This document shows, in pieces, positions 1 to 64,000 of a stretch of DNA of 64,000 nt. The position numbers and the translations under genes were made by a program. Every line of letters starts with the position of its first letter. Position 1 is the first letter of the stretch. The notes below the pieces were generated by a model. It did not search any database and was not told the origin of the DNA. It was given only the letters and a program-made list of their open reading frames with translations. The DNA comes from Bacteroidales bacterium (GTDB lineage: Bacteria > Bacteroidota > Bacteroidia > Bacteroidales > UBA932): the NCBI GenBank assembly GCA_016288775.1, contig JAEELG010000120.1, positions 1 to 64,000 on the forward strand, read 5' to 3'.

Positions 1-2996
1 ACATCCTTGAAAACGTGATGAAGGGCCACCCGGTGCTCCTCAACCGTGCACCGACCCTTCACCGGCTCGGTATCCAGGCTTTCCAGCCCCGGATGATCGA
101 AGGCAAGGCCATCCAGCTCCATCCGCTCGCTTGTACGGCTTTCAACGCTGACTTCGACGGTGACCAGATGGCTGTACACCTTCCGCTCGGCAATGCCGCC
201 ATCATGGAGGCACAACTCCTGATGCTGGGTTCCCAGAACATTCTGAACCCGGCCAACGGAGCCCCGATCACCGTCCCGTCGCAGGATATGGTCCTCGGTC
301 TGTACTATATCACGAAGATTCGTCCCGATGCCAAGGGTACCGGTATGAGTTTTTATGGTCCGGAAGAGGTCATCATCGCCTACAACGAGAAGGCCATCGA
401 CATGCACGCCAAGATCAACGTCCGGATCCCGGTGGACAAGCAGGATGCTTCCAAGGGGACCCAGATGGTCGAGACTACGGCCGGACGGATCATCGTCAAC
501 CAGTATGTACCCGATGAGGTGCCCTTCGTCAACGAAGTGCTCGGCAAGAAGGCCCTCCGCAAGATCATCACCCTGGTCATCAAGAACACCGGTGTCACCC
601 GCACCGCCAAGTTCCTCGACGACATCAAGAACCTGGGTTACGACCAGGCCTTCCGCGCAGGTATCTCCTTCAACCTCGGCGACGTCATCGTTCCCGAAGA
701 GAAGAAGATTCTCATCGACAACGCCTACAGCAGCATTGCCGACATCAAGAACAACTTCGCGATGGGCTTCATCACCAACCAGGAGCGTTACAACAAGGTC
801 ATCGACCTCTGGACGAGCGTTGACAACAACCTCACCGGCATCGTGACCAAGCAGATATCCGGCGACCAGCAGGGCTTCAACCCCGTATTCATGATGCTGG
901 ATTCCGGCGCCCGTGGTTCTACCCAGCAGATCAAGCAGCTCTGCGGCATGCGAGGCCTTATGGCCAAGCCGCAGAAGTCCGGCGCCGCCGGTGCGGAGAT
1001 CATCGAGAACCCGATTATTTCCAACCTCAAGGAGGGAATGTCGGTGCTCGAGTACTTCATCTCCACCCACGGTGCCCGTAAGGGTCTGGCCGATACCGCC
1101 CTCAAGACCGCCGATGCAGGTTACCTGACCAGGCGTCTCGTGGACGTGTCGCACGACGTGATCATCACCGAAGAGGACTGCGGTACCCTCCGCGGCCTCA
1201 TCGCCACCGCCATCAAGAACAAGGACGAGGTCGTCGAGTCTCTCGGCGAGCGTATCCTCGGCCGCACCACCGTTCACGACATCTTCAACCCGCTGACCGG
1301 CGAAATCATCCTCCACGCAGGTTCCGAAATCCGCGAGAAGGACGCCGAGCTCATCGACTCCCTGCCCATCGAGCAGGTGGAGATCCGTTCCGTTCTCACC
1401 TGCGAGAGCCGCAAGGGCGTCTGCGCAAAGTGCTACGGACGCAATCTTGCCACCAGCCGCATGGTGGAGAAGGGCGAGGTCGTGGGCGTTATCGCGGCAC
1501 AGTCCATCGGTGAGCCTGGTACCCAGCTGACCCTGCGTACCTTCCACGTCGGTGGTACCGCATCCGGTGCAGTTGCGGATTCCTTCATCGAATCCAAGTA
1601 CAACGGCAAGCTCTCGTTCGAGGAACTCCGTACCATCCAGAGGGTGGACGAGGTCACCGGCGAGACCCAGGAAGTGGTTGTGAGCCGTATGACCGAGCTC
1701 CGCATCATCGACGAGAACACCGGTATCACCTTCTCGCAGTACGACATCCCCTACGGCTCCGTCATCTTCAAGAAAGACGGCGACAAGGTCGTAAAGGGCG
1801 ACCGCATCTGCGAGTGGGATCCTTACAACGCAATCACCATCGTCGAGACCGCAGGTACAGTGCGCTTCGAGAACATGGTCGAAGGAAACACCTACCAGAA
1901 GGAGTCCGCCGACGAATTCTCGATGAGCACCGACAAGGTCATCATCGATGCCAAGGACAAGAGCAAGAGCCCTACCCTGCACATCCTCGACGCCACCGGC
2001 ACGAGCGTCAGGCAGTTCAACCTGCCTGTCGGCGCCCATGTCATGGCGGAGGACGGAAGCAAGGTCAAGGTCGGCGATATCATCATCAAGATCCCCCGCG
2101 CAATCGGCAAGGCAAGCGATATCACCGGAGGTCTGCCGCGAGTCACCGAGCTCTTCGAGGCCCGCAACCCGAGCAACCCCGCCATTCTCTCCGAGATCAA
2201 CGGCGAGGTTATCATGGGCAAGCAGAAGCGAGGCAACCGCGAAATCGTGGTCCGCAACCGCAGCGGCGTCGAGAAGCATTATCTCGTGCCTCTGACCAAG
2301 CAGATCCTCGTTCAGGAGAACGACTACGTGAAGGCAGGCACCGCCCTGTCCGACGGTGGCATCTCTCCTAACGATATCCTCGGCATCCTCGGTCCCGTGA
2401 AGGCTCAGGAGTACATTGTCAACGAAGTTCAGGCCGTGTATCGTCTGCAGGGCGTGAAGATCAACGACAAGCACTTCGAGATCATCATCCGCCAGATGAT
2501 GCGCAAGGTCGAGATTACCGATCCGGGCGACACCGGCTTCCTCAAGGAAGAACTGGTGGACAAGTGGAAGTTCATGGACGCGAACGACGCCATTTACGGC
2601 AAGTTCATCGTGGAAGACAAGGGCGACTCCGACCGCTTCGAGGCCGGCGACATCATCGGTGCACGCGACCTCAAGAGCGAGAATGCATCGCTGGAACGCC
2701 AGGGCATGAAGCTCCTAGTCACCCGCCCCGCACGTCCGGCAACCTCCAAGCTCGTGCTCCAGGGTATCACCCGCGCGGCCCTCAAGACCGACAGCTTCAT
2801 GTCGGCCGCATCCTTCCAGGAGACTACCAAGGTGCTCAGCGAAGCCGCCATCCGCGGCCGCGTCGACCACCTCGAAGGCCTCAAGGAGAACGTGATCTGC
2901 GGTCACCTGATCCCTGCCGGAACCGGCCTCAAGGAGTACCAGGATCTCATCGTCACCAAGACCGACGAACTCACCCGCAGCCTCAACGAGCTGTAG
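1..2996 (+). CDS. rpoC: DNA-directed RNA polymerase subunit beta' (C-terminal part; 5' end outside window)
   Basis: Contains the active-site motif [15 protein letters not shown] plus [21 protein letters not shown] and [16 protein letters not shown]; frame open to window start. Confidence 0.98.
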
Positions 2997-3013
2997 CGGT
3001 TCGACGGAATCAT

Positions 3014-3043
3014 TAAAGGCGCCCCGAAAGGAGCGCCTTTTTT
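3014..3043 (+). terminator. intrinsic terminator after rpoC
   Basis: AAAGGCGC-CCCGAAAGGA-GCGCCTTTTTT stem-loop plus T run 18 bp after the rpoC stop. Confidence 0.85.
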
Positions 3044-3044
3044 G

Positions 3045-3794
3045 TTACCTGAGCACCAGTTCCACGGGACAGTGGTCCGACCCGTAAATCTCGTTGTGGA
3101 TATCCGTTGACTCGATACGGTCGCGCAGGTTGTCGGAAACCAGGAAGTAGTCGATGCGCCACCCCACGTTGCGCTCGCGTGCAGCCATGCGGTACGACCA
3201 CCAGGAATATTTGGCCTCGTCGGGGTGCTGGAAACGCCAGCTGTCGGTAAATCCGGCGGCGAGCAGCTCGGTCATCTTGGCCCGTTCCTCGTCGGAGAAT
3301 CCGGCGTTGAAGTGGTTGGTGTCGGGATTCTTGAGGTCTATCTCCTCGTGCGCCACGTTCATGTCGCCGCACACGATAACGCCCTTGCGCTCCTTGAGAC
3401 CGCACAGGTACTCGCGGAATGCATCCTCCCACTGCATGCGGTATGGCAGGCGGCGCAGGCCGTCCTGCGAGTTGGGGGTGTAGACGTTCACCAGGTAGTA
3501 TTCGGGCATGTCGAGCGTTATTACGCGGCCCTCTGTTTCGTGTTCGGGTATACCGATGCCGGTCGTAACGCGAAGAGGTTCCTCGCGGGCATAGATGCAG
3601 GTGCCTGAATAACCTTTCTTTTCAGCGTAGTTCCAGTAGGAAGTGTATCCCAGGAACTCCAGGTCTATCTGCCCCGCCTGCAGCTTGGTCTCCTGCAGGC
3701 AGAAGAAATCGGCGTCGAGCTCCGTGAAGATATCGGCGAAACCCTTGCCCGCCACGGCTCGCAGGCCATTAACATTCCAGCTGATGAATTTCAT
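3045..3794 (-). CDS. xth: exodeoxyribonuclease III
   Basis: MKFISWNVNGLRAVAGKGF, LQETKLQ, GDMNVAHEEIDLKNP and GSDHCPVEL motifs; internal ATG chosen over ORF-track start. Confidence 0.95.
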   Translation of the reverse strand: MKFISWNVNGLRAVAGKGFADIFTELDADFFCLQETKLQAGQIDLEFLGYTSYWNYAEKKGYSGTCIYAREEPLRVTTGIGIPEHETEGRVITLDMPEYYLVNVYTPNSQDGLRRLPYRMQWEDAFREYLCGLKERKGVIVCGDMNVAHEEIDLKNPDTNHFNAGFSDEERAKMTELLAAGFTDSWRFQHPDEAKYSWWSYRMAARERNVGWRIDYFLVSDNLRDRIESTDIHNEIYGSDHCPVELVLR

Positions 3795-3940
3795 ATTGTC
3801 TTCCGCAAATGTGGTCAGGGACAAATTTAGCAAAAAAATTAAAGGCGGGCAATCAAGCCATCTGTGGATATTCTTGCATTACTATCAAAAGATGAATACC
3901 TTTGTCCTGCACTAAAGATTATCCGACACAGCGTTGTATA

Positions 3941-5056
3941 ATGAAAAAACTGTTTGTTACTTTATTATTGGCTTTCAGCGCCTTGGCCCTCCAGGCCGCG
4001 GAGGCGCGCGACTCTCTTTCCGTTGACGGCCCATATGTCCTGTATACACAAGACGGAGTCCGTATTATAACCGTCGACAACGAAGGCACAATAATGGACG
4101 AGATGCTTCCGGCAGTTCCCGAAACCCTGACGGTTACCGACCATCTCGGCCGCTATCCCTTTGATGTAAGGATTCATCCTTTTTGCCGGCAGAGTTGGAA
4201 GGTCGATCCGCAGCCGGAACGGGTTTTCGTTATGTCCGACCCTCATGGAAGACTCGACTGCGTAGTCAGTCTTCTCGAGGGGAACAACGTGATTGACAGT
4301 GATTTGCACTGGTCTTTCGGGCAGAATCACCTGGTTGTTATCGGGGACGTTTTTGACCGGGGCGACGACGCAGTTCAGATTTACTGGCTGTTCTACAAAT
4401 TGCAGCAGGAAGCGGAAGAAGCCGGCGGCCGCGTCACCATGCTCCTCGGGAATCACGAGCCTATGGAATTCTCCGGTGACATGCGTTATGCCACGCCCAA
4501 ATACAAGATACTCGCCCGGGAACTCGGATTGGAATACCGCGATCTCTTCGGCCCCTGCTCAGAACTCGGGCGATGGATTGCCACCTGGAATACGATCTGC
4601 CAAATAGGGCCGGACCTCTTCGTCCACGCCGGACTGGGCGGGGACTTCTACCGGTGGAATCTTCCGGTACCTGAAGTCAACGCGCAAATGAGCAGGGCGC
4701 TTTTCCTGCGGAACAAAGAACGGAAGGCCATTTCGGATACCCTGAATTTCCTGTACGGCAGCAATGGCCCCATCTGGTATCGCGGCCTTGTCGTCAAGAG
4801 CAAAAAATACCGTCCGATCCAGCGGGATACGCTGGATATGATCAGGGAGCGTTATGGCGTGGACCATATCATAGTCGGCCACACGATGCTGAAAGACGTC
4901 ACCACATTCCTGGACGGCAAGGTAATAGATGTGAATGTCGACAACCGCGTCAACCAGCGCAAGCACCGCAGCCGCGGCATCCTGATTGAAGGAGACCGGT
5001 ATTTTGTCGTGGGAGACCGGGGCAAAAAACGGGAGCTCAGGCAAGGGGCGTTTTAG
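3941..5056 (+). CDS. secreted metallophosphoesterase (calcineurin-like / Shewanella-like phosphatase type)
   Basis: Signal peptide [50 protein letters not shown] motifs. Confidence 0.85.
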
Positions 5057-5074
5057 CAAATCAAGGTTTTTGTG

Positions 5075-5082
5075 TATCTTTG
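5075..5082 (+). promoter_or_regulatory. Bacteroidetes-type -7 element (TATCTTTG) for cysS
   Basis: TAnnTTTG consensus 6 nt upstream of the cysS ATG. Confidence 0.65.
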
Positions 5083-5088
5083 CAGTCT

Positions 5089-6615
5089 ATGAGACCACTC
5101 AGACTGACGAATACGCTCACCAGGAGCAAGGAACTTTTCAAGCCCATAAATGAAGGCCGCGTGGGCATGTATGTCTGCGGCCCGACCGTATACGGCGACG
5201 CCCATCTTGGGCACGCACGCCCCGGCGTCACCTACGACGTGCTGTTCAAGCTGCTGCGCCATCTCGGCTACAAGGTGCGCTACGTGCGCAACATAACCGA
5301 CGTGGGACATCTGGAGCACGACGCCGACGAAGGCGAGGACAAGATAGCGAAGAAGGCCCGCCTGGAGCAGCTGGAGCCCATGGAGGTGGTGCAGGCCTAC
5401 ACCCTGCGCTACCACGAGGCCATGCGCCTGCTCAACGTGGCGCCGCCTTCCATCGAGCCGCGTGCGAGCGGCCATATCGTGGAGCAGATCGAGGCTGTGA
5501 AGAAGATACTCGACGCCGGCTACGCATACGAGAGCAACGGCAGCATCTACTTCGACGTGCAGAAGTACAACGAGGACCATCACTACGGCATCCTCAGCGG
5601 ACGCAACCTCGACGACACTCTGGAAGGCACCCGCAGCCTCGACGGGCAGAGCGACAAGCGCGCCCCCTACGACTTCGCCCTCTGGAAGAAGGCGGAGCCC
5701 GAGCACATCATGCGCTGGCCGTCCCCCTGGGGCGAAGGTTTTCCCGGCTGGCACCTCGAGTGCTCCGTGATGGGCGAGAAATACCTCGGGTACGAATTCG
5801 ACATCCACGGCGGCGGCATGGACCTCATGTTCCCGCACCATGAGTGCGAGATCGCCCAGAACGTGGCTAGCCGCGGCACCCAGGGCGTGCACTACTGGGT
5901 CCACAACAACATGATCACCATCAACGGGCAGAAGATGGGCAAGAGCCTCGGCAACTTCATTACCCTGCCGCAGCTCTTCACCGGCGACCATCCCAAGCTG
6001 GAGCGCGCCTACAGCCCCATGACGATAAGGTTCTTCATCCTGCAGGCCCACTACCGCAGCACACTCGACTTCTCCAACGACGCCCTTCTGGCGGCGGAGA
6101 AAGGTCTCTCGCGCGTGCTGCAGGCCGCCCGCGACCTCTACGCCATGGCCGGCCGCAAGGCTCCCCAGTACGTTTACGGCGAGGAGACCTTCGGCATAGC
6201 CCCCGACAGCAGCAACGCCGAATCGGATGCGGTGCATGCCATATTCGAAGGTGTGTACGACGCCCTTTGCGACGACCTCAACACCCCCATCGCCCTGTCG
6301 CACATCTCCGAGGCGGTGAAGCTCATCAACTCCGCCAAGGCAGGGCAGGTCAAGCTCGGCGCAGAAGACATCAAGACTCTCTGCGGCATCTTCGACGACG
6401 TGGTATTCGGAGTTCTCGGACTCAAGGACGAAGAAACCGGCACCGACGGCTCCCGCAAGATAATCGACGGCCTCATGGGCATGGTGCTCGAGCAGCGCGC
6501 AGCAGCCAAAGCCGCCAAGGACTGGACCACTTCCGACCATATCCGCGACGCCCTCAAAGCCCTCGGCATCCAGGTCAAGGACACCAAGGACGGCGCTGAG
6601 TGGACCATAGAATAA
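5089..6615 (+). CDS. cysS: cysteinyl-tRNA synthetase
   Basis: [55 protein letters not shown]. Confidence 0.97.
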
Positions 6616-6625
6616 CGCATCCGGA

Positions 6626-8146
6626 ATGCAAAAGATAGTCATTCTCGATTTCGGGTCGCAGACAACCCAGCTCATCGGGCGCTGCGTGCGCGAGCTGAAC
6701 ACGTTCTGCGAGATTCTCCCTTACGACAAGTTCCCACACGGGGACCCCGACGTGATCGGAGTGATTCTCAGCGGCTCGCCCCTCAGCGTTTATTCCGAAG
6801 GGGCCTTCCATCCCGACCTGTCCGGCATCCTGGGCAAATACCCGGTGCTGGGAATCTGCTACGGTGCCCAGTATCTGAGCTGGAGCGGCGGCGGCAAGGT
6901 CGAGCCGGTAGGCACACGCGAATACGGCAGGGCGCACCTGGACGTAACCGACAAGGCATGCCCGCTGTTCGAAGGCTTCGAGCCCGCATCTCAGGTTTGG
7001 ATGAGCCACGGCGACACCATAACCGCCATCCCCGCCGGATGGCACAGGACCGCATCCACGGAAAGCGTGAAATATGCGGCCTTCGCCTGCGACAGTGCTC
7101 CCGCCTGGGGCGTCCAGTTCCACCCCGAGGTCTATCATTCCCTCCAGGGCAAACTGCTGCTGCGCAACTTCGTGGTGGGCATCTGCGGCAGCCGCGGGGA
7201 GTGGACCCCGGAGTACTTCGTCGACGCCACTGTGGCACAGCTCCGCAACCAGCTCGGCAACGACAAGGTAGTGCTCGGACTGAGCGGCGGCGTTGACTCC
7301 ACCGTCGCTGCCGTGCTGCTTCACAGGGCAATCGGCGACCGGCTGAACTGCATCTTCGTGAACCATGGCCTGCTGAGGCTCAACGAGTTCGAGGATGTGA
7401 TGCGCGACTACCGTGAGCTCGGGCTCAACGTAATCGGAGTCGATGCGTCCGACCTGTTTTTCAAGGATCTCGAGGGCGTGACCGAACCGGAGCGCAAGCG
7501 CAAGACAATAGGCGCCGACTTCATCAAGGTGTTCGACGCCGAGGCCTCCAAGCTGAAGGATGTCAAGTGGCTGGCCCAGGGCACAATTTATCCCGACCGC
7601 ATAGAGAGCCGCAACATCACCGGCAAGGTAATCAAGAGCCACCACAACGTGGGTGGCCTTCCCGAAGGCATGAAGCAGAAGCTCTGCGAGCCCCTGCAGT
7701 GGCTCTTCAAGGACGAGGTCCGGGGCGTCGGGCGGCAGCTGGGCATTCCGGAGCACCTTGTGGGAAGGCATCCCTTCCCCGGTCCCGGGCTCGCCGTTCG
7801 CATAATCGGCGATGTGACGCGCGACAAGGTGCGCATGCTGCAGGAGGCCGACGCCGTCTTCATCGGCGCCCTTCGCGAATCCGGTTTCTACGACAAGGTG
7901 TGGCAGGCGGGCGTCATCCTGCTCCAGGACCGTTCCGTCGGAGTGATGGGCGACGAGCGCTCGTACGAGCACGCCGTGGCCCTGCGCGCCGTTACCAGCA
8001 GGGACGCAATGACCGCCGACTGGGCCGACCTGCCGTACAGTCTGCTGCAGCGCGTCAGCAACGAGATCATCAATAAGGTAAAGGGGGTCAACCGCGTCTG
8101 CTACGATATTTCTTCCAAACCGCCGGCAACCATAGAATGGGAGTAA
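6626..8146 (+). CDS. guaA: GMP synthase (glutamine-hydrolysing)
   Basis: [42 protein letters not shown]-terminal KPPATIEWE. Confidence 0.97.
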
Positions 8147-9120
8147 TGAATAAGAACGTCCCCAAATATGTCATTTCATTCATCCTGGCCGGAGTGCTCG
8201 TGTACTTCGCCTTCAGGAGCGTGGACTGGACTGCCTTCTGGGGCGGCCTGGCCGAGACCCGCTGGGTCTGGATAATCCTGTTCATCATCTTTTCCGTGCT
8301 GGCCCTTTTCCTCCGCGAGGAACGCTGGAGGGCCATCATCGAACCCAACGATCCGCAGGTGAAGAGGCTTGACGTCTGGGATGCCACCAACGTGGGCAAC
8401 GTAGTCAACGTGGTGCTTCCCGGCGCGGGAGAGTTCGTGCGCTGCGGATACGTTTCCCGCAGGGGCGGAATCAGTTACGACAAGGCCTTCGGGACCATCG
8501 TGCTTGAACGCATCTGCGACATGGTGGCCATACTTATCCTGTTCGTGCTGGCCCTGACGACGGGATGGAGCAAGTTCGGGAGCTTCTTCATGGAGCAGAT
8601 ATGGAGGCCTGCCGCCTCGGGCATGAGTTTTTCGGCTTGGTGGCTGATTGCCGGCGCCGTGGTGATCATAGGTGGAGGAATCTGGGCTGTTTTTCGCTAC
8701 AGGGACAGCAACAAGGTCTTCGGCAAGATAGCGTCCTGGTTCGCCGGTCTGGGAGCCGGCTTCGCGAGCATCGCCCACATGAAGCGCAAATGGCTCTTCG
8801 TGCTTTATACCGTGGGTATCTGGACCATGTACGTGCTCATGAGCTGGGCAGGTTTCAAGGCCCTTCCCATGCTCGATTCGCTCACATTCACCGACGCCCT
8901 GTTCATTTCGGCCGTGGGCAATATCGCCTCCGTGATTCCGGTCCCGGGCGGAATAGGCGCCTATCATTACCTGATTGCGCTTACGCTGCAGAACCTTTAC
9001 GGCGCCTCATGGGACAACGGCATCCTGTACGCCACACTCTGCCACGAGACTCACGCCATTCTGATAATCGTACTGGGTATAGCGTCCTACGTCCGCATTA
9101 CCCTTGCCAAGCGCCGTTAA
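8146..9120 (+). CDS. lysylphosphatidylglycerol synthase transmembrane/flippase-like (UPF0104) membrane protein
   Basis: Multiple TM segments; PGAGEFVRCGYVSRRGG and PVPGGIGAYHYL motifs; start overlaps the guaA stop (TAATG). Confidence 0.8.
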   Translation: MNKNVPKYVISFILAGVLVYFAFRSVDWTAFWGGLAETRWVWIILFIIFSVLALFLREERWRAIIEPNDPQVKRLDVWDATNVGNVVNVVLPGAGEFVRCGYVSRRGGISYDKAFGTIVLERICDMVAILILFVLALTTGWSKFGSFFMEQIWRPAASGMSFSAWWLIAGAVVIIGGGIWAVFRYRDSNKVFGKIASWFAGLGAGFASIAHMKRKWLFVLYTVGIWTMYVLMSWAGFKALPMLDSLTFTDALFISAVGNIASVIPVPGGIGAYHYLIALTLQNLYGASWDNGILYATLCHETHAILIIVLGIASYVRITLAKRR

Positions 9121-9135
9121 ATTACTTTTTTTTAC

Positions 9136-9143
9136 TATCTTTG
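9136..9143 (+). promoter_or_regulatory. -7 element (TATCTTTG) for tRNA-Arg
   Basis: TATCTTTGC 10 nt before mature tRNA 5' end. Confidence 0.65.
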
Positions 9144-9153
9144 CAATCCCCTT

Positions 9154-9227
9154 GGTTCCGTAGCTCAGTTGGATAGAGCAACAGCCTTCTAAGCTGTGGG
9201 TCCCGAGTTCGAGTCTCGGCGGAATCA
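9154..9227 (+). tRNA. tRNA-Arg (anticodon TCT)
   Basis: GGTTCCG/CGGAATC acceptor stem, TAGCTCAGTTGG D-arm, ACAGC-CTTCTAA-GCTGT anticodon arm, GAGTTCGAGTCTC T-arm; CCA not encoded. Confidence 0.95.
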
Positions 9228-9234
9228 CAAATCC

Positions 9235-10371
9235 ATGGACAGAAGAGATTTTTTCAAGTATTCGGCTGCGGGCCTGGCGGGCCTGACGCTGATGGGCCGT
9301 CTGGAACCCGCGTTTGCGCGCAAAGCCGGCGACGGAATGTATTCCATAGTCATTCTGGGCGACACCCACTACGACGACATCGACCCTGAGAAGTATCATG
9401 CCGGCTACGCACTTGCCGACAAGGTTCGCGAGAACAACCACCGCAAGGAGTTCGCCCGCAACGGGCAGATGTGGGCCGGACGCAGCCGCAACCTCGCCAA
9501 GCGTGCGGCGTGCCTGGTTGACGAGGACACCCGCTACGTGTTCCAGATGGGCGACCTCATCCAGGGCGACACCGCCGATGCCGAAACCCACAAGCGATAT
9601 CTTGACGACGCTCTGAACCTGTTCAAGACCGACGTGGCCCCCGACCTGCCCTTCGTGACGGTGGCCGGCAACCACGACCTGCGCGGCAACGACGACGCCG
9701 TTGTCACCAAGGCCTACACCGAGTACATGACCAAGCGCATGTCCGAAGAGCTCGGGCAGGAGATCAGGAGCACCAACTTCCTCTTCCGGAGCGGCCCCGA
9801 CGTGTTCGTGGTGGTGAACTTCACCAAACCGAACGTGGAGGAGATCACTTCCCTGCTGAACGAGGCCCGCGGCGCCAGGCACGTATTCGTGATAGTGCAC
9901 GGCCCCGTGTTCCCATTCGACGACGTCAAGTACTACTGGTGGTACCTCCTTGGCAACCGCAAGGACTCCAAGGCCGAAGAGCGCCGCAAGATGCGCAAAC
10001 TGCTCGCCTCGCTCGACGCCATAGTGCTCTGCGGGCACACCCATACCACCGAATTCCTCGACTGGTACGGCGACGGCGGCCGCATCACCCAGATGACCAT
10101 GAGCAGCGTCTGGCGCGATGAATCGCAGGCCACGTACACCGTCCTCGCCTCCGGCGCCGACGAATACGGCACCCTGCTCTTCAAGGCAAAGCCGGAACTC
10201 GCCACCGAGGCCAACGTCGCCCTGTTCGACGAATACCGCCCCGGCATACGCGAATACAGCCTCTCCGAAGCCGCCGGCTCATACAAGCTCACCGTCGACG
10301 GTGAACACGTGTACGTCGACTTTTACGCCGGCGACTCTGCGCGGATGTCGAAACGCTTCACGCTCAGATAA
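9235..10371 (+). CDS. exported metallophosphoesterase, Tat-like signal
   Basis: MDRRDFFKYSAAGLAGLTLMG; GDTHYDD, MGDLIQGD, VAGNHDL, VLCGHTHT motifs. Confidence 0.88.
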   Translation: MDRRDFFKYSAAGLAGLTLMGRLEPAFARKAGDGMYSIVILGDTHYDDIDPEKYHAGYALADKVRENNHRKEFARNGQMWAGRSRNLAKRAACLVDEDTRYVFQMGDLIQGDTADAETHKRYLDDALNLFKTDVAPDLPFVTVAGNHDLRGNDDAVVTKAYTEYMTKRMSEELGQEIRSTNFLFRSGPDVFVVVNFTKPNVEEITSLLNEARGARHVFVIVHGPVFPFDDVKYYWWYLLGNRKDSKAEERRKMRKLLASLDAIVLCGHTHTTEFLDWYGDGGRITQMTMSSVWRDESQATYTVLASGADEYGTLLFKAKPELATEANVALFDEYRPGIREYSLSEAAGSYKLTVDGEHVYVDFYAGDSARMSKRFTLR

Positions 10372-10392
10372 TCTCCCGCCCGGAAACGAGCC

Positions 10393-11676
10393 ATGATACG
10401 ATTCCTTATTGTCTGTCTAATGCTCTTCTCCTTCCCGGCACACGCCGCCGGCGATGGAGGGGATGCCAAGGAGGCCGTATATTCCGACTTTAACCGTGCC
10501 GGCGGAGTTTACTATATGTATCCGTTTACCGGGCATACTGTAACTCCCCCGCCACCGGGATACACGGCTGTCTATCTCAGCCACTATGGACGTCACGGGG
10601 CCCGGTACCTGCTGAACGACACACAGTACGAGCGCAGTCTCGGAGTGCTCCGCGCCGCTCATGAGCAGGACGCCCTTACCGCCGAAGGAGAAAGGCTCTG
10701 GCAGGAAGCGTCCGCCTATTTCGAGGAAGAATGCCGCTTCAGGGCCGGAGACCTTACGCCTCTTGGCTGGGAGCAGCACTATAATATCGCCAGGGAGATT
10801 TACAAGGACAACAGGTCGTTCTTCAGAAAACGGCCCGCCGTAACCGCAGGCGCATCACAGGTCCCCAGATGCATAGTCTCAATGGCAGCTTTCTGCCAGG
10901 GACTCTCTTCCAAGGACCCGGCGCTCCAGATTTACGAGGCGGCGTCCAGGGCTGAACTGGATGAAATCAATCCTCATGCAGACGAAAACCCCCGCCGTAC
11001 CAACGTCAGGATGGAAGAGGGCCGGTATGCCCGCAGGGACCCCTGGGGCACAGGTCTCAAGGAATTCATCGACAACAGAATCGACCACCGCGCCATCGCG
11101 GGGCGCATTTTCCGGGATCCCGATTTCCCGAAGCCTTTCAGGGGCACAAGGGCCTTCGTCACAGACTTGTACGACCTGGTCTTCAATATGCAGTGCACCC
11201 CCACCAAGCGCAGCCTGATGTGGGTTTTCTCCCCGGAAGAATGTTACAAGCTCTGGGAAATCAACAACTATATCCATTACATGGAGGCAGCTCCGCCGGC
11301 AACAATGCGTGATCTTCCGGCCCTTTGGAACCTGCTTGACGACGCAGACAATGCCATTGCAGCAGGAAAACCGTCCGTACGCCTGCGTTTCGGGCACGAC
11401 ACTGTTTTCCTCTTTCTCGTTTCAGCCATGGGTGCCGACGGATTCGGCATTGTGCCCGAGAGCGCCGACGGCATCTCGGAAAACTGGTACAATTACCGTT
11501 GCCCCATGGCAGCTACCTTCTATCTGCTGTTCTGCAAGGGGCGAAAGGGGGACGTGATATTCAAATTCGTGCTCAACGGCGAAGAAGCGAAACTTCCTCT
11601 CGAGCCGGTCAAAGGTCCCTGGTACAAATGGGCGGACCTCAAGACAATGCTTGAGGCCCGCTTCCAAAGACAGTAG
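10393..11676 (+). CDS. histidine acid phosphatase family protein (MINPP/phytase-like)
   Basis: Signal peptide; LSHYGRHGARYL catalytic RHG motif; RFGHDTVFLFL. Confidence 0.8.
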   Translation: MIRFLIVCLMLFSFPAHAAGDGGDAKEAVYSDFNRAGGVYYMYPFTGHTVTPPPPGYTAVYLSHYGRHGARYLLNDTQYERSLGVLRAAHEQDALTAEGERLWQEASAYFEEECRFRAGDLTPLGWEQHYNIAREIYKDNRSFFRKRPAVTAGASQVPRCIVSMAAFCQGLSSKDPALQIYEAASRAELDEINPHADENPRRTNVRMEEGRYARRDPWGTGLKEFIDNRIDHRAIAGRIFRDPDFPKPFRGTRAFVTDLYDLVFNMQCTPTKRSLMWVFSPEECYKLWEINNYIHYMEAAPPATMRDLPALWNLLDDADNAIAAGKPSVRLRFGHDTVFLFLVSAMGADGFGIVPESADGISENWYNYRCPMAATFYLLFCKGRKGDVIFKFVLNGEEAKLPLEPVKGPWYKWADLKTMLEARFQRQ

Positions 11677-11680
11677 CCGG

Positions 11681-13042
11681 TTATTTCAGCTTTATGACGC
11701 AGGTGTGCTTTCGTGATCCGGCCGTAGGATAGTCCCCCACGAAGCCGAGATACATCTGCCCGTTGCGGATATGGACGCCCTCCGGTTCGAAGGTGCCGTC
11801 CGAAGACAGGTTCAGCTTGATAAGCTGCTGCTTGTCGGCCGACACGCCGACCTTCACAAGTTTCTGGAGAATGTTCCCGCTGAAGTCCATGACCGACATC
11901 AGCGTCGCCTCGTCGTTCTTGGCGCCTGAAGTCACATATATCTTGTCGTCATATACACACAGGCCCTGGACGGCGCCGCTGTTCGTCTCGCCAGTGGTCA
12001 CGCCCTTGCGCTTCCAGGGGAAACTGGCAATTGGATTGACGGTTTTCAGGTTGTAGGCCGTAACGCTTTTCCCCTGGTTATGGGACGCCCTGGTAACCTT
12101 TACCGTCATCGTTTTGGCGTTGCGGATCTCGGACAGTCGGTATACATATATGTAGTCGCTGCTGTTCTCATAGGTCCAGAGAGCAATGACGTCGTGCTCG
12201 GTGTCCACATCGGCGAACCGGGCTCCGTTGTCGTTCAGGTAGAAGTGTTCGAGGGCATCTTCGGCATATTCCGTAACGCCCGCCTTGAACTTGTGACGGC
12301 AGATCAGGCGTACGTCGGCATTGTTGGCCTTGCCGCCGGAGTATCCTCCGTTGTCCGTATGCTCGCCCATTGTGCCGCTGGTCCAGAAGATCACGTCGTC
12401 GGCATCGTATTCGATGCTGAATCCATCCCCGTGGCCGCCGCTGGGGAGTATCATATCGGCACCTACTTTGGACCCGTCCATGTTCAGTGCGCACACCCTC
12501 ACGGAAGTTGCGTCCTCATTGGACATATAGAAGCGTCCGCGTTTGTCTATGTCGAAGCTCTGCATGCCGCTCTGGAGGCCCAGGGGCAGGGCGATCATAT
12601 CGGCTGTCAGGGGCTGGGTAATGTCCTGGCTGAACGTCGCGCCGGGAGTTGAGTCATTCTCCTTGACTGTTACTTCCAGCTGGCCGGCCGCCTTGATCTT
12701 TGCAGAAGACAGCGACAGCGTTGCGTTTCCTTTCGCCAGCCCTTTAATCTTGCCTGCGGACACGGAAACCACATCCGGGGCGGAGGAACTGATCTTCACT
12801 TCGCAGGGATCGGCATTGAAATCGTACTCGGAATCGACATACACTCCCCTTTCGAAAACCTTGTATGAAACGGGAACCGCCACCTCTTCGCCCACAAAAA
12901 GCGTAAGCTCATTCTGCTGAAAAGCCATCTTGCCGTCGACCGTTTCATCTCCCGATCCGGACGGCTGGGTACAGCCGGAGCATAGGAAAGCTGCCGCCGA
13001 GAAGACGGCGGCAGCTTTTGCCATAAGAAGTTTGATCGTCAT
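11681..13042 (-). CDS. lipoprotein with Ig-like domain and beta-propeller/helveticin-J-like C-terminal domain
   Basis: Lipobox AFLCSGC; Big_2-like repeat (DVVSVSAGKIKGLAKGNATL); GGHGDGFSIEYDADDVIFWTSG. Confidence 0.6.
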   Translation of the reverse strand: MTIKLLMAKAAAVFSAAAFLCSGCTQPSGSGDETVDGKMAFQQNELTLFVGEEVAVPVSYKVFERGVYVDSEYDFNADPCEVKISSSAPDVVSVSAGKIKGLAKGNATLSLSSAKIKAAGQLEVTVKENDSTPGATFSQDITQPLTADMIALPLGLQSGMQSFDIDKRGRFYMSNEDATSVRVCALNMDGSKVGADMILPSGGHGDGFSIEYDADDVIFWTSGTMGEHTDNGGYSGGKANNADVRLICRHKFKAGVTEYAEDALEHFYLNDNGARFADVDTEHDVIALWTYENSSDYIYVYRLSEIRNAKTMTVKVTRASHNQGKSVTAYNLKTVNPIASFPWKRKGVTTGETNSGAVQGLCVYDDKIYVTSGAKNDEATLMSVMDFSGNILQKLVKVGVSADKQQLIKLNLSSDGTFEPEGVHIRNGQMYLGFVGDYPTAGSRKHTCVIKLK

Positions 13043-13043
13043 G

Positions 13044-15836
13044 TCAATTACCACAAACATTTCCTTCGAATTTACAGTTGCCTGCCTTGCTGGTCGCCAG
13101 GGTAATGTATTTTTCGAAATTGTCAGGGGTCAGGGTGACGACCTGATGGTCTGCATCCACGGTCAGAGGCCCTACCTTTCCGCCCACCTTGCAGTTCTTG
13201 ACGGTCACGGCCTTGCTGTTGGCATTGCCAAGGATAGCACCCATATAGATGGTGCTGGCCTTGAACATGTCGGACAGAATGGTTCCGTAGTTCTCGCAGG
13301 CGTCGATGGTGATGGGGTTGTTGGACTGGCCAAGGATACCGGCGGCATAGCCGTGGGTAGTGTCTCCAGCCTTGTCGAACACGATGTCGCCCCTGTTGAT
13401 GCAACGGGTGAAAACGTCATCGGTGCTGCCGGCGGAACAGATGCCGCCGATACGGCTGTTGCTGGCCTTCACGTCCAGTCCGGAAATCTTGCCCTCGTTC
13501 ACACAGTCCTCCACCTTGGTCTTTGCATTGGCGGAAGCCACGATGCCGGCCAGACGGGTTGCCTCGGCGGCGATCGCCACCTTGTTGGTGCAGTTCTGGA
13601 TGTAATTGAAATTCTTGCCGTCCGAGAATCCGACGATGCCTGCGACGGAAAGACCGTTGCCACCGTTGTTGGCATTGACGGAATTCTTGGAGGTGATGAC
13701 GCCTTCGTTGACGCAGTTCTTTACATAGCTTGCGAATTCGCCCTCGGCCGTGTACATCTCACCGACGATACCTGCAAGGCACTCGCGGGTGGCATCCTTG
13801 GCTGCAGTCAGGCTCATGGTCGCCTTGTTCGTGCAGCCCTCAATGGTGGAATTGAGCGCGAATCCGGCCACGCCTCCGATGAAGGACATCGCGGCGCTCT
13901 GGCCTTCGAAGACGGCCTTGGATCCGATGACTACATTCTTCACCGTAGCGCCGTTTAGGATTCCGAAGAGGCCTGCAGCATATCCTGCGACAGCATCGGC
14001 GGGAACGCTTACCTTGAAGTTGTCGACCGTGTGGCCCTGTCCGTCGAAGACGCCTGTGAAGGGAACGTCGCCCGCGGTGATGACACCGGCGTTCGTTACG
14101 GAACCGGCCCCGATAGGGGTCCATTCCTCACCGCCGAGATCGATGTCGGCACCCAGGGCGAGCACGCCGTCCACGAGGAACTTGCTCACGTCGCCGCCGG
14201 TCTTCACCAACTCGGCGAACTCCTTCAGGTCTGCGGCAGAGCCGATTCCCTTAATGGTCGGCGCAGGAGCGCCATCCCAGGTCAGGTCGGTGATCTTCGC
14301 ACGGTTGGCGTCAGAAACTACGCCGATGTACTCGGTGAAGTTTCCGGCGTTCACGTCGATCATCTCGTGGTTGCCGTCTTCCTTATAGACTCCGAGCTTT
14401 CCGCCTACGGTAACCCCGCTGATGGAGGTAAACTTGGCGATGTTGCCGCCGATGAGGCCCCTGTACGTGGTATTGGCGGCGATTACGGTACCCGTGTTCT
14501 TGCCTCCCTTCATGACGATGGCGTCATCGTTGAAGAAGCTGACGATGGCTCCCGCGTGGGTCGCGGCGTCGGTTGTAGTAAGGTTGCCGTTGTTCACCAG
14601 GCCCTCTGCGACCGCATTCTTGTAGAGAACGGACACGACGTTGCCGACACGGCCGTTGGCGATGGTGTTCACCTGGTTGGCGTTGTTCGTACAGTTCAGG
14701 AAGTGACCGCCGTAGTTGGCCGTTGCGACGATACCGGAGCAGCGGCCGAGTTTGACGTTAAGCTGACCGTTGTTCACACAGTTCTCGATATTGTTCGCAG
14801 AGTTGTCCTGTGCGGTGGTCACGAATCCGGCAACGCCGCCGTACATGGTGCCGGCAGCGCCGTTGGCAGTATTCTTACCGCAATCCGCATTTACGATGAG
14901 GTCGACGGTACAGTCCTTGACGACGCTGATACCGGTTCCCGTATTGAAGATGAATCCGGCAATGCCGCCCAGGGCGAAGCGCTTGGATTCCCCGGTACCT
15001 GCGGAAGTGATCTTTCCGCTGACCTTCACGTTCTGGATGGTGGAGGAAATCGAGGTTCCCACCAGAACGCCGGCATCGGCCTGGGCTTCCGCGGAAATGT
15101 TCAGGTCGGTTACGACGTTCAGGTTCTTGACGGTTGCGCCGTCCAGCACGCCGAAGAGGCCGAAGGTGCCGCCTGCCGGAACCTTGACAGTGGGATTGAA
15201 TCCGGATATGGTATGGCCGCCGCCGTCGAACACGCCCTTGAAGGCGATTCCGGTATATGCGCCGGCATAGTTGCCGTTGCTGACCGTCTCGGGATTGCCG
15301 ATCGGAGTCCATTCCTTGAACTCAGACAGATTGATATCTGCGAGCAGCTCGACCTCCTTGGATGCGTTCTGCCAGCGGCTCACGCCGTCGTTGGTGTTCA
15401 CCGCCTCGACGAACTTCATGAACTCTTCCACATCAGGAATGCCTCCGATGCTGGCCGAAGGGTCATAAGGAGCCGTATAGCCGAGCTGGGTAATCGGAAC
15501 GACATAGGATTTCCCGCCGCCGGAGAATACGATTTCACCGCTCCTGGGGGCGACGTCCGTCTTGTCGTTGACATAAGTGCTCTCCACGGCGAAACTGACG
15601 ATTGCGTTGCCGCTGCCGAAGATGGGATCAGCCTTGACCCAGGTCGGCGTAGTGACAATCCAGTTGGCGTTGGTTGTCAGATTCAGTACCTGATCGGAGG
15701 GATCCTTGCAGGGAACGTCGTTCAGGGCCGCCGGATCTGAAGAAAAAGTAATCTGCACCTCTTCCTCCTGTGCGCAGGAAGAAGCCATCATCAGAGCCAC
15801 AAATGAGGCGCAGATCAATTTGACATGGGTTTTCAT
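13044..15836 (-). CDS. BACON-domain lipoprotein with GLUG-like repeats
   Basis: Lipobox MMASSC; BACON-like N terminus; repeated FDGGGHTISGF / GLFGVLDGATVKNL / GGVAGF units. Confidence 0.8.
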   Translation of the reverse strand: MKTHVKLICASFVALMMASSCAQEEEVQITFSSDPAALNDVPCKDPSDQVLNLTTNANWIVTTPTWVKADPIFGSGNAIVSFAVESTYVNDKTDVAPRSGEIVFSGGGKSYVVPITQLGYTAPYDPSASIGGIPDVEEFMKFVEAVNTNDGVSRWQNASKEVELLADINLSEFKEWTPIGNPETVSNGNYAGAYTGIAFKGVFDGGGHTISGFNPTVKVPAGGTFGLFGVLDGATVKNLNVVTDLNISAEAQADAGVLVGTSISSTIQNVKVSGKITSAGTGESKRFALGGIAGFIFNTGTGISVVKDCTVDLIVNADCGKNTANGAAGTMYGGVAGFVTTAQDNSANNIENCVNNGQLNVKLGRCSGIVATANYGGHFLNCTNNANQVNTIANGRVGNVVSVLYKNAVAEGLVNNGNLTTTDAATHAGAIVSFFNDDAIVMKGGKNTGTVIAANTTYRGLIGGNIAKFTSISGVTVGGKLGVYKEDGNHEMIDVNAGNFTEYIGVVSDANRAKITDLTWDGAPAPTIKGIGSAADLKEFAELVKTGGDVSKFLVDGVLALGADIDLGGEEWTPIGAGSVTNAGVITAGDVPFTGVFDGQGHTVDNFKVSVPADAVAGYAAGLFGILNGATVKNVVIGSKAVFEGQSAAMSFIGGVAGFALNSTIEGCTNKATMSLTAAKDATRECLAGIVGEMYTAEGEFASYVKNCVNEGVITSKNSVNANNGGNGLSVAGIVGFSDGKNFNYIQNCTNKVAIAAEATRLAGIVASANAKTKVEDCVNEGKISGLDVKASNSRIGGICSAGSTDDVFTRCINRGDIVFDKAGDTTHGYAAGILGQSNNPITIDACENYGTILSDMFKASTIYMGAILGNANSKAVTVKNCKVGGKVGPLTVDADHQVVTLTPDNFEKYITLATSKAGNCKFEGNVCGN

Positions 15837-15851
15837 TTCGTTGTTATTTAA

Positions 15852-18257
15852 TTATTTAATTCTTACAAGCATATAGTTTAGACAACTGCGTTCGCCTTTT
15901 GAATCCGAGACGCTGTTGACGATTCTTCCGGATGACGCCGCCGGGTCATACACCCACATGCATGAGGAGCCGCCACCGTCGAAACGGGTCATGTTCCAGG
16001 CACCCAGTTTCTGTGCGATACGGAACATTTCGTACCCCTTGACGCCGTAGGAATAGCCGGTCTGACGGCCGTCGACCTCAATCAGCCACACCGTCTTGCG
16101 ATCCTGACTCACCGCTGTGAAAGTCATAGGATCGTAGGTAGTATGGAGATTGTTCCCTGCCGGCGGCGTACTGCTGCCATCCTTGCCGTCTTCCATCAGC
16201 CTGTACATACTGCTGTTCTGGGTATGGATGGGTTTGGTCTCCCCATCTATCGACATGTCGAACTTCAGGCGTACCGTATCCCCTGCTTTCAGGGAAGAGA
16301 GCAGGGCCTGGGCGGTGGAACCGCTGACGGCGAATCCGACTTCTTTCGCGGAAGACAGATACGGTGCGGACGAAAGGGGCGTGCCGGTACCGTTGTACAT
16401 GTCTTTCACGACCGCCTCGGCCCAGCCGGTATTCACCTGTACGGGGCTGTCCTTGTATTGGGCGACCACATACAGCACGTCCATCGCAAGCGGATTCGTG
16501 ATGCTCTTCTTCGAGACATGCGGATACTGCCTGTAGCGATTCGTGTACATGTTCACTTCATACTTCGGAGAAGCGTGCCTGAGGATCGTGTCATTCACGG
16601 AACATATGGAGTATTGCTTTCCGCCGGCTTCGAGATGTGCGCTCAAAGCCTTTTTGCCGCAGGAGGCCGTTCCGTCCGTGAAGACGGTAAGCGCCCATGC
16701 GTGGTTGACCAGCGCACCTGAAACCGCGGGGTTGTTCACATAAACGGGCTCTCCTTCCTCCACGTGATAACCACGCGAAATGCCATCGTTCGAATCGAAG
16801 AATCCAGTATTGGTTCCGGCTATGATGTTCTGCCCCTCCGAGCGCCTGCGGGAACATACTTCGGACAAGGTCTCGCGGAGATTCTTGCCGTTGTTGCTGT
16901 TCTTGTTGGCATTGGGGTTGGGAACCTGCTCGTTGGCATACGCCGTGGTAAGGTCAACATCCGGATTCCCGAGGTCGATCTGCAGCACATGCATGTGGCG
17001 CGGCATTCCGGTGAAAGAACAGTGGCTGTACTTAACGCCGGCGTGCAGCTGCTTCTCTTCCAGGACATCCCAGTCGTAATACGTATCCTGGGTCCAGTCC
17101 ACCGTGTTTTCCTCCAGGTTATAAGCTTTGGCGGGATACACGGCGGTGGAGTGCACGGAAGCCCGTCCGTTTACGGAGCCGTAGCCGAAGTTCCCGGTAA
17201 ACTTGTCTGAAGATGAATTATAGGCACATCCCCAGGCGGGTCCGAAATCGGCAGAGACAACTCCGTTAACGGCGCCGTTGTTGGTGCAGTTCTCGATCTT
17301 TCCTTCGTTGTAACCTACCAGTCCGGCATTCCGGCAGGCGAACGACGCCGATATGTCGCCATCGTTCACGCACCCTTTCTTCTTTAACTCGGAATTGCCG
17401 AGAACCGATGCGGCATCCGTTCGTCCACAAAGTCCGCCCATGCAGAGGGAGGCCGAACCGTTTGCGACGCTTAACGCCGCCTTGTTGGTCACACCTGTGA
17501 GAGTCACGCCGGCTGCATTGCCGATGATTCCGCCTATGGTCCCGGAAGCGTTTCCGGTGAAGGACACGCTGCTTCCCTCGGAGCCGAAAACGAGATTTGT
17601 CACTCTCGAATTCCGGGCATATCCGATGAAGCCGGCATCGGGATACTTGTCCGTATCCACCGTCCACTGCACATTCCGGATTACGTGCCCCTTGCCGTCA
17701 AAGCTCTCGCGGAACGGGTTGTCTTTCGATCCGACAGGAATCCATTCGCGTATGGATGAGGCGTCGATGTCGTCAAGGAGAGTCACGACGCCGTCGACCA
17801 TATAAGGGCTGACCGGCCCGCCTCCGTTGACGGCGGCGGCGAAAGCCAGAAGATCGGCGGCGTTCGAAATGCCTTTCACGGAGGGCACCCCGCTTCCGGC
17901 AGCCTGGACCAGCTCCACGGTCTGTTTCTTTCCGCCCAGGGTACTGACTTTGATTTCGGCCGTCCGCTGTACGACGTCGGCATTTTCCGATGCCGAGACT
18001 TTCACGGTGACAGCCGTTTCAGAGCCTTCTCCCTTGACGGTAAGCAACTTGGCCCATGACTGATCGACAGATGCCATCCAGCTTTCCGAACTGAGTACGC
18101 TGAAGGATACCTGACCTCCCGGGGCGTCCACCGTCAGAGACAACGGGGACACCTCAAAGCGGGCCACATCGGGACCGGGCACATCGCCGCACGCCTCCAG
18201 GGCGGAGGCGGCGGCAATGAGTGCCAGCGATTGGAAGATCAGGCTGAGAAGTTTCAT
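15852..18257 (-). CDS. BACON/GLUG lipoprotein fused to a phosphodiester glycosidase (NAGPA)-like domain
   Basis: N-term BACON and GLUG-like segments; C-term AGTNTGFFDSNDG, ALTVFTDGTASC, TRFDGGGSSCMWV typical of NAGPA/DUF2233. Confidence 0.8.
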   Translation of the reverse strand: MKLLSLIFQSLALIAAASALEACGDVPGPDVARFEVSPLSLTVDAPGGQVSFSVLSSESWMASVDQSWAKLLTVKGEGSETAVTVKVSASENADVVQRTAEIKVSTLGGKKQTVELVQAAGSGVPSVKGISNAADLLAFAAAVNGGGPVSPYMVDGVVTLLDDIDASSIREWIPVGSKDNPFRESFDGKGHVIRNVQWTVDTDKYPDAGFIGYARNSRVTNLVFGSEGSSVSFTGNASGTIGGIIGNAAGVTLTGVTNKAALSVANGSASLCMGGLCGRTDAASVLGNSELKKKGCVNDGDISASFACRNAGLVGYNEGKIENCTNNGAVNGVVSADFGPAWGCAYNSSSDKFTGNFGYGSVNGRASVHSTAVYPAKAYNLEENTVDWTQDTYYDWDVLEEKQLHAGVKYSHCSFTGMPRHMHVLQIDLGNPDVDLTTAYANEQVPNPNANKNSNNGKNLRETLSEVCSRRRSEGQNIIAGTNTGFFDSNDGISRGYHVEEGEPVYVNNPAVSGALVNHAWALTVFTDGTASCGKKALSAHLEAGGKQYSICSVNDTILRHASPKYEVNMYTNRYRQYPHVSKKSITNPLAMDVLYVVAQYKDSPVQVNTGWAEAVVKDMYNGTGTPLSSAPYLSSAKEVGFAVSGSTAQALLSSLKAGDTVRLKFDMSIDGETKPIHTQNSSMYRLMEDGKDGSSTPPAGNNLHTTYDPMTFTAVSQDRKTVWLIEVDGRQTGYSYGVKGYEMFRIAQKLGAWNMTRFDGGGSSCMWVYDPAASSGRIVNSVSDSKGERSCLNYMLVRIK

Positions 18258-18260
18258 GGG

Positions 18261-20126
18261 CTACTCCCAACCGGGGTTCTGGGTCAGTTTTCCGTCGTAT
18301 GCCTGAATCTGTCCGAGCGGAACGGGATACAGGTAATCGCGGTCTTTCCACACATAGTCCTCCGCAGCGTCACGTGTAATGTATCCGTGGTCCCCGTCGG
18401 ACAGGGTCAGCGAGTTGGCGCCAACCTGGATACGGTTCGTGGCCGGGATGGAAGAGCTGACGGTCGAAGGCATCTGGCCGATGTAGATCAGCAGGTCCAT
18501 CTTGCCGTCATGATCGGTGTCATATTCGCCGGGAGCCGGGATGTAGATGCCCTTGTAGCCAGGCGTGCGGCCGGCCGGATCCAGGGGATCGGCGACTGCG
18601 GACTTGTTGCCTGCAGCAGTCAGGGGCGCACCTTCTTTCCAGCGAATCATATCCCACTGGTGGAAGCCCTCAGCGAAGAGTTCCACGACTCTCTCGCGGC
18701 GCACTTCCAGGATAGCGGCAAGCATGGTGCCCTTGGCGTTGGGATAGTACTCGGACATCAGCGGATCGGGCGTGGAAGGAAGCGTCATGTTGGGCATTCC
18801 TGCACGGTCGCGAAGAAGTTTGATGGACTTGTCTATCATGGCCTGAGTCAGTTCTCCGAGTTCGGCATACGCCTCGGCATAGTTCAGGAGGACTTCTGCA
18901 TACCTGATGTATGCCCAGTCGGTCGTGCTGGTGGTAGCGTTCTCATGGCTGCCGTCGGAGACTCCCTTGATAACCCGGTATCCGTTCAGGGTACGTGCGA
19001 AGTCGGTGGTTTCGACGGCACCCTTCATCGCCGGATCGAGATATCCGAAATGGCCGGGCGCATGGATGGTCTGGGCCATGCGGGGGTCCCTGCGCTGGAA
19101 CTGCTCGTAGTATTCTTCTGTAGCCCAGCCGTTACGTTCCTGGATAGGCTTGCCGTCGGAACACAGATAATGGTTGACAAAACGCCTTGTAGCGCTGTAG
19201 GTCTCGTTCTTCAGGTCGAACTGAAGTCCGTGGCGGATAGCCAGGGTAACATCGTATTGCTTTGCGAAGATGGCTTCGGGATTGCCCCTGAGGTCTTCGA
19301 GCTGGAAGAAGTCGCGGTAGGCCTTCCAGTTGGGGTTGGCGCTGGTGGTATAGAGACTGTACTTTCCGGAGGCCATTACGCTCTGGGCGGCGTCCGCTGC
19401 CTGGCGCAGGAACCATTCGGAGCTCAGCGTCGTTGTGGAACCGTCGGCTTCGGTGTACTGCTCGTCGGCCACATTGTGATATTTGCGGAAAGTACCCTCG
19501 AACAGGGCGGCGCGGGACTTGAGGGCCATCGCACCGTATTTGTTGATGCGGAAGCAGCCGTCGGGCCAGCTGTCGGGCAGTTTCTTTACGGCGAGGTCGA
19601 GATCTTCGATGACCTTCTTCATGACATAGCCGCGTGGATCGCGTGCGTGGAAGAGGGCATCCTGATCCGCGGAACCTACAACCTTATCATAGTAAGGAAC
19701 GTCTCCGTAATACTGGACCATCTGATAATAGAACAGCGCACGGAAGAAATGCTCCACGCCTTCATATTTGGTACGGACCTCTTCGTTCTTGCAGTTGCCG
19801 CAATTCTCGAAGAACTGGTTGATATGGCGGAGATAGCCCCAGTGCGTCTGTGTCCAGAGACCGGATGTGGCATTGGTGCGGGTTCCTTTCTGGATAGCGC
19901 TCAGGCCGCGTCCGATAAAATCGTCACCCCTGATTTCTGCATAAGATGTAGCATCGTTCAGAAGGGTGGAATACTCATAGTTGGTCCACAGCTCGAGCTC
20001 TTTCTCGGAAGAGAAGAAACTCTCCGGGGAGAGAGAGGTCTCGGGGGTCTTCGTGAGGAAGCCCTCGCAGGCGGTCATTGTCAGCAGAATCGCTGATATC
20101 GTCACTACTTTGAATATATTTTTCAT
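18261..20126 (-). CDS. RagB/SusD family nutrient-uptake outer membrane lipoprotein
   Basis: MTACEGFL lipobox, ETSLSPESFFSSEKELELW, IRYAEVLLNYAEAYAELGE, RRERVVELFAEGFHQWDMIRW. Confidence 0.96.
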   Translation of the reverse strand: MKNIFKVVTISAILLTMTACEGFLTKTPETSLSPESFFSSEKELELWTNYEYSTLLNDATSYAEIRGDDFIGRGLSAIQKGTRTNATSGLWTQTHWGYLRHINQFFENCGNCKNEEVRTKYEGVEHFFRALFYYQMVQYYGDVPYYDKVVGSADQDALFHARDPRGYVMKKVIEDLDLAVKKLPDSWPDGCFRINKYGAMALKSRAALFEGTFRKYHNVADEQYTEADGSTTTLSSEWFLRQAADAAQSVMASGKYSLYTTSANPNWKAYRDFFQLEDLRGNPEAIFAKQYDVTLAIRHGLQFDLKNETYSATRRFVNHYLCSDGKPIQERNGWATEEYYEQFQRRDPRMAQTIHAPGHFGYLDPAMKGAVETTDFARTLNGYRVIKGVSDGSHENATTSTTDWAYIRYAEVLLNYAEAYAELGELTQAMIDKSIKLLRDRAGMPNMTLPSTPDPLMSEYYPNAKGTMLAAILEVRRERVVELFAEGFHQWDMIRWKEGAPLTAAGNKSAVADPLDPAGRTPGYKGIYIPAPGEYDTDHDGKMDLLIYIGQMPSTVSSSIPATNRIQVGANSLTLSDGDHGYITRDAAEDYVWKDRDYLYPVPLGQIQAYDGKLTQNPGWE

Positions 20127-20145
20127 ATACTGTTCCTCCTGAATT

Positions 20146-23100
20146 TTAGAATGTAATGTCCACACCGAAGGTTATGGTCTTGGCATACGGATACAGGCAG
20201 TCGCCATAGGCGGAGGTGGTCGCGACCTCAGGGTCTACGGTGTCGCAGTATTTCTTCATCGGAGACCAGTAGAACAGGTTCTCACCGCTGAAGTAGAGGC
20301 GGCACTTCTGAATGGCCCTGGTCTTGAACGGGATGGTATAACCCAAAGTCAGGTTCTTCAGACGCAGGTAGGCGGCGTTCTGCAGGTAGCGGTCGTTCAC
20401 GACGCTGTTCTTGACGAGCTGCGCACGCTGGCGGGGGAAGTAGCCGGACGGATTGTCTTCAGTCCAGCAGTTGTCCTGCAGGGAGGTGGCGATGAACGTA
20501 GGCCTTCTGTAGGAATAAGGGCCCCAGAAATAGACGCAGTTGGCATCGGGATACCAGTCGCATTTGCCCACGCCCTGGAAGAACGCGCTGAAGTCGATTC
20601 CGTTCCAGGACAAATCGCCCTTGAAGGAATACCGGTAACGGGGCAGGCTGTTGCCGATCACCCGGCGGTCACCGGGATCGTCCAGGGTGTTGGAGCCCGT
20701 GTTGATCGCTATCTTGCCGTCCTTCATATGCTTGTCGCCGTCCAGGTTCTCGAACTGCATGTCGCCGGCGAGCACCTTGTTGTAAGGGGCCTTGCAGGCG
20801 AGCTCGGCCTTGTTGACGACACTCAGGTCATATTCTTCCGCCCACTGGGCAGCAGCTTCGTCGGACTCGAACAGGCCGATGACATGATAGCCCCAGATCT
20901 CACCGAGGGTCTTGCCCACGTAATTGTCAGTAAGCAGGTTGGTGGGGTTGTTGAACTTGGTGATCTTGGTGATGTTGTCACCAAGGGATGCGGATAATCC
21001 GTAGTACAAGGGCTTGCCGGCCACTTTGAATGCATCGTGCCAGTTCACGGTGATTTCGTAACCGGTGGTGCGCAGGTCGGCCGCGTTCTCCTTCGGGGCG
21101 CTTTCGCCGTACACGTTGGGGAGAGTCATGGCCTTGGTGAGCATGTCCTTGGTATCCCTTATGTAAGCGTCGGCGGTGATGTTCAGGCGGTCCTTGAAGA
21201 ATCCGAGGTCGAGACCGGCGTTATAGGAAATGACGGTTTCCCAGGTCAGGCCGCTGGACACCGGTGAGGACATAGTTGCACGCTGTGCCGCGTCGGTTCC
21301 GTTGAACGTATAGGTCAGCTTGGCCAGTGAGATGGTGTCGAAATAGTAATAATTGCTGACCTGCTGGTTGCCGAGGGTACCATAGCTCAAGCGCAGTTTA
21401 GCCTTGTTCCAGGTATCCTTGATAGGTGCCCAGAAAGGTTCCTCGCTGATGCGCCATCCTGCGGAGACGGAGGGGAAGAAGCCCCAGCGGTGCTTCTGGG
21501 GGAAGCGTGAGGTTCCGTCATAACGGCCGGAAACCTCGAACAGGTATCTCTCTGCGTAGTTATAGTTCAGACGGCCGAAGAAGCCGAGGGTCCTGTAGGC
21601 GCTGTTGCTTTCGGCGAGGGTGGAGATTTCAGTTGCCGAGGCAAGGTTCAGATATGCCAGTGCGTCGCTCAGGGAGCCCTTCTGGTGGACGGTCAGGTTC
21701 GAGGAACGATAGTCATCGAAATTGGCGCCCAGCGTGGCGGCGATATTGTGCCTGCCGAAGGTGTCGTCGTAGGAGAAATAGCCGTTGGCCACATGTCCGT
21801 CCTGATAGTAGCGGACCTCGCGATAGAAATCGTACACGGAACCGTTGCTGAAGTTGCCTCCCGTAAGGCCGTTGCCCACATACATGCGCTTGTTGGCGTT
21901 GTCGTAGCAATTGGGAGTGGGAAGGCTTCGGTAGGAATTCAGGTTGTCGTTCCTGCGATAAGTATAGTCGACGACGAATTTCAGCCCCTTTACGATGCTG
22001 ACGGTCAGTCGGTTGGTCAGGGTGAGGGCGTTCTTGATACGGGCGTTCCTGTTGCCGTCGTTCGTCCATACGCCGCCACGGCCGCTGAAGAGAGGCGAAG
22101 TGGCTCCGTACATGAATCCGGGCTGGATGTTAACGGTTCCGTCGGGGTTGTAGGGAACGTAGAAAGGACCGACGTTCTGCGTCGTATTCCACAGGATACC
22201 CGCCTCAACAAGGCCGGTCTGTCCGTCCTGCTCCCAGAATCCGCCGTATTTGTAATTCGACCTCTCGAAGGCGATATTGCTGGAATAGTGCAGCCAGGGG
22301 GTTATCTCCGCATTCAGCTTGGAACGGAAAGAGAAGTTGTTGACGGTATCTTCCGCGCCCTGGTTGAACAGGCCTTCGCGGTACAGGTAACGTCCGCTCA
22401 CATAGTAGTTCATCTTCTTGGTGCCGCCCTTGATGGAGATGTTGTGCTCCGTTTCGGGACGGGTCCTCTTGAACAGCCATCCGTACCAGTCGAAATTGCC
22501 CAGGTACAGGTAAGTGTACGTGTTGGTCACATCGGGGATGACCCACGGACGCGCGGGGTTCTCGGTGACGTCGTTCCTGCGGTCATACATCATCTGGATC
22601 TGCTCCTCCGAATATGTCCATGCGTCGTTTCCCTGCAGAAGCTGGTTGAACGTGTTGGTCATCGTGATGTAATCGTACGCGGTGGTCATGAAGTTCGTGG
22701 AGGTGGTGTTGCTGGAAATCGAGTAGCGGCCGTTGTAGTTGATGGAGGCCTTGCCTTCCTCGCCCGATCCGCTCTTGGTATTCACCAGAATCACGCCGGC
22801 GGAAGCCTTTGCACCGTAAATGGCGCAGGCAGAAGCGTCCTTCAGCACGGAGATGCTCTCGATGTCGTTCGGGTTCACAAGCGTCAGGCTGCCTTCCACG
22901 CCGTCGATCAGGACCAGCGGGCTGCCGGAGTTGAGGGACACTTTGCCGCGGACGGACATGCTGTATTCGGAAGCCTCGATGGATCCGTTGCCGGTTGTGA
23001 GGACGATGGAGGGATCAGCGCCCTGGATAGCCATCGCCGTATTCGTCACAGGACGCTGGTTAAGAGTGGCGCCGTCGATCACGGATACCGCACCGGTCAC

Positions 23101-23706
23101 ATTGACCTTCTTCTGGGTACCGTAACCCACGATGACGACTTCGTCGAGCAGGTTCATCGAATCGTTGAATACGATCCTGACATGACCTTCGTTGCCATTG
23201 ACGGTAACCTCCTGGTCGGAATAACCGATGTAGGAAACGATGAGGGTGGCGGGGAACTTGACATCCCTGAGCGCGAAGCTTCCGTCGGCTCCAGAGATAA
23301 AACCAAGGTTCGTTCCCTTGATGAGGATACCGGCGCCCATCAGCGCTTCCCCGTTCTCATCGACCACGACACCGGTCATTTGGGCGGGTTTTGTCTTGGG
23401 CTCTCCCTTACTGACGGAAATGCTCTTTCCGTCGATAACGTAGCTTACCTGCTGGCCGGCGAAAATCTGGTCCAGCACGTCTGTGATCGATGCTCCGGAA
23501 GCATTGACGCTGATCACTTTGTTGAGGTCCACGTCGCCCGAATTGACGGATACGGAGTATCCCTGGGCGCGGTTCAACGCAGTAATCGCATCGCTAACCT
23601 TCACATTCTTCAAAGACAGGTTGACCTGAGCATTCGCGCCGATGCAAAGCATCAGGGCCGCGAACGTCAGAAGAATCGGTTTGAATAATCTGCTGTTGGT
23701 TAACAT
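20146..23706 (-). CDS. SusC/RagA family TonB-linked outer membrane protein with N-terminal STN domain
   Basis: STN-like VNLSLKNVKVSDAITALNRAQGYSVSV; CarboxypepD-like GVVVDENGEALMGAGILIKGT; LDEVVIVGYGTQKKVNVTGAVS; C-term GVDITF. Confidence 0.97.
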   Translation of the reverse strand: MLTNSRLFKPILLTFAALMLCIGANAQVNLSLKNVKVSDAITALNRAQGYSVSVNSGDVDLNKVISVNASGASITDVLDQIFAGQQVSYVIDGKSISVSKGEPKTKPAQMTGVVVDENGEALMGAGILIKGTNLGFISGADGSFALRDVKFPATLIVSYIGYSDQEVTVNGNEGHVRIVFNDSMNLLDEVVIVGYGTQKKVNVTGAVSVIDGATLNQRPVTNTAMAIQGADPSIVLTTGNGSIEASEYSMSVRGKVSLNSGSPLVLIDGVEGSLTLVNPNDIESISVLKDASACAIYGAKASAGVILVNTKSGSGEEGKASINYNGRYSISSNTTSTNFMTTAYDYITMTNTFNQLLQGNDAWTYSEEQIQMMYDRRNDVTENPARPWVIPDVTNTYTYLYLGNFDWYGWLFKRTRPETEHNISIKGGTKKMNYYVSGRYLYREGLFNQGAEDTVNNFSFRSKLNAEITPWLHYSSNIAFERSNYKYGGFWEQDGQTGLVEAGILWNTTQNVGPFYVPYNPDGTVNIQPGFMYGATSPLFSGRGGVWTNDGNRNARIKNALTLTNRLTVSIVKGLKFVVDYTYRRNDNLNSYRSLPTPNCYDNANKRMYVGNGLTGGNFSNGSVYDFYREVRYYQDGHVANGYFSYDDTFGRHNIAATLGANFDDYRSSNLTVHQKGSLSDALAYLNLASATEISTLAESNSAYRTLGFFGRLNYNYAERYLFEVSGRYDGTSRFPQKHRWGFFPSVSAGWRISEEPFWAPIKDTWNKAKLRLSYGTLGNQQVSNYYYFDTISLAKLTYTFNGTDAAQRATMSSPVSSGLTWETVISYNAGLDLGFFKDRLNITADAYIRDTKDMLTKAMTLPNVYGESAPKENAADLRTTGYEITVNWHDAFKVAGKPLYYGLSASLGDNITKITKFNNPTNLLTDNYVGKTLGEIWGYHVIGLFESDEAAAQWAEEYDLSVVNKAELACKAPYNKVLAGDMQFENLDGDKHMKDGKIAINTGSNTLDDPGDRRVIGNSLPRYRYSFKGDLSWNGIDFSAFFQGVGKCDWYPDANCVYFWGPYSYRRPTFIATSLQDNCWTEDNPSGYFPRQRAQLVKNSVVNDRYLQNAAYLRLKNLTLGYTIPFKTRAIQKCRLYFSGENLFYWSPMKKYCDTVDPEVATTSAYGDCLYPYAKTITFGVDITF

Positions 23707-23717
23707 AAATAAAGTGG

Positions 23718-24680
23718 TTATTTGGATTGAAGGAAAATAGTCTTTCCGGAGCGGCGGACACGCATCTTGCCGTCGGAACTCATCACGGCCAGGATCTGGT
23801 CGAGGGTTTCATTATTGGTGAATATTGAGAAATAGCGCCTGGAGGCGAGCTGCTCGTCCATGACCACGATTTCGCAGTTGAAGCGACGGGACAGCTCCTG
23901 AGCGATGTCTGACATCACCATATCGAAGAAGTGCAGCGAATTGTCTTCAAAGAAAGCCTTGTAGCCGTAGGGGTTGAACCTGGCGACGTCGAGTTTGTCG
24001 TTCTCCCGGTTGTATTGCATCCTGTCTCCGGGCTTCAGCCGGACAACCCTTGTTTCATTGTGCCTGGACACACTGGCTTCCACACTGCCTTCCATCAGAA
24101 GCAGTTCGGCGGTGCGCTCCTGGGCGAAGTTCTTGAAGTTGAACGAAGTGCCGAGCACTTTTATGTCGATGCCCTGGGATTTGATGATGAAAGGGTGTTC
24201 GGGATCTTTGGCAACATCCAGATATGCTTCTCCGTCCATGAAGACGGTGCGGCTGTCACCTGAGAATACCGCCGGATACGTCAGCCGGCTGCCCGAGTTG
24301 AGGTGGAGCACTGTGCCGTCGGCGAGCGTAACCGTCTGCTTTTCGCTGAACGGGACGCTTACCTCCACCCACTCGATGGCGGCTATGCGTTCTTCTCCGG
24401 TATTCACGCCGGCCCTATAGGATATGGGGACGATTATCAGCAGTGCTATCACGGCCGCGAAGGCCATGACATAAGGATACACCTTTCTGATTACGGTTTG
24501 ACGATGGGACTGCTGTCCCGATGCTGTAAGACACTCGTCGAAAAGGTCCCTGAGGGAATCGTCGAGGTCCTGCGACCCGTTGTTGGCACAGATATACTTC
24601 TGCACCTCTTCCTCTTCACGCATGGAGAGGCGGTCGGAAAAATAATCGCGTAACTTGTTCTTCACGTTTATATAACGCAT
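23718..24680 (-). CDS. FecR family anti-sigma factor
   Basis: Single TM; ADGTVLHLNSGSRLTYP, GEAYLDVAKDPEHPFIIKSQGIDIKVLGTSFN. Confidence 0.95.
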   Translation of the reverse strand: MRYINVKNKLRDYFSDRLSMREEEEVQKYICANNGSQDLDDSLRDLFDECLTASGQQSHRQTVIRKVYPYVMAFAAVIALLIIVPISYRAGVNTGEERIAAIEWVEVSVPFSEKQTVTLADGTVLHLNSGSRLTYPAVFSGDSRTVFMDGEAYLDVAKDPEHPFIIKSQGIDIKVLGTSFNFKNFAQERTAELLLMEGSVEASVSRHNETRVVRLKPGDRMQYNRENDKLDVARFNPYGYKAFFEDNSLHFFDMVMSDIAQELSRRFNCEIVVMDEQLASRRYFSIFTNNETLDQILAVMSSDGKMRVRRSGKTIFLQSK

Positions 24681-24713
24681 GAAGAACGAGAAATGCGTAA
24701 TCGGTTCCGACGA

Positions 24714-25247
24714 TTAATTCAAATAATGCGAAAACTCCCGCCTTGCTATCTCGAGGTGTTTCTGGACGGTGCGGACCGAGATGCCCATGCGGGCGGCGAT
24801 CTCCTCGGCGGAAAGGCCGTTCAACTTGCTCATACGGAACACTTCCGACCGTTTTTTCGGCATTTTGGCCAGGACCGAATTGAGCATGGGCATCATGGCC
24901 TCGGTCTGGATGCCGTCGGAGATCTTTTCGGGGAGGACCTGCACCCTGTCGACCTGACTTTCCCACTTGGACCTCATCGTGCTTACCACTTCATTGCGGG
25001 CACAGACGAACAGCCAGTTCTTGAAAGCGGTCACGTTTTCAAAAGAAGGTTTGGACGACATCAGGCGCATGAAAATGTTCTGCACGATGTCTTCCGCCTT
25101 AGCCTTGTCTTTGATAAGACCTGTCACGAAACGGCGCAAACCGGGAGCATAGCGTTTATAGATTTCCGCAAAAGCCCCCATGTCCCCATCGGTCATGGCT
25201 TTGATGAGGACATTTTCGTCGGTCTTTCCCGGAAATCTGGATGACAT
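24714..25247 (-). CDS. ECF RNA polymerase sigma-70 factor
   Basis: GAFAEIYKRYAPGLRRFV, AEDIVQNIFMRL, LSAEEIAARMGISVRTVQKHL. Confidence 0.95.
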   Translation of the reverse strand: MSSRFPGKTDENVLIKAMTDGDMGAFAEIYKRYAPGLRRFVTGLIKDKAKAEDIVQNIFMRLMSSKPSFENVTAFKNWLFVCARNEVVSTMRSKWESQVDRVQVLPEKISDGIQTEAMMPMLNSVLAKMPKKRSEVFRMSKLNGLSAEEIAARMGISVRTVQKHLEIARREFSHYLN

Positions 25248-25283
25248 ATTTATATATGATCAATAAATGTGACGACAGCAGCC

Positions 25284-26696
25284 TTACTCCGGCAGATATA
25301 CGCCGTCTTCCTTCAGGGTGCTGACGAGGAGGGCGGGGTCGAGCTGCTTGGGGCCGACGCCTTCGCGAACGGCAAGGGCGGCGGCGGTGCCGGCAGCCTG
25401 GCCCATGGCGAAGCAAGGAGGGATGACGCGGATGGCGGCCATCACGGGACGCTCGGCGGCGGCGCAGCGGCCGGCGCACAGCAGATTGTCGACCTTCTGA
25501 GGCAACAGGGCCCTGTATGGGAACCAGTACGGGTCGTTGGTGTTGCGGGCGACATACTCCACATAGCCCTTGCGGTGGATGTCCATGTGGTTGGCGCAGC
25601 AGAACACCGGATCGGGATAGCGCACAGAGTTCTTGGCGTCCTCGGTGGTCACGGTGTACTCGCCCACGATGCGGCGGGTTTCGCGCACGCCGAGGTTTTC
25701 GGCCGATTGGGCCAGCTCGCAGTTCTCACAGCCCTTCACGTACTTGCGGAGGAACTTGACCACGTAGTCGGCCTGCTCGCGGCCGGTGATCTCAGCCTCG
25801 GTAACCTGTTTGGGGTCGAGGCCGTCCACGTCGTCGGTCTGGGTCATGTTCACGGTGGCCGTGCCGTCGAGGTTCTGGAAAAGTGCTATTTTCTGGCGCC
25901 ACATCGGGAACTCGCCGGCCTCGCGGGCGGCAAGGATCTCGCGCATGTAGAACTGCCCCTCGAAGTCGCCGGCCTTCTTGCAGGCCTCGTTGTGGGCGTC
26001 CATGGCCTTCCAGTCGATGTTGCGCAATACTATGAACAGTGAAGTCGCCTGTACGCCGCCCTCGCCGTCGCCGTAGATGAACGGAGCACCGGCCTGTGCG
26101 GCAACGTCGCCGTCGCCGGTGCAGTCGATGTAGTTCTTTGCCGTCACTTTCCAGATGCCGGCCTTGGTTGCAAAGTAAGCGGCCTTGATTTTGCCTCCCT
26201 TGGTGTCGGCCTTGATGAAGAGCGCATGGTAGAGCAGCTCCACACCGGCTTCCTTGCACATCTGCTCGGTGGTGCGTTTCAGGCACTCGAAGTCGAAGGT
26301 CGTCAGGCCGTGGTGCCCTTTGTCGCGGTAGGCGGAAAAGGATCCGATTTCGGCCTTCAACGGGTGGATGGCTCCTCCCTGGGCAATCATGCGGTCCACG
26401 AGTTCCTCATAAAAGCCCCTGATCAGCAGCGTGTTGCCGTCGGGTGTGGTGCTCGACATGAACGGGGCCACGAGGCCGTTGGTTGCCATGCCTCCCAGAT
26501 ATCCGCCGCGCTCGGCAAGTATGGTCTTAGCACCGTGGCGGGCAGCGCACACGGCAGAGCCTATACCGGCGGGGCCGCCGCCAATCACCAGCACATCGCA
26601 ATCGAAAGTACGCGTGACGGGGAGCTTAACCTGATTGTTGCAGGCGCATGAGCAAACGAGCAGCGCCGCGGCGAGGAGGATGGTAAAACGTCTCAT
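25284..26696 (-). CDS. FAD-dependent oxidoreductase, lipoprotein
   Basis: Lipobox LLVCSCAC; DVLVIGGGPAGIGSAVCAARHGAKTILAERGGYLGGMATNG; NYIDCTGDGDVAAQAG. Confidence 0.88.
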   Translation of the reverse strand: MRRFTILLAAALLVCSCACNNQVKLPVTRTFDCDVLVIGGGPAGIGSAVCAARHGAKTILAERGGYLGGMATNGLVAPFMSSTTPDGNTLLIRGFYEELVDRMIAQGGAIHPLKAEIGSFSAYRDKGHHGLTTFDFECLKRTTEQMCKEAGVELLYHALFIKADTKGGKIKAAYFATKAGIWKVTAKNYIDCTGDGDVAAQAGAPFIYGDGEGGVQATSLFIVLRNIDWKAMDAHNEACKKAGDFEGQFYMREILAAREAGEFPMWRQKIALFQNLDGTATVNMTQTDDVDGLDPKQVTEAEITGREQADYVVKFLRKYVKGCENCELAQSAENLGVRETRRIVGEYTVTTEDAKNSVRYPDPVFCCANHMDIHRKGYVEYVARNTNDPYWFPYRALLPQKVDNLLCAGRCAAAERPVMAAIRVIPPCFAMGQAAGTAAALAVREGVGPKQLDPALLVSTLKEDGVYLPE

Positions 26697-26729
26697 ACAA
26701 TGGGAATTATTGTGCAAGATACGAAAAAA

Positions 26730-27332
26730 TCAGTACAAAACCAGCCCAAGCACGGCGCCGGCCAGAATAATGAGTATGGGATTGACCTTGCCCCAATAGG
26801 AGGCAGCGAACGCCGCTCCGAGCAGCACCCAGCTCTTCCAGTCCACGAAATTCTCCCTCACCAGCGCGAAAGCCGGAGTAAGCCCGTCCCACGACGTGCG
26901 GACAATCAGGATAACGGCTGCAGCGGCAATCAGGCCCACCACCGTAGGACGCAGCCACCCCATAGTGCCCTCGAACAGCGTGCTGCTGCGGAACCTGGTG
27001 TAAAACTTAACGATGGCAAGCACGATAAGGAACGACGGCAACACCAGCGCAAGAGTGGCCACCGCTGAGCCGAGAACGCCCATCCACTGCAGCCCGGTGG
27101 CGTTGTAAAGCACGCTATAGCCGATGTATGTGGCGGCGTTGATGCCTATGGGGCCCGGCGTCATCTGCGAGATGGCGACGATATCCGTGAACACGCTCTC
27201 CGAAATCCACTCGTGCGCCACCACCACCTGCGTCTGAAGGAGCGACAGCATCGCATAGCCGCCCCCGAAAGTGAAGGCGCCCACCAGGAAAAAGGTCCAG
27301 GCCAGCTGCAATATGAGACTCACCGCTTCCAT
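26730..27332 (-). CDS. chromate transporter (ChrA half-subunit)
   Basis: FTFGGGYAMLSLLQTQVV, ISQMTPGPIGINAATYIGY. Confidence 0.9.
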   Translation of the reverse strand: MEAVSLILQLAWTFFLVGAFTFGGGYAMLSLLQTQVVVAHEWISESVFTDIVAISQMTPGPIGINAATYIGYSVLYNATGLQWMGVLGSAVATLALVLPSFLIVLAIVKFYTRFRSSTLFEGTMGWLRPTVVGLIAAAAVILIVRTSWDGLTPAFALVRENFVDWKSWVLLGAAFAASYWGKVNPILIILAGAVLGLVLY

Positions 27333-27874
27333 CGTTCAGTATAATAAGTTGCGCTGAAGCCCAGCACGATGACCACAAGCAGGATGTAAATCGGTGATAC
27401 GTTCAGGAACGCCACCAGCACAAGCGAGACTACGGCGAGCAGCCACTTCCACCATGTGGTGCAGCTCTTGCGCGCCATGTTCAGCATGGGCACGGCGATG
27501 AGCGAGATGACCACCGGACGTATACCTTTGAACGCCCGCTCCACCCACGGATTGTCGCGGAACACCGAGAAGAACATGGCCACTGCAAGGATAATCAGGA
27601 ACGACGGAGTAATGGATCCGAGCGTGGCTGCTATGCTGCCTTTGATTCCCCGAAGGCGGTAGCCGGCGAATATGGAAATATTGACTGCAAGCACGCCGGG
27701 GGCACTTTGCGAAAGCGCCACGATGTCCGGAAGCTCGTCGTCGGAAATCCATTTCCGCTTCGACATCTCCCGCTGGATGATGGGAATCATGGCGTATCCG
27801 CCCCCGATCGTGAACGCCCCTATCTTGGCGAACACGGTAAAAATCTGCCAGAGTGATACCTTTTGCCCTTCCAT
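27320..27874 (-). CDS. chromate transporter (ChrA half-subunit)
   Basis: FTIGGGYAMIPIIQREM, ALSQSAPGVLAVNISIFAGYRLRG; overlaps the partner half. Confidence 0.9.
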   Translation of the reverse strand: MEGQKVSLWQIFTVFAKIGAFTIGGGYAMIPIIQREMSKRKWISDDELPDIVALSQSAPGVLAVNISIFAGYRLRGIKGSIAATLGSITPSFLIILAVAMFFSVFRDNPWVERAFKGIRPVVISLIAVPMLNMARKSCTTWWKWLLAVVSLVLVAFLNVSPIYILLVVIVLGFSATYYTERWKR

Positions 27875-27875
27875 G

Positions 27876-29234
27876 TCAGTCAAGCGGATATTTGAAGATG
27901 TTGACCCTCCTGTCCGGAGAACTTCCGGCGTCCCTGCTGGCGAAGCCGATGTACAGGACTCCGTCCTTTATCTTGATGCCCTCAGCCTCGAAGTATCCCA
28001 GATCGGTAAGGCCCTCCGACTTGAGTAGTGAAAGATCGTCCACCCAGGGTATGGATACGGTTTTGAGCAACTTGCCGGAAGAGTTGATGAGGTAGGCAGT
28101 CGCCCAGTTCTTGCCCGTGCCGGCGGCAACGGCTTCAGGTTCTGCCCCTGCGCCACGGAAATACCACAGCTTGCCGTGATGCCATTCATAGCCCTGGGCT
28201 ATGTTGTTCAACGGCATCTGGAATTTCACCAGCGGCGGGATTTTGTTCAGGTTGACAGCCTTGACTATCGGTTTCTCAGTCACTGCCGGGCTGCCGTACC
28301 TTATGCTGTAGCTGACCTGGATGTTCTCGACGGGCGCGGATTTTATGGTATCTATGTCATAAACATAAAACCAGGCGACATTGCTGATGTTCCGGCACCA
28401 GATGCCGACGGTGCGGTTGTCCTGGTCATACGCCGCGATCATCCGCTTCATCCCCGGAATCATGATGTTGAAATCGGCCTGGACGGGGAGGAATGTCTGG
28501 CCGTCGCGGAATTTTACACGGGAAAGCACCTGGGACTCGGCATACCGGTTGGTCTCGCCGCTCTCCAGGGTGCCGTAGTTTGAGACCCACAGCCAGTCTC
28601 CGTCGTCGCATCGCTCGACGAAGATATTGTCGCCATGTCCGTAATACTTCAGGTGCATGTATGACTGGGGCCCCTGGGCGCCTACGGGCTTGCGCGTGAA
28701 AGTGAGGGTGTGCGGTGCGCCGCATACCTGACAGGCATACATGTAGTCGTTGAAGAAGTCCCAGGACTGCACGACTGACTTGTAATAAAGGGTATGCCCG
28801 CAGCTGAATTTGCGGGCCGGGTCGTAAGCGGCGGTCATCTGGCCCATATCCACCACATATATCTTGCGTTCGGCGAAGATTCCGGATTCCGGTTCCGTGG
28901 CGCGGATAACGGTGCTGCCAGCCTTTTTGGCCGAAACCAGTCCGTCCTTGTCGATGGTAGCGACGGATGGATTGGAGGACGTATAATCTATTGTGTATGT
29001 TTTTCCGGCGACGCCTTCGGAAACCTCGCAAACGAGCGGAGCGGTCTCGCCGGGAAACAGGTCCAGCATGGGCCCGGTGAACTGCAGCACAGGATCGGGG
29101 TCCGGCTCCGGTTCCGGCGTGGGCGCAGGCTCGGGAGCGGGAGTCTCAGTCCCGGCCGGATCGTCGGGCACCACCTCGGGGCCGCAGGCAACCAGCAAGA
29201 GCAGGCAGATCAATATGCCGGGAAAGCGCTTCAT
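27876..29234 (-). CDS. lipoprotein with Ig-like domain and propeller/helveticin-J-like domain; paralogue of 11681-13042
   Basis: Lipobox LLLVACG; PAPEPAPTPEPEPDPD linker; GHGDNIFVERCDDGDWLWVSNYG; same C-terminal pattern EAEGIKIKDGVLYIGF. Confidence 0.6.
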   Translation of the reverse strand: MKRFPGILICLLLLVACGPEVVPDDPAGTETPAPEPAPTPEPEPDPDPVLQFTGPMLDLFPGETAPLVCEVSEGVAGKTYTIDYTSSNPSVATIDKDGLVSAKKAGSTVIRATEPESGIFAERKIYVVDMGQMTAAYDPARKFSCGHTLYYKSVVQSWDFFNDYMYACQVCGAPHTLTFTRKPVGAQGPQSYMHLKYYGHGDNIFVERCDDGDWLWVSNYGTLESGETNRYAESQVLSRVKFRDGQTFLPVQADFNIMIPGMKRMIAAYDQDNRTVGIWCRNISNVAWFYVYDIDTIKSAPVENIQVSYSIRYGSPAVTEKPIVKAVNLNKIPPLVKFQMPLNNIAQGYEWHHGKLWYFRGAGAEPEAVAAGTGKNWATAYLINSSGKLLKTVSIPWVDDLSLLKSEGLTDLGYFEAEGIKIKDGVLYIGFASRDAGSSPDRRVNIFKYPLD

Positions 29235-29251
29235 TTTCTTAAAACTCCACT

Positions 29252-29259
29252 CAAAGATA
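29252..29259 (-). promoter_or_regulatory. -7 element (TATCTTTG on minus strand) for the Ig-like lipoprotein gene
   Basis: CAAAGATA on plus strand just upstream of the 29234 start. Confidence 0.55.
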
Positions 29260-29271
29260 CGATTTTTTCAG

Positions 29272-29279
29272 TATATTTG
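29272..29279 (+). promoter_or_regulatory. -7 element (TATATTTG) for the SPFH gene and its leader ORF
   Basis: TATATTTG 6 nt before ATG of a 15-codon leader ORF. Confidence 0.55.
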
Positions 29280-29285
29280 ACTGTC

Positions 29286-29333
29286 ATGAAAACTATCAAA
29301 CGTTTTATATTACTGATATCGGCTGCTTTATGA
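29286..29333 (+). CDS. short leader ORF MKTIKRFILLISAAL, stop overlapping the SPFH start codon (ATGA)
   Basis: ATG immediately after -7 element; TGA at 29331-29333 overlaps ATG at 29330. Confidence 0.35.
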   Translation: MKTIKRFILLISAAL

Positions 29334-30175
29334 AAAAGAACAAGACACTTTCAATCATCGTACTGGCCATCTTGGCTTTCATTCTCCTGATCATAAGTTG
29401 CACCAAGATGGTCGACAACTCCGAGATCGGCATCAAGTTCAAGAAGTTCTCGCTTACCGACCAGGGTCAGCTCATCGCCACCGAAGTTACGGGCCTCATT
29501 TTCTACAACCCCATCACAACGAAGGTATTCACCTATCCCGTTTATATCCAGAGAGTTGATTACCAGCCGTTTACCGTCACCACCAAGGACGCCGCCGAGT
29601 TCACCATGGACCCCATGCTCGCTTACCAGCTTGAGCGCGACAAGGCGTCTTACGTGTTCAACAAGTACCGCCGCGACCTGCCGGAGATAGAGAAAGGCTA
29701 CATGCGCACCTGCATCTACGACGCATACCGCATCAGCGCCAACAACTACACTTCCGACGAACTGATGGCCAACCGTGCCAAGTTCGAGCAGGAAGTGCGG
29801 CAGATGCTGGTGAACTCGTTGGGCTCAGAGGGCTTCAACGTGCAGGAGTTCACTTCCCGCATCACACCTCCCCAGTCGCTGAGCGCCGCCATCGAGGCCA
29901 AGAACCAGGCCATACAGGAGGCACTCAAGGCGGAGAATCTGGTCAAGCAGGCCGAGGCCAACGCCCAGATAGCCGTTGCCAAGGCCAAGGGTGAGGCAGA
30001 AGCCACCAAGGTGAAGGCCGACGCAGAGGCATACTACAACCGCACCATCTCCGCTTCCCTCAGCACCCTCATCGTACAGGAAGACTGGATAGAGAAATGG
30101 GACGGCAAGCTGCCCGAGGTCATGTCGCAGGGCAACGCCCTCATGATGAACCTGCCTGCCCTGAACGGCAAATAG
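29330..30175 (+). CDS. SPFH/prohibitin-family membrane protein
   Basis: N-terminal TM; AIEAKNQAIQEALKAENLVKQAEANAQIAVAKAKGEAEATKVKADAEA coiled coil. Confidence 0.88.
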   Translation: MKKNKTLSIIVLAILAFILLIISCTKMVDNSEIGIKFKKFSLTDQGQLIATEVTGLIFYNPITTKVFTYPVYIQRVDYQPFTVTTKDAAEFTMDPMLAYQLERDKASYVFNKYRRDLPEIEKGYMRTCIYDAYRISANNYTSDELMANRAKFEQEVRQMLVNSLGSEGFNVQEFTSRITPPQSLSAAIEAKNQAIQEALKAENLVKQAEANAQIAVAKAKGEAEATKVKADAEAYYNRTISASLSTLIVQEDWIEKWDGKLPEVMSQGNALMMNLPALNGK

Positions 30176-30195
30176 CTGATCTCCAGTAGATTATG

Positions 30196-30231
30196 AAAAA
30201 CCGATTGTGTCGTCTGACACAATCGGTTTTT
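30196..30231. terminator. bidirectional intrinsic terminator
   Basis: Perfect 16-bp stem AAAAACCGATTGTGTC-GTCT-GACACAATCGGTTTTT after the SPFH gene and facing the convergent gene. Confidence 0.9.
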
Positions 30232-30289
30232 CATTAGTAATTAATGGCCAGTTAGTTCTGGCGCACGATTTTTTCGCTTGACAGCCAGG

Positions 30290-30440
30290 CTATTTCTTTA
30301 GGTACTCGTCACCAGGGTGTCTGAGGGGTACGCCCCTCAGTCAAAGTAGTCAGGCTATTGACGAAGGTATTCGTCACCAGGGTGTCTGAGGGGTACGCCC
30401 CTCAGTCAAAGTAGTCAGGCTATTGACGAAGGTATTCGTC
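30290..30440. repeat. 65-bp period tandem repeat with hairpin CTGAGGGG-TACG-CCCCTCAG; includes the 3' tail of the NfnB-like gene
   Basis: TCGTCACCAGGGTGTCTGAGGGGTACGCCCCTCAGTCAAAGTAGTCAGGCTATT at 30306 and 30371; tail-like segment at 30290, 30355 and 30420 (spacing exactly 65). Confidence 0.95.
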
Positions 30441-31796
30441 AATAGCCTTTGCGGCGGTTCGGCCGGCACCCATGGCGAGGATGACGGTGGCGGCGCCGGT
30501 GACGGCGTCACCTCCGGCGAACACGCCTGGACGGGTGGTCGCGCCGCTCTCGTCGGCGACGAGGCAGCCGCGGCGGTTAACCTCAAGACCTGCGGTGGTC
30601 TTGGAGATCATCGGGTTGGGCGAGGTGCCGAGTGCCATGATCACGGTCTCGGTCTCAATCTCGAACTCGCTGCCGGGCACGGGCACGGGGCTGCGGCGGC
30701 CGCTCTCGTCGGGCTCGCCGAGTTCCATGCGGATGCACTTCAGGGCCTTGACCCATCCCTTCTCGTCGCCGATAATCTCGACAGGGTTGGTGAGCATGTC
30801 GAAGATGATGCCTTCCTCGATGGCGTGATGCACCTCCTCCTTACGGGCGGGGAGCTCAGCCTCGGTACGGCGGTACACGATGTGCACCTCGGCGCCCAGA
30901 CGCAGGGCGGTACGCGCTGCATCCATGGCCACGTTGCCACCACCGACCACGCAGACCTTCTTTCCGGCGTGGATAGGGGTCAGGTAGTCCTCGCGCCATG
31001 CCTTCATGAGGTTGTTGCGGGTGAGGAACTCGTTGGCGGAGAACACGCCGCAGAGGTTCTCGCCGGGGATGCCCATGAACTTGGGCAGACCGGCTCCGGA
31101 GCCGATGAACACGGCCTTGAAGCCCTCTTCGTCCATCAGGGAATCGATGGTGACGGTCTTGCCGATGATGACGTCGGTCTCGATCTTCACGCCGAGGCGG
31201 CGGACTTCTTCGATCTCGATCTTGAGCACCTTGTCCTTGGGCAGACGGAACTCGGGAATGCCGTATTCCAGCACGCCGCCGGCCTTGTGCAGGGCCTCGA
31301 AGATGGTGACGTCGTAGCCCCACTTGGCGAGGTCGGACGCGCAGGCGAGGCCTGCAGGGCCGGAACCCACAACGGCCACCTTGATGCCGTTGGCGGGAGC
31401 GCATTCGGCGCTTGCCTCACCGAGGGTGGTGTCGGCCACGAACCTCTCGAGCTTGCCGATGGCCACCGGCTCACCCTTCACGCCAAGCACACAGCTGCCT
31501 TCGCACTGGGTTTCCTGCGGGCACACACGTCCGCAGACGGCGGGCAGGGAGCTGTCTTCGGCGATGATGGCAGCGGCACCCTTGATGTCGCCTTCCACCA
31601 CCTTGGCGATGAATTCGGGAATCTGGATATTCACCGGGCATGCGCTGACGCAGCGCGGGTTCTTGCAATGCAGGCAGCGGCTCGCCTCGAGCATCGCTTC
31701 CTCACGGTTGTAACCGTAGCAGACTTCTTCGAAATTGGTTGCGCGGACCTTGGGATCCTGCTCGCGGACCGCGACTCTGGGTATTCTGTTAGCCAT
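30420..31796 (-). CDS. gltA: NADPH-dependent glutamate synthase small-subunit family protein / NfnB-like ferredoxin:NADP oxidoreductase subunit
   Basis: ASRCLHCKNPRCVSACPVNIQIPEFI, VVGSGPAGLACASDLAKWGYDVTIFEA, VVGGGNVAMDAARTALRLGAEVHIVYRR. Confidence 0.9.
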   Translation of the reverse strand: MANRIPRVAVREQDPKVRATNFEEVCYGYNREEAMLEASRCLHCKNPRCVSACPVNIQIPEFIAKVVEGDIKGAAAIIAEDSSLPAVCGRVCPQETQCEGSCVLGVKGEPVAIGKLERFVADTTLGEASAECAPANGIKVAVVGSGPAGLACASDLAKWGYDVTIFEALHKAGGVLEYGIPEFRLPKDKVLKIEIEEVRRLGVKIETDVIIGKTVTIDSLMDEEGFKAVFIGSGAGLPKFMGIPGENLCGVFSANEFLTRNNLMKAWREDYLTPIHAGKKVCVVGGGNVAMDAARTALRLGAEVHIVYRRTEAELPARKEEVHHAIEEGIIFDMLTNPVEIIGDEKGWVKALKCIRMELGEPDESGRRSPVPVPGSEFEIETETVIMALGTSPNPMISKTTAGLEVNRRGCLVADESGATTRPGVFAGGDAVTGAATVILAMGAGRTAAKAIDEYLRQ

Positions 31797-32656
31797 TATT
31801 TGCCCCTCCCTATTTTACAGACGTGTGTTTCATTGACTTTTGCCTCTTCGGCCCTGTACTGGCCCTGGCGGCGCATCGCCTCGTCGAAGTCGACCTCGTA
31901 GCCGTCGAACTCGGGGCCTTCAACGCATGCGAAGCGGGTCTTTCCGCCAACGCTCACGCGGCAGGCGCCGCACATTCCGGTACCGTCTACCATGAGGGTG
32001 TTAAGGCTCACGATGGCGGGGATGCCGAGCTTCTTGCAGGTGAGGGTGGTGAACTTCATCATGATCATGGGACCGATGATAACGGCCTGGGTGTACTTGT
32101 GGCCGTCCTCGACCACCTTCTCGAGCATGTTGGTGCCCATGCCCTTGAAGCCGAAGGAACCGTCGTCGGTGCAGATGAAGAGATTGTCGCAAACTTCCTT
32201 CATCTCGTCTACGTAGATGAGGAGGTCCTTGGTCTTGGCGCCGATGATCACGTCCACGGGCACGCCATGCTCCTTGAGCCACTTGGCCTGCGGATACACG
32301 GGGGCGGTGCCGAGACCGCCGGCGATCAGGATATAGCGCTGCTTCGCAAGCTCTTCGGGGGCCATCTTCACGAAGTCGGAAGGCTGTCCGAGAGGGCCCA
32401 CCACGTCGGCGAAGCACTCGCCAGCCTCGTAGGCGATGATGTCGGTGGTGGAAGCTCCGATGCGCTGGGTTACGATTGTTACGGTTCCTGCCTCACGGTC
32501 GAAGTCGCTGATGGTCAGGGGGATTCGCTCTCCCTTCTCATCGGCGCGAACGATGAGGAACTCGCCCGGCTGCGCTGCTGCGGCAAGACGGGGGGCCGAC
32601 ACCTTCATCCTGCAGATGATGGGCGTCAGCATTTCTTTGGTAATAATTTCGAACAT
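31796..32656 (-). CDS. sulfide dehydrogenase / ferredoxin-NADP reductase subunit alpha (NfnA-like)
   Basis: FLIVRADEKGERIPLTISDFD, LIAGGLGTAPVYPQAKWL, CGACRVSVGGKTRFACVEGPEFDGYEVDFDEAMRRQ; adjacent to NfnB-like gene. Confidence 0.9.
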   Translation of the reverse strand: MFEIITKEMLTPIICRMKVSAPRLAAAAQPGEFLIVRADEKGERIPLTISDFDREAGTVTIVTQRIGASTTDIIAYEAGECFADVVGPLGQPSDFVKMAPEELAKQRYILIAGGLGTAPVYPQAKWLKEHGVPVDVIIGAKTKDLLIYVDEMKEVCDNLFICTDDGSFGFKGMGTNMLEKVVEDGHKYTQAVIIGPMIMMKFTTLTCKKLGIPAIVSLNTLMVDGTGMCGACRVSVGGKTRFACVEGPEFDGYEVDFDEAMRRQGQYRAEEAKVNETHVCKIGRGK

Positions 32657-32657
32657 G

Positions 32658-33086
32658 TTATTGAATACTGGTTATCAATTTCTGAATCAATGCAAAAGCC
32701 TCGGACGCAGGCGCAGGTTCCTCGCCGTGGTCGGTGACCACGAGATCGTAGATCTGCCCGGGGAACTGGTGGCGTCCTATCTTGAAGCGCGCGCCGCTGC
32801 ACACGGCCGCGTAGCGTTCGTCTATGCTGGGAACTGAATTGAGCGCGATGAACACGTCGGAGGTGGTGCGCAGGTCTTCGTCGTCGGCTCGGATGTAGCG
32901 GACCACGGCGCCGTTCCGGGCGAAGAAAGACTTGATGGCGACCTTGAGCGGCTCGAGACCCGCCTCCGAGTCGTCGGTGAACACCACAACGCTGAACACC
33001 TCCGACAGGGGGATGACCCCTGTGGCGGTGCGGCTGCGGTGGGAACGAAGGCAGAGCCGGCGTATCAACTTGCGCATCAGTTTCAT
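32658..33086 (-). CDS. conserved hypothetical protein (possibly DUF6913-like)
   Basis: Intact ORF in operon context: RLCLRSHRSRTATGVIPLSEVFSVVVFTDDSE, FIALNSVPSIDERYAAVCSGARFKIGRH. Confidence 0.65.
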   Translation of the reverse strand: MKLMRKLIRRLCLRSHRSRTATGVIPLSEVFSVVVFTDDSEAGLEPLKVAIKSFFARNGAVVRYIRADDEDLRTTSDVFIALNSVPSIDERYAAVCSGARFKIGRHQFPGQIYDLVVTDHGEEPAPASEAFALIQKLITSIQ

Positions 33087-34087
33087 ATCTGCCCGCCGTT
33101 GGAAGCTATGAGGGAACGGATTTCCGCCTTGGCGTCGCGCCAGCGGGGAATGTCGATCTTGGTGCCGATGACCTCGACCACCTTGGCCGCGATGATGGAA
33201 CCCACCTCGCCGCAGACCTTCAGCGGCATGCCGAGGGAGTGGGCGTAGAGGAATCCGGCAGCGTAGGTGTCGCCTGCGCCGGTGGCGTCGATGGTGTTGG
33301 CTGGCCAGGCCTCGATGTAGTACTCCTCGTCGCCGGACTTGACCCAGCTGCCGTCCTTGCCGACCTTGAGAACGGCGATTTTGCAGTGGGAAGCTATCTC
33401 GTCGAGCATCTCCTGTGCGGAATTGAGCTTGGTGAAGGCCCGGCCTTCGGTCTCGTTGGCGAAGACGATATCGACATAACGATCAACGATATCGTGCAGG
33501 AAGGCGTTATTGCTCTCCACCACGTTGTAGGAGGCCATGTCGAGGGATATGATGCATCCCGCCTCGTGCGCCAGCTCCACCGCCTTGCGGATGAGCGCCT
33601 GGTTCTGCACCAGGTAGCCCTCAATATGGAAGTAGTCGTGGCCGGCGAAATACTCGGGCTTGAGGTCCTCGGGCACGAGGTCGAGGGCTGCGCCCAGATA
33701 CACCGCGAAGGTGCGCTCGGCGTTGCCTCCGCTCACGAACACCATGGAACGGCCGCTCGAATGCTCGCTCTTGAGCAGGAGCGTGTTCACGCCATACTGC
33801 TCCTGGTCGCTCTTGAAAAGGAGGCCGAGCTCGTCGTCGCCGATCTTGCCGATGAAGCTTGACTCCATGCCGAAGATTGCCGTGCAGACTATGGTGTTGG
33901 CTGCGCTGCCTCCGGCTACATATTTGACTCCCAGGGGTTTGAGCGCCGCCCATATCATGTCGCCCGTCTCCATGTCGACGTGCTGCATGCTGCCCTTGGG
34001 CAGATGGTAGGTATTCAGCAAGGTGTCGTCCGGCAGGACGGCCAGTATGTCCGTAAGGGCATTCCCTATTCCGAGTATAGATTTCAT
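33083..34087 (-). CDS. pfkB-family carbohydrate/adenosine kinase
   Basis: GGSAANTIVCTAIFGMESSFIGKIGDDELG, KVGKDGSWV, NTIDATGAGDTYAAGFLYAHSLG. Confidence 0.9.
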   Translation of the reverse strand: MKSILGIGNALTDILAVLPDDTLLNTYHLPKGSMQHVDMETGDMIWAALKPLGVKYVAGGSAANTIVCTAIFGMESSFIGKIGDDELGLLFKSDQEQYGVNTLLLKSEHSSGRSMVFVSGGNAERTFAVYLGAALDLVPEDLKPEYFAGHDYFHIEGYLVQNQALIRKAVELAHEAGCIISLDMASYNVVESNNAFLHDIVDRYVDIVFANETEGRAFTKLNSAQEMLDEIASHCKIAVLKVGKDGSWVKSGDEEYYIEAWPANTIDATGAGDTYAAGFLYAHSLGMPLKVCGEVGSIIAAKVVEVIGTKIDIPRWRDAKAEIRSLIASNGGQI

Positions 34088-34122
34088 ATCCTACAAATAT
34101 ACGAATTATAAGTATAATTTGG

Positions 34123-34130
34123 TATCTTTG
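34123..34130 (+). promoter_or_regulatory. -7 element (TATCTTTG), 5 nt before a GTG start
   Basis: TATCTTTGCAGCCGTG. Confidence 0.6.
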
Positions 34131-34135
34131 CAGCC

Positions 34136-34612
34136 GTGATAAAGAAGTATTTGATCGTTTTTCTGATATCCATGGTACCGCTGATCGAGATCCGCGGCGC
34201 CATGCCGTACGCCGTGGGCTTCGGACTGCCGCTGGTTCCGTCGTGCATAGTGGCCGTTCTGGGCAACATGCTGCCCGTGCCGTTCATCTTCCTGTTCGCC
34301 CGCAAGATACTCGAGTGGGGCAAGGACAAAAAGGTCATCGGCGGCTTTTTCACCTGGTGCCTCGAGAAAGGCGAGAAGGGCGGCCGCAAGCTTGAGGCCA
34401 AAGCCGGCCGCGGCCTCTACTGGGCCCTGCTCCTGTTCGTGGGTATTCCCCTGCCCGGCACCGGCGCCTGGACCGGCACCCTTGCCGCCAGCATCCTCAA
34501 CATGGACTTCAAGAAAAGCGTGTTGTACGTGATGCTCGGCGTCGTGCTCGCCGGCGCCATCATGCTCGCCGCCTCCCTCGGCGTCTTCGGCGCGATACGG
34601 CTGTTCAACTGA
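34136..34612 (+). CDS. small multidrug export protein family (COG2426) membrane protein
   Basis: [43 protein letters not shown] start. Confidence 0.85.
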
Positions 34613-34629
34613 TAATCATTACTCAAAAT

Positions 34630-36150
34630 ATGGCAAAGAAAGTTCTTCTTATGATTCTTGACGGTTGGGGCGAAGGACGCCACGACCACAGCAACGCAAT
34701 CTATACCCAGGGCGCGCCCTTCATCGACAGCCTCAGGGCAAAATATCCCATGGCACATCTCCACGCCTGCGGCGAGTACGTCGGCCTGCCCGACGGCCAG
34801 ATGGGCAACTCCGAGGTCGGACACATGAACCTCGGCGCCGGCCGCATCGTATACCAGGACCTGGTGAAGGTCAACATGGCCTGCCGCAAGCACGAGCTGA
34901 TGGAAAACAAGGAGATCAAGGCCGCATACGACTACGTGAAGGCCAGCGGCAAGAAGCTCCACTTCTTCGGCCTCTGCTCACACGGCGGAGTGCACTCCTC
35001 CCTGGAGCACCTCTACGAGTTCCTCGCCGAGGCAAAGAAGGCCGGCATTAAGGACGTGTACGTGCACTGCTTCATGGACGGCCGCGACACCGACCCCCGC
35101 AGCGGCTACGGCTTTGTGAAGGAGCTAGAAGAGAAGATGGCGCAGACCACCGGCCGCGTGGCCACCGTCTGCGGACGCTTCTACGCCATGGACCGCGACA
35201 AGCGCTGGGCCCGCATCAAGGAAGCCTACGACATGCTCGTCGAGGGCAAGGGCGCACAGTTCACAAGCGCCCTCGAAGGCATCCAGGCATCGTACGACGC
35301 CGAAGTGACCGACGAATTCATCAAGCCCATCGTGATAACCGAGGGCGGCAAGCCCCTCGCAAAGGTGGAGGAAGGCGACTGCGTGATCTTCTACAACTTC
35401 CGCAACGACCGCGCCCGCGAGCTCACCAACGTGCTCACACAGAACGACATGCCCGAAGAGGGAATGCACACCATCCCCCTCCACTACTGCACCCTCACTC
35501 CCTACGACGCGTCATTCCAGGGCCTGCACATACTCTTCCCCAAGGAGGAGGTCACCGACACCCTCGGCGAGACCATCTCCAAGGCCGGTCTGCGCCAGCT
35601 ACGCATCGCCGAGACCGAGAAGTACGCGCACGTGACCTTCTTCTTCAACGGCGGACGCGAAACTCCGTTCGAGAACGAAGACCGCATCCTGGTCAACTCC
35701 CCCAAGGTGGCGACCTACGACCTGCAGCCCGAAATGAGCGCGGTGGAGGTTACCGACCGCCTGTGCGAAGCCATCCGCAGCGAGAAGGAAGACCTCATTA
35801 TCCTCAACTTCGCGAACGGCGACATGGTGGGCCACACCGGAGTGTACAAGGCCATCTGCAACGCAGTCGGATGCATCGACGGATGCGTCGAGACCACCGT
35901 CACCTGCGCCCTCAACCACGGCTACACCGTGCTGCTCACCGCCGACCACGGCAACGCCGACTACGCAGTGAACGAGGACGGCAGCCCCAACACCGCCCAC
36001 TCCCTCAACCTGGTGCAGTTCATTGTAATCGGCGCCGGCGACGAGGTCAAGACCGTGAAGGACGGAGCGCTCTGCAACGTGGCTCCCACCATCCTCAAGC
36101 TGATGGGAATCCCGCAGCCGGCCGCAATGACCGCGGAGCCGCTGATCTAA
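34630..36150 (+). CDS. gpmI: 2,3-bisphosphoglycerate-independent phosphoglycerate mutase
   Basis: [54 protein letters not shown]. Confidence 0.97.
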
Positions 36151-36300
36151 CGATCATCGGCTCCCGCTGCGCGGCAGCTACCATCCCCCTGCACCCCCAG
36201 GGGACGGGGGAAAGGTTTCCCCCGCACGGCTTGCGCCGTCCCCCTTCTGTCGGCCTTCGGCCTCCGGATTCCAGCGATCAGCAGCTCCCGCTACGCGGCG
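36151..36300. repeat. intergenic hairpin array bounded by imperfect 25-bp direct repeats
   Basis: CGATCAtCgGCTCCCGCTgCGCGGC (36151) vs CGATCAgCaGCTCCCGCTaCGCGGC (36275); internal GGGGGAAA-GG-TTTCCCCC, ACGGC-TTGC-GCCGT, GGCC-TTC-GGCC hairpins. Confidence 0.8.
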
Positions 36301-36306
36301 TAACTT

Positions 36307-36990
36307 TTATAAATAAATCGAACTATTGTCAGTGTTATTGGCGTCAAATCTCCCATGTTTGCGTTTAAGAGCAGAGAATTCAGAAGAGAAATAAACAGAA
36401 CAGCCATTTATGGGATCTTCATTGGTATGAATTAATTTAAAGCGCCCACCCGTCAAAGAGCACACCTTGTTATTCAAATCTTTGTACTCTACTGAAAAAC
36501 TTCCGGAATGATATTTATCTGTCGGAGGCTGATCGAATAGAATTGTAGCTGAAAGCACTTGATAATCATTTTTTGACCTATCTGTAAGATAAACTCTGTC
36601 TCCGTCCAAATATGCGGGACCGTCTGCAAATACGTCATCTGGTGTCAATAAAAAAGCTATGAAACGAAAGAATACATGATCGTCTTTCGAATCAAGATAA
36701 GGATAATCACGGGCATATACATAGGACCAAATCAACATTGAATCTATGGATTCTCTAGCGAGGCAAACAGTATATGCTGTAGGCGGGGCGAAAAAAGGAA
36801 CGTCAGGAAGAGGCTGCACATATTCAATGGATGAGGCAAAAAAACCCAGAGAGTTTCTCAATTCATTTGTGGGGACCACACCATTGAATGGATTATCACA
36901 AGACGCATCGTCATTGTTCAGCGACAACAGAGAACAGCCCACCAATAGCGCTGCCATTAAAGACAAGACAACAACTATATAGTTCTTCAT
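36307..36990 (-). CDS. hypothetical lipoprotein, tandem paralogue A
   Basis: Lipobox LLVGCS; shares NSLGF(F/Y)AS, FIA(F/L)LLTPDDVFADG, LDGDRVYLTD with 37128-37823. Confidence 0.75.
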   Translation of the reverse strand: MKNYIVVVLSLMAALLVGCSLLSLNNDDASCDNPFNGVVPTNELRNSLGFFASSIEYVQPLPDVPFFAPPTAYTVCLARESIDSMLIWSYVYARDYPYLDSKDDHVFFRFIAFLLTPDDVFADGPAYLDGDRVYLTDRSKNDYQVLSATILFDQPPTDKYHSGSFSVEYKDLNNKVCSLTGGRFKLIHTNEDPINGCSVYFSSEFSALKRKHGRFDANNTDNSSIYL

Positions 36991-37127
36991 ATAAAACTTT
37001 AGAAATAATACGTTCAATTATAACTCGGAACTTGTCCTGTACATAAATACCATAACAGCTTCTGCTGTCACATTATTATTGACATCTGTACAACTATATG
37101 GTATTACAACCTGACACAGTATTGTGC

Positions 37128-37823
37128 TTATATGCCATGATTACGTCTAAAACTCGCAAACTCAGAAATAAAACAATAACTATCGGGCCATTGAGCCTCA
37201 GGTGCCGTAGCAATCCCGACCACTGTATGGAACAATTTAAAGCGCCCTCCGTTCAACGAGCACACCTTGTCTTCCAAATCTTTGTATTCAATTGAAAAAC
37301 CGCCGGAATGATAATTATCAGTCGGAGGCTGATCGAATAGTATTTTCGCCGAAAGTATCTGATAATCATTCTTCTCCTTATCTGTAAGATACACTCTGTC
37401 TCCATCCAACTTTGCGAGGCCGTCTGCGAACACGTCATCTGGTGTCAACAATAAAGCGATGAAGGTAAAATAATTATCCTCCTCCTTCGAATTATTCCAA
37501 TAATAAGTTTTGTCTTCTGCCGAATATTTCCAATCAGGAACATAATAAGCGCAAAGTTTGGAATATATGAGCATGGAATCAACCTGCTCTCTTACAAAGC
37601 AGAATGTGGTCATGCACGGATCTTCCCAAAGATACCTCTGTGGTTGCCTGTATTGAATGGCAGAAGCATAAAAGCCAAGCGAGTTGTCTGTCTCGCTGGC
37701 AGGCCGGACACCATTGAATGGATTGCTGGATGCCTCGTCCAGATTATCAACGAGAGAGAAAAAGCTACAGCCCGCCGCTGATGCCGCTAAAAGAATATAT
37801 AATAGCCATTTAAACAACCTCAT
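37128..37823 (-). CDS. hypothetical lipoprotein, tandem paralogue B
   Basis: Lipobox SAAGCS; strong similarity to the downstream paralogue (ILFDQPPTD(K/N)YHSGxFS(V/I)EYKDL). Confidence 0.75.
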   Translation of the reverse strand: MRLFKWLLYILLAASAAGCSFFSLVDNLDEASSNPFNGVRPASETDNSLGFYASAIQYRQPQRYLWEDPCMTTFCFVREQVDSMLIYSKLCAYYVPDWKYSAEDKTYYWNNSKEEDNYFTFIALLLTPDDVFADGLAKLDGDRVYLTDKEKNDYQILSAKILFDQPPTDNYHSGGFSIEYKDLEDKVCSLNGGRFKLFHTVVGIATAPEAQWPDSYCFISEFASFRRNHGI

Positions 37824-38048
37824 TATAATATGCCTTTAACGTCAAATATAGTAATATTTCAGAGAAACGCAAAATGGCCGGCAGGTATAAGTAGGATGCC
37901 TGGCGGCTTTGGAAATACGGAGCAGCTGTGCGGCAGTAGCTCCCGCTATTTCGTATGTTTGTCCTCAAAACAACACGAAAATGAGGATAAACGGACATTT
38001 TGTCAGTTTATCCTCAAATCATCCCGTTTTTGTGGACGGATGGCCAAA

Positions 38049-38909
38049 TCAGAACTCTATGTCGGCGTAAATCGGATAGTGGTCCGAGATGTATTTCTTG
38101 CCGGCGTAGGGGTTATTGACCACCTTGAAGCGCAGGCAGCTGCCGAAGCCGCTGTAGTAGATGTAGTCGATAGGCGTAGCGACCTTGGCGTCGTATTCCT
38201 TGCCCGGGTCTCCGGATGTGAAAGGATTGATGCTGAAGCCATTGAATGAGCCATCGGTGTCGGCCTCCACGGCGCTGAAACGCGCGCTCTTCATGAGCTT
38301 GGAGATGTCGGTGAGGCAGTCGTTGTCGGGCAACACGTTGAAGTCGCCGGTCAGGACCATGGGGACCCCGTCCGGGTTCATCTCCTGTATCTTCTTGTAA
38401 ATCAGCGCCAGTCCCTCCCTGCGGGCAACCACGCCCTTGTGGTCGAGGTGGGTGTTCACGAAGTAGAACTTCTTGCCTGTCTCAATGTCGCGCAGCAGGG
38501 CCCAGGTGGCGGTGCGCTTGCAGGCGGCATCCCAGCCCTTGCTCGGCTCGTCAGGAGTCTCGGAGAGCCAGTATGTGCCCCACTCGAGCAGCTTGATGCG
38601 GGTGGAATCGTAGAACACCGACATGTGCTCGCCTTTGGAGATACCGTCCTCACGTCCCACTCCTACGGCTTTGTACTCGGGGCACTGTTCGAGGATATAC
38701 TGAATCTGGAAGTCATAGGCTTCCTGCACGCCGAACACTGCCGGGCGGATATCACGGAGCATTGCGGGAGTGGCCTCCTTGCGCAGTTCCCATGCATTTT
38801 CGCCGTCCTTGGCAACGCCCAGACGGATGTTGTAAGACATTACGCGGATGCCTGCCGACGCGCTCAGCGCAATCAGCACTGCAAATAAAGAAAGTACGAG
38901 CTTTTTCAT
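38049..38909 (-). CDS. secreted endonuclease/exonuclease/phosphatase (EEP) family protein
   Basis: Signal peptide MKKLVLSLFAVLIALSASA; VMSYNIRLG, FGVQEAY, VNTHLDHKGVVAR, TGDFNVLPDN, SDHYPIYADIEF. Confidence 0.9.
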   Translation of the reverse strand: MKKLVLSLFAVLIALSASAGIRVMSYNIRLGVAKDGENAWELRKEATPAMLRDIRPAVFGVQEAYDFQIQYILEQCPEYKAVGVGREDGISKGEHMSVFYDSTRIKLLEWGTYWLSETPDEPSKGWDAACKRTATWALLRDIETGKKFYFVNTHLDHKGVVARREGLALIYKKIQEMNPDGVPMVLTGDFNVLPDNDCLTDISKLMKSARFSAVEADTDGSFNGFSINPFTSGDPGKEYDAKVATPIDYIYYSGFGSCLRFKVVNNPYAGKKYISDHYPIYADIEF

Positions 38910-38935
38910 AACAAGCGTAAAGATAGGAAAAATCC
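38861..38935. repeat. direct repeat copy 1 (5' end of EEP gene)
   Basis: About 67/75 identical to 40631-40705. Confidence 0.9.
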
Positions 38936-39062
38936 GGTTCACCTGCAATCTTCCGGTCGGCATATGAACGCTTTAACGAAGTGCAAAAATACTTTTTTTG
39001 TACGAGAATAGCCAGTGCGTAATTACGGTAGTATCTCCAGATTTTATGCCGCAAAACGCGAT

Positions 39063-39107
39063 ATTTTCTGCTAAATCTATGAAAAATTTCGAGATTTAGC
39101 AGAAAAT
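39063..39107. repeat. perfect 16-bp inverted repeat upstream of ATPase gene
   Basis: ATTTTCTGCTAAATCT-N13-AGATTTAGCAGAAAAT. Confidence 0.95.
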
Positions 39108-39138
39108 GTTTATCTTGCACCATCAAATAGATGCTGCT

Positions 39139-40560
39139 ATGCTCATAGGGAGAAAAGAAGAACTCACAGAGTTGAAGGATGCTTTCAAGTCCGAGTATTC
39201 CGAGTTCGTGGCGGTATATGGCCGTCGGCGTGTCGGCAAGACCTTCCTGGTCAGGGAAGCCTTCAACTATGAATTCACCTTTCAGCATACTGGCGTGGCA
39301 AAGGCGAAGATTGCCGGGCAGCTGGCCGCCTTCCGCACATCGCTTATCGACTGCGGGTATGTGGACTGTCCGAAACTCTCCAGCTGGTCTGATGCCTTCA
39401 ATGCCCTAAAGGTTGTCATCAAGTCCAGCCGGAAGAAAAAGAAGGTGGTTTTCATCGATGAGATTTCATGGATGGACACGCCCAAGTCGCAGTTCGTTTC
39501 TGCGCTGGAGCATTTCTGGAACGGATGGTGCAGTGCCAGGAAGGATGTGCTTCTGATTATCTGCGCATCGGCCACTTCGTGGATTATCAACAAGGTCATA
39601 AAGGACCGTGGCGGTCTTCATAATCGCGTGAGTGTGCAGATTTATCTGATGCCTTTCACCTTGAAGGAATGCGAAGAGTACCTGCTGAGCCGTGGCATCC
39701 GGATCAGCCGGTATCAGATTCTTACGCTCTATATGGTGATGGGTGGCCCTGCCTATTATTGGAGCCTGCTGCAGAAGGGAAAGTCCGCAGCGCAGAATAT
39801 CGACAACCTTTTCTTTGCCGAGAATGGCAAACTGCGCGGCGAATACAATGCGCTCTATGAGTCGTTGTTCAAAAATCCCGATCGTTACATCAAGATCGTG
39901 GAAGCCCTGGGTGGCAAAGGCATAGGCCTTAGCCGGCAAGAGTTGGTGGATGACTATGGACTGGAGAACAACGGTGTGCTGACCACCTGCCTTGAGGAAT
40001 TGGAGCAGTGTGGGTTCATCCGCAAGTACAATGCTTTCGACAAGGAAAAGAAAGAGGCCCTGTTCCAGCTCATTGACAACTATACGTTGTTCTATTACAA
40101 GTTTATCCGTGAGGCAGGTGGCGACACGGCCTTCTGGATGCATTCATTGAATTCGGGCCTTTACCGCGCCTGGTCCGGGCTGGCCTTCGAGCGGGTTTGC
40201 CTGCAGCATGTGGGGCCCATCAAGGCCGCGCTTGGCATTGCCGGAGTGATGACACGCCAGTGTGCCTGGCGGGCAGACCGGAAGAAACTCAGTCCGGGAG
40301 AGAGGGGTGCCCAGATTGACCTCCTCATTGACCGCAAGGACGACATTGTCAGCATTTGCGAGATGAAGTGGGCGTCCGAACCCTATGTCATCGACAAGGA
40401 TTATGACGAGAAACTCCGGAACAAGGTGGCCGCCTTCATCCGTGAAACAGGAACAAACAAGTCTGTACTTGTCTCAATGGTCACCACTTACGGTGTGAAA
40501 GAGAATACGTACTCTGATGCAGTCCAGTCCCAGGTGGTCCTGGAAGACCTATTTGTTTAG
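39139..40560 (+). CDS. AAA/archaeal-type ATPase with C-terminal DUF234-like domain
   Basis: LIGRKEELTELKDAF, VYGRRRVGKTFLVREAF (Walker A), VVFIDEISWMD (Walker B), C-term RKKLSPGERGAQIDLLIDRKDDIVSICEMKWA. Confidence 0.92.
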   Translation: MLIGRKEELTELKDAFKSEYSEFVAVYGRRRVGKTFLVREAFNYEFTFQHTGVAKAKIAGQLAAFRTSLIDCGYVDCPKLSSWSDAFNALKVVIKSSRKKKKVVFIDEISWMDTPKSQFVSALEHFWNGWCSARKDVLLIICASATSWIINKVIKDRGGLHNRVSVQIYLMPFTLKECEEYLLSRGIRISRYQILTLYMVMGGPAYYWSLLQKGKSAAQNIDNLFFAENGKLRGEYNALYESLFKNPDRYIKIVEALGGKGIGLSRQELVDDYGLENNGVLTTCLEELEQCGFIRKYNAFDKEKKEALFQLIDNYTLFYYKFIREAGGDTAFWMHSLNSGLYRAWSGLAFERVCLQHVGPIKAALGIAGVMTRQCAWRADRKKLSPGERGAQIDLLIDRKDDIVSICEMKWASEPYVIDKDYDEKLRNKVAAFIRETGTNKSVLVSMVTTYGVKENTYSDAVQSQVVLEDLFV

Positions 40561-40566
40561 ACACTA

Positions 40567-40604
40567 TTTTCTGCTAAAAGTCTCTTAGGAGACGGGATTT
40601 AGCA
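40567..40604. terminator. palindrome/putative terminator after ATPase gene, containing the same TTTTCTGCTAAA motif
   Basis: TTTTCTGCTAAA-A-GTCTC-TTAG-GAGAC-GGGA-TTTAGCA. Confidence 0.6.
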
Positions 40605-40679
40605 AATTATCATCGGCAAGTTCCGGAATGCGCTGAGAGCAATCAGCACTGCAAATAAGGATAATACGAGCTTTTTCAT
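40599..40679 (-). pseudogene. vestigial signal-peptide fragment of an EEP paralogue (MKKLVLSLFAVLIALSAFRNLPMIIC*)
   Basis: First 17 residues identical to the 38049-38909 EEP signal peptide, then frame ends inside the palindrome. Confidence 0.75.
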
Positions 40680-40705
40680 AACAGTCGTAAAGATAGGGAA
40701 AATCC
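40631..40705. repeat. direct repeat copy 2 (EEP 5' end remnant)
   Basis: About 67/75 identical to 38861-38935. Confidence 0.9.
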
Positions 40706-40786
40706 CAGCGAGTTTTGCAATATATTAGTTGGTTTTACACCATTAATGTCAAAGATAGTAATAATTCCATAATCGGTCCATCTGCA

Positions 40787-42394
40787 CTATGACTTGCTTT
40801 CTTTGAACAAGTCCCGGAGCCAGGCCGGGAGCGTTCGGCCGTCGATGGTATCGCCAAGCTTTGTTCTGATGTTGCCGTTGATAAGATACACGCTTCCGCT
40901 GTCAATTATGTCGGTCAGTTCTTTTGAGACGAATCCGGACGCATAAAGAGAACACAAACCGACCTCTTCTGAGTTCAGGCCACGCTCAACAAGCTTTGCA
41001 ACGAAATCAGGGAAAGACAGAGAATACAGTAGTCCAATATTCCTTAACATCTCTTGATTGTCGCGTTTGAGATTATGAAGGACACTTCTTTGAAGTGGCT
41101 TAGTCGGAACGTTTTGGAAATAAGGAGCGAGGGCTTGAAGGCGAATACTCAGTTGATCTTTTACATCAGAAAAGTCTTCTTCGCAATTATTGAAAGATTC
41201 TCGTATAAAGGCATATTCTCCTTTTATTTCATCGTACGCACGTTGTAGCTGCCGTTGTTTGCGGCGGTTATACACTATTGACGTGGCAAGGGCCGCCAGC
41301 ATGAAACCGACCAGAATCGACAAGAGGACAATCTTGTTCTTTCTCTGCTCTCTTTCTATTCCATTGTTATATCGTTCTTCCAGAAAGCGTACATCATTAT
41401 TGAAGATTCTCATGTTCATGGTCTCAATCAGCCTCCGGCTTTCCTGAACGGATGCGACATAATTATCGAAGTCCCTCAAACCCTGATATAACCTTGTAGC
41501 TGCCGAATAGTATTTGATCGAATCCTGAATACTGGAAGAAGGGGCTAGATGAACGCAGGCTAAAGATTCCTTGGCTTTATCATAATCCTTACAGCGTAGC
41601 ATAATTTCCGTAAACAGTATTGGATTCGGTCGGCGATGTTCTTTTTGGCATGCCTCTGCATACAAAGAGTAATACCGGGATAAAGAATCAGTGTCTTCTT
41701 TCGTATGAAAAAGCATTCGATACAGTAATTGCGAATAATAATCGGAAGGATAAGACTCGCCACGATTTCTTATCCAGTTTGTCAAGGAATCCAACTCCAT
41801 GGACGCTCTTTCATAATGGTTTTGGTTATATAGCAATACGATAACGTCAAGACAACTTCTGACGTAGAAAAAAGAGTTGTTGAGTAGAGGAGACGCGGCT
41901 TTTGCTTTATAAGCTTCATTCAACGCTCTATCAAGGGCAAGTTGTTTAAAATAAACCCTGGTCTTTGCGGAATAGAGACGTGTAACATATTCCCCTGTGA
42001 TGCCAGGATCAATAAAAGACTCTGCTTTTATATAGTCAAGAAGAGCTTGGTCATACTTCTCTGCATTTTCAAAAACACGACCCAAATAATAGTATGACAA
42101 AAAAGAACGGGACGGATCTTTGTGTTTACTGAAATAATCAATCGCAGGACGAATAATTGAGTCATTCTTGAGGTCTATGTAATTCTTGTCCAAAGCCATG
42201 GAATACAATAGTGAATACAACCCTTTGTCAGCAGTCGAATAAAGACTGTCGGACATGAGTCGGAGCTCTTTCAATGCACATGCTGGATCTGATTGAATAT
42301 AACTCTCGATACATAACAGCTCATCATTGAAACGAGGAGGATGGCAAGAAATACATGTAAGAACGATAGTAACGAGGAAACACAAACGCCGCAT
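40787..42394 (-). CDS. membrane-anchored TPR protein with C-terminal LuxR-like helix-turn-helix
   Basis: Lipobox-like TCISC; TPR-like helical repeats; TM ILVGFMLAALATSIVY; LNSEEVGLCSLYASGFVSKELTDIIDSGSVYLINGNIRTKLG resembles LuxR HTH. Confidence 0.7.
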   Translation of the reverse strand: MRRLCFLVTIVLTCISCHPPRFNDELLCIESYIQSDPACALKELRLMSDSLYSTADKGLYSLLYSMALDKNYIDLKNDSIIRPAIDYFSKHKDPSRSFLSYYYLGRVFENAEKYDQALLDYIKAESFIDPGITGEYVTRLYSAKTRVYFKQLALDRALNEAYKAKAASPLLNNSFFYVRSCLDVIVLLYNQNHYERASMELDSLTNWIRNRGESYPSDYYSQLLYRMLFHTKEDTDSLSRYYSLYAEACQKEHRRPNPILFTEIMLRCKDYDKAKESLACVHLAPSSSIQDSIKYYSAATRLYQGLRDFDNYVASVQESRRLIETMNMRIFNNDVRFLEERYNNGIEREQRKNKIVLLSILVGFMLAALATSIVYNRRKQRQLQRAYDEIKGEYAFIRESFNNCEEDFSDVKDQLSIRLQALAPYFQNVPTKPLQRSVLHNLKRDNQEMLRNIGLLYSLSFPDFVAKLVERGLNSEEVGLCSLYASGFVSKELTDIIDSGSVYLINGNIRTKLGDTIDGRTLPAWLRDLFKESKS

Positions 42395-42543
42395 ATTGAC
42401 TCTGTTTATTCAATAGCAAATATAGCCTAATATTCGACCACTTTCAACCACCCCTAAACTTTAATTTTTCAACACGTTGTAATTCAGCAAATTACCCACC
42501 GCTAGTTTAAACTTTTCATTGCTGTTAATAGGAAAAGAAGCGT

Positions 42544-42551
42544 TAACTTTG
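42544..42551 (+). promoter_or_regulatory. -7 element (TAACTTTG)
   Basis: TAnnTTTG match upstream of 42596 start. Confidence 0.5.
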
Positions 42552-42595
42552 CAGAAAACCATAACCATATCTATTCTATTAAAAAATTGCTGTAC

Positions 42596-43120
42596 ATGAA
42601 ACAGTTACTATTATCTATTGTTTGTTTTGCGCTTCTTTCTTCATGCACTCATAATGTGGATAATCGCGAAGACCGGTATTTGGCGAGTTATAGAGGAAAG
42701 TATCTAGTCAATGAAGACTCTCATGTCTCACAATTGGGGTTTACGCCCAACTTAACCATCCTGCTCACTTTGATGTCGAACAATAAGTGTGAAGTCAATG
42801 CGGGGATTAATGAGTGGCCAATCAAAACGGAAGTTGACATCTTAAAGCTCAATTATCAAAGAACGGATTCCGGCCTTGTTCTTTATGATTCTGACCCTTC
42901 TATACCAAGAATTACGGTTAAGGCGAAAGACATTCACCCTGAATGTAATGATGAGCAAGATATAGTAAATTATCTTGGAGCGCAGATAGAACTGCAATGG
43001 CATGAATCTTTGGGCGCGACTTGGGATAAATACGCTACAGCAGCGCATTGGCCAATGGAGTTAACCATATCTTGGGTGGATTCTGGTATGGATGATATTA
43101 CTCTATCCGGCGCTGAATAA
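42596..43120 (+). CDS. hypothetical lipoprotein
   Basis: MKQLLLSIVCFALLSSCTHN lipoprotein signal; divergent from the TPR-HTH regulator. Confidence 0.65.
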   Translation: MKQLLLSIVCFALLSSCTHNVDNREDRYLASYRGKYLVNEDSHVSQLGFTPNLTILLTLMSNNKCEVNAGINEWPIKTEVDILKLNYQRTDSGLVLYDSDPSIPRITVKAKDIHPECNDEQDIVNYLGAQIELQWHESLGATWDKYATAAHWPMELTISWVDSGMDDITLSGAE

Positions 43121-43251
43121 TAGTCCTCAGCAAAAAATCGAACAACCTTTTGTTTTTTCTTTTTTTTACTTTGCAAGCAAGTAGCTTCTTACAACATAGA
43201 TAAGAGCCGGAATAACACTTTGCAGATTACGGCAGCCATCTGCTTTCTCTC

Positions 43252-43450
43252 GCCGGCAGGCAAGCGTCAGGCGGGGCGGAGGTTTTGCTTTGAGCGGCCC
43301 TAGCCATCCGCGGCTGGTAGCGGAAGGGGCCCGCAGGATGCGACTGGCCGCGTGGAGCTTGCTCCAAAGCAGCCAGAAGTATTCTGTGGGAGGGATGAGC
43401 GAAGCGAAGGCCCGAAAAGCAATTCTTCGCCCGCCAGCTTGCCCGCCGGC
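43252..43450. repeat. intergenic element with near-perfect terminal inverted repeats and internal hairpins
   Basis: GCCGGCAGGCAAGC (43252-43265) vs GCTTGCCCGCCGGC (43437-43450), 13/14 complementary; internal GGAGC-TT-GCTCC. Confidence 0.7.
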
Positions 43451-43463
43451 GGGCGCAGTAATG

Positions 43464-45458
43464 CTATTTCAGTCCTCTGGCCCTCAGCAGGGCGGCGGGA
43501 TCGGGATCCTGGCCGCGGAAGGCGCGGTAGAGGGTCATGGGCTCCTCGCTGCCGCCCTTCTCGAGCACATTGTGGCGCAGGCTCATGGATGTCTCCTGGT
43601 CGAAGATGCCCTTCTGCTTGAACAGCTCGAAGGCATCTTTGTCCAGCACCTCGGCCCACAGATAGCTGTAGTAGCCAGCGCTGTAGCCGCTGGAACCGAA
43701 GATATGGTTGAAGTAGGTGCTGCGGTAGCGCGGGATGATCTCCCCGATCAGGCCCATTTCCTTACAGACCTTTGCCTCGAACTCCTCGACATCGATGCCC
43801 TCGACGGAGGACAGCTCATGCCACTTCATGTCCAGGATGCTGGCGGCGCAGAGCTCGCCGGTGGTGAATCCCTGGTTGAAGTTGGATGCCGCCTGCACCT
43901 TGGCCACAAGCTCGGCGGGGATGACCTCACCCGTCTTGTAATGGAAGGCGTAGGTGGCCAGCACCTCGGGCTCGAAGGCCCAGTTCTCGTTCACCTGCGA
44001 AGGGAACTCCACGAAGTCGCGCTTGACGGAGGTGCCGCTGGTGCCCCTGTAAACGCACTGGCTCAGCAGCCCGTGCAGGGCGTGGCCGAACTCGTGGAAC
44101 ATGGTCTCCACCTGGTCGATGGTGAGGAGAGAAGGATTGTCGGCGGTAGGCTTGTTGAAGTTGCCCACGTTCACGATAACCGGGCGCACGCCCTCTTCCT
44201 GCTCCACGAAATTGGTCATCCATGCGCCTCCCCTCTTGCTGTCGCGGGGGAAGTAGTCGGTGATGATGATACCGATGAGGGAGCCGTCGGAATCGCTCAC
44301 CTTGAACGCCTCGCACTCGGGGTTGTAGAGCTTAACGTCCTTGACAGGCTCGAAGCTGATGCCGTAGAGTTTGGATGCGGTGGCGAATACGCCCGCGCGC
44401 ACGTTTTCCATCTTGAAGTACTGCGACACCTCGGACTCGTCGAGGTCGTAACGGGCCTTGCGGACGCGCTCGGCGTAGTACATGTAGTCCCAGGGCTCGA
44501 TCTTGGAGCCGGCGGGCAGAAGGCCGGCGGCCACGTCCTCGTCCATGAGCTTCTGCATGTCGTATACTTCTTCGCGTGCGCGGAGCATGGCTGCATCCAT
44601 GATTTCCTTGAGGAAGGCGTCAACGGTAGGGGCGTCGTGTGCCATCTTGTTCTCGAGGATGAAGTCGGCCGGGCTGTTGTATCCGAGGAGTTTTGCCTTT
44701 TCGATGCGGAGCTCCATCTCGCGGAGCACCACGGCCTTGTTGTCAAATTCGTCTCCATGGTTGCCGCGCTCGGAATAAAGGCGGAAGATCTTCTCGCGAA
44801 GCGCCCTGTCGGACTCGGAAGCCATTTTGTCGTAGTACTGCGACACGGGGAAGCCGAGTTCCTCCTTGAAGGCATTGGACTGTGCCAGGAGGTTGTTGGC
44901 GAAGTTCAGCGTAAGCGTGGAGAGCTCGCTGTTGATCTCGCGCATGCGGGCCTGGGAAGCTTCGTCAAGGCCCACTCCGTTGCGGACAAAGGACTCATAG
45001 AGGTCCTTCAGCAACATCTGCTGCTCACGGGTAAGACCGCTCTGGTCGGCCTCGTAGACCGCCTTAACGCGGGCAAAGAGATCCGGGTTCATCAGGATGT
45101 CGTCGCTGTGGGCGGAAATCATGGGGGTGGCCTCCTCGACCACGGCGTTGAGCTCGGGGCTGTAGTCGGATTCGATGAGGTTGAAGAGCACGGCTCCCAC
45201 CTTGCTCAGCAATTTGCCGCTGGCATCGTAGGCCGCCACGGTGTTCTCGAAGGTCGGGGCGTCGGGGTTGTCGATGATGGCCTGTATCTCCGCCTTCTGC
45301 TCCTCCATACCGGCATTGACCGCCGGCATATAGTCAGCCACCTTTATCTTGTCGAACGGCGGAATTCCGTACGGAGTGTCCCACTCCTGGAAAAATACAT
45401 TCTTCTGACAACCCGTCATGGCCACCATAAACGCTAACGCAAATAATACTTTCTTCAT
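43464..45458 (-). CDS. M3 family metallopeptidase (peptidyl-dipeptidase Dcp-like), lipoprotein
   Basis: Lipobox VAMTGC; MFHEFGHALHGLLSQCVYRGTSGTSVKRDFVEFPSQVNENW. Confidence 0.95.
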   Translation of the reverse strand: MKKVLFALAFMVAMTGCQKNVFFQEWDTPYGIPPFDKIKVADYMPAVNAGMEEQKAEIQAIIDNPDAPTFENTVAAYDASGKLLSKVGAVLFNLIESDYSPELNAVVEEATPMISAHSDDILMNPDLFARVKAVYEADQSGLTREQQMLLKDLYESFVRNGVGLDEASQARMREINSELSTLTLNFANNLLAQSNAFKEELGFPVSQYYDKMASESDRALREKIFRLYSERGNHGDEFDNKAVVLREMELRIEKAKLLGYNSPADFILENKMAHDAPTVDAFLKEIMDAAMLRAREEVYDMQKLMDEDVAAGLLPAGSKIEPWDYMYYAERVRKARYDLDESEVSQYFKMENVRAGVFATASKLYGISFEPVKDVKLYNPECEAFKVSDSDGSLIGIIITDYFPRDSKRGGAWMTNFVEQEEGVRPVIVNVGNFNKPTADNPSLLTIDQVETMFHEFGHALHGLLSQCVYRGTSGTSVKRDFVEFPSQVNENWAFEPEVLATYAFHYKTGEVIPAELVAKVQAASNFNQGFTTGELCAASILDMKWHELSSVEGIDVEEFEAKVCKEMGLIGEIIPRYRSTYFNHIFGSSGYSAGYYSYLWAEVLDKDAFELFKQKGIFDQETSMSLRHNVLEKGGSEEPMTLYRAFRGQDPDPAALLRARGLK

Positions 45459-45470
45459 ATTGATGCTTCT

Positions 45471-45600
45471 GACGGAAAAAAGCTATAGGGGTCTGCAGAC
45501 TACGGACCTACGGTCCTATCCCTCCCATCTTCGATGGGCCCCTCCCACTCACGCTGCGTGGGCGCAGACGGTCTGCAGACCCCTATAGCTTTTTTCCGTC
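45471..45600. repeat. 130-bp cloverleaf-like palindrome with perfect 30-bp inverted repeats
   Basis: GACGGAAAAAAGCTATAGGGGTCTGCAGAC (45471-45500) and its exact reverse complement (45571-45600); internal GGACC-TAC-GGTCC, CCCATC-TTC-GATGGG and CCCAC/GTGGG hairpins. Confidence 0.97.
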
Positions 45601-45608
45601 AATAATAA

Positions 45609-46760
45609 TTAATTGATCTTAACTGAAACCGAAGGTTCATCAACGAGGGTGAACTGGGCGGCACCGCTGTATATCGAAAGGATACCGGTGATGCTGCAGG
45701 TGGCTCCGCCGGTAAGGAGGCGGGAGTCGAGCACCTCGTCGGAGAACTTGGCATATCCGCTGGTACGCACCTGGACGTCAACACTGCCCACCTTGAAATA
45801 ATGCGACACGTAGTTGGCGGTTGCGTACTTGATCATGATTTCCTTGTAGGTGAGCTCGGCGTCGGTGCCGAAGCTGTCGAGCACCTTGCCGGGCTGCAGA
45901 TAATCGGAAGGCTTGCCGGTGATGGGGCCGTAGCGGGTCGAACCGCTGCCCACCTGGGCAGCATCCCATGCACCGCTGCTCACATACTCGATGAACTTGG
46001 CCTTGGACATCGACCAGGTGTCGATACCCCAGACGCCGCCGTCGGACAAGAAGATACGGTTCTCGGGATTGCCGCTCTTGTGAGGCAGGTTGGGATTAGG
46101 ATACAGCAGGGCGAAAATCTCGTTGCCGTACTTGAGGCCGTTGATGGTGACCAGCTTGCCCCAGAGCTCTCCGGTATAGCCGGCGGAAAGGGCTGCCTTC
46201 AGCTCAGTCTCGCCTACCACGGCGGGAGTGAGAGGGTCGGCGAACGCTCCGCGGAATACGTGAGAGTCGATGATAGCCTGGGAATCGATATACGAAGTCT
46301 CATACTCGTTGGTGGTGGTGCTGTCGGGCTCGAGACCAAGCTGCGGCATGCCGTTGTAGGCGCCCAGCGTGAGGTTGTCGCACTTCACATATATCCACTG
46401 CCCGAGCTTGTAGTCGCTGTAGAGCGAAGACTTTCCGAGCTTGAGGTCGATGCCGCCGGTCTCGTCCTGGATATAGATCTCGCGGTAGACGTTGCCGGTG
46501 CGGTCGCTGGAAATGACCTGGCCCTTGATCCAGATGTTGCCGAAGAGTTCGACTCCCCCGCTCTTGTACATGGCCTTGAGGTCGCGTATGGAGGTGAAAC
46601 CGTTGCATCCCAGGGAGCTGAGGTCCTGCTCGGTGTAGAGCTTCATTGCCGCGGGCTTGTTCTCCCCGAAGGTGAACACGGGATCCCATTCCTCCTTCAG
46701 GCTCTTGCAGGAAGAAAACGCCACGAGGGCCACTGATAAAACGATGAATATCTTTTTCAT
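45609..46760 (-). CDS. DUF5689-like OB-fold lipoprotein
   Basis: Lipobox LVAFSSC; IWIKGQVISSDRTGNVYREIYIQDETGGIDLKLG OB-fold-like; start chosen at MKKIFIVLS. Confidence 0.75.
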   Translation of the reverse strand: MKKIFIVLSVALVAFSSCKSLKEEWDPVFTFGENKPAAMKLYTEQDLSSLGCNGFTSIRDLKAMYKSGGVELFGNIWIKGQVISSDRTGNVYREIYIQDETGGIDLKLGKSSLYSDYKLGQWIYVKCDNLTLGAYNGMPQLGLEPDSTTTNEYETSYIDSQAIIDSHVFRGAFADPLTPAVVGETELKAALSAGYTGELWGKLVTINGLKYGNEIFALLYPNPNLPHKSGNPENRIFLSDGGVWGIDTWSMSKAKFIEYVSSGAWDAAQVGSGSTRYGPITGKPSDYLQPGKVLDSFGTDAELTYKEIMIKYATANYVSHYFKVGSVDVQVRTSGYAKFSDEVLDSRLLTGGATCSITGILSIYSGAAQFTLVDEPSVSVKIN

Positions 46761-46764
46761 AAGC

Positions 46765-49641
46765 CTAGAACCTGAAATAAACGTTAAGCATGTAATTGAA
46801 ACCGGACATGTAGAAGTACTTCGAGTCGAAGCGGTAATAGCGCTCCTTGGACACGGTGTTGTCGACCATACGGGTCTGCTCGTAACCGCCGGTCTTGACA
46901 TCGGTGTTGTTCAGGAGATTCTTCACATTGAGCGAGAAGCCCAACTGGTACTTGTACTTGATGTACCACGACTTGCCCACGGATGCGTTCACGAGCACGG
47001 CAGGAGCGAAACGCTCCTGCTTGGTCATGTAGGCGATCTCAGCCGGGGTCACGTTGTTGTCGGGGCCTGCGGTAGCGTAGTCGGTGCGGTACAGGGGGTT
47101 CATGTCGAGATAGGACTCTCCGAAGTATTCCACGTCGGCGTCGATGAACCAGTAGTTGTAGTTGTATGCAAGGCCGAGGGAAGCCGCAATCTGCGGAGTC
47201 GAAGGCAGATAGTGCTGCTGACGGTTGCCGTTCTCGTCGTAACCGCAGCGCCAGTAAGGCACCAGCACGTCTTTCATCACCACCTCGGCGCTGTTGTCCA
47301 CGGTCTGGGTCATGCGGGGAGTGGAGGTGTACTCGTAGCGGCCGGCGGCCAGGACACCCTGGAGCGAGAGGTTGTTCACCAGATAGGTGGGGATCTTGAA
47401 TCCGAGCTCCAGACCGTAGTTCTGCTGGTCGATATTGCTGATGGCGAAGTTGGAGAAGGCGTTCTGCAGGTCGTCGTAGGCGCTCATCACCTTGCTCTGG
47501 TCCTTGATGGAGGTGTAGTAAAGCGTGGCTCGCACGTTGATGCCGTTGCCGGAGTACTGCCAGTTGACGTCGCTGGAGAAGGTCTTGATAGGAGCGATAT
47601 CGTCTATCATGGTGTTGCGGGTCCTAGGAGAGAGGAACACCTGGTTGAACTTGGGCGCATCGTTGAAGTAACCCACGTTCGCATAGACGCGCTGGTTGCC
47701 TCCGATCACGTAGTTCAGGCCGAGCTTGCCGGCGTAGGTGAGGAAGTTCGCATGCTTGGAGCTGCCGTACGAAGTCTCGTCGGTGGCGACGATACCCTCA
47801 TTCTTCCAGGCTGCGGCCATGGTCTCGTTGTCCGGCTGGCCGGGGAACAGACCCTTGCGGAGGAGACCCTCGCGCCAGAAGGATTCATATCCCAGACGGC
47901 CGCCCACGTTGGCGCTGAAGTTTCCGAACACGAACTTGCCGTTAACCCATCCGCCGTAGTTGCGGACCTGGGCCAGATAGTCGTATCCGTACTTGTCGCC
48001 CTCGTGGAGGATGCGGGAGGCGCCGTTGTTTGCCATGTAGTACTCGAGGTCGTTCTGGAGCTTCCAGGGCTGTGCGGCAAAGTCGCGCTCGGCGAAGTTG
48101 TCGATGTCGAGGAAGTACTGGCCACCAAGGAGATCGGCCACGATCTTGTAGTTCTCGGTGCGGTTGATGCGGGCGTTGAGGCCGCCGGTGACGGTCACGA
48201 AATCGGCCGCACGCCACTTGAACGATGCTGCAAAGTTAAGGTCGTTCTGGTCTACGTGGCGCTCCTCCTGCACATACTTGGAACGTCCGCCCTCCTGGAT
48301 GGCGTTGACGTTGTACAGACGGTCCCAGTTGATGTGGGTGAGATTGGGATAGAGCTCGGAGAATTTCCAGACCTCGTTGGCCCAGCCCCACTTTGCGTAG
48401 TTGGCGCGGTTCATGTCGGGATTCTCGTCGTAGAAGTAGCTCGGCAGGTTGCGGTAGTAGTCGGGGCGGGGATCCTGGGCGTCGTACCAGTCGAGTGCGG
48501 TGTAGCCGTTCTTGCCGAAACGGTACAGCACGGTGGCGCTGCCCTGGAAGGCGTCGGACGGCGTGAAGTCGTACTTCAGGAACGCAATGGGCTCATGCGT
48601 CTTGCGCACGCGGGCGTTGCGGACCTTGCCGTTCTGGTAACCCCAGTTGGAGTTGTACATGTTGTCCTTCATCAGGTCGTAGACTTCCTGGGTGGACGCG
48701 TTCTGCGCTCCCCTCTCGCCGGGCGTTCCGAAGAATGCGAAGCTCAGCTTATGGGTGCTGTTGAACACCTTGTCGGCGGCAAGATAGTATGCGAACGAGC
48801 GGTAATAGACACCGTCGATCCAGTCGTTGCCGCCCAGACGGGCGCTCACGTTTGCGGCGAACGCCCAGCCGTTGTCCATGGGACCTGTGGCGTAGGAGGC
48901 CATGAGGCGGAGGCGGTACAGGGTGCTGTTGGTGAGCACGCTGCCCCTGAGACCCTTGCGCACGTTCAGGGCGTTGCCGAAGATGTTGGTGAGGCCGTTG
49001 TAGCCGCCGAAGCCATAGTCGGACACCTCGGAACCGTTCACCGTCTCCTTCGAACGCATCGCCTCGTTGAGGCCGCTCCACAGCGAGAACGGAGAGTAAC
49101 CGGTAATGGCGTCGTTAAGCTTCACACCGGCCAGATAAACGTCCTGAGACTCGGAGCTGTATCCCCTGGCGCGGAAACGCACAGAGGAGAAGTTGTATCC
49201 GGCGATGTTGTTGAACACGTCGTTGGAGCCGAACAGGATGGTGGGGTTGTCGTTGTAGCCCGAATCGTCGAGGTCGAAGGCGGCGAAGGAGTCTTCGTCG
49301 AGTTCGGTCACCTGCTGGATGGCTGTCATCGACAGGTTGAACATATTCTTCACGTAACCGTCGTTCACGGTCACCTGCACCTGGTTGTCGAGGAAGTCGG
49401 GAGCCGTGATGACAAGGGTGTACAGGCCGTCGGCGAGGTCGGGAATCTCGAAGGTTCCGTCCTCGGCGCTCTCGACCACCGCCACCTCGACCGCACCCTG
49501 CATGAGGGTGAGCTTGGCTTTCTCGACGGGCTGCCTGCCGTTGCGGTTGACCACGGTACCCTTGACTCCGCCGGTGTAGTCCTGGGCGGAAAGGGCCACC
49601 GCTGCAAGCAAGGCGGCGAATGCCAGTAAGAGTCTTTTCAT
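46765..49641 (-). CDS. TonB-dependent receptor
   Basis: Signal peptide; CarboxypepD_reg-like GGVKGTVVNRNGRQPVEKAKL; plug/barrel features; C-terminal MLNVYFRF. Confidence 0.9.
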   Translation of the reverse strand: MKRLLLAFAALLAAVALSAQDYTGGVKGTVVNRNGRQPVEKAKLTLMQGAVEVAVVESAEDGTFEIPDLADGLYTLVITAPDFLDNQVQVTVNDGYVKNMFNLSMTAIQQVTELDEDSFAAFDLDDSGYNDNPTILFGSNDVFNNIAGYNFSSVRFRARGYSSESQDVYLAGVKLNDAITGYSPFSLWSGLNEAMRSKETVNGSEVSDYGFGGYNGLTNIFGNALNVRKGLRGSVLTNSTLYRLRLMASYATGPMDNGWAFAANVSARLGGNDWIDGVYYRSFAYYLAADKVFNSTHKLSFAFFGTPGERGAQNASTQEVYDLMKDNMYNSNWGYQNGKVRNARVRKTHEPIAFLKYDFTPSDAFQGSATVLYRFGKNGYTALDWYDAQDPRPDYYRNLPSYFYDENPDMNRANYAKWGWANEVWKFSELYPNLTHINWDRLYNVNAIQEGGRSKYVQEERHVDQNDLNFAASFKWRAADFVTVTGGLNARINRTENYKIVADLLGGQYFLDIDNFAERDFAAQPWKLQNDLEYYMANNGASRILHEGDKYGYDYLAQVRNYGGWVNGKFVFGNFSANVGGRLGYESFWREGLLRKGLFPGQPDNETMAAAWKNEGIVATDETSYGSSKHANFLTYAGKLGLNYVIGGNQRVYANVGYFNDAPKFNQVFLSPRTRNTMIDDIAPIKTFSSDVNWQYSGNGINVRATLYYTSIKDQSKVMSAYDDLQNAFSNFAISNIDQQNYGLELGFKIPTYLVNNLSLQGVLAAGRYEYTSTPRMTQTVDNSAEVVMKDVLVPYWRCGYDENGNRQQHYLPSTPQIAASLGLAYNYNYWFIDADVEYFGESYLDMNPLYRTDYATAGPDNNVTPAEIAYMTKQERFAPAVLVNASVGKSWYIKYKYQLGFSLNVKNLLNNTDVKTGGYEQTRMVDNTVSKERYYRFDSKYFYMSGFNYMLNVYFRF

Positions 49642-49642
49642 G

Positions 49643-50737
49643 CTATTTGGAGATTATGATATACGTAGGATAGTGGTCGGAGAAACCGCCGACGAAAGCG
49701 CCGCCGGAGAAAGTACGGAAAGGCGTGCCCTTGTACTGGCCGCTCTGGTTGGTCATGAAGGGCTTGGAGAAGATGCGTCCGTAATACTTCTGCTTCACGA
49801 TGGGCTGGATCTCGAAAGTTCCGGGAACGGCGTTGGCGAGCGCGTTGTTGCACATCACGATGTCGAAGATATTGTTTCCGCTCTGATAATACAGGGAAGC
49901 GTAGCCGGCCTTGATCATGCTCAGGAACGGGTCGAAGAAATCCTCGTCGGTGAGGCCCTCCCTGAACTCCTTGCCGCGCAGGAAATCGGTCATGGAGATG
50001 TCCTGAGGGTTGTCGTTCATATCGCCCATGACGACTATCTTGATGCCGGGGAACTCCTTCTGCAGCTCCATCGCCCTCTGATAGACGATCTCGGCGCCGC
50101 GTGGACGGAGGTCTGCGCCCTTGCCGCCCAGACGGGAAGGAAGGTGGCAGACGAAGATGCCGAACATCTCGCCGTCGATGGTTCCGCGTACCAGGAGCAC
50201 GTCACGGGTCTTGAAGTTGTCCTTCTCCTCCTGAGTCCACTGGCTCCAGTCGATGCGGGAAGGATCGAAGGTGAAAGGAATGGCCTCGCTGGCGATGAAC
50301 TTGAAGACGTCGGGACGATAGAACAGCGCGCAGTCCACGCCACGGCGGTCGGGGCTGTCGTAATGCACTATCTGGTAGTTGGCTTCCGCAATGGCGGGCT
50401 CTGCCACCAGGTCTTCAAGCACGTGGCGGTTCTCAACCTCGGAGACTCCCAGGACGGCGTGCCATGCACCGTTGTCGTTCTTCATCTCGGCGATAACCCT
50501 GGCCATGTTCTGCAGTTTCTTGGCATATTTGGCCTCAGTCCAGTTGTTGTCGCCTTCAGGCAGGTACTGATAATCGTTCTTGCCCTGGTCATGGACGGTA
50601 TCGAAGAGGTTCTCCAGGTTGTAGAAACCTATGACATAAGACTTGCGCTGAGCGCCGTTGCCGGCAGTTTTGCCGGCAGGGCCGCAGCCTGTGGCAATCA
50701 GGCCGAAGAGCAGCAGCGCGGTTAGAATTCTTTTCAT
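49643..50737 (-). CDS. EEP-family nuclease/phosphatase lipoprotein
   Basis: Lipobox LIATGC; GFYNLENLFDTVHD, VLGVSEVENRHVLEDL, VMGDMNDNPQD, FSDHYPTYI. Confidence 0.9.
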   Translation of the reverse strand: MKRILTALLLFGLIATGCGPAGKTAGNGAQRKSYVIGFYNLENLFDTVHDQGKNDYQYLPEGDNNWTEAKYAKKLQNMARVIAEMKNDNGAWHAVLGVSEVENRHVLEDLVAEPAIAEANYQIVHYDSPDRRGVDCALFYRPDVFKFIASEAIPFTFDPSRIDWSQWTQEEKDNFKTRDVLLVRGTIDGEMFGIFVCHLPSRLGGKGADLRPRGAEIVYQRAMELQKEFPGIKIVVMGDMNDNPQDISMTDFLRGKEFREGLTDEDFFDPFLSMIKAGYASLYYQSGNNIFDIVMCNNALANAVPGTFEIQPIVKQKYYGRIFSKPFMTNQSGQYKGTPFRTFSGGAFVGGFSDHYPTYIIISK

Positions 50738-50756
50738 TATCTGGTTTGTTTAGTTG

Positions 50757-51932
50757 TTATTTCCACCATTTTGACGGTTCCGCCGCCTCGAGCGCGTCGG
50801 CCTTATCCTTGCCGATCAGGGCGACGAGGTTGGGGAAGAAATCGATGCCCGTCTCCTTTTCGAGCGTGTCGATCGAGCGGATGTAATTCAGGCAGTTCGC
50901 CTTGGATATCGAGGTGTCGTGCGGCAGGAAAAAGCCCGCGGCCATGTATCCGTCGGTCGCGTATGTCGAAGGGCCCTTGTACAGCAGCGCCTTGAAATAG
51001 TGCGTGGGGATCCTGACCATGAACCCGGAGCTGTTCCCCGAGTGAGTGGCGGAGTCCTTGTACTGGCATCCGGTGACCACGTAGAGCGTATCCGCGGCAG
51101 AGGCGTAGGAACGCACCTTGCCTTCCAGGTCGGCCCACACCCCCGCATTGAAGTTGTAGTCCTGCGGGGTCATGTTGGTGCCGTAGAACGTGGATATGTT
51201 GGCCTCCCTGGTGAGCCGGTCCGCAGAAGGGATCTGGTGCCCGCGGGTCCATCCGCCGCCGTAGGAGCCCATGATGAGGTTGGGCTGGATGTCGGCGGGC
51301 AGAAGCGGGTCGAGGCCCCAGACGTTGGTGCGGTTGCCGTTGCCCTTCAGGCTGTTGTTGAGCGGATACGCCACCCACAGCGACATGTGCTCCTTGTAAT
51401 CCCAGTAGAACGACCAGTTGCGTACGCCGCTGACGGCCTGGCTCACATAGGCGCCTCCGGCCATGTCGTGCGCGAAGAAATCCAGGCCGTCGCCGGCCAC
51501 TGTGGCGGGAAGTTCCAGCCATTTGGGCGAGGCGACGTCTTCGCCGTAGGAATCTCCGGACGCATAGAACATGCTCTTCTGGACCAGGGTTTCGCTGCGC
51601 ACTTCGGGGCCTTTCGCGGGATGAAGGACGAGTACGATGCTGCGTGGCTGGTCGCCTTCGTTGGCATCATAATACAGGCGCACATCGGCCTTGGAGCCCT
51701 CTCCGGAAACCGGAGACAGGGATGCCCACGTCCCTTCGTCAGACGTTTCGTAGCTTATATGCCAACCGGCACGCGCGGTCACGGACACGAATATGCTGCC
51801 GCCCCCGGCTTCCAGTTCCGTGGTCCGGGGGGTAATGGCAGCAGTATTGTCTTCAGGATCCTGTTCCGCGCAGGAAACGGGGAGCAGGCACAGTGAAGCG
51901 GCAAGCGCCAGTATGAAGACGCGCAGCTTCAT
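50757..51932 (-). CDS. BACON-domain lipoprotein fused to DNA/RNA non-specific endonuclease domain
   Basis: Lipobox LLPVSC; BACON-like ELEAGGGSIFVSVTARAGWHISYE; TRGHQIPSADR and TNMTPQDYNFNAGVWADLE match NUC1-family D/TRGH and N-x-x-PQ motifs. Confidence 0.85.
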   Translation of the reverse strand: MKLRVFILALAASLCLLPVSCAEQDPEDNTAAITPRTTELEAGGGSIFVSVTARAGWHISYETSDEGTWASLSPVSGEGSKADVRLYYDANEGDQPRSIVLVLHPAKGPEVRSETLVQKSMFYASGDSYGEDVASPKWLELPATVAGDGLDFFAHDMAGGAYVSQAVSGVRNWSFYWDYKEHMSLWVAYPLNNSLKGNGNRTNVWGLDPLLPADIQPNLIMGSYGGGWTRGHQIPSADRLTREANISTFYGTNMTPQDYNFNAGVWADLEGKVRSYASAADTLYVVTGCQYKDSATHSGNSSGFMVRIPTHYFKALLYKGPSTYATDGYMAAGFFLPHDTSISKANCLNYIRSIDTLEKETGIDFFPNLVALIGKDKADALEAAEPSKWWK

Positions 51933-53888
51933 TTATTTGACGGCCTTGACTCCGAAGAGGAATGCACGGTAGCCCTTCTTGTTGCCTGCATAGGTCTCTA
52001 CCTGGACAGAGGACTCGGATGCAAGAGGGGAATCGAACTTGATTGAATACTTGTCGGATTCCGTAACGGTTACATTATAGGGGCTGGAATTCGAGGCTCC
52101 GTCATTGGCCTTGACGTCAACGGATTTGGTTGCGTCGCCAAGGGTGAATTTAAGGGATGCATCAGCGCCCTTCCATCCGATCGCATAGAAGGTAACCTCC
52201 TTGGTGCCTGCGGGCAGGACAACGGTACCGGAGCCATATTTGCTGCTGGTGCCGAACTTGAGGTTCTTGACGTTGGAAACGCCATTGACATTGAGCACGT
52301 TGTCGTCGTAGCAGCTGGTGCCCTTGGTCATGGTGACGTTGGATGAATACTCTCCTTCGTCGCCGCCCTGGCCGCCACCGCCGCCGCTGCCGCCGCCGGG
52401 AGTGCCGCTGCCGCCGGATACCCAGTATGCATACATGACCTCGACCTTGTCCTGATAGGAGCCGCGGAAGCCGATGAGAGTGATTTCATCACCGTCCACG
52501 ATGCCGAGAGAGCTGAAGGACTGGTCGTTCTTGGCACCGTATCCGAGGTTGGTTGCGGTAAGGCCGTAGACATAGACCGTACCGGTGGCATCCGTGAGGT
52601 CGAAGTTGCCATAGGTGGTATTGATGCTGCCGCCTACCTTGCCGGTGAGCTTGTAAGGCTGGTCGTTGGACTCGGGGGCCGCAATGAATTCAGCCACGGT
52701 AACGGCCTTGGCTTCCTTCACGTTGCCGCCGCCACCGCCGCCGGGATTGGTACCGCTGCCCTTCTCGCCGTTGATGGAATAGACATAGCCGCCGGAAGTC
52801 TCGGGAGTGTTGCCCTTGAAGTTGACGACCTTGGCATAAACCACGACCTCGTCGTTGGCGTTGATGGTCTTGCCGCCTTCCTTCCACTTCTGGTTATCGA
52901 AATAGAGTACGCGGTATGCTGTGAATACGGCGTCGTAGCCTTCGTCCACCATAGTGAAGGTGGCGTTGCCGTACTGGGCGGCGAACTGATCGGTGACCTC
53001 TTTCACCTTGCCCTTGATGTAGTAGCTGTCGGTGGATGCCGTCTGGCCTACGGACTCTGCCTTGGCGATAGCCGCAGCCACGTTGAACGGATCGGCCTCC
53101 GTGCCGGAACCCTTGGCTGCGCCGGTTTCACCACCGCCGCCGCTGCCGCCCTCGGTCACGCCGTTGAGGGAATAGATGAAGCTGCCGCCCTTACCCACGG
53201 TCTCAGGGGTGTTGCCCTTGTAATTGACGACCTTACCGCACATTATAACCTCGTCGTCGGCCTTGATCTCGGTATCGCCGCTCTTCCACTTACGGTTGCC
53301 CAGATAGTAGCTCTGGAAGCAGTAGAAGGTGTCTCCGCCGGGTTCGTCAGCAATGTAGAAGGTGGCATTGCCATAAGTGCCGCTGGCCGCGAAAGTCGTG
53401 GCCACAGAGGTGACCTTGCCCTTGAAATAGACCACGTCGGGACTTTCCACATCGGCGCCGAGGCCCTGCACGTACTTGATCACGCCGGCCACGGTGTAAG
53501 GATCTTCCTTGGTGCCGGTTCCGAGCTTGATCTCGCCCTGCGCTCCAGTCTGGCTGATGGTGAGGGCAGCCTTCATGATACCGATGGTAAACATGACGGT
53601 ACCGGTGCGGTTGTGCCCGGAATTGGCGTTGACGCTCACGCTGACCTTCTGCGGCTTAGTGGATGCGTTGCCGCCGGTCACGCTGACGGCCACCCAGTCG
53701 GGCTGGCTTGCGATGAGCCAGTCACGGGTGGCGAGAAGCTCAACCTCTGAGGTGCCTTCGGACTGATCGAAAGACAGTTCTCCGGGGGTGACGGTGAGAT
53801 TGGCCATGCCGAGTTCCTCCTCCTGATTACAGGAGACGAAGGCCACGGCTGCGGCCATCAGAGTCAAAAGGATTCGTTTAAGATTCAT
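51933..53888 (-). CDS. BACON-domain lipoprotein with three OB-fold-like modules joined by poly-Gly linkers
   Basis: Lipobox AFVSC; repeated YFKGKVTSVATTF..YGNATFYIADE and YYIKGKVKEVTDQFAAQYGNATFTMVDEG; third module YKLTGKVGGSINTTYGNFDLTDATGTVYVYG. Confidence 0.78.
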   Translation of the reverse strand: MNLKRILLTLMAAAVAFVSCNQEEELGMANLTVTPGELSFDQSEGTSEVELLATRDWLIASQPDWVAVSVTGGNASTKPQKVSVSVNANSGHNRTGTVMFTIGIMKAALTISQTGAQGEIKLGTGTKEDPYTVAGVIKYVQGLGADVESPDVVYFKGKVTSVATTFAASGTYGNATFYIADEPGGDTFYCFQSYYLGNRKWKSGDTEIKADDEVIMCGKVVNYKGNTPETVGKGGSFIYSLNGVTEGGSGGGGETGAAKGSGTEADPFNVAAAIAKAESVGQTASTDSYYIKGKVKEVTDQFAAQYGNATFTMVDEGYDAVFTAYRVLYFDNQKWKEGGKTINANDEVVVYAKVVNFKGNTPETSGGYVYSINGEKGSGTNPGGGGGGNVKEAKAVTVAEFIAAPESNDQPYKLTGKVGGSINTTYGNFDLTDATGTVYVYGLTATNLGYGAKNDQSFSSLGIVDGDEITLIGFRGSYQDKVEVMYAYWVSGGSGTPGGGSGGGGGQGGDEGEYSSNVTMTKGTSCYDDNVLNVNGVSNVKNLKFGTSSKYGSGTVVLPAGTKEVTFYAIGWKGADASLKFTLGDATKSVDVKANDGASNSSPYNVTVTESDKYSIKFDSPLASESSVQVETYAGNKKGYRAFLFGVKAVK

Positions 53889-53930
53889 AATAACGCGTTA
53901 TTTGTTTTAGTTTCTTGGATTTGCGATTTT

Positions 53931-53938
53931 CAAATATA
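53931..53938 (-). promoter_or_regulatory. -7 element (TATATTTG on minus strand)
   Basis: CAAATATA on plus strand between the terminator and the 53888 start. Confidence 0.5.
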
Positions 53939-53971
53939 AATATTTTTTTGGTCTTTTGATATATATAGAAG

Positions 53972-54004
53972 AAAAAAGCCGACGGAATCGCTTCCGCCGG
54001 CTTT
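53972..54004 (-). terminator. intrinsic terminator of the upstream OB-fold/TonB unit
   Basis: Minus strand AAGCCGGCGGAA-GCGA-TTCCGTCGGCTTTTTTC. Confidence 0.85.
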
Positions 54005-54022
54005 GCAGACAGGTAAGAACGA

Positions 54023-56350
54023 TTACTCGGTCTTGCCGTTATGGGAATAGACCCAGGCGAGCTTGCTGGAGGTCTCGTAAGTGCCCTTGTAAAGCGTCAG
54101 CTGGCCCTTTACGATTACCTCGTCGCCAACAGCGATCTGCGGATTGCCGTCGACCCACTTGGCGCCGCCGAACCAGTACACGCTGTAGCACTCGAAGTCT
54201 TTCTTGGGCTCGGTGGTGGTCTTCTTGTCGGCGGACACGCCGTGGGCGGTGCCGTCGTCGGAAATCCAGAATGTACCGGTGCCGTAATTGGCGCTGAAGG
54301 TATAAAGGACTGCGGAGACCTTGCCCTTCACGCATACGTCAGGGAAGGTGGGAGCGGCCTGGGAAGCCTCGGCTGCGGCGGCCTTTGCGGCCTCCATGCG
54401 GTCGATGAACGCCTCGGCGCCGGCCACGTTGAACGGAGAGTTGGTGTTGCCCACGCCGTCCTTGTCGGAGGTTGCGCCGTTGATGCTGTAGACCCATGCC
54501 TTCTTGCTGCTGGTCTCGGCAACGCCGTTGTACACGGTCAGCTTGCCCTTGACCACGACCTCGTCGCCGACCTCGATCTGGGCGTTGCCGTCGGCCCACT
54601 TGGCGTTGTCGAACCAGTAGATGCTATAGCACTCGAAGTCCTTCTTGGGCTCGGTGGTGGTCTTCTTGTCGGCGGAGACACCGTAGGCGGTGCCGTCGTC
54701 GGAGAGCCAGACAGTGCCGGTGCCGTAGCTTGCGCTGAAGGTGTAAAGGATTGCGGAGACCCTGCCCTTCACGTACACATCCTCGTCGAAGGTAGTGCCG
54801 GAGGTAAGGAGCTCGGCGATCTCGGATGCCATGTAAGGATTGGTGGCGGTACCCTTCGGGTTGTCCACGAATTCAGCGATCTTGGTGGCAATGACGTTGA
54901 TGTACTTGTCCTTGCTGGACAGGCCGTTGAAGTAACCGGTGACGGTGATCTTCTTGCCGTCGAAGGACTTGGCGTTCAGCTCGTCCACGGGAGCCACGAT
55001 GGAGCCCTGCTTGGAGCCGTCGGCGAAGGCGTCGAGCATCAGGTTGTAGTAATTGCCGGAGACTGCGAGGGTACCGGTGAGCTTCACGTACTCGGCCTTG
55101 GAAGCCTTGTAAGTGCCTGCCTCGGAGGTGATGTCCTTAGCCTCGGGATGCTTGACCTCGTTGTTCTTGCTGTCCACGAACACCTCGGTGACGTCGGTCA
55201 GCTCGGGAACTCCGTTGTAGGTGGTCTTCTTGGCGCTGATGCGCACGTTGTCGCCGGCCTCGAGGGAAGCGACGGCGTCGCCGTACACATAGAGTGCGTT
55301 GGTGCCGTCGGACACAACCACGCCCTTGGTCGTCTTGGCCACGACGGTGGTCTTGTCGGCTACGGTCTGCACCAGGTCGTTATCGGCAGCGGCGATGATC
55401 TCGGTAACGGTGGATCCGGTAGCGGGAACACCCAGCTGGGTGATAGCGACGCTCTTGCGGGCGGTGGGGCCGGAGATGGCGATGTTGGCGGTACGCTCGG
55501 CGGTGCGGAGGTTCGCATCTGCATGGAGCTTGTAGCTGCCGTCGGCGTTCACGGCGACGATCTGGAGCCAGTCGGCGTCGCTGGAAAGGAGAAGCGGGCT
55601 CTCCTTGGCGGAGACCACGAGGTTGAAGGTGGTTTCCTCTGCAGGGACCTTGTCGAATTCGAGCGGAGCGACGTCGATGAGGGACTTCTCGATCTTCACG
55701 ACGGAGACGTCAACGAGCTCGACGGTGCCGTTGTAAACGGTCTTGGGACCTTCCACGGTCACCACGTCGCCGACCTCGATGCCGAAGCCGGCCCAGCCGC
55801 CGTCAGCGTCCTTGGGATACTGACCCTTGCTGTTGAAGGTACCGTAAATGTAGATCTCGCCGGTGTCGTCGGCCAGATACCAGTTGCCATAGCTGGTGTT
55901 GGCGATACGGGTGACGGTGCCGCGCACCTTGTAGGTCACGTCGGGTCCGTTGATAACGTCCTTGCAGGTCGCCATGGGAACCTCGACTCCTGCGGGAGCC
56001 TCCTGGTTCACCTTGATGATCTTGGTCTTGTCGCCCATCTTGATATGCACCTCGGTGCTGCGGGCGCTCTTGGACTCGGCGGCGGTGAAGGTAAGCTTGA
56101 CGTCCTGTCCGGCGGCACCGGCAGCAGGGCTCACGCTGAGCCATGTGGCTTTTGCGTCGGCAACCGAAGCGGTCCATGCGTCCACACCGTTGACGGTGAC
56201 GGAAACGCTTGAATTCTCGGCGGCGCCGATGGTAATGTAGTCGTTGGAGACCGTAAGGCCCTCGAGGACGGATACGGGATTCTCCTTCTCACAGCCGGTA
56301 AGAACTGCAGCGGCTGCAATGAAAGTAGCAATGATATATTTGAGTTTCAT
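54023..56350 (-). CDS. BACON-domain lipoprotein with tandem OB-fold-like modules
   Basis: Lipobox AAVLTGC; YKVRGTVTRIANTSYGNWYLADDTGEIYIYG; two near-identical C-terminal modules (VYVKGRVSAILYTFSASYGTGTVWLSDDGTAYGVSADKKTTTEPKKDFECYSIYWF / VCVKGKVSAVLYTFSANYGTGTFWISDDGTAHGVSADKKTTTEPKKDFECYSVYWF). Confidence 0.78.
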   Translation of the reverse strand: MKLKYIIATFIAAAAVLTGCEKENPVSVLEGLTVSNDYITIGAAENSSVSVTVNGVDAWTASVADAKATWLSVSPAAGAAGQDVKLTFTAAESKSARSTEVHIKMGDKTKIIKVNQEAPAGVEVPMATCKDVINGPDVTYKVRGTVTRIANTSYGNWYLADDTGEIYIYGTFNSKGQYPKDADGGWAGFGIEVGDVVTVEGPKTVYNGTVELVDVSVVKIEKSLIDVAPLEFDKVPAEETTFNLVVSAKESPLLLSSDADWLQIVAVNADGSYKLHADANLRTAERTANIAISGPTARKSVAITQLGVPATGSTVTEIIAAADNDLVQTVADKTTVVAKTTKGVVVSDGTNALYVYGDAVASLEAGDNVRISAKKTTYNGVPELTDVTEVFVDSKNNEVKHPEAKDITSEAGTYKASKAEYVKLTGTLAVSGNYYNLMLDAFADGSKQGSIVAPVDELNAKSFDGKKITVTGYFNGLSSKDKYINVIATKIAEFVDNPKGTATNPYMASEIAELLTSGTTFDEDVYVKGRVSAILYTFSASYGTGTVWLSDDGTAYGVSADKKTTTEPKKDFECYSIYWFDNAKWADGNAQIEVGDEVVVKGKLTVYNGVAETSSKKAWVYSINGATSDKDGVGNTNSPFNVAGAEAFIDRMEAAKAAAAEASQAAPTFPDVCVKGKVSAVLYTFSANYGTGTFWISDDGTAHGVSADKKTTTEPKKDFECYSVYWFGGAKWVDGNPQIAVGDEVIVKGQLTLYKGTYETSSKLAWVYSHNGKTE

Positions 56351-56365
56351 AACAAGCCGGATTAA

Positions 56366-59300
56366 TTAGTTGAACATGTACCTTATACCGAGCTGCATGT
56401 ACCAGCAGTTTGCCAGAGTGTGGGTGTAGTCCCAGGTGCTCACGCCGGAGCCGACCATAGTGGAGAACACGGGAACTCCGTCGGGATCGGTGCGCTCGTA
56501 CTTGAGGATCTTGGCGTTTCCGTTGGTGTCGTGGGGAACGTCGGTGTTCCAGCTCTTGGATACGCCCCAGGTGGAATCGAACAGGTTGCCGATATTCTGG
56601 ACGTCCACGCTAACCTGCAGGGTGTTGCGGGTCTTGCCGAGGTTCACGATGAAGTCGTGGGCGAAACGGAAGTCGAACACGTGGCGGAAAGGCTGGTTGA
56701 CGGCGTAAGCCTCGGAATATTTGCCCTTGTTTGCGGTCAGATATGCATCCTGCGCGGCATACTCCCAGTAACGGTCGGCGTTGTCCTTGTCGATGAAGCG
56801 GATCTCGCTCTCGTCCTTGGGTATGTACATCAGGTCGTAGGCGTTGCCGTCGCCGTTCATGTCGTTGGCGTAGATGTAGCTGTTGCCCGAGTAGCGGAGG
56901 CCCTCATAGAAGAGGCTCCAGTGGTTGTGACCGGCATCGGTGTAGGACACGGAAGCCATGATACGGTCGGGCAGGTTGTACGAAGAGTTGTGCAGCACGT
57001 TGAAGTTGGGACCGTCGACCGAAGGGATGTACTTCCATGCGGCGGTGGCGTTGGATCCGGGCATACCGGTAACCTCCTTGCTCACGGTGTGGGTGTAGGC
57101 GGCGGTGATGTACAGGTCCTTGACGGGCTGGGTATTGATGGACACGGATGCGATGGAACCGTAGCCCTTGTTGGTGTTGGACAGGATGAAGGCGTCGACC
57201 TTGCTGTACTTGTAGCTTGCAGGATAGAGGTGACGCTGGTCCGCGCCGTTGAAGGTAGCCCAACCGGAGTTGTCGTCGGTGATGTTGTAGTTGGTGAGCA
57301 TCACGCCCTGGAGGGTCTTGTTGAAGATGTATTCGGCGCTGACGGTGAACGGGAAGGAGAAGGGCAGGGTGTAGTCGACTGCGATGGAACTCTTCCACAC
57401 CTGCGGCATCTTGAAGTTGTAATCGACTCCGGCGACCTCGCTGGGAGCGGGTGCGGTCTCAGGAGTGATGGTCTTGGGATACTTGTCGGCGTCGATGCCG
57501 TTCAGGATGTCGAGGATCTCCCACCTGTCGGTGACGAGCTTGCCGTCCTTCATCATCTTGGCGAGCACGTTGGAATCCTTCATCTTGGTAAGACGGCCCT
57601 TCACGATACCTGCGTTGGTAGGCATGTTGGTGAAGAACACCAGAGGGATACGGCCTGCGAAAAGACCGGTACCGCCGCGGATCTTGAGGCTCTTGTCGCC
57701 CAGAACGTCCCAGGAGAAGCCCAGACGGGGGCTGATCTGGATGTTGCTCTTGGGCCACTTGCCGGTGTCGACGCTGCGTCCGCCGTAGTCGATCGCCAGG
57801 GTGGCGTTGTTGGTAAGGACGTCGGCGTTGTTGAAGGACAGGTTGTCGAAACGGAGGCCGTAGGTGAGCTTGAACCGGTCGCTGACCGCCCACTCATCCT
57901 GTGCATAGGCGCCGACCTGTGCGAAACGGACCTTTGCGGAAGGATACTCGTCGCGGTCGAAGCCCCAGTCGAATGCCATTTCAACAGGAGCCTTGCCGGC
58001 ATAGAAGTCGGACAGGCTGGCGAAACGGAAAGTACCGGTACCGTTACGCATGTAAGTGTTGAGAGCCATCTGGGTCTCCACGCTTGCACCGGCGGTGATC
58101 TTGTGGGCTCCGAGATACCAGGTGATATCGTCCTTCACGTTCAGGACGGTGTTCTGGACCTTGTTCCTGTAGGTGAAGAGCTCGGTACCGAAGTCCATGT
58201 ATGGCTCGTTCTCGTGGCCCTCACCGAGGTCGCCGGCAAGGATTTCGACGAAGGGGAAGAATCCGCCGTCGTTGCCACGGACGTCCTGGATGTCGGAATA
58301 GGTGACGAGCAGCTGGTTGGACAGGTTGTCGCCGAGACGGCTGTTGAGGTCGGCGGAGACTGTCCAGAGGTTGTTCATCTGGTTGTAGAGGGAGTTGGAG
58401 AACACCAGACCGTCTTTACTTACCATGCCGTTGGACATGTCGGAAACGTCACGGGAAGTGGAAGGGATCTTCCAGGTGTTGTTGTTGGTGTAGTTGTAGC
58501 GGAGAGACAGGTGGTGTGCGTCGCTGATGTTCCAGTCGATGCGGGCAAGGAGCTTGAGGTTACCCTGGTCCTTGTTGTAATTGTCGTAGTAGCCCGGATC
58601 GTAACCGTAGTTGTCGATGAGGAACTTGCGCATGGTCTCGGCCTCGCTCTTCTGTACACGGGTGATCATCCTGTCCTCGTCGGCGACGCCGTCGGTGGAA
58701 GGACGCCACTTGATGATCTCGCTGGGGCTCGGGGACCTTTCGGCGTTCAGGAAGAAGAACAGCTTGTTCTTGACGATGGGGCCGCCGAGGGTGAAACCGT
58801 AAGTGGTCTGGCTCTCGGGAGAGCGCTCAAGGTCGACGCCGTCAACACGGTTGCCGTGAAGGTTCTCATTCTGGTGGAAGGCGTAAACGGTTCCCTTGAA
58901 GGTGTTGGTACCGGACTTGGTGACAGCGTTGATACCGCCGCCGATGAAGTTGGTCTGGCGCACGTCGTAAGGGGAAACCACGACCTGCATTTCCTCGATC
59001 GCATCGATGGAGATGGGGTTGCCGCCACCGGGAAGCGCGGCGCTCAGACCGAAGTTGTTGTTCACGTTCGCACCGTCAACGGTGAAGTTGGTGGAACGGC
59101 CGGAGCTTCCGGAGAAGTTCATTCCGTTACCGCCGTAGGGCGAGAGCTTTGCCATATCGGAGAAACTCCTGCTGATGGACGGCATCTCGGTTATCTGCCT
59201 TGAAGAGATGTTGGTCGATGCACCGGTCTTCTCCACGGTGGAGAACTTGGACGATGCAGTGGAAATCACGACCGCTTCGCTGAGGAGTTGGGAGTCATCG

Positions 59301-59632
59301 GACAGGGCTGCGTCGAGAGCGTAGACTTCGGCGAGCTGAAGCGTCACGTCGGTGTAGTTGACCTTGCGGTAACCCATGCAGGAGACCTCTACGGAGTAGG
59401 GACCGCCGGAACGCATACCGTTGATGTTGTAACGGCCTTCGGCGTTCGTGAGGCCGTAGTACTGCGACCCGGAAGGGGTGTGTACGGCCACGACGGTGGC
59501 TCCGGGGATGGCCTCCCCATTGGCATCGGTGACCTTGCCACCGAGAGACGCTGTCGTGACCTGCGCATAGGCGGACACGACAAAGAACATTGCTGCCATG
59601 GACAGCAACAGCGCTTTGAATGATTTTTTCAT
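56366..59632 (-). CDS. TonB-dependent receptor, Oar-like with carboxypeptidase-regulatory domain
   Basis: TASLGGKVTDANGEAIPGATVVAVHTPSGSQYYGLTNAEGRYNINGMRSGG; SRSTNFTVDGANVNNNFGLSAALPGGGNPISIDAIEEMQVVVSPYDVRQTNFIGGGINAVTKSGTNTFKG. Confidence 0.93.
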   Translation of the reverse strand: MKKSFKALLLSMAAMFFVVSAYAQVTTASLGGKVTDANGEAIPGATVVAVHTPSGSQYYGLTNAEGRYNINGMRSGGPYSVEVSCMGYRKVNYTDVTLQLAEVYALDAALSDDSQLLSEAVVISTASSKFSTVEKTGASTNISSRQITEMPSISRSFSDMAKLSPYGGNGMNFSGSSGRSTNFTVDGANVNNNFGLSAALPGGGNPISIDAIEEMQVVVSPYDVRQTNFIGGGINAVTKSGTNTFKGTVYAFHQNENLHGNRVDGVDLERSPESQTTYGFTLGGPIVKNKLFFFLNAERSPSPSEIIKWRPSTDGVADEDRMITRVQKSEAETMRKFLIDNYGYDPGYYDNYNKDQGNLKLLARIDWNISDAHHLSLRYNYTNNNTWKIPSTSRDVSDMSNGMVSKDGLVFSNSLYNQMNNLWTVSADLNSRLGDNLSNQLLVTYSDIQDVRGNDGGFFPFVEILAGDLGEGHENEPYMDFGTELFTYRNKVQNTVLNVKDDITWYLGAHKITAGASVETQMALNTYMRNGTGTFRFASLSDFYAGKAPVEMAFDWGFDRDEYPSAKVRFAQVGAYAQDEWAVSDRFKLTYGLRFDNLSFNNADVLTNNATLAIDYGGRSVDTGKWPKSNIQISPRLGFSWDVLGDKSLKIRGGTGLFAGRIPLVFFTNMPTNAGIVKGRLTKMKDSNVLAKMMKDGKLVTDRWEILDILNGIDADKYPKTITPETAPAPSEVAGVDYNFKMPQVWKSSIAVDYTLPFSFPFTVSAEYIFNKTLQGVMLTNYNITDDNSGWATFNGADQRHLYPASYKYSKVDAFILSNTNKGYGSIASVSINTQPVKDLYITAAYTHTVSKEVTGMPGSNATAAWKYIPSVDGPNFNVLHNSSYNLPDRIMASVSYTDAGHNHWSLFYEGLRYSGNSYIYANDMNGDGNAYDLMYIPKDESEIRFIDKDNADRYWEYAAQDAYLTANKGKYSEAYAVNQPFRHVFDFRFAHDFIVNLGKTRNTLQVSVDVQNIGNLFDSTWGVSKSWNTDVPHDTNGNAKILKYERTDPDGVPVFSTMVGSGVSTWDYTHTLANCWYMQLGIRYMFN

Positions 59633-59671
59633 ACAGTAAAAAATAACGTTAGTATTTTTTTATTTTGAGCA

Positions 59672-59679
59672 CAAAGTTA
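59672..59679 (-). promoter_or_regulatory. -7 element (TAACTTTG on minus strand) for the Oar-like receptor
   Basis: CAAAGTTA on plus strand. Confidence 0.5.
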
Positions 59680-59736
59680 TATCAAGAAAATTTCTCCTAC
59701 AACTAAGAAATGAACAATTTATTAACAATTTTTATA

Positions 59737-59744
59737 TATATTTG
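59737..59744 (+). promoter_or_regulatory. -7 element (TATATTTG) for metK
   Basis: TATATTTGC about 13 nt before the riboswitch P1 stem. Confidence 0.65.
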
Positions 59745-59754
59745 CACCCCTTAA

Positions 59755-59807
59755 CAGCGAGGACAGATTTGCCTGCTTGCAACCTCGCATTAAAAAATGC
59801 TAAAATG
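59755..59807 (+). ncRNA. SAM-II-like (SAM-II/SAM-V superfamily) riboswitch in the metK leader
   Basis: GCGAGG-ACAGATTTGCCTGCTTGCAA-CCTCGC-ATTAAAAAATGCTAAAATG: perfect 6-bp P1, conserved GATTT, TTGCAA before P1 3' strand and GCTAAA after it; 3' pseudoknot strand abuts the ATG. Confidence 0.85.
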
Positions 59808-61049
59808 AACTATCTCTTTACATCGGAGTCGGTCTCCGAAGGGCATCCCGACAAGGTCGCGGACCAGATTTCAGACGCAATTCTCGACGAGTTCCTGTCC
59901 CAGGACCCGGAGTCCAAGGTGGCATGCGAAACCTTCTGCACCGCCGGGCTCGTGGTGGTGGGCGGCGAGGTGCGTTCCGAGCACGCTTACGTCGACATCC
60001 ACGCCACCGTCCGCAAGGTCATTTCCCGCATCGGCTACAACAAGGCCGAATACGGTTTCGACGCCGCTTCCTGCGGCATAATCAGCACCATACACGAGCA
60101 GAGCGCCGACATCAACCGAGGCGTGGTGCGCGAGACGGAAGAAGAGCAGGGCGCCGGCGACCAGGGCATGATGTTCGGCTACGCCTGCCGCGACACCGAG
60201 GAATACATGCCCCTCGCGCTGTCGCTGTCGCACCGCATGCTTCAGATCCTGGCCGACATCCGGCACAACGAGCCTTCGCTCATGCCTTACCTTAGGCCCG
60301 ACGCCAAGGCGCAGTTCACCGTTGAATTCTCCTCGCACCACCACCCGGTGCGCGTACACACAATCGTTCTAAGCACCCAGCACGACGACTTCGGTACCGA
60401 CGAAGAAATGCATGCCCGCATCGAGCGCGACGTGCGTGAAATCGTGATTCCCAGGGTGATAGCTTCCCTGCCGGAGCGTACCGCTGCGCTGTTCAAGGGC
60501 GACTGGATCCTGCACGTGAACCCCACCGGAAAGTTCGTCATCGGCGGGCCCGCCGGCGACACCGGACTCACCGGGCGCAAGATCGTGGTCGACACTTACG
60601 GCGGACGCGGAGCCCACGGCGGCGGAGCCTTCTCCGGAAAAGATTCATCCAAAGTCGACCGCAGCGGCGCATATGCCGCGCGCCACATAGCCAAGAACCT
60701 GGTGGCCGCCGGCGTGTGCGACGAAGCCCTGGTGCAGCTGGCGTACGCCATCGGCGTGGCCGAGCCCGTGAGCGTGTTCGTGGAGACCTACGGCAGCGCG
60801 CACGTGGAGGGCGGTGACGCCTACATCGCATCGCGCGTCCGCGAGCTGTTCGACCTGCGACCTGCCGCCATCGTGCGCAGGTTCGGTTTGAAGAACCCGA
60901 TTTTCGGTCCCACGGCAGCGTACGGGCATGTCGGGCGCAAGCCGTACCGCGCAGTCGTAACCGTCTGCGGGGAGCAGCGCGAGGTGCAGTTCTTCGGCTG
61001 GGAGAAGCTCGACATGGTTGACGATCTGAAGCGAGCCTTCGGCCTATGA
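59805..61049 (+). CDS. metK: S-adenosylmethionine synthetase
   Basis: [68 protein letters not shown]. Confidence 0.98.
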
Positions 61050-61510
61050 GTTCCGGGAACAAGAAAAAGTCACCGCGCGTGCAGATCAGCAACAAGCGGG
61101 CGTCGTTCGACTACGAGTTTCTCGAGCAGTACGACGCCGGCATAGTGCTGGTGGGCACGGAAATCAAGTCGCTGCGGGCCGGAAAGGCCTCGCTGGCCGA
61201 CGCCTGGTGCTATTTCTCCGGCGGCGAACTGTACGTAAAGGGGATGAATATCTCCACCTATTTCTGGGCTTCCAAGTGGGGCAGTCACGAGCCGGCGCGC
61301 GACCGTAAGCTGCTGCTTACCAGGCGCGAGCTGCGGCATCTGGAGCAGGCCACCAAGACCAAGGGCCTGACCATCGTGGCCGTGCGGGCCTACATCGCCG
61401 AGAACGGTTACGCCAAACTCCACATCGCCCTGGCGCGGGGCAAGAAGGAATACGACAAGCGCGCCACCATCCGCGAAAAAGACATCCGCCGCGAGCTCGA
61501 GCGCGGGTAG
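61046..61510 (+). CDS. smpB: SsrA-binding protein
   Basis: [55 protein letters not shown] overlap with metK. Confidence 0.97.
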
Positions 61511-61532
61511 CGGGACTTCTGCAGGGGGATGC

Positions 61533-63056
61533 TTATTCTTCTCTAGCCAGACTGACTATTATGCTTTCAAGGATCTTTCCGACCTCGCTCGAGGGTGCGG
61601 AAACGTTGTTGGTAAGCAGGGAGAAGACGATGGTCTTGGAGCGGTCGCCGTCGGCGGGAAGGATATAGCCGCTGAAACACAGCACTCCTCCCATCGAGCC
61701 GCTCTTCATTTTTACCCTTGATTTCAGGCTGGCTTCTTCTTTTGTCAGGCGGTTATTCATCGTGCTCTTCTCCACGCCCGGAGACGGGAGAGTCTCCAGG
61801 TAATAGTCGCGTACGGGCCCGGCGTACATCTTCTTCAGGAAACGCACGAAGAATTCAGGGCTGACGTAGTTCTGGCGGGACAGGCCGCTGCCGTCGCAGA
61901 GCTTGCATGAGCCGTTCGTCTTGAGGCCCATGCCTTTCAACAGCGAATATTCGGCAATCACGGACGAGTCCCTGTCGGAACTGCCGAACATGCTGGCAGA
62001 CAGCATGTTGAACAGGGTCTCAGCATAGAAGTTGTCGCTGATGTGGTTGGTGTCACTGGCTATTCGCCAGAGCTCGGGTGACTCGGCGGACCCGAGAGCT
62101 TTCAGCTCACCGGGAGCGGCCGCAGGGCTACCCACGTCGGAGAACAGAAGGTCGGTGCGCACGTTGCCCGAAGGAGCGATGTCGCCGTATCCGCCGCCGA
62201 CAACTATATCGTTAGACATCAAATAGTTGTAGAAGAAGTAAGCGCAGGTGTATGCGCTGAATGCGTTGGTGCCTTCATGGATGTACTCCTTCCGGTCGAC
62301 CGGCAGGCTTCCGTGGAACTCTCCAAAGGGGCCGAAACGGGAAATGGCGTAAAAAATCGAATTACCGCTGCCCTTGACGCCGGTCCGTGCGGAGTTGACG
62401 TAACTCATCCACGGGGTGTCGGGATATTTGACGGTGATGCTCGGGGCTTCGCCTTCGAGTCCGGGCTTCACGCTGAAGACCTGCATGTTCTCGAATATGT
62501 TGAGTCCGGCGGGGCCGGCGGCGTATCCGTAACCCAGGTCGTCGAACTCCCATCCCGTTGCAATGTAGGGGCGCTTGAAGAAACGCGGGTCGCCGATGAT
62601 GCGGCCGGTCACCGACTTGATGCCGTTGGCGTCGAGTATCGCCTTCCAGCGGGAGAAAGTGAGCCCGAGGGTATCGGCACAGGAGGTGCTGGATCCGATG
62701 GTGGGGTCGCCTCCGCCAACGATATACAGGTCGCCCTGCAGCACGCCGTCCACAATCTGTCCTGTGTGGGCCAGGGTGGTCTTGAAGCGGTAATCGGGCC
62801 CCAGTTTGCCGAGCGCGAGCCCGGTAGTGATCAGTTTGGTGTTCGACGCCGGCAGCATCTTCAGGCCCTTGTTGTATTGGGCGAGAGTGTCGGATCCGCG
62901 CACGGCCAGGACGCCGAAAATAGCAGAACGCAGAGGCTCCTGGCGGGCGTACCCGTTGACGAGCTTCTGCGTCGTGGTGATGCGCGGACCGGCCGCCGCA
63001 GCCGCCGAAACCAGCAGGAGCGCTGCAGCCGCGCTTATCCTGAGTGAGAGTCTCAC
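61533..63056 (-). CDS. dacB: D-alanyl-D-alanine carboxypeptidase/endopeptidase (PBP4 family)
   Basis: LPASNTKLITTGLAL (SxxK), SDNFYAETLFNML (SxN), LKSRVKMKSGSMGGVLCFSGYI (KSG). Confidence 0.93.
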   Translation of the reverse strand: MRLSLRISAAAALLLVSAAAAAGPRITTTQKLVNGYARQEPLRSAIFGVLAVRGSDTLAQYNKGLKMLPASNTKLITTGLALGKLGPDYRFKTTLAHTGQIVDGVLQGDLYIVGGGDPTIGSSTSCADTLGLTFSRWKAILDANGIKSVTGRIIGDPRFFKRPYIATGWEFDDLGYGYAAGPAGLNIFENMQVFSVKPGLEGEAPSITVKYPDTPWMSYVNSARTGVKGSGNSIFYAISRFGPFGEFHGSLPVDRKEYIHEGTNAFSAYTCAYFFYNYLMSNDIVVGGGYGDIAPSGNVRTDLLFSDVGSPAAAPGELKALGSAESPELWRIASDTNHISDNFYAETLFNMLSASMFGSSDRDSSVIAEYSLLKGMGLKTNGSCKLCDGSGLSRQNYVSPEFFVRFLKKMYAGPVRDYYLETLPSPGVEKSTMNNRLTKEEASLKSRVKMKSGSMGGVLCFSGYILPADGDRSKTIVFSLLTNNVSAPSSEVGKILESIIVSLAREE

Positions 63057-63325
63057 GCTTTCTTTACTGCAGCGGAAAGTTTTTCGTAGAGAGCGTCGGT
63101 GCGCTCGAGAACCTCCTTGCGGAGTGCGTTGTAGTACTGACGTGCGGGACCTTCGACCTGATTGACCTTGTCGCGGAGTTCGTTATAGAGATCTACCGCC
63201 TCTTCCATGAGTGCGGAAGCCTTTTCCTCGGTTACCTTTGAATTGACGGCGGCGACGAGGGTGCAATCCTCGATGAATGCGCTCAGCACGTAATCGATGT
63301 CCTTCTTGATGTCTCTGAGATTCAT
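63053..63325 (-). CDS. conserved hypothetical protein
   Basis: Small intact ORF overlapping dacB start, MNLRDIKKDIDYVLSAFIEDC. Confidence 0.65.
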   Translation of the reverse strand: MNLRDIKKDIDYVLSAFIEDCTLVAAVNSKVTEEKASALMEEAVDLYNELRDKVNQVEGPARQYYNALRKEVLERTDALYEKLSAAVKKA

Positions 63326-63390
63326 ATCATTCTGAATTAATACAGCGCAAAGATACAACTATTTTTCAAATCCTTCGCCATCGCGGTTCA

Positions 63391-64000
63391 TCATTCCCAC
63401 TCGATCTCAATCTTGGTGATATAGATGGCTCCGTTGTTGGAACGGATGCCGACATAGGCATACTGATCCGCCGCCGCCGTGAAATCGATCGTGCCGGTCG
63501 CAGTCAGCGTACCGATCTTCGAGCCCTGATTGGCGTTTTCGCCCGTCGCATAGAGGTCGCCGGCGCCGGTGTAGGCCGTATTGTTGCCATACACGTCGAT
63601 GGGGTTCGAGCCGGACTCGACCGTAATCGTCACGGACTTGACCCGGCCGCCGGAGATCGTGGACACTATACCGGAGTTGCTGTTCTTGGAACGCAACTGG
63701 ATGCCACCGGAGCTGCTCTTCGCGCTATTGCCGGCATAGCGCGCGCTGGACGTCGCGGCGACATTCGAGAAGTCGGTATAGGTCGTGTTCGTAGCGGCGA
63801 GCAGGGCGGCCGTGATCGTATCCGTAGTCCCGGAAGAGTCGCCCGCAGCCCTCTGCGTGATGGTGATGGTGACATCAGCGCAGCCCTCGGCGCTCACCGT
63901 GGCCGTGTAAGTAGCAGCCGTGCTGCCCGTGTTGGCGGCGAAGGTGAGGGTCACCTCGGCATTGCCGTTGCCGGCAGTAGCGGACGGGGTGACGCCGGCT
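63391..64000 (-). CDS. BACON/Ig-like surface protein, C-terminal fragment (5' end beyond window)
   Basis: Frame open to window end: AGVTPSATAGNGNAEVTLTFAANTGSTAATYTATVSAEGCADVTITITQRA then a beta-rich C-terminal domain. Confidence 0.65.
   Translation of the reverse strand, partial: AGVTPSATAGNGNAEVTLTFAANTGSTAATYTATVSAEGCADVTITITQRAAGDSSGTTDTITAALLAATNTTYTDFSNVAATSSARYAGNSAKSSSGGIQLRSKNSNSGIVSTISGGRVKSVTITVESGSNPIDVYGNNTAYTGAGDLYATGENANQGSKIGTLTATGTIDFTAAADQYAYVGIRSNNGAIYITKIEIEWE

Follow-up and report, generated by a model that had tools for sequence, protein, structure and literature searches.

A palindromic repeat of Bacteroidales, probably selfish, with a covarying pseudoknot core and locus-specific arms

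Rickettsia palindromic elements (RPEs) are repeats of about 100–150 bp that occur between genes and also in frame within genes likely encoding functional proteins (PMC10969869, PMC3733652). REPs are high-copy sequences that lie mostly in co-directional or convergent spacers, with some in polA and in tRNA-modification genes (PMC3733652); those of the GTAG and CGTC super-families are single hairpins of 20–40 bp, one end of which carries an unpaired GTAG or CGTC. Structured MITEs such as Correia/NEMIS of Neisseria and bcr1 of Bacillus cereus measure about 100–200 bp, have TIRs and give hairpin RNAs, and inversion has been reported for Correia elements (PMC10969869).

The element analyzed here consists of a conserved core of about 70–80 nt between two mutually complementary arms of about 27–31 bp. 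When compared by behaviour rather than by sequence it appears to work like the RPEs, being palindromic, dispersed and within their size range and having among its in-frame hosts DNA polymerase, tRNA- and rRNA-modifying enzymes and cell-wall enzymes, but it is not placed in the RPE family. It differs from RPEs in phylum, in its covarying pseudoknot core, in its insertion-specific arms and in inversion of the core, and the terminal CGTC reported for the RPE of R. conorii is not invariant in it, the head of the core reading CGTC in 45, CGTG in 27, CGTA in 27 and CATG in 11 of 118 copies. With REP/BIME sequences and their RAYTs it shares a preference for spacers, insertions in polA and in RNA-modification genes, and a correlation of copy number with Y1 transposase genes; unlike them it is branched and about 100–130 bp long, and it is absent from the flanks of the Y1 genes read. 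The tail of the core in 118 copies is CGTAG (82), CGTAC (19) or GGAAG (14), with the fifth base paired in P1. Because it has neither the GTAG/CGTC tag and size of a REP nor an adjacent RAYT, the element is described here as RPE-like in its behaviour and not as an RPE proper. It is similar also to Correia/NEMIS and bcr1 in length, TIRs and hairpin structure, and to Correia in its inversion. The ends of those elements are conserved between copies, unlike the arms described here, and we know of no pseudoknot core with insertion-specific arms among them.

In the window, i.e. the whole stretch of 64,000 nucleotides that was analyzed, the sole long perfect inverted repeat is the cloverleaf that forms this element (Table 1), with the arm TGACGGAAAAAAGCTATAGGGGTCTGCAGAC at 45470–45500, its exact reverse complement at 45571–45601, and a 70-nt centre. 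Both flanking genes are on the minus strand; the lipoprotein gene stops (45609) 7 bp before the element and the start codon of the M3 peptidase gene (45458) follows 11 bp after it. The sequence-only reading of this locus had described perfect 30-bp arms 70 bp apart, each ending in a run of six A/T, around three stem-loops. Perfection and spacing stand, with the length corrected to 31 bp, but the A6/T6 runs are internal to the arms, at positions 7–12 of 31; and the centre is indeed folded, though covariation on the minus strand makes it better read as an H-type pseudoknot plus two hairpins. Together with AGGGG at 45539–45543, the AGGGATA linker yields a repeated GGGAGGG motif. Other features of the window include a tandem 65-bp repeat at 30283–30448 (89% identical) that is unrelated to the element and has a third, inverted unit in which AGGCTATTGACGAAGGTATTCGTCAATAGCCT occurs; 76-bp duplicates at 38860–38935 and 40630–40705 (89% identical) that cover a signal-peptide start and upstream sequence; and a SAM-II riboswitch on the plus strand at 59753–59813 (Rfam RF01726, 55.8 bits).

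Table 1. Positions in the window of the element, its parts, the flanking genes and a second family member.
Feature	Position	Strand	Remark
Whole element (31 + 70 + 31 bp)	45470..45601	-	Conserved fold is the minus-strand reading
5' arm (P1, 5' strand)	45571..45601	-	Perfect complement of 45470-45500
3' arm (P1, 3' strand)	45470..45500	-	Perfect complement of 45571-45601
P2 5' strand, CTGC	45564..45567	-	Pairs with 45554-45557; P2 covariation, 97.1% of cells paired
P2 3' strand, GCAG	45554..45557	-	Partner of CTGC 45564-45567
Pseudoknot 5' strand, CCCAC, in P2 loop	45558..45562	-	Pairs with 45544-45548
Pseudoknot 3' strand, GTGGG	45544..45548	-	Partner of CCCAC 45558-45562
Hairpin CCC-ATCGAAGAT-GGG (stem HP2)	45524..45538	-	Apical part hypervariable yet paired
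Conserved linker AGGGATA	45517..45523	-	Invariant columns
Hairpin GGACC-GTA-GGTCC (P4)	45504..45516	-	Covariation alignment
M3-type peptidase gene	43464..45458	-	Downstream of element, start codon 11 bp away
Lipoprotein gene	45609..46760	-	Upstream of element, co-directional; start inferred at MKKIFIVLS
Second, divergent family member, long HP2	43285..43422	+	Just 3' of M3 peptidase gene

On the strand that carries GGGAGGG the fold runs in the order P1 (the arms), P2 hairpin, HP2 hairpin and P4 hairpin; the P2 loop, CCCNN, pairs with a downstream NNGGG to make the pseudoknot, and HP2 is bracketed by the two GGGAGGG motifs. RNA folding of the element gave -86 kcal/mol (z = -10.1) and folding with DNA parameters z = -13.5, and none of 200 shuffles folded as well. 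Among 35 aligned copies 91.3% of cells were paired versus 65.5% when shuffled, with 325 double-change cells versus 113 in shuffles, and pairing collapsed to 34–47% in slid control alignments. The two variable pairs of the pseudoknot were AU20/GC15 and UA20/CG15 with zero exceptions in those 35 copies; in alignment A2 the pseudoknot pairing was 100%, with AU/GC and UA/CG exchanges. At the first apical pair of HP2, G.U was found 55 times and A.C once among 119 copies, and this large excess indicates that the core fold is read from the GGGAGGG strand; in the arms G.U (36) and A.C (30) showed no asymmetry, so the arms give no strand sign. No Rfam family matched the element at gathering score. A covariance model (R1), built on alignment A2 with copies having a 1-nt J excluded, matched the element in the window at 45487–45584 with 98.1 bits. 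It also matched the divergent member at 43285–43422 (31 bits; E 3.9e-5 for the window and E 0.0014 for the genome), which has P2 as AGCC/GGCT and the pseudoknot as TCCGC/GCGGA, so that the M3 gene is flanked by two family members.

The core recurs at six further places in the window's own genome at about 77–99% identity and R1 adds two weaker ones, for 8–9 family copies in total, genome-wide counts resting on searches. The sequence-only reading had called for a check of copy number, and the core proved to be multicopy both in its own genome and in relatives, so it is not a single-copy sequence. BLASTN with the window core gave matches in 30 of 120 genomes, each of the 30 belonging to the window's own genus, suspected to be Ca. 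Cryptobacteroides. With R1 the family was detected in 110 of the 131 genomes searched from that genus, with from 1 to at least 30 copies per genome (30 candidates were scored in each); 28–29 copies were held by the long-contig genomes G016 (8 contigs) and G144 (5 contigs). Across the order the family was otherwise rare, being present among 294 genomes in four further ones with 3–9 copies each, one from the same taxonomic family and three from other families, and in all four the core and arms were those described here. When GTDB representatives were scanned by pattern, over 100 loci were returned; those listed all came from Bacteroidales/Bacteroidia MAGs, for the most part of ruminant or horse origin, and Ca. 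Coprenecus avistercoris was also among them. All genomes are MAGs as far as the records show. The core pattern was not matched exactly in any viral contig. The literature searched contained no description of this repeat, and the family is apparently undescribed, a palindromic-repeat type that combines a pseudoknot core, inherited pairing, frequent inversion and in-frame residence within essential genes.

Copies of the element keep the pairing of the arms and not their sequence. One copy in the window's genome (C129) has a core identical to that of the window at 73 of 74 positions and arms that are complementary to each other and unrelated to those of the window, and the other copies of that genome, together with dozens of loci in relatives, likewise have locus-specific, self-complementary arms. 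When 118 copies were aligned on the core, arm complementarity was about 0.7 at positions 4–26, higher at positions 1–3, and fell to background (about 0.3) by positions 28–31; this falling off past position 26 means that the arms have a defined length, about 27 bp. Among close orthologues, 364 arm pairs contained 20 paired double changes and 34 single changes, with the changes clustered in some cases. The arms thus change together, which supports the earlier suggestion that their perfection implies gene conversion. Arms were shared within a burst of copies in one genome (G065) and in some subfamilies, and were unrelated among most copies with near-identical cores.

When genes were called by a simple codon-usage method, 138 of 165 copies fell between genes, and these often filled the spacer to within 0–30 nt of both genes; the spacers were co-directional in 73 cases, convergent in 26 and divergent in 12. 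The orientation of the core with respect to genes was random, with no fixed strand, and there was no common downstream gene for copies across genomes. In relatives the gene pair of the window is separated by an element-free spacer of about 0–15 bp, and the whole stretch of about 130 bp is thus an insertion. At least 22 of 192 copies were embedded in an open reading frame whose coding signal continued on either side of the element; relative to the fold strand, 7 of these were in sense and 15 in antisense orientation. Their hosts include polA (DNA polymerase I), atpG (ATP synthase gamma), ygiQ, tilS, murB and dnaX, and genes for UDP-glucose dehydrogenase, an RlmB/TrmH-family methyltransferase, PBP1C and an MFS transporter; three are in the window's own genome, in genes for an RlmB-like enzyme (C118), YgiQ (C131) and DnaX (C37). 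For UDP-glucose dehydrogenase and the RlmB-like methyltransferase, the alignment with homologues of solved structure is interrupted where the element lies. In the latter the element occupies the same loop in seven species, inverted in one, and five species have a short loop without it; the only segment of its AlphaFold2 model with pLDDT <50, residues 72–106, overlaps the insert (64–100), which is accordingly predicted to be disordered. Both orientations of the core were found in frame in orthologues of the RlmB-like methyltransferase, YgiQ, the MFS transporter and PBP1C. Since all of these frames remain open, the insert is more plausibly translated, and tolerated in the protein, than cut out of the RNA. 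Self-splicing or excision from mRNA was rejected as a general explanation because one and the same gene can carry either orientation in frame.

Comparison of orthologous sites gives some indication of how copies come and go. In 59 pairs of occupied sites the core faced the same way in 32 and was inverted in 27, and where flanks were at least 90% identical it faced the same way in two pairs and was inverted in four. Because the arms differ from locus to locus, an inverton driven by a recombinase with a common site is unlikely. Empty orthologous sites in relatives of 84–96% identity represent gain or loss. Two near-perfect palindromes lack the core where relatives carry the whole element (L293 in G023:C12 and L298 in G048:C23). 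These raised the possibility that cores had been inserted into pre-existing palindromes, which was rejected; L293 has an extra G and an altered arm end, and loss of the core is preferred because this footprint resembles a deletion between GCAGAC repeats. One orthologue lacks HP2, lost between the two GGGAGGG motifs. In the G065 burst ten or more copies were almost identical in core, arms and outer flanks, and since copies L344–L354 share flanks beyond the arms (GGTGCCGTTCTTG ... CAAGAACGGCACAGCCTGCGAGCAGCATTCCGG) the unit amplified there was larger than arms plus core. Possible target duplications (GTTCTA, AGTAC and CGGA) were seen at three sites, with no constant length. The arms may possibly be target-derived, as an inverted duplication of the flank, and at L058 the outer 13 nt of the arms do resemble the empty site; against this, the spacer of the relative was too short or unrelated to the arms at L064, L069 and L070.

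No matching transposase was found beside the element. Genes for Y1/RAYT-like proteins (Y1_Tnp) were present in 89 of 110 element-bearing versus 7 of 21 element-free genomes (Fisher p = 3e-5), and Y1 correlated with copy number (Spearman 0.45), statistics that ignore phylogeny and genome completeness. In the sequence around 20 Y1 genes, read as loci of at most 6.4 kb, there was no clear copy of the element within about 3 kb and one weak match (20 bits), and the window's own genome, which is 84% complete, had no Y1 match. Reverse transcriptase (RVT_1) showed no association, being found in 5 of 10 element-rich and 5 of 8 element-free genomes. The link to Y1/RAYT-like enzymes is thus regarded as a lead only. 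The loci L400–L419, from element-rich genomes, include several RAYT-like Y1 proteins of 285–330 aa with SNHVHF and PDHIHI motifs.

Taken as a whole, the patterns make it likely that the element is one copy of a hitherto unclassified Bacteroidales family of palindromic elements, dispersed and non-autonomous, and we consider it probable that the family is selfish. A non-autonomous, MITE- or REP-like mobile element was among the possibilities raised by the sequence-only reading, and it gains from the multiple copies, the empty orthologous sites and the burst in G065. An alternative explanation could be a conventional MITE, i.e. a DDE insertion sequence that has lost its interior and is mobilised by its parent's transposase acting on the terminal inverted repeats, for which the size, the TIR-like arms, the lack of coding capacity, the empty sites and the burst would all be expected. 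This is rather unlikely, as the arms are not conserved even between copies whose cores are 99% identical and so cannot be a fixed transposase site; no constant target duplication was seen, and there was no autonomous relative among the loci read. It is also unlikely that the family is a multicopy functional structured RNA, a cis-regulator or small RNA in which the pseudoknot core would be the functional part and P1 would merely close it. The strand-specific covariation, the pseudoknot and the G.U excess in the core point toward an RNA, and the copy in the window lies on the coding strand just before a start codon; against such a role are the random orientation to genes with flips at about half of orthologous sites, the broad range of copy number with no shared downstream gene, the apparent translation of copies in unrelated genes in both orientations, and the lack of an Rfam match. 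Of the structured RNA that had been suggested earlier, the strand-specific covarying fold of the core has held up, and a role as RNA would be putative; the element is probably not a cis-regulatory RNA.

A terminator is not supported. Its long GC-rich stem and its frequency between co-directional and convergent genes might suggest a bidirectional Rho-independent terminator or an mRNA 3'-end stabiliser, and a bidirectional super-terminator had been suggested from the A/T runs, but runs of T≥5 were found on the 3' side in 20 of 118 copies on the RNA strand and 19 of 118 on the other, many copies are inside reading frames, and what is conserved is the core rather than a stem followed by T. A role of this kind is therefore very improbable. 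Least credible is an assembly artefact, in the form of palindromic contigs or chimeric MAG joins. Two contig ends in G048 do have unusually long perfect inverted repeats that reach the end of the contig (L073 at the end of C191 and L074 at the start of C85, with perfect arms of 70 to >110 bp), which represent either very long arms or assembly fold-back; however, the same sites recur in independent MAGs, covariation cannot arise from assembly, and the two long-contig genomes are among those rich in copies.

If the family is selfish, a mobilising enzyme supplied in trans would recognise the core in its folded single-stranded form, as ssDNA or as RNA. Complementarity of the arms would be kept mainly by arm-to-arm templating, through gene conversion or template switching in replication, and the same process may invert the core. 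Insertions would survive where harm is small, i.e. in co-directional or convergent spacers and in disordered surface loops of proteins. The copy in the window would have inserted in the short spacer between the lipoprotein and M3 genes and would now be part of the leader of the M3 gene, with a possible local effect on the M3 transcript, e.g. processing of the 31-bp stem by RNase III. More tentatively, and with some doubt on our part, this could be a new kind of mobile unit: what moves would be the pseudoknot core as a folded single strand, and the arms would be built or templated anew whenever a copy is made or the core inverts, so that pairing is inherited and sequence is not. A Y1/RAYT-like enzyme, or a system related to it, would mobilise such a unit in trans.

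Selfish DNA that is translated as part of essential genes is best known from Rickettsia, and the finding would extend this phenomenon to an abundant and largely uncultured lineage of gut and rumen Bacteroidales. The architecture is one in which structure is conserved and arm sequence is not, and the element offers a case for asking how a structured repeat without its own enzyme spreads. Its frequent inversion, also within genes while the frame stays open, makes it a natural system for rates of template switching. It is also a warning for gene callers and structure predictors, in that inserts of 35–50 residues in the core proteins of these bacteria can be repeat-derived.

Follow-up and report, generated by a model that had tools for sequence, protein, structure and literature searches.

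A conserved operon of a Bacteroidales bacterium that probably encodes the outer-membrane step of DNA import

Introduction

How does DNA cross the outer membrane of Bacteroidota? This is an open question, and a study of Porphyromonas gingivalis called the mechanism of DNA uptake unclear, with no involvement of its pilus (PMC11532111). We analysed a stretch of 64,000 nucleotides (the window) from a Bacteroidales bacterium (assembly GCA_016288775.1, contig JAEELG010000120.1), in which an earlier note had described a locus for the capture and uptake of nucleic acids. This locus ties a widespread set of transporter, lipoprotein and nuclease to the passage of DNA through the outer membrane. In our best reading, it probably encodes a pilus-independent outer-membrane DNA importer, with the surface endonuclease and the OB lipoproteins as an extension at the level of the family.

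Genetic organisation of the locus

The listing of open reading frames places seven genes at 45609-59632, all in the same direction on the minus strand. Pfam identifies two TonB-type receptors among them and finds zero matches to the SusD family in any of the seven, as the earlier note had claimed. The features are, in the order of transcription:

59672..59702, minus strand: Bacteroidetes-type promoter motif TTG-N20-TAACTTTG, 5' of TBDR1 (motif scan)
56366..59632, minus strand: TBDR1, Oar-like TonB-type receptor, 1088 aa (Pfam OMP_b-brl_4, 6e-55; CarboxypepD_reg)
54023..56350, minus strand: OBA, lipoprotein, 775 aa, two BACON and five OB-type domains
53975..54004, minus strand: intrinsic terminator at the end of the first unit, 13-bp stem followed by a T tract
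53931..53938, minus strand: TATATTTG, -7-type promoter element 5' of the core unit (motif scan)
51933..53888, minus strand: OBB, lipoprotein, 651 aa, gene 1 of the core unit (Pfam BACON, 1.2e-6)
50757..51932, minus strand: NUC, lipoprotein with BACON and DNA/RNA non-specific endonuclease domains, 391 aa (PF01223, 4e-34)
49643..50737, minus strand: EEP, endonuclease/exonuclease/phosphatase family, 364 aa (PF19580, Exo_endo_phos_3, 7e-89)
46765..49641, minus strand: OMP2, TonB-dependent transporter, 958 aa, orthologue of Riemerella anatipestifer RA0C_RS04915
45609..46760, minus strand: DUF5689 lipoprotein, predicted tandem OB fold, 383 aa (PF18942, 4.5e-39)
45470..45601, no strand: 31-nt perfect inverted repeat flanking a 70-nt core, at the operon end; one copy of a dispersed repeat

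From TBDR1 to DUF5689, the intergenic gaps are 15, 134, 0, 19, 1 and 4 nt. The second of these, between OBA and OBB, contains both elements that had been suggested after the first OB lipoprotein: the terminator (54004-53975) and, 50 nt 5' of the OBB gene, a TAnnTTTG element, which the motif scan finds elsewhere 5' of the seven genes only before TBDR1. The genes form two transcription units: TBDR1 with OBA, and a core unit of OBB, NUC, EEP, OMP2 and DUF5689 (53888 to 45609). This replaces the initial picture of a single PUL-like unit of seven genes with two cooperating receptors: conservation covers the unit of the last five genes, and the first unit is separate and present in some relatives only. 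TBDR1 adjoins the operon in just 4 of 20 relatives (L033, L034, L036 and L043) and is lineage-specific. Rfam searches detected no regulatory RNA within the operon, and the only match to phage families is a nuclease.

OB lipoproteins, transporter and nucleases

The OB domains of OBA and OBB were delimited with repeat HMMs. OBB has a BACON domain, three OB domains (residues 121-245, 258-376 and 386-498) and a beta-rich C-terminal domain; OBA matches Pfam BACON in two stretches (1.2e-13), tRNA_anti_2 (9e-6) and the OB region of ExeM/NucH (4.6e-8). Pfam OB matches in the locus proteins are weak, the OB-repeat profile of OBA and OBB matches RPA32 (1.7e-4), and the AlphaFold model of the DUF5689 protein (pLDDT 88.7) matches RPA, IFI16 HIN and p204 in Foldseek, i.e., the model resembles tandem-OB DNA binders. 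Together these results bear out the OB folds first proposed. The last gene had been called a DUF5689-like OB lipoprotein, which the Pfam match and the model uphold, with the start at 46760 and not at 46901. OMP2 has a Pfam CarboxypepD_reg domain, and its AlphaFold model (pLDDT 88.4) consists of a CTD (residues 25-105), a disordered linker (109-140), a plug (142-228) and 22 strands. Foldseek retrieves TonB-dependent transporters (1e-26 for PqqU, also FhuA and FecA), so that the predicted fold is that of a plugged 22-strand TonB-transporter.

Both hydrolases belong to nuclease families, as had been noted, and both retain their catalytic residues. NUC matches Endonuclease_NS (PF01223), is homologous to NucA/EXOG/EndoG and conserves R230-G-H232, N262 and E270, among them the catalytic His, the metal-binding Asn and the Glu, at the spacing of H89, N119 and E127 of the Serratia enzyme. 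In EEP, N40, E102, H198, D239, N241, D354 and H355 are at least 93% conserved among 76 sequences; a sequence search gave no PDB match. The EEP domain was correctly recognised at the outset, and the lipoprotein status then given to it fails in the EEPs of most relatives.

A core conserved across Bacteroidia and its link to natural transformation

Gene order is strongly conserved, as the earlier note would have predicted. NUC, EEP, OMP2 and DUF5689 follow each other in the same order in 19 of 20 relatives within the family of the window genome, and DUF5689 lies directly 3' of OMP2 at all 20 family loci. Over the class Bacteroidia, OMP2 and DUF5689 are adjacent at 38 of the 40 loci sampled, and EEP is present at 31 of the 40; at named Flavobacteriia loci, they are adjacent in 62/62 cases, with EEP alongside in 61. 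The NUC-bearing form is mostly confined to the family and order of the window genome, and most of the class keeps the OMP2-DUF5689 pair without NUC. These comparisons indicate that the five-gene unit is the conserved core.

The decisive link to DNA uptake comes from R. anatipestifer, a duck bacterium. Clean deletion of either RA0C_RS04915 or RA0C_RS04920 leaves no natural transformants (detection limit about 4e-10, wild type 5.4e-5), and transposon mutants of comEC, dprA, recA, comF and the HhH-protein gene are equally null (PMC8459023). In R. anatipestifer CCUG25054 (locus L152), the order ComEC, two genes, EEP, OMP2, DUF5689 is the tag order RS04895 to RS04920; through this gene order we equated OMP2 and DUF5689 with RA0C_RS04915 and RA0C_RS04920, and EEP with RS04910. 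Window and Riemerella proteins match at E=5e-97 (OMP2), 1e-58 (EEP) and 3e-11 (DUF5689), and both OMP2 proteins fall within a single clade of 67, with paralogues outside (support 0.992). From these sequences, OMP2 and DUF5689 are orthologous to the pair required for transformation, and the original proposal of a nucleic-acid uptake locus is well supported. Neither the transformation link nor the wide EEP-OMP2-DUF5689 synteny was part of the earlier reading.

The two loci share the transporter, the DUF5689 lipoprotein adjoining it on the 3' side and an adjacent PF19580 EEP gene. They differ in that EEP is divergent in Riemerella and within the operon in the window, in that the window locus adds NUC and OB/BACON lipoproteins, and in the position of ComEC, which is four genes off in Riemerella and unlinked in the window genome. 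The latter encodes ComEC, DprA and a ComEA-like protein, all apart from the operon; its ComEC is short (351 aa, membrane domain only). In this genome, which is 84% complete, we detected no secretin, and the sole T2SSE match, i.e., to a pilus ATPase, is sub-threshold and lies in a ClpB-like AAA protein. Nearly every genome of the family has both ComEC and DprA, so that their co-occurrence with OMP2 is powerless as a test. Genuine ComEC linkage is limited to Riemerella-type loci and DprA is nearby in three other loci, which makes linkage to competence genes weak evidence. A 646-aa ORF beside Chryseobacterium loci was considered as ComEC and rejected: its N-terminus reads as Rho.

Comparison with other systems

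Like SusCD-type PULs, the locus has a TonB-dependent transporter with an N-terminal CarboxypepD_reg domain, co-transcribed with surface lipoproteins and hydrolases; unlike them, it lacks SusD and glycoside hydrolases, the partner being a tandem-OB protein and the hydrolases nucleases. The extracellular DNases ExeM/NucH (NF033681) also have an EEP nuclease domain, and positions 30-119 of their profile match the OB-type region 347-435 of OBA, but they fuse OB and EEP in one secreted enzyme whereas these are separate proteins here. The competence nuclease EndA of Streptococcus pneumoniae is a His-Me finger surface endonuclease coupled to DNA import. NUC is in the same broad superfamily, an analogy only, since EndA belongs to another Pfam family and its Gram-positive host lacks an outer membrane.

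Discussion

Relatives of OMP2 and DUF5689 are needed for DNA uptake in Riemerella, and here they are joined to two nucleases and OB lipoproteins, so the operon probably serves the outer-membrane step of import, long absent from the picture of this group. Starting from the gene content, folds, intact catalytic residues, synteny and orthology established above, we think it rather likely that the core unit is this stage. The surface lipoproteins OBB, OBA (from the neighbouring unit) and DUF5689 would bind extracellular DNA; NUC, at the surface, would cut it and create ends; OMP2, driven by TonB and capped or assisted by DUF5689 as a lid or receptor partner, would move it through the outer membrane; EEP, probably periplasmic, would trim it; and the ComEA-like protein, ComEC and DprA would carry it onward. 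That the pair itself moves DNA, that NUC and EEP have these roles and locations, and that the window organism is transformed beyond merely feeding, we infer. The parts given to NUC and the multi-OB lipoproteins are purely our inference, as both are missing at the Riemerella locus.

Several points temper this reading. In Riemerella, the deletion mutants may fail to transform because of a defect at the surface or in regulation. The reduced transformation of tonBA and tonBB mutants there speaks for the import reading, but the tonBB effect was put down to iron (PMC8383284). The short ComEC of the window genome is a further point against. The OMP2 proteins of window and Riemerella are just 29% identical (992 columns), and all locus proteins are acidic (pI 4.8-5.4), which is atypical of non-specific DNA binders.

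A surface endonuclease is equally compatible with DNA being eaten. In that case, surface nucleases would make oligonucleotides from DNA or RNA, OB lipoproteins would hold them and OMP2 would import them as food, which amounts to the model of the earlier note confined to the core unit. The co-transcription of NUC and a second nuclease with the transporter in this family, the small ligands that are the usual cargo of TonB-dependent transporters, the short ComEC and the absence of NUC from transformable Riemerella all fit; yet Riemerella needs the pair for transformation and most of the class keeps it in the absence of NUC, and we hold nutrition alone to be unlikely, the two uses not being mutually exclusive. 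The ligand might instead be a protein, glycan or phosphorylated compound on which the enzymes act as phosphodiesterases or phosphatases, with an indirect effect in Riemerella. Lipids and inositol phosphates are among the substrates open to EEP-superfamily enzymes, carbohydrates are possible ligands of OB and BACON domains, and the acidity of the proteins agrees with such a ligand. This is improbable, given the nuclease family and intact catalytic residues of NUC, the nucleic-acid binders that are the closest folds to DUF5689 and the OB repeats, and Riemerella mutants as severe as those of comEC. Least probable is a role in defence or biofilm, in which nucleases at the surface would break down DNA that arrives or belongs to the matrix, beside incidental receptors: receptor, DUF5689 and EEP remain together class-wide though NUC is lost, and the pair helps DNA to enter Riemerella instead of keeping it out. 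The precedent would be BT3563 of Bacteroides thetaiotaomicron, an extracellular DNase of another member of Bacteroidia, whose known role is in bile-induced biofilm, for which it is required (PMC11078008).

Under the preferred reading of DNA import, the locus puts the outer-membrane step within direct experimental reach. We suggest, tentatively, that throughout the class Bacteroidia DNA generally crosses the outer membrane by a translocator that needs no pilus and consists of a TonB-powered transporter and its tandem-OB lipoprotein partner. In the family of the window genome, this translocator may have gained a surface endonuclease and multi-OB lipoproteins and so become a self-contained machine that binds, cuts and imports DNA. 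If this is true, DNA import is within the capacity of TonB-dependent transporters, and a route of gene transfer among Bacteroidia would be identified.

Gene organisation and transcription units

The earlier note had read the locus as a PUL-like set of seven co-oriented genes, a candidate for nucleic-acid capture and uptake. All seven are present on the minus strand as it described:

59632-56366, minus: TBDR1, Oar-like TonB-type receptor
56350-54023, minus: OBA, BACON and multi-OB lipoprotein
54004-53975: terminator, inside the OBA/OBB gap
53888-51933, minus: OBB, BACON and multi-OB lipoprotein
51932-50757, minus: NUC, BACON protein with a DNA/RNA non-specific endonuclease
50737-49643, minus: EEP, endonuclease/exonuclease/phosphatase family protein
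49641-46765, minus: OMP2, TonB-dependent transporter
46760-45609, minus: DUF5689 lipoprotein

The boundaries of the unit need revising. The sole long intergenic gap (134 nt) separates OBA from OBB and contains, in addition to the terminator, a TAnnTTTG promoter element 50 nt upstream of OBB. In the motif scan, the regions preceding the seven genes held a single further copy of this element, before TBDR1 (the chance expectation is about 0.04 per 200 nt). Given this arrangement of terminator and promoter elements, the genes probably form two transcription units, TBDR1-OBA and OBB-NUC-EEP-OMP2-DUF5689, the latter being the core unit.

Several features flank these genes. Divergent from the operon, a SAM-II riboswitch (59753-59813, plus strand) lies 5' of metK (ORF 59742-61049), and a further BACON-domain protein with a C-terminal beta-rich region is encoded at 63391-63999, its ORF open at the window end. 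Directly past the operon end, a perfect 31-nt inverted repeat flanks a 70-nt core (45470-45601). Since this core recurs at no fewer than five further genomic sites (78-99% identity), the element is a dispersed hairpin repeat of the MITE/REP type. An M3-family peptidase lipoprotein gene is found downstream (43464-45458), and such a gene also follows DUF5689 in four relatives (L033, L035, L040, L043).

Domains, predicted structures and localisation

Searches of Pfam/NCBIfam found BACON in OBA, in OBB and weakly in NUC, Endonuclease_NS in NUC, Exo_endo_phos_3 in EEP, the DUF5689 domain in the protein of that name, and a match between a region of OBA and the OB region of ExeM/NucH. The catalytic residues of both hydrolases, expected from the first reading, are in place: NUC can be aligned with NucA, EXOG and EndoG, and its H232-N262-E270 have spacing identical to that of H89-N119-E127 in the Serratia nuclease; the active-site residues of EEP are conserved across 76 relatives. 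Neither a plug nor a barrel domain was detected in OMP2 by Pfam; its AlphaFold model (pLDDT 88.4, 49 sequences) shows a CTD at the N-terminus together with a plug and a barrel of 22 strands, and matches TonB-dependent transporters in Foldseek at 1e-26.

Sequence profiles, and a structure prediction for the DUF5689 protein, support the proposed OB folds. By repeat HMMs, OBA contains five OB units and OBB three, and the OB-repeat profile matches RPA32 in the PDB (1.7e-4). The top Foldseek matches of the DUF5689 model (pLDDT 88.7, 35-sequence alignment) are DNA-binding OB proteins: an RPA filament, the HIN domains of IFI16 and p204, RADX, BRCA2 and CST. Because these matches have modest E-values, low TM-scores and long gapped alignments, the model supports tandem OB folds without specifying a mode of DNA binding. 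The proteins of the locus are all acidic, which counts mildly against non-specific DNA binding.

In surface-exported lipoproteins of Bacteroidetes, acidic residues follow the lipid cysteine. Such residues directly follow it in OBA, OBB, NUC and DUF5689. They are missing from EEP, and 20 of 21 EEP sequences from the window's family have no lipobox, so that the periplasm is the better guess for its location.

Conservation of gene order

By tblastn and ORF calls, NUC-EEP-OMP2-DUF5689 stands in this order in 19 of the 20 fetched relatives belonging to the window's family, usually preceded by an OB or BACON lipoprotein gene. TBDR1 adjoins the operon in four of the 20. The expected conservation of synteny is seen for these four genes; the second receptor as part of the system and the comparison with a PUL need revising. 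In two relatives, a second EEP gene right after DUF5689 (L044:16549-17574 and L047:2118-3140) is a duplication inside the operon.

Across 40 loci sampled from the class Bacteroidia in a search of 396 genomes of the phylum, DUF5689 directly follows OMP2 in 38, EEP is at most two genes from OMP2 in 31 (mostly divergent), and NUC is near it in three. Among named Flavobacteriia loci, DUF5689 follows OMP2 in 62/62 and EEP is adjacent in 61/62. Full-length OMP2 was found in no class other than Bacteroidia; within the Chryseobacterium/Riemerella family, 113 of 120 genomes carry it.

A counterpart in Riemerella and the proposed route of DNA

The scan of named loci retrieved that of R. anatipestifer CCUG25054, with the order ComEC, a 145-aa protein, carboxyltransferase, EEP, OMP2, DUF5689; in a close relative (L142), RecA and sdh genes lie further upstream. 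This order agrees with the tags RS04870 (RecA), RS04895 (ComEC), RS04910, RS04915 and RS04920 (PMC8459023). Clean deletion of RS04915 (OMP2) or RS04920 (DUF5689) abolishes transformation, and the authors proposed that the two carry DNA across the outer membrane (PMC8459023). In a tree, the OMP2 of the window and RS04915 fall in one clade (support 0.992), with five paralogues outside. TonB has a part in Riemerella transformation, the effect of tonBB being put down to iron by the authors (PMC8383284).

For the onward route, the window genome has DprA, a membrane-anchored ComEA-like protein with tandem HhH, and a 351-aa short ComEC consisting of the membrane domain only (L150:1174-2229, contig C132); within the family, ComEC is short in some genera and about 700 aa long in others. 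No secretin was found in this genome, and its single pilus-ATPase match is a ClpB-like protein; as the genome is 84% complete, absence is provisional. In P. gingivalis, ComEA and ComEC are required (PMC11532111).

The need for the OMP2 and DUF5689 counterparts in Riemerella transformation (PMC8459023) makes the original guess of a nucleic-acid substrate a good one. Imported DNA may serve transformation, nutrition or both. In our judgement, the core unit most probably carries out the outer-membrane step of DNA import and represents the Riemerella pair in extended form.
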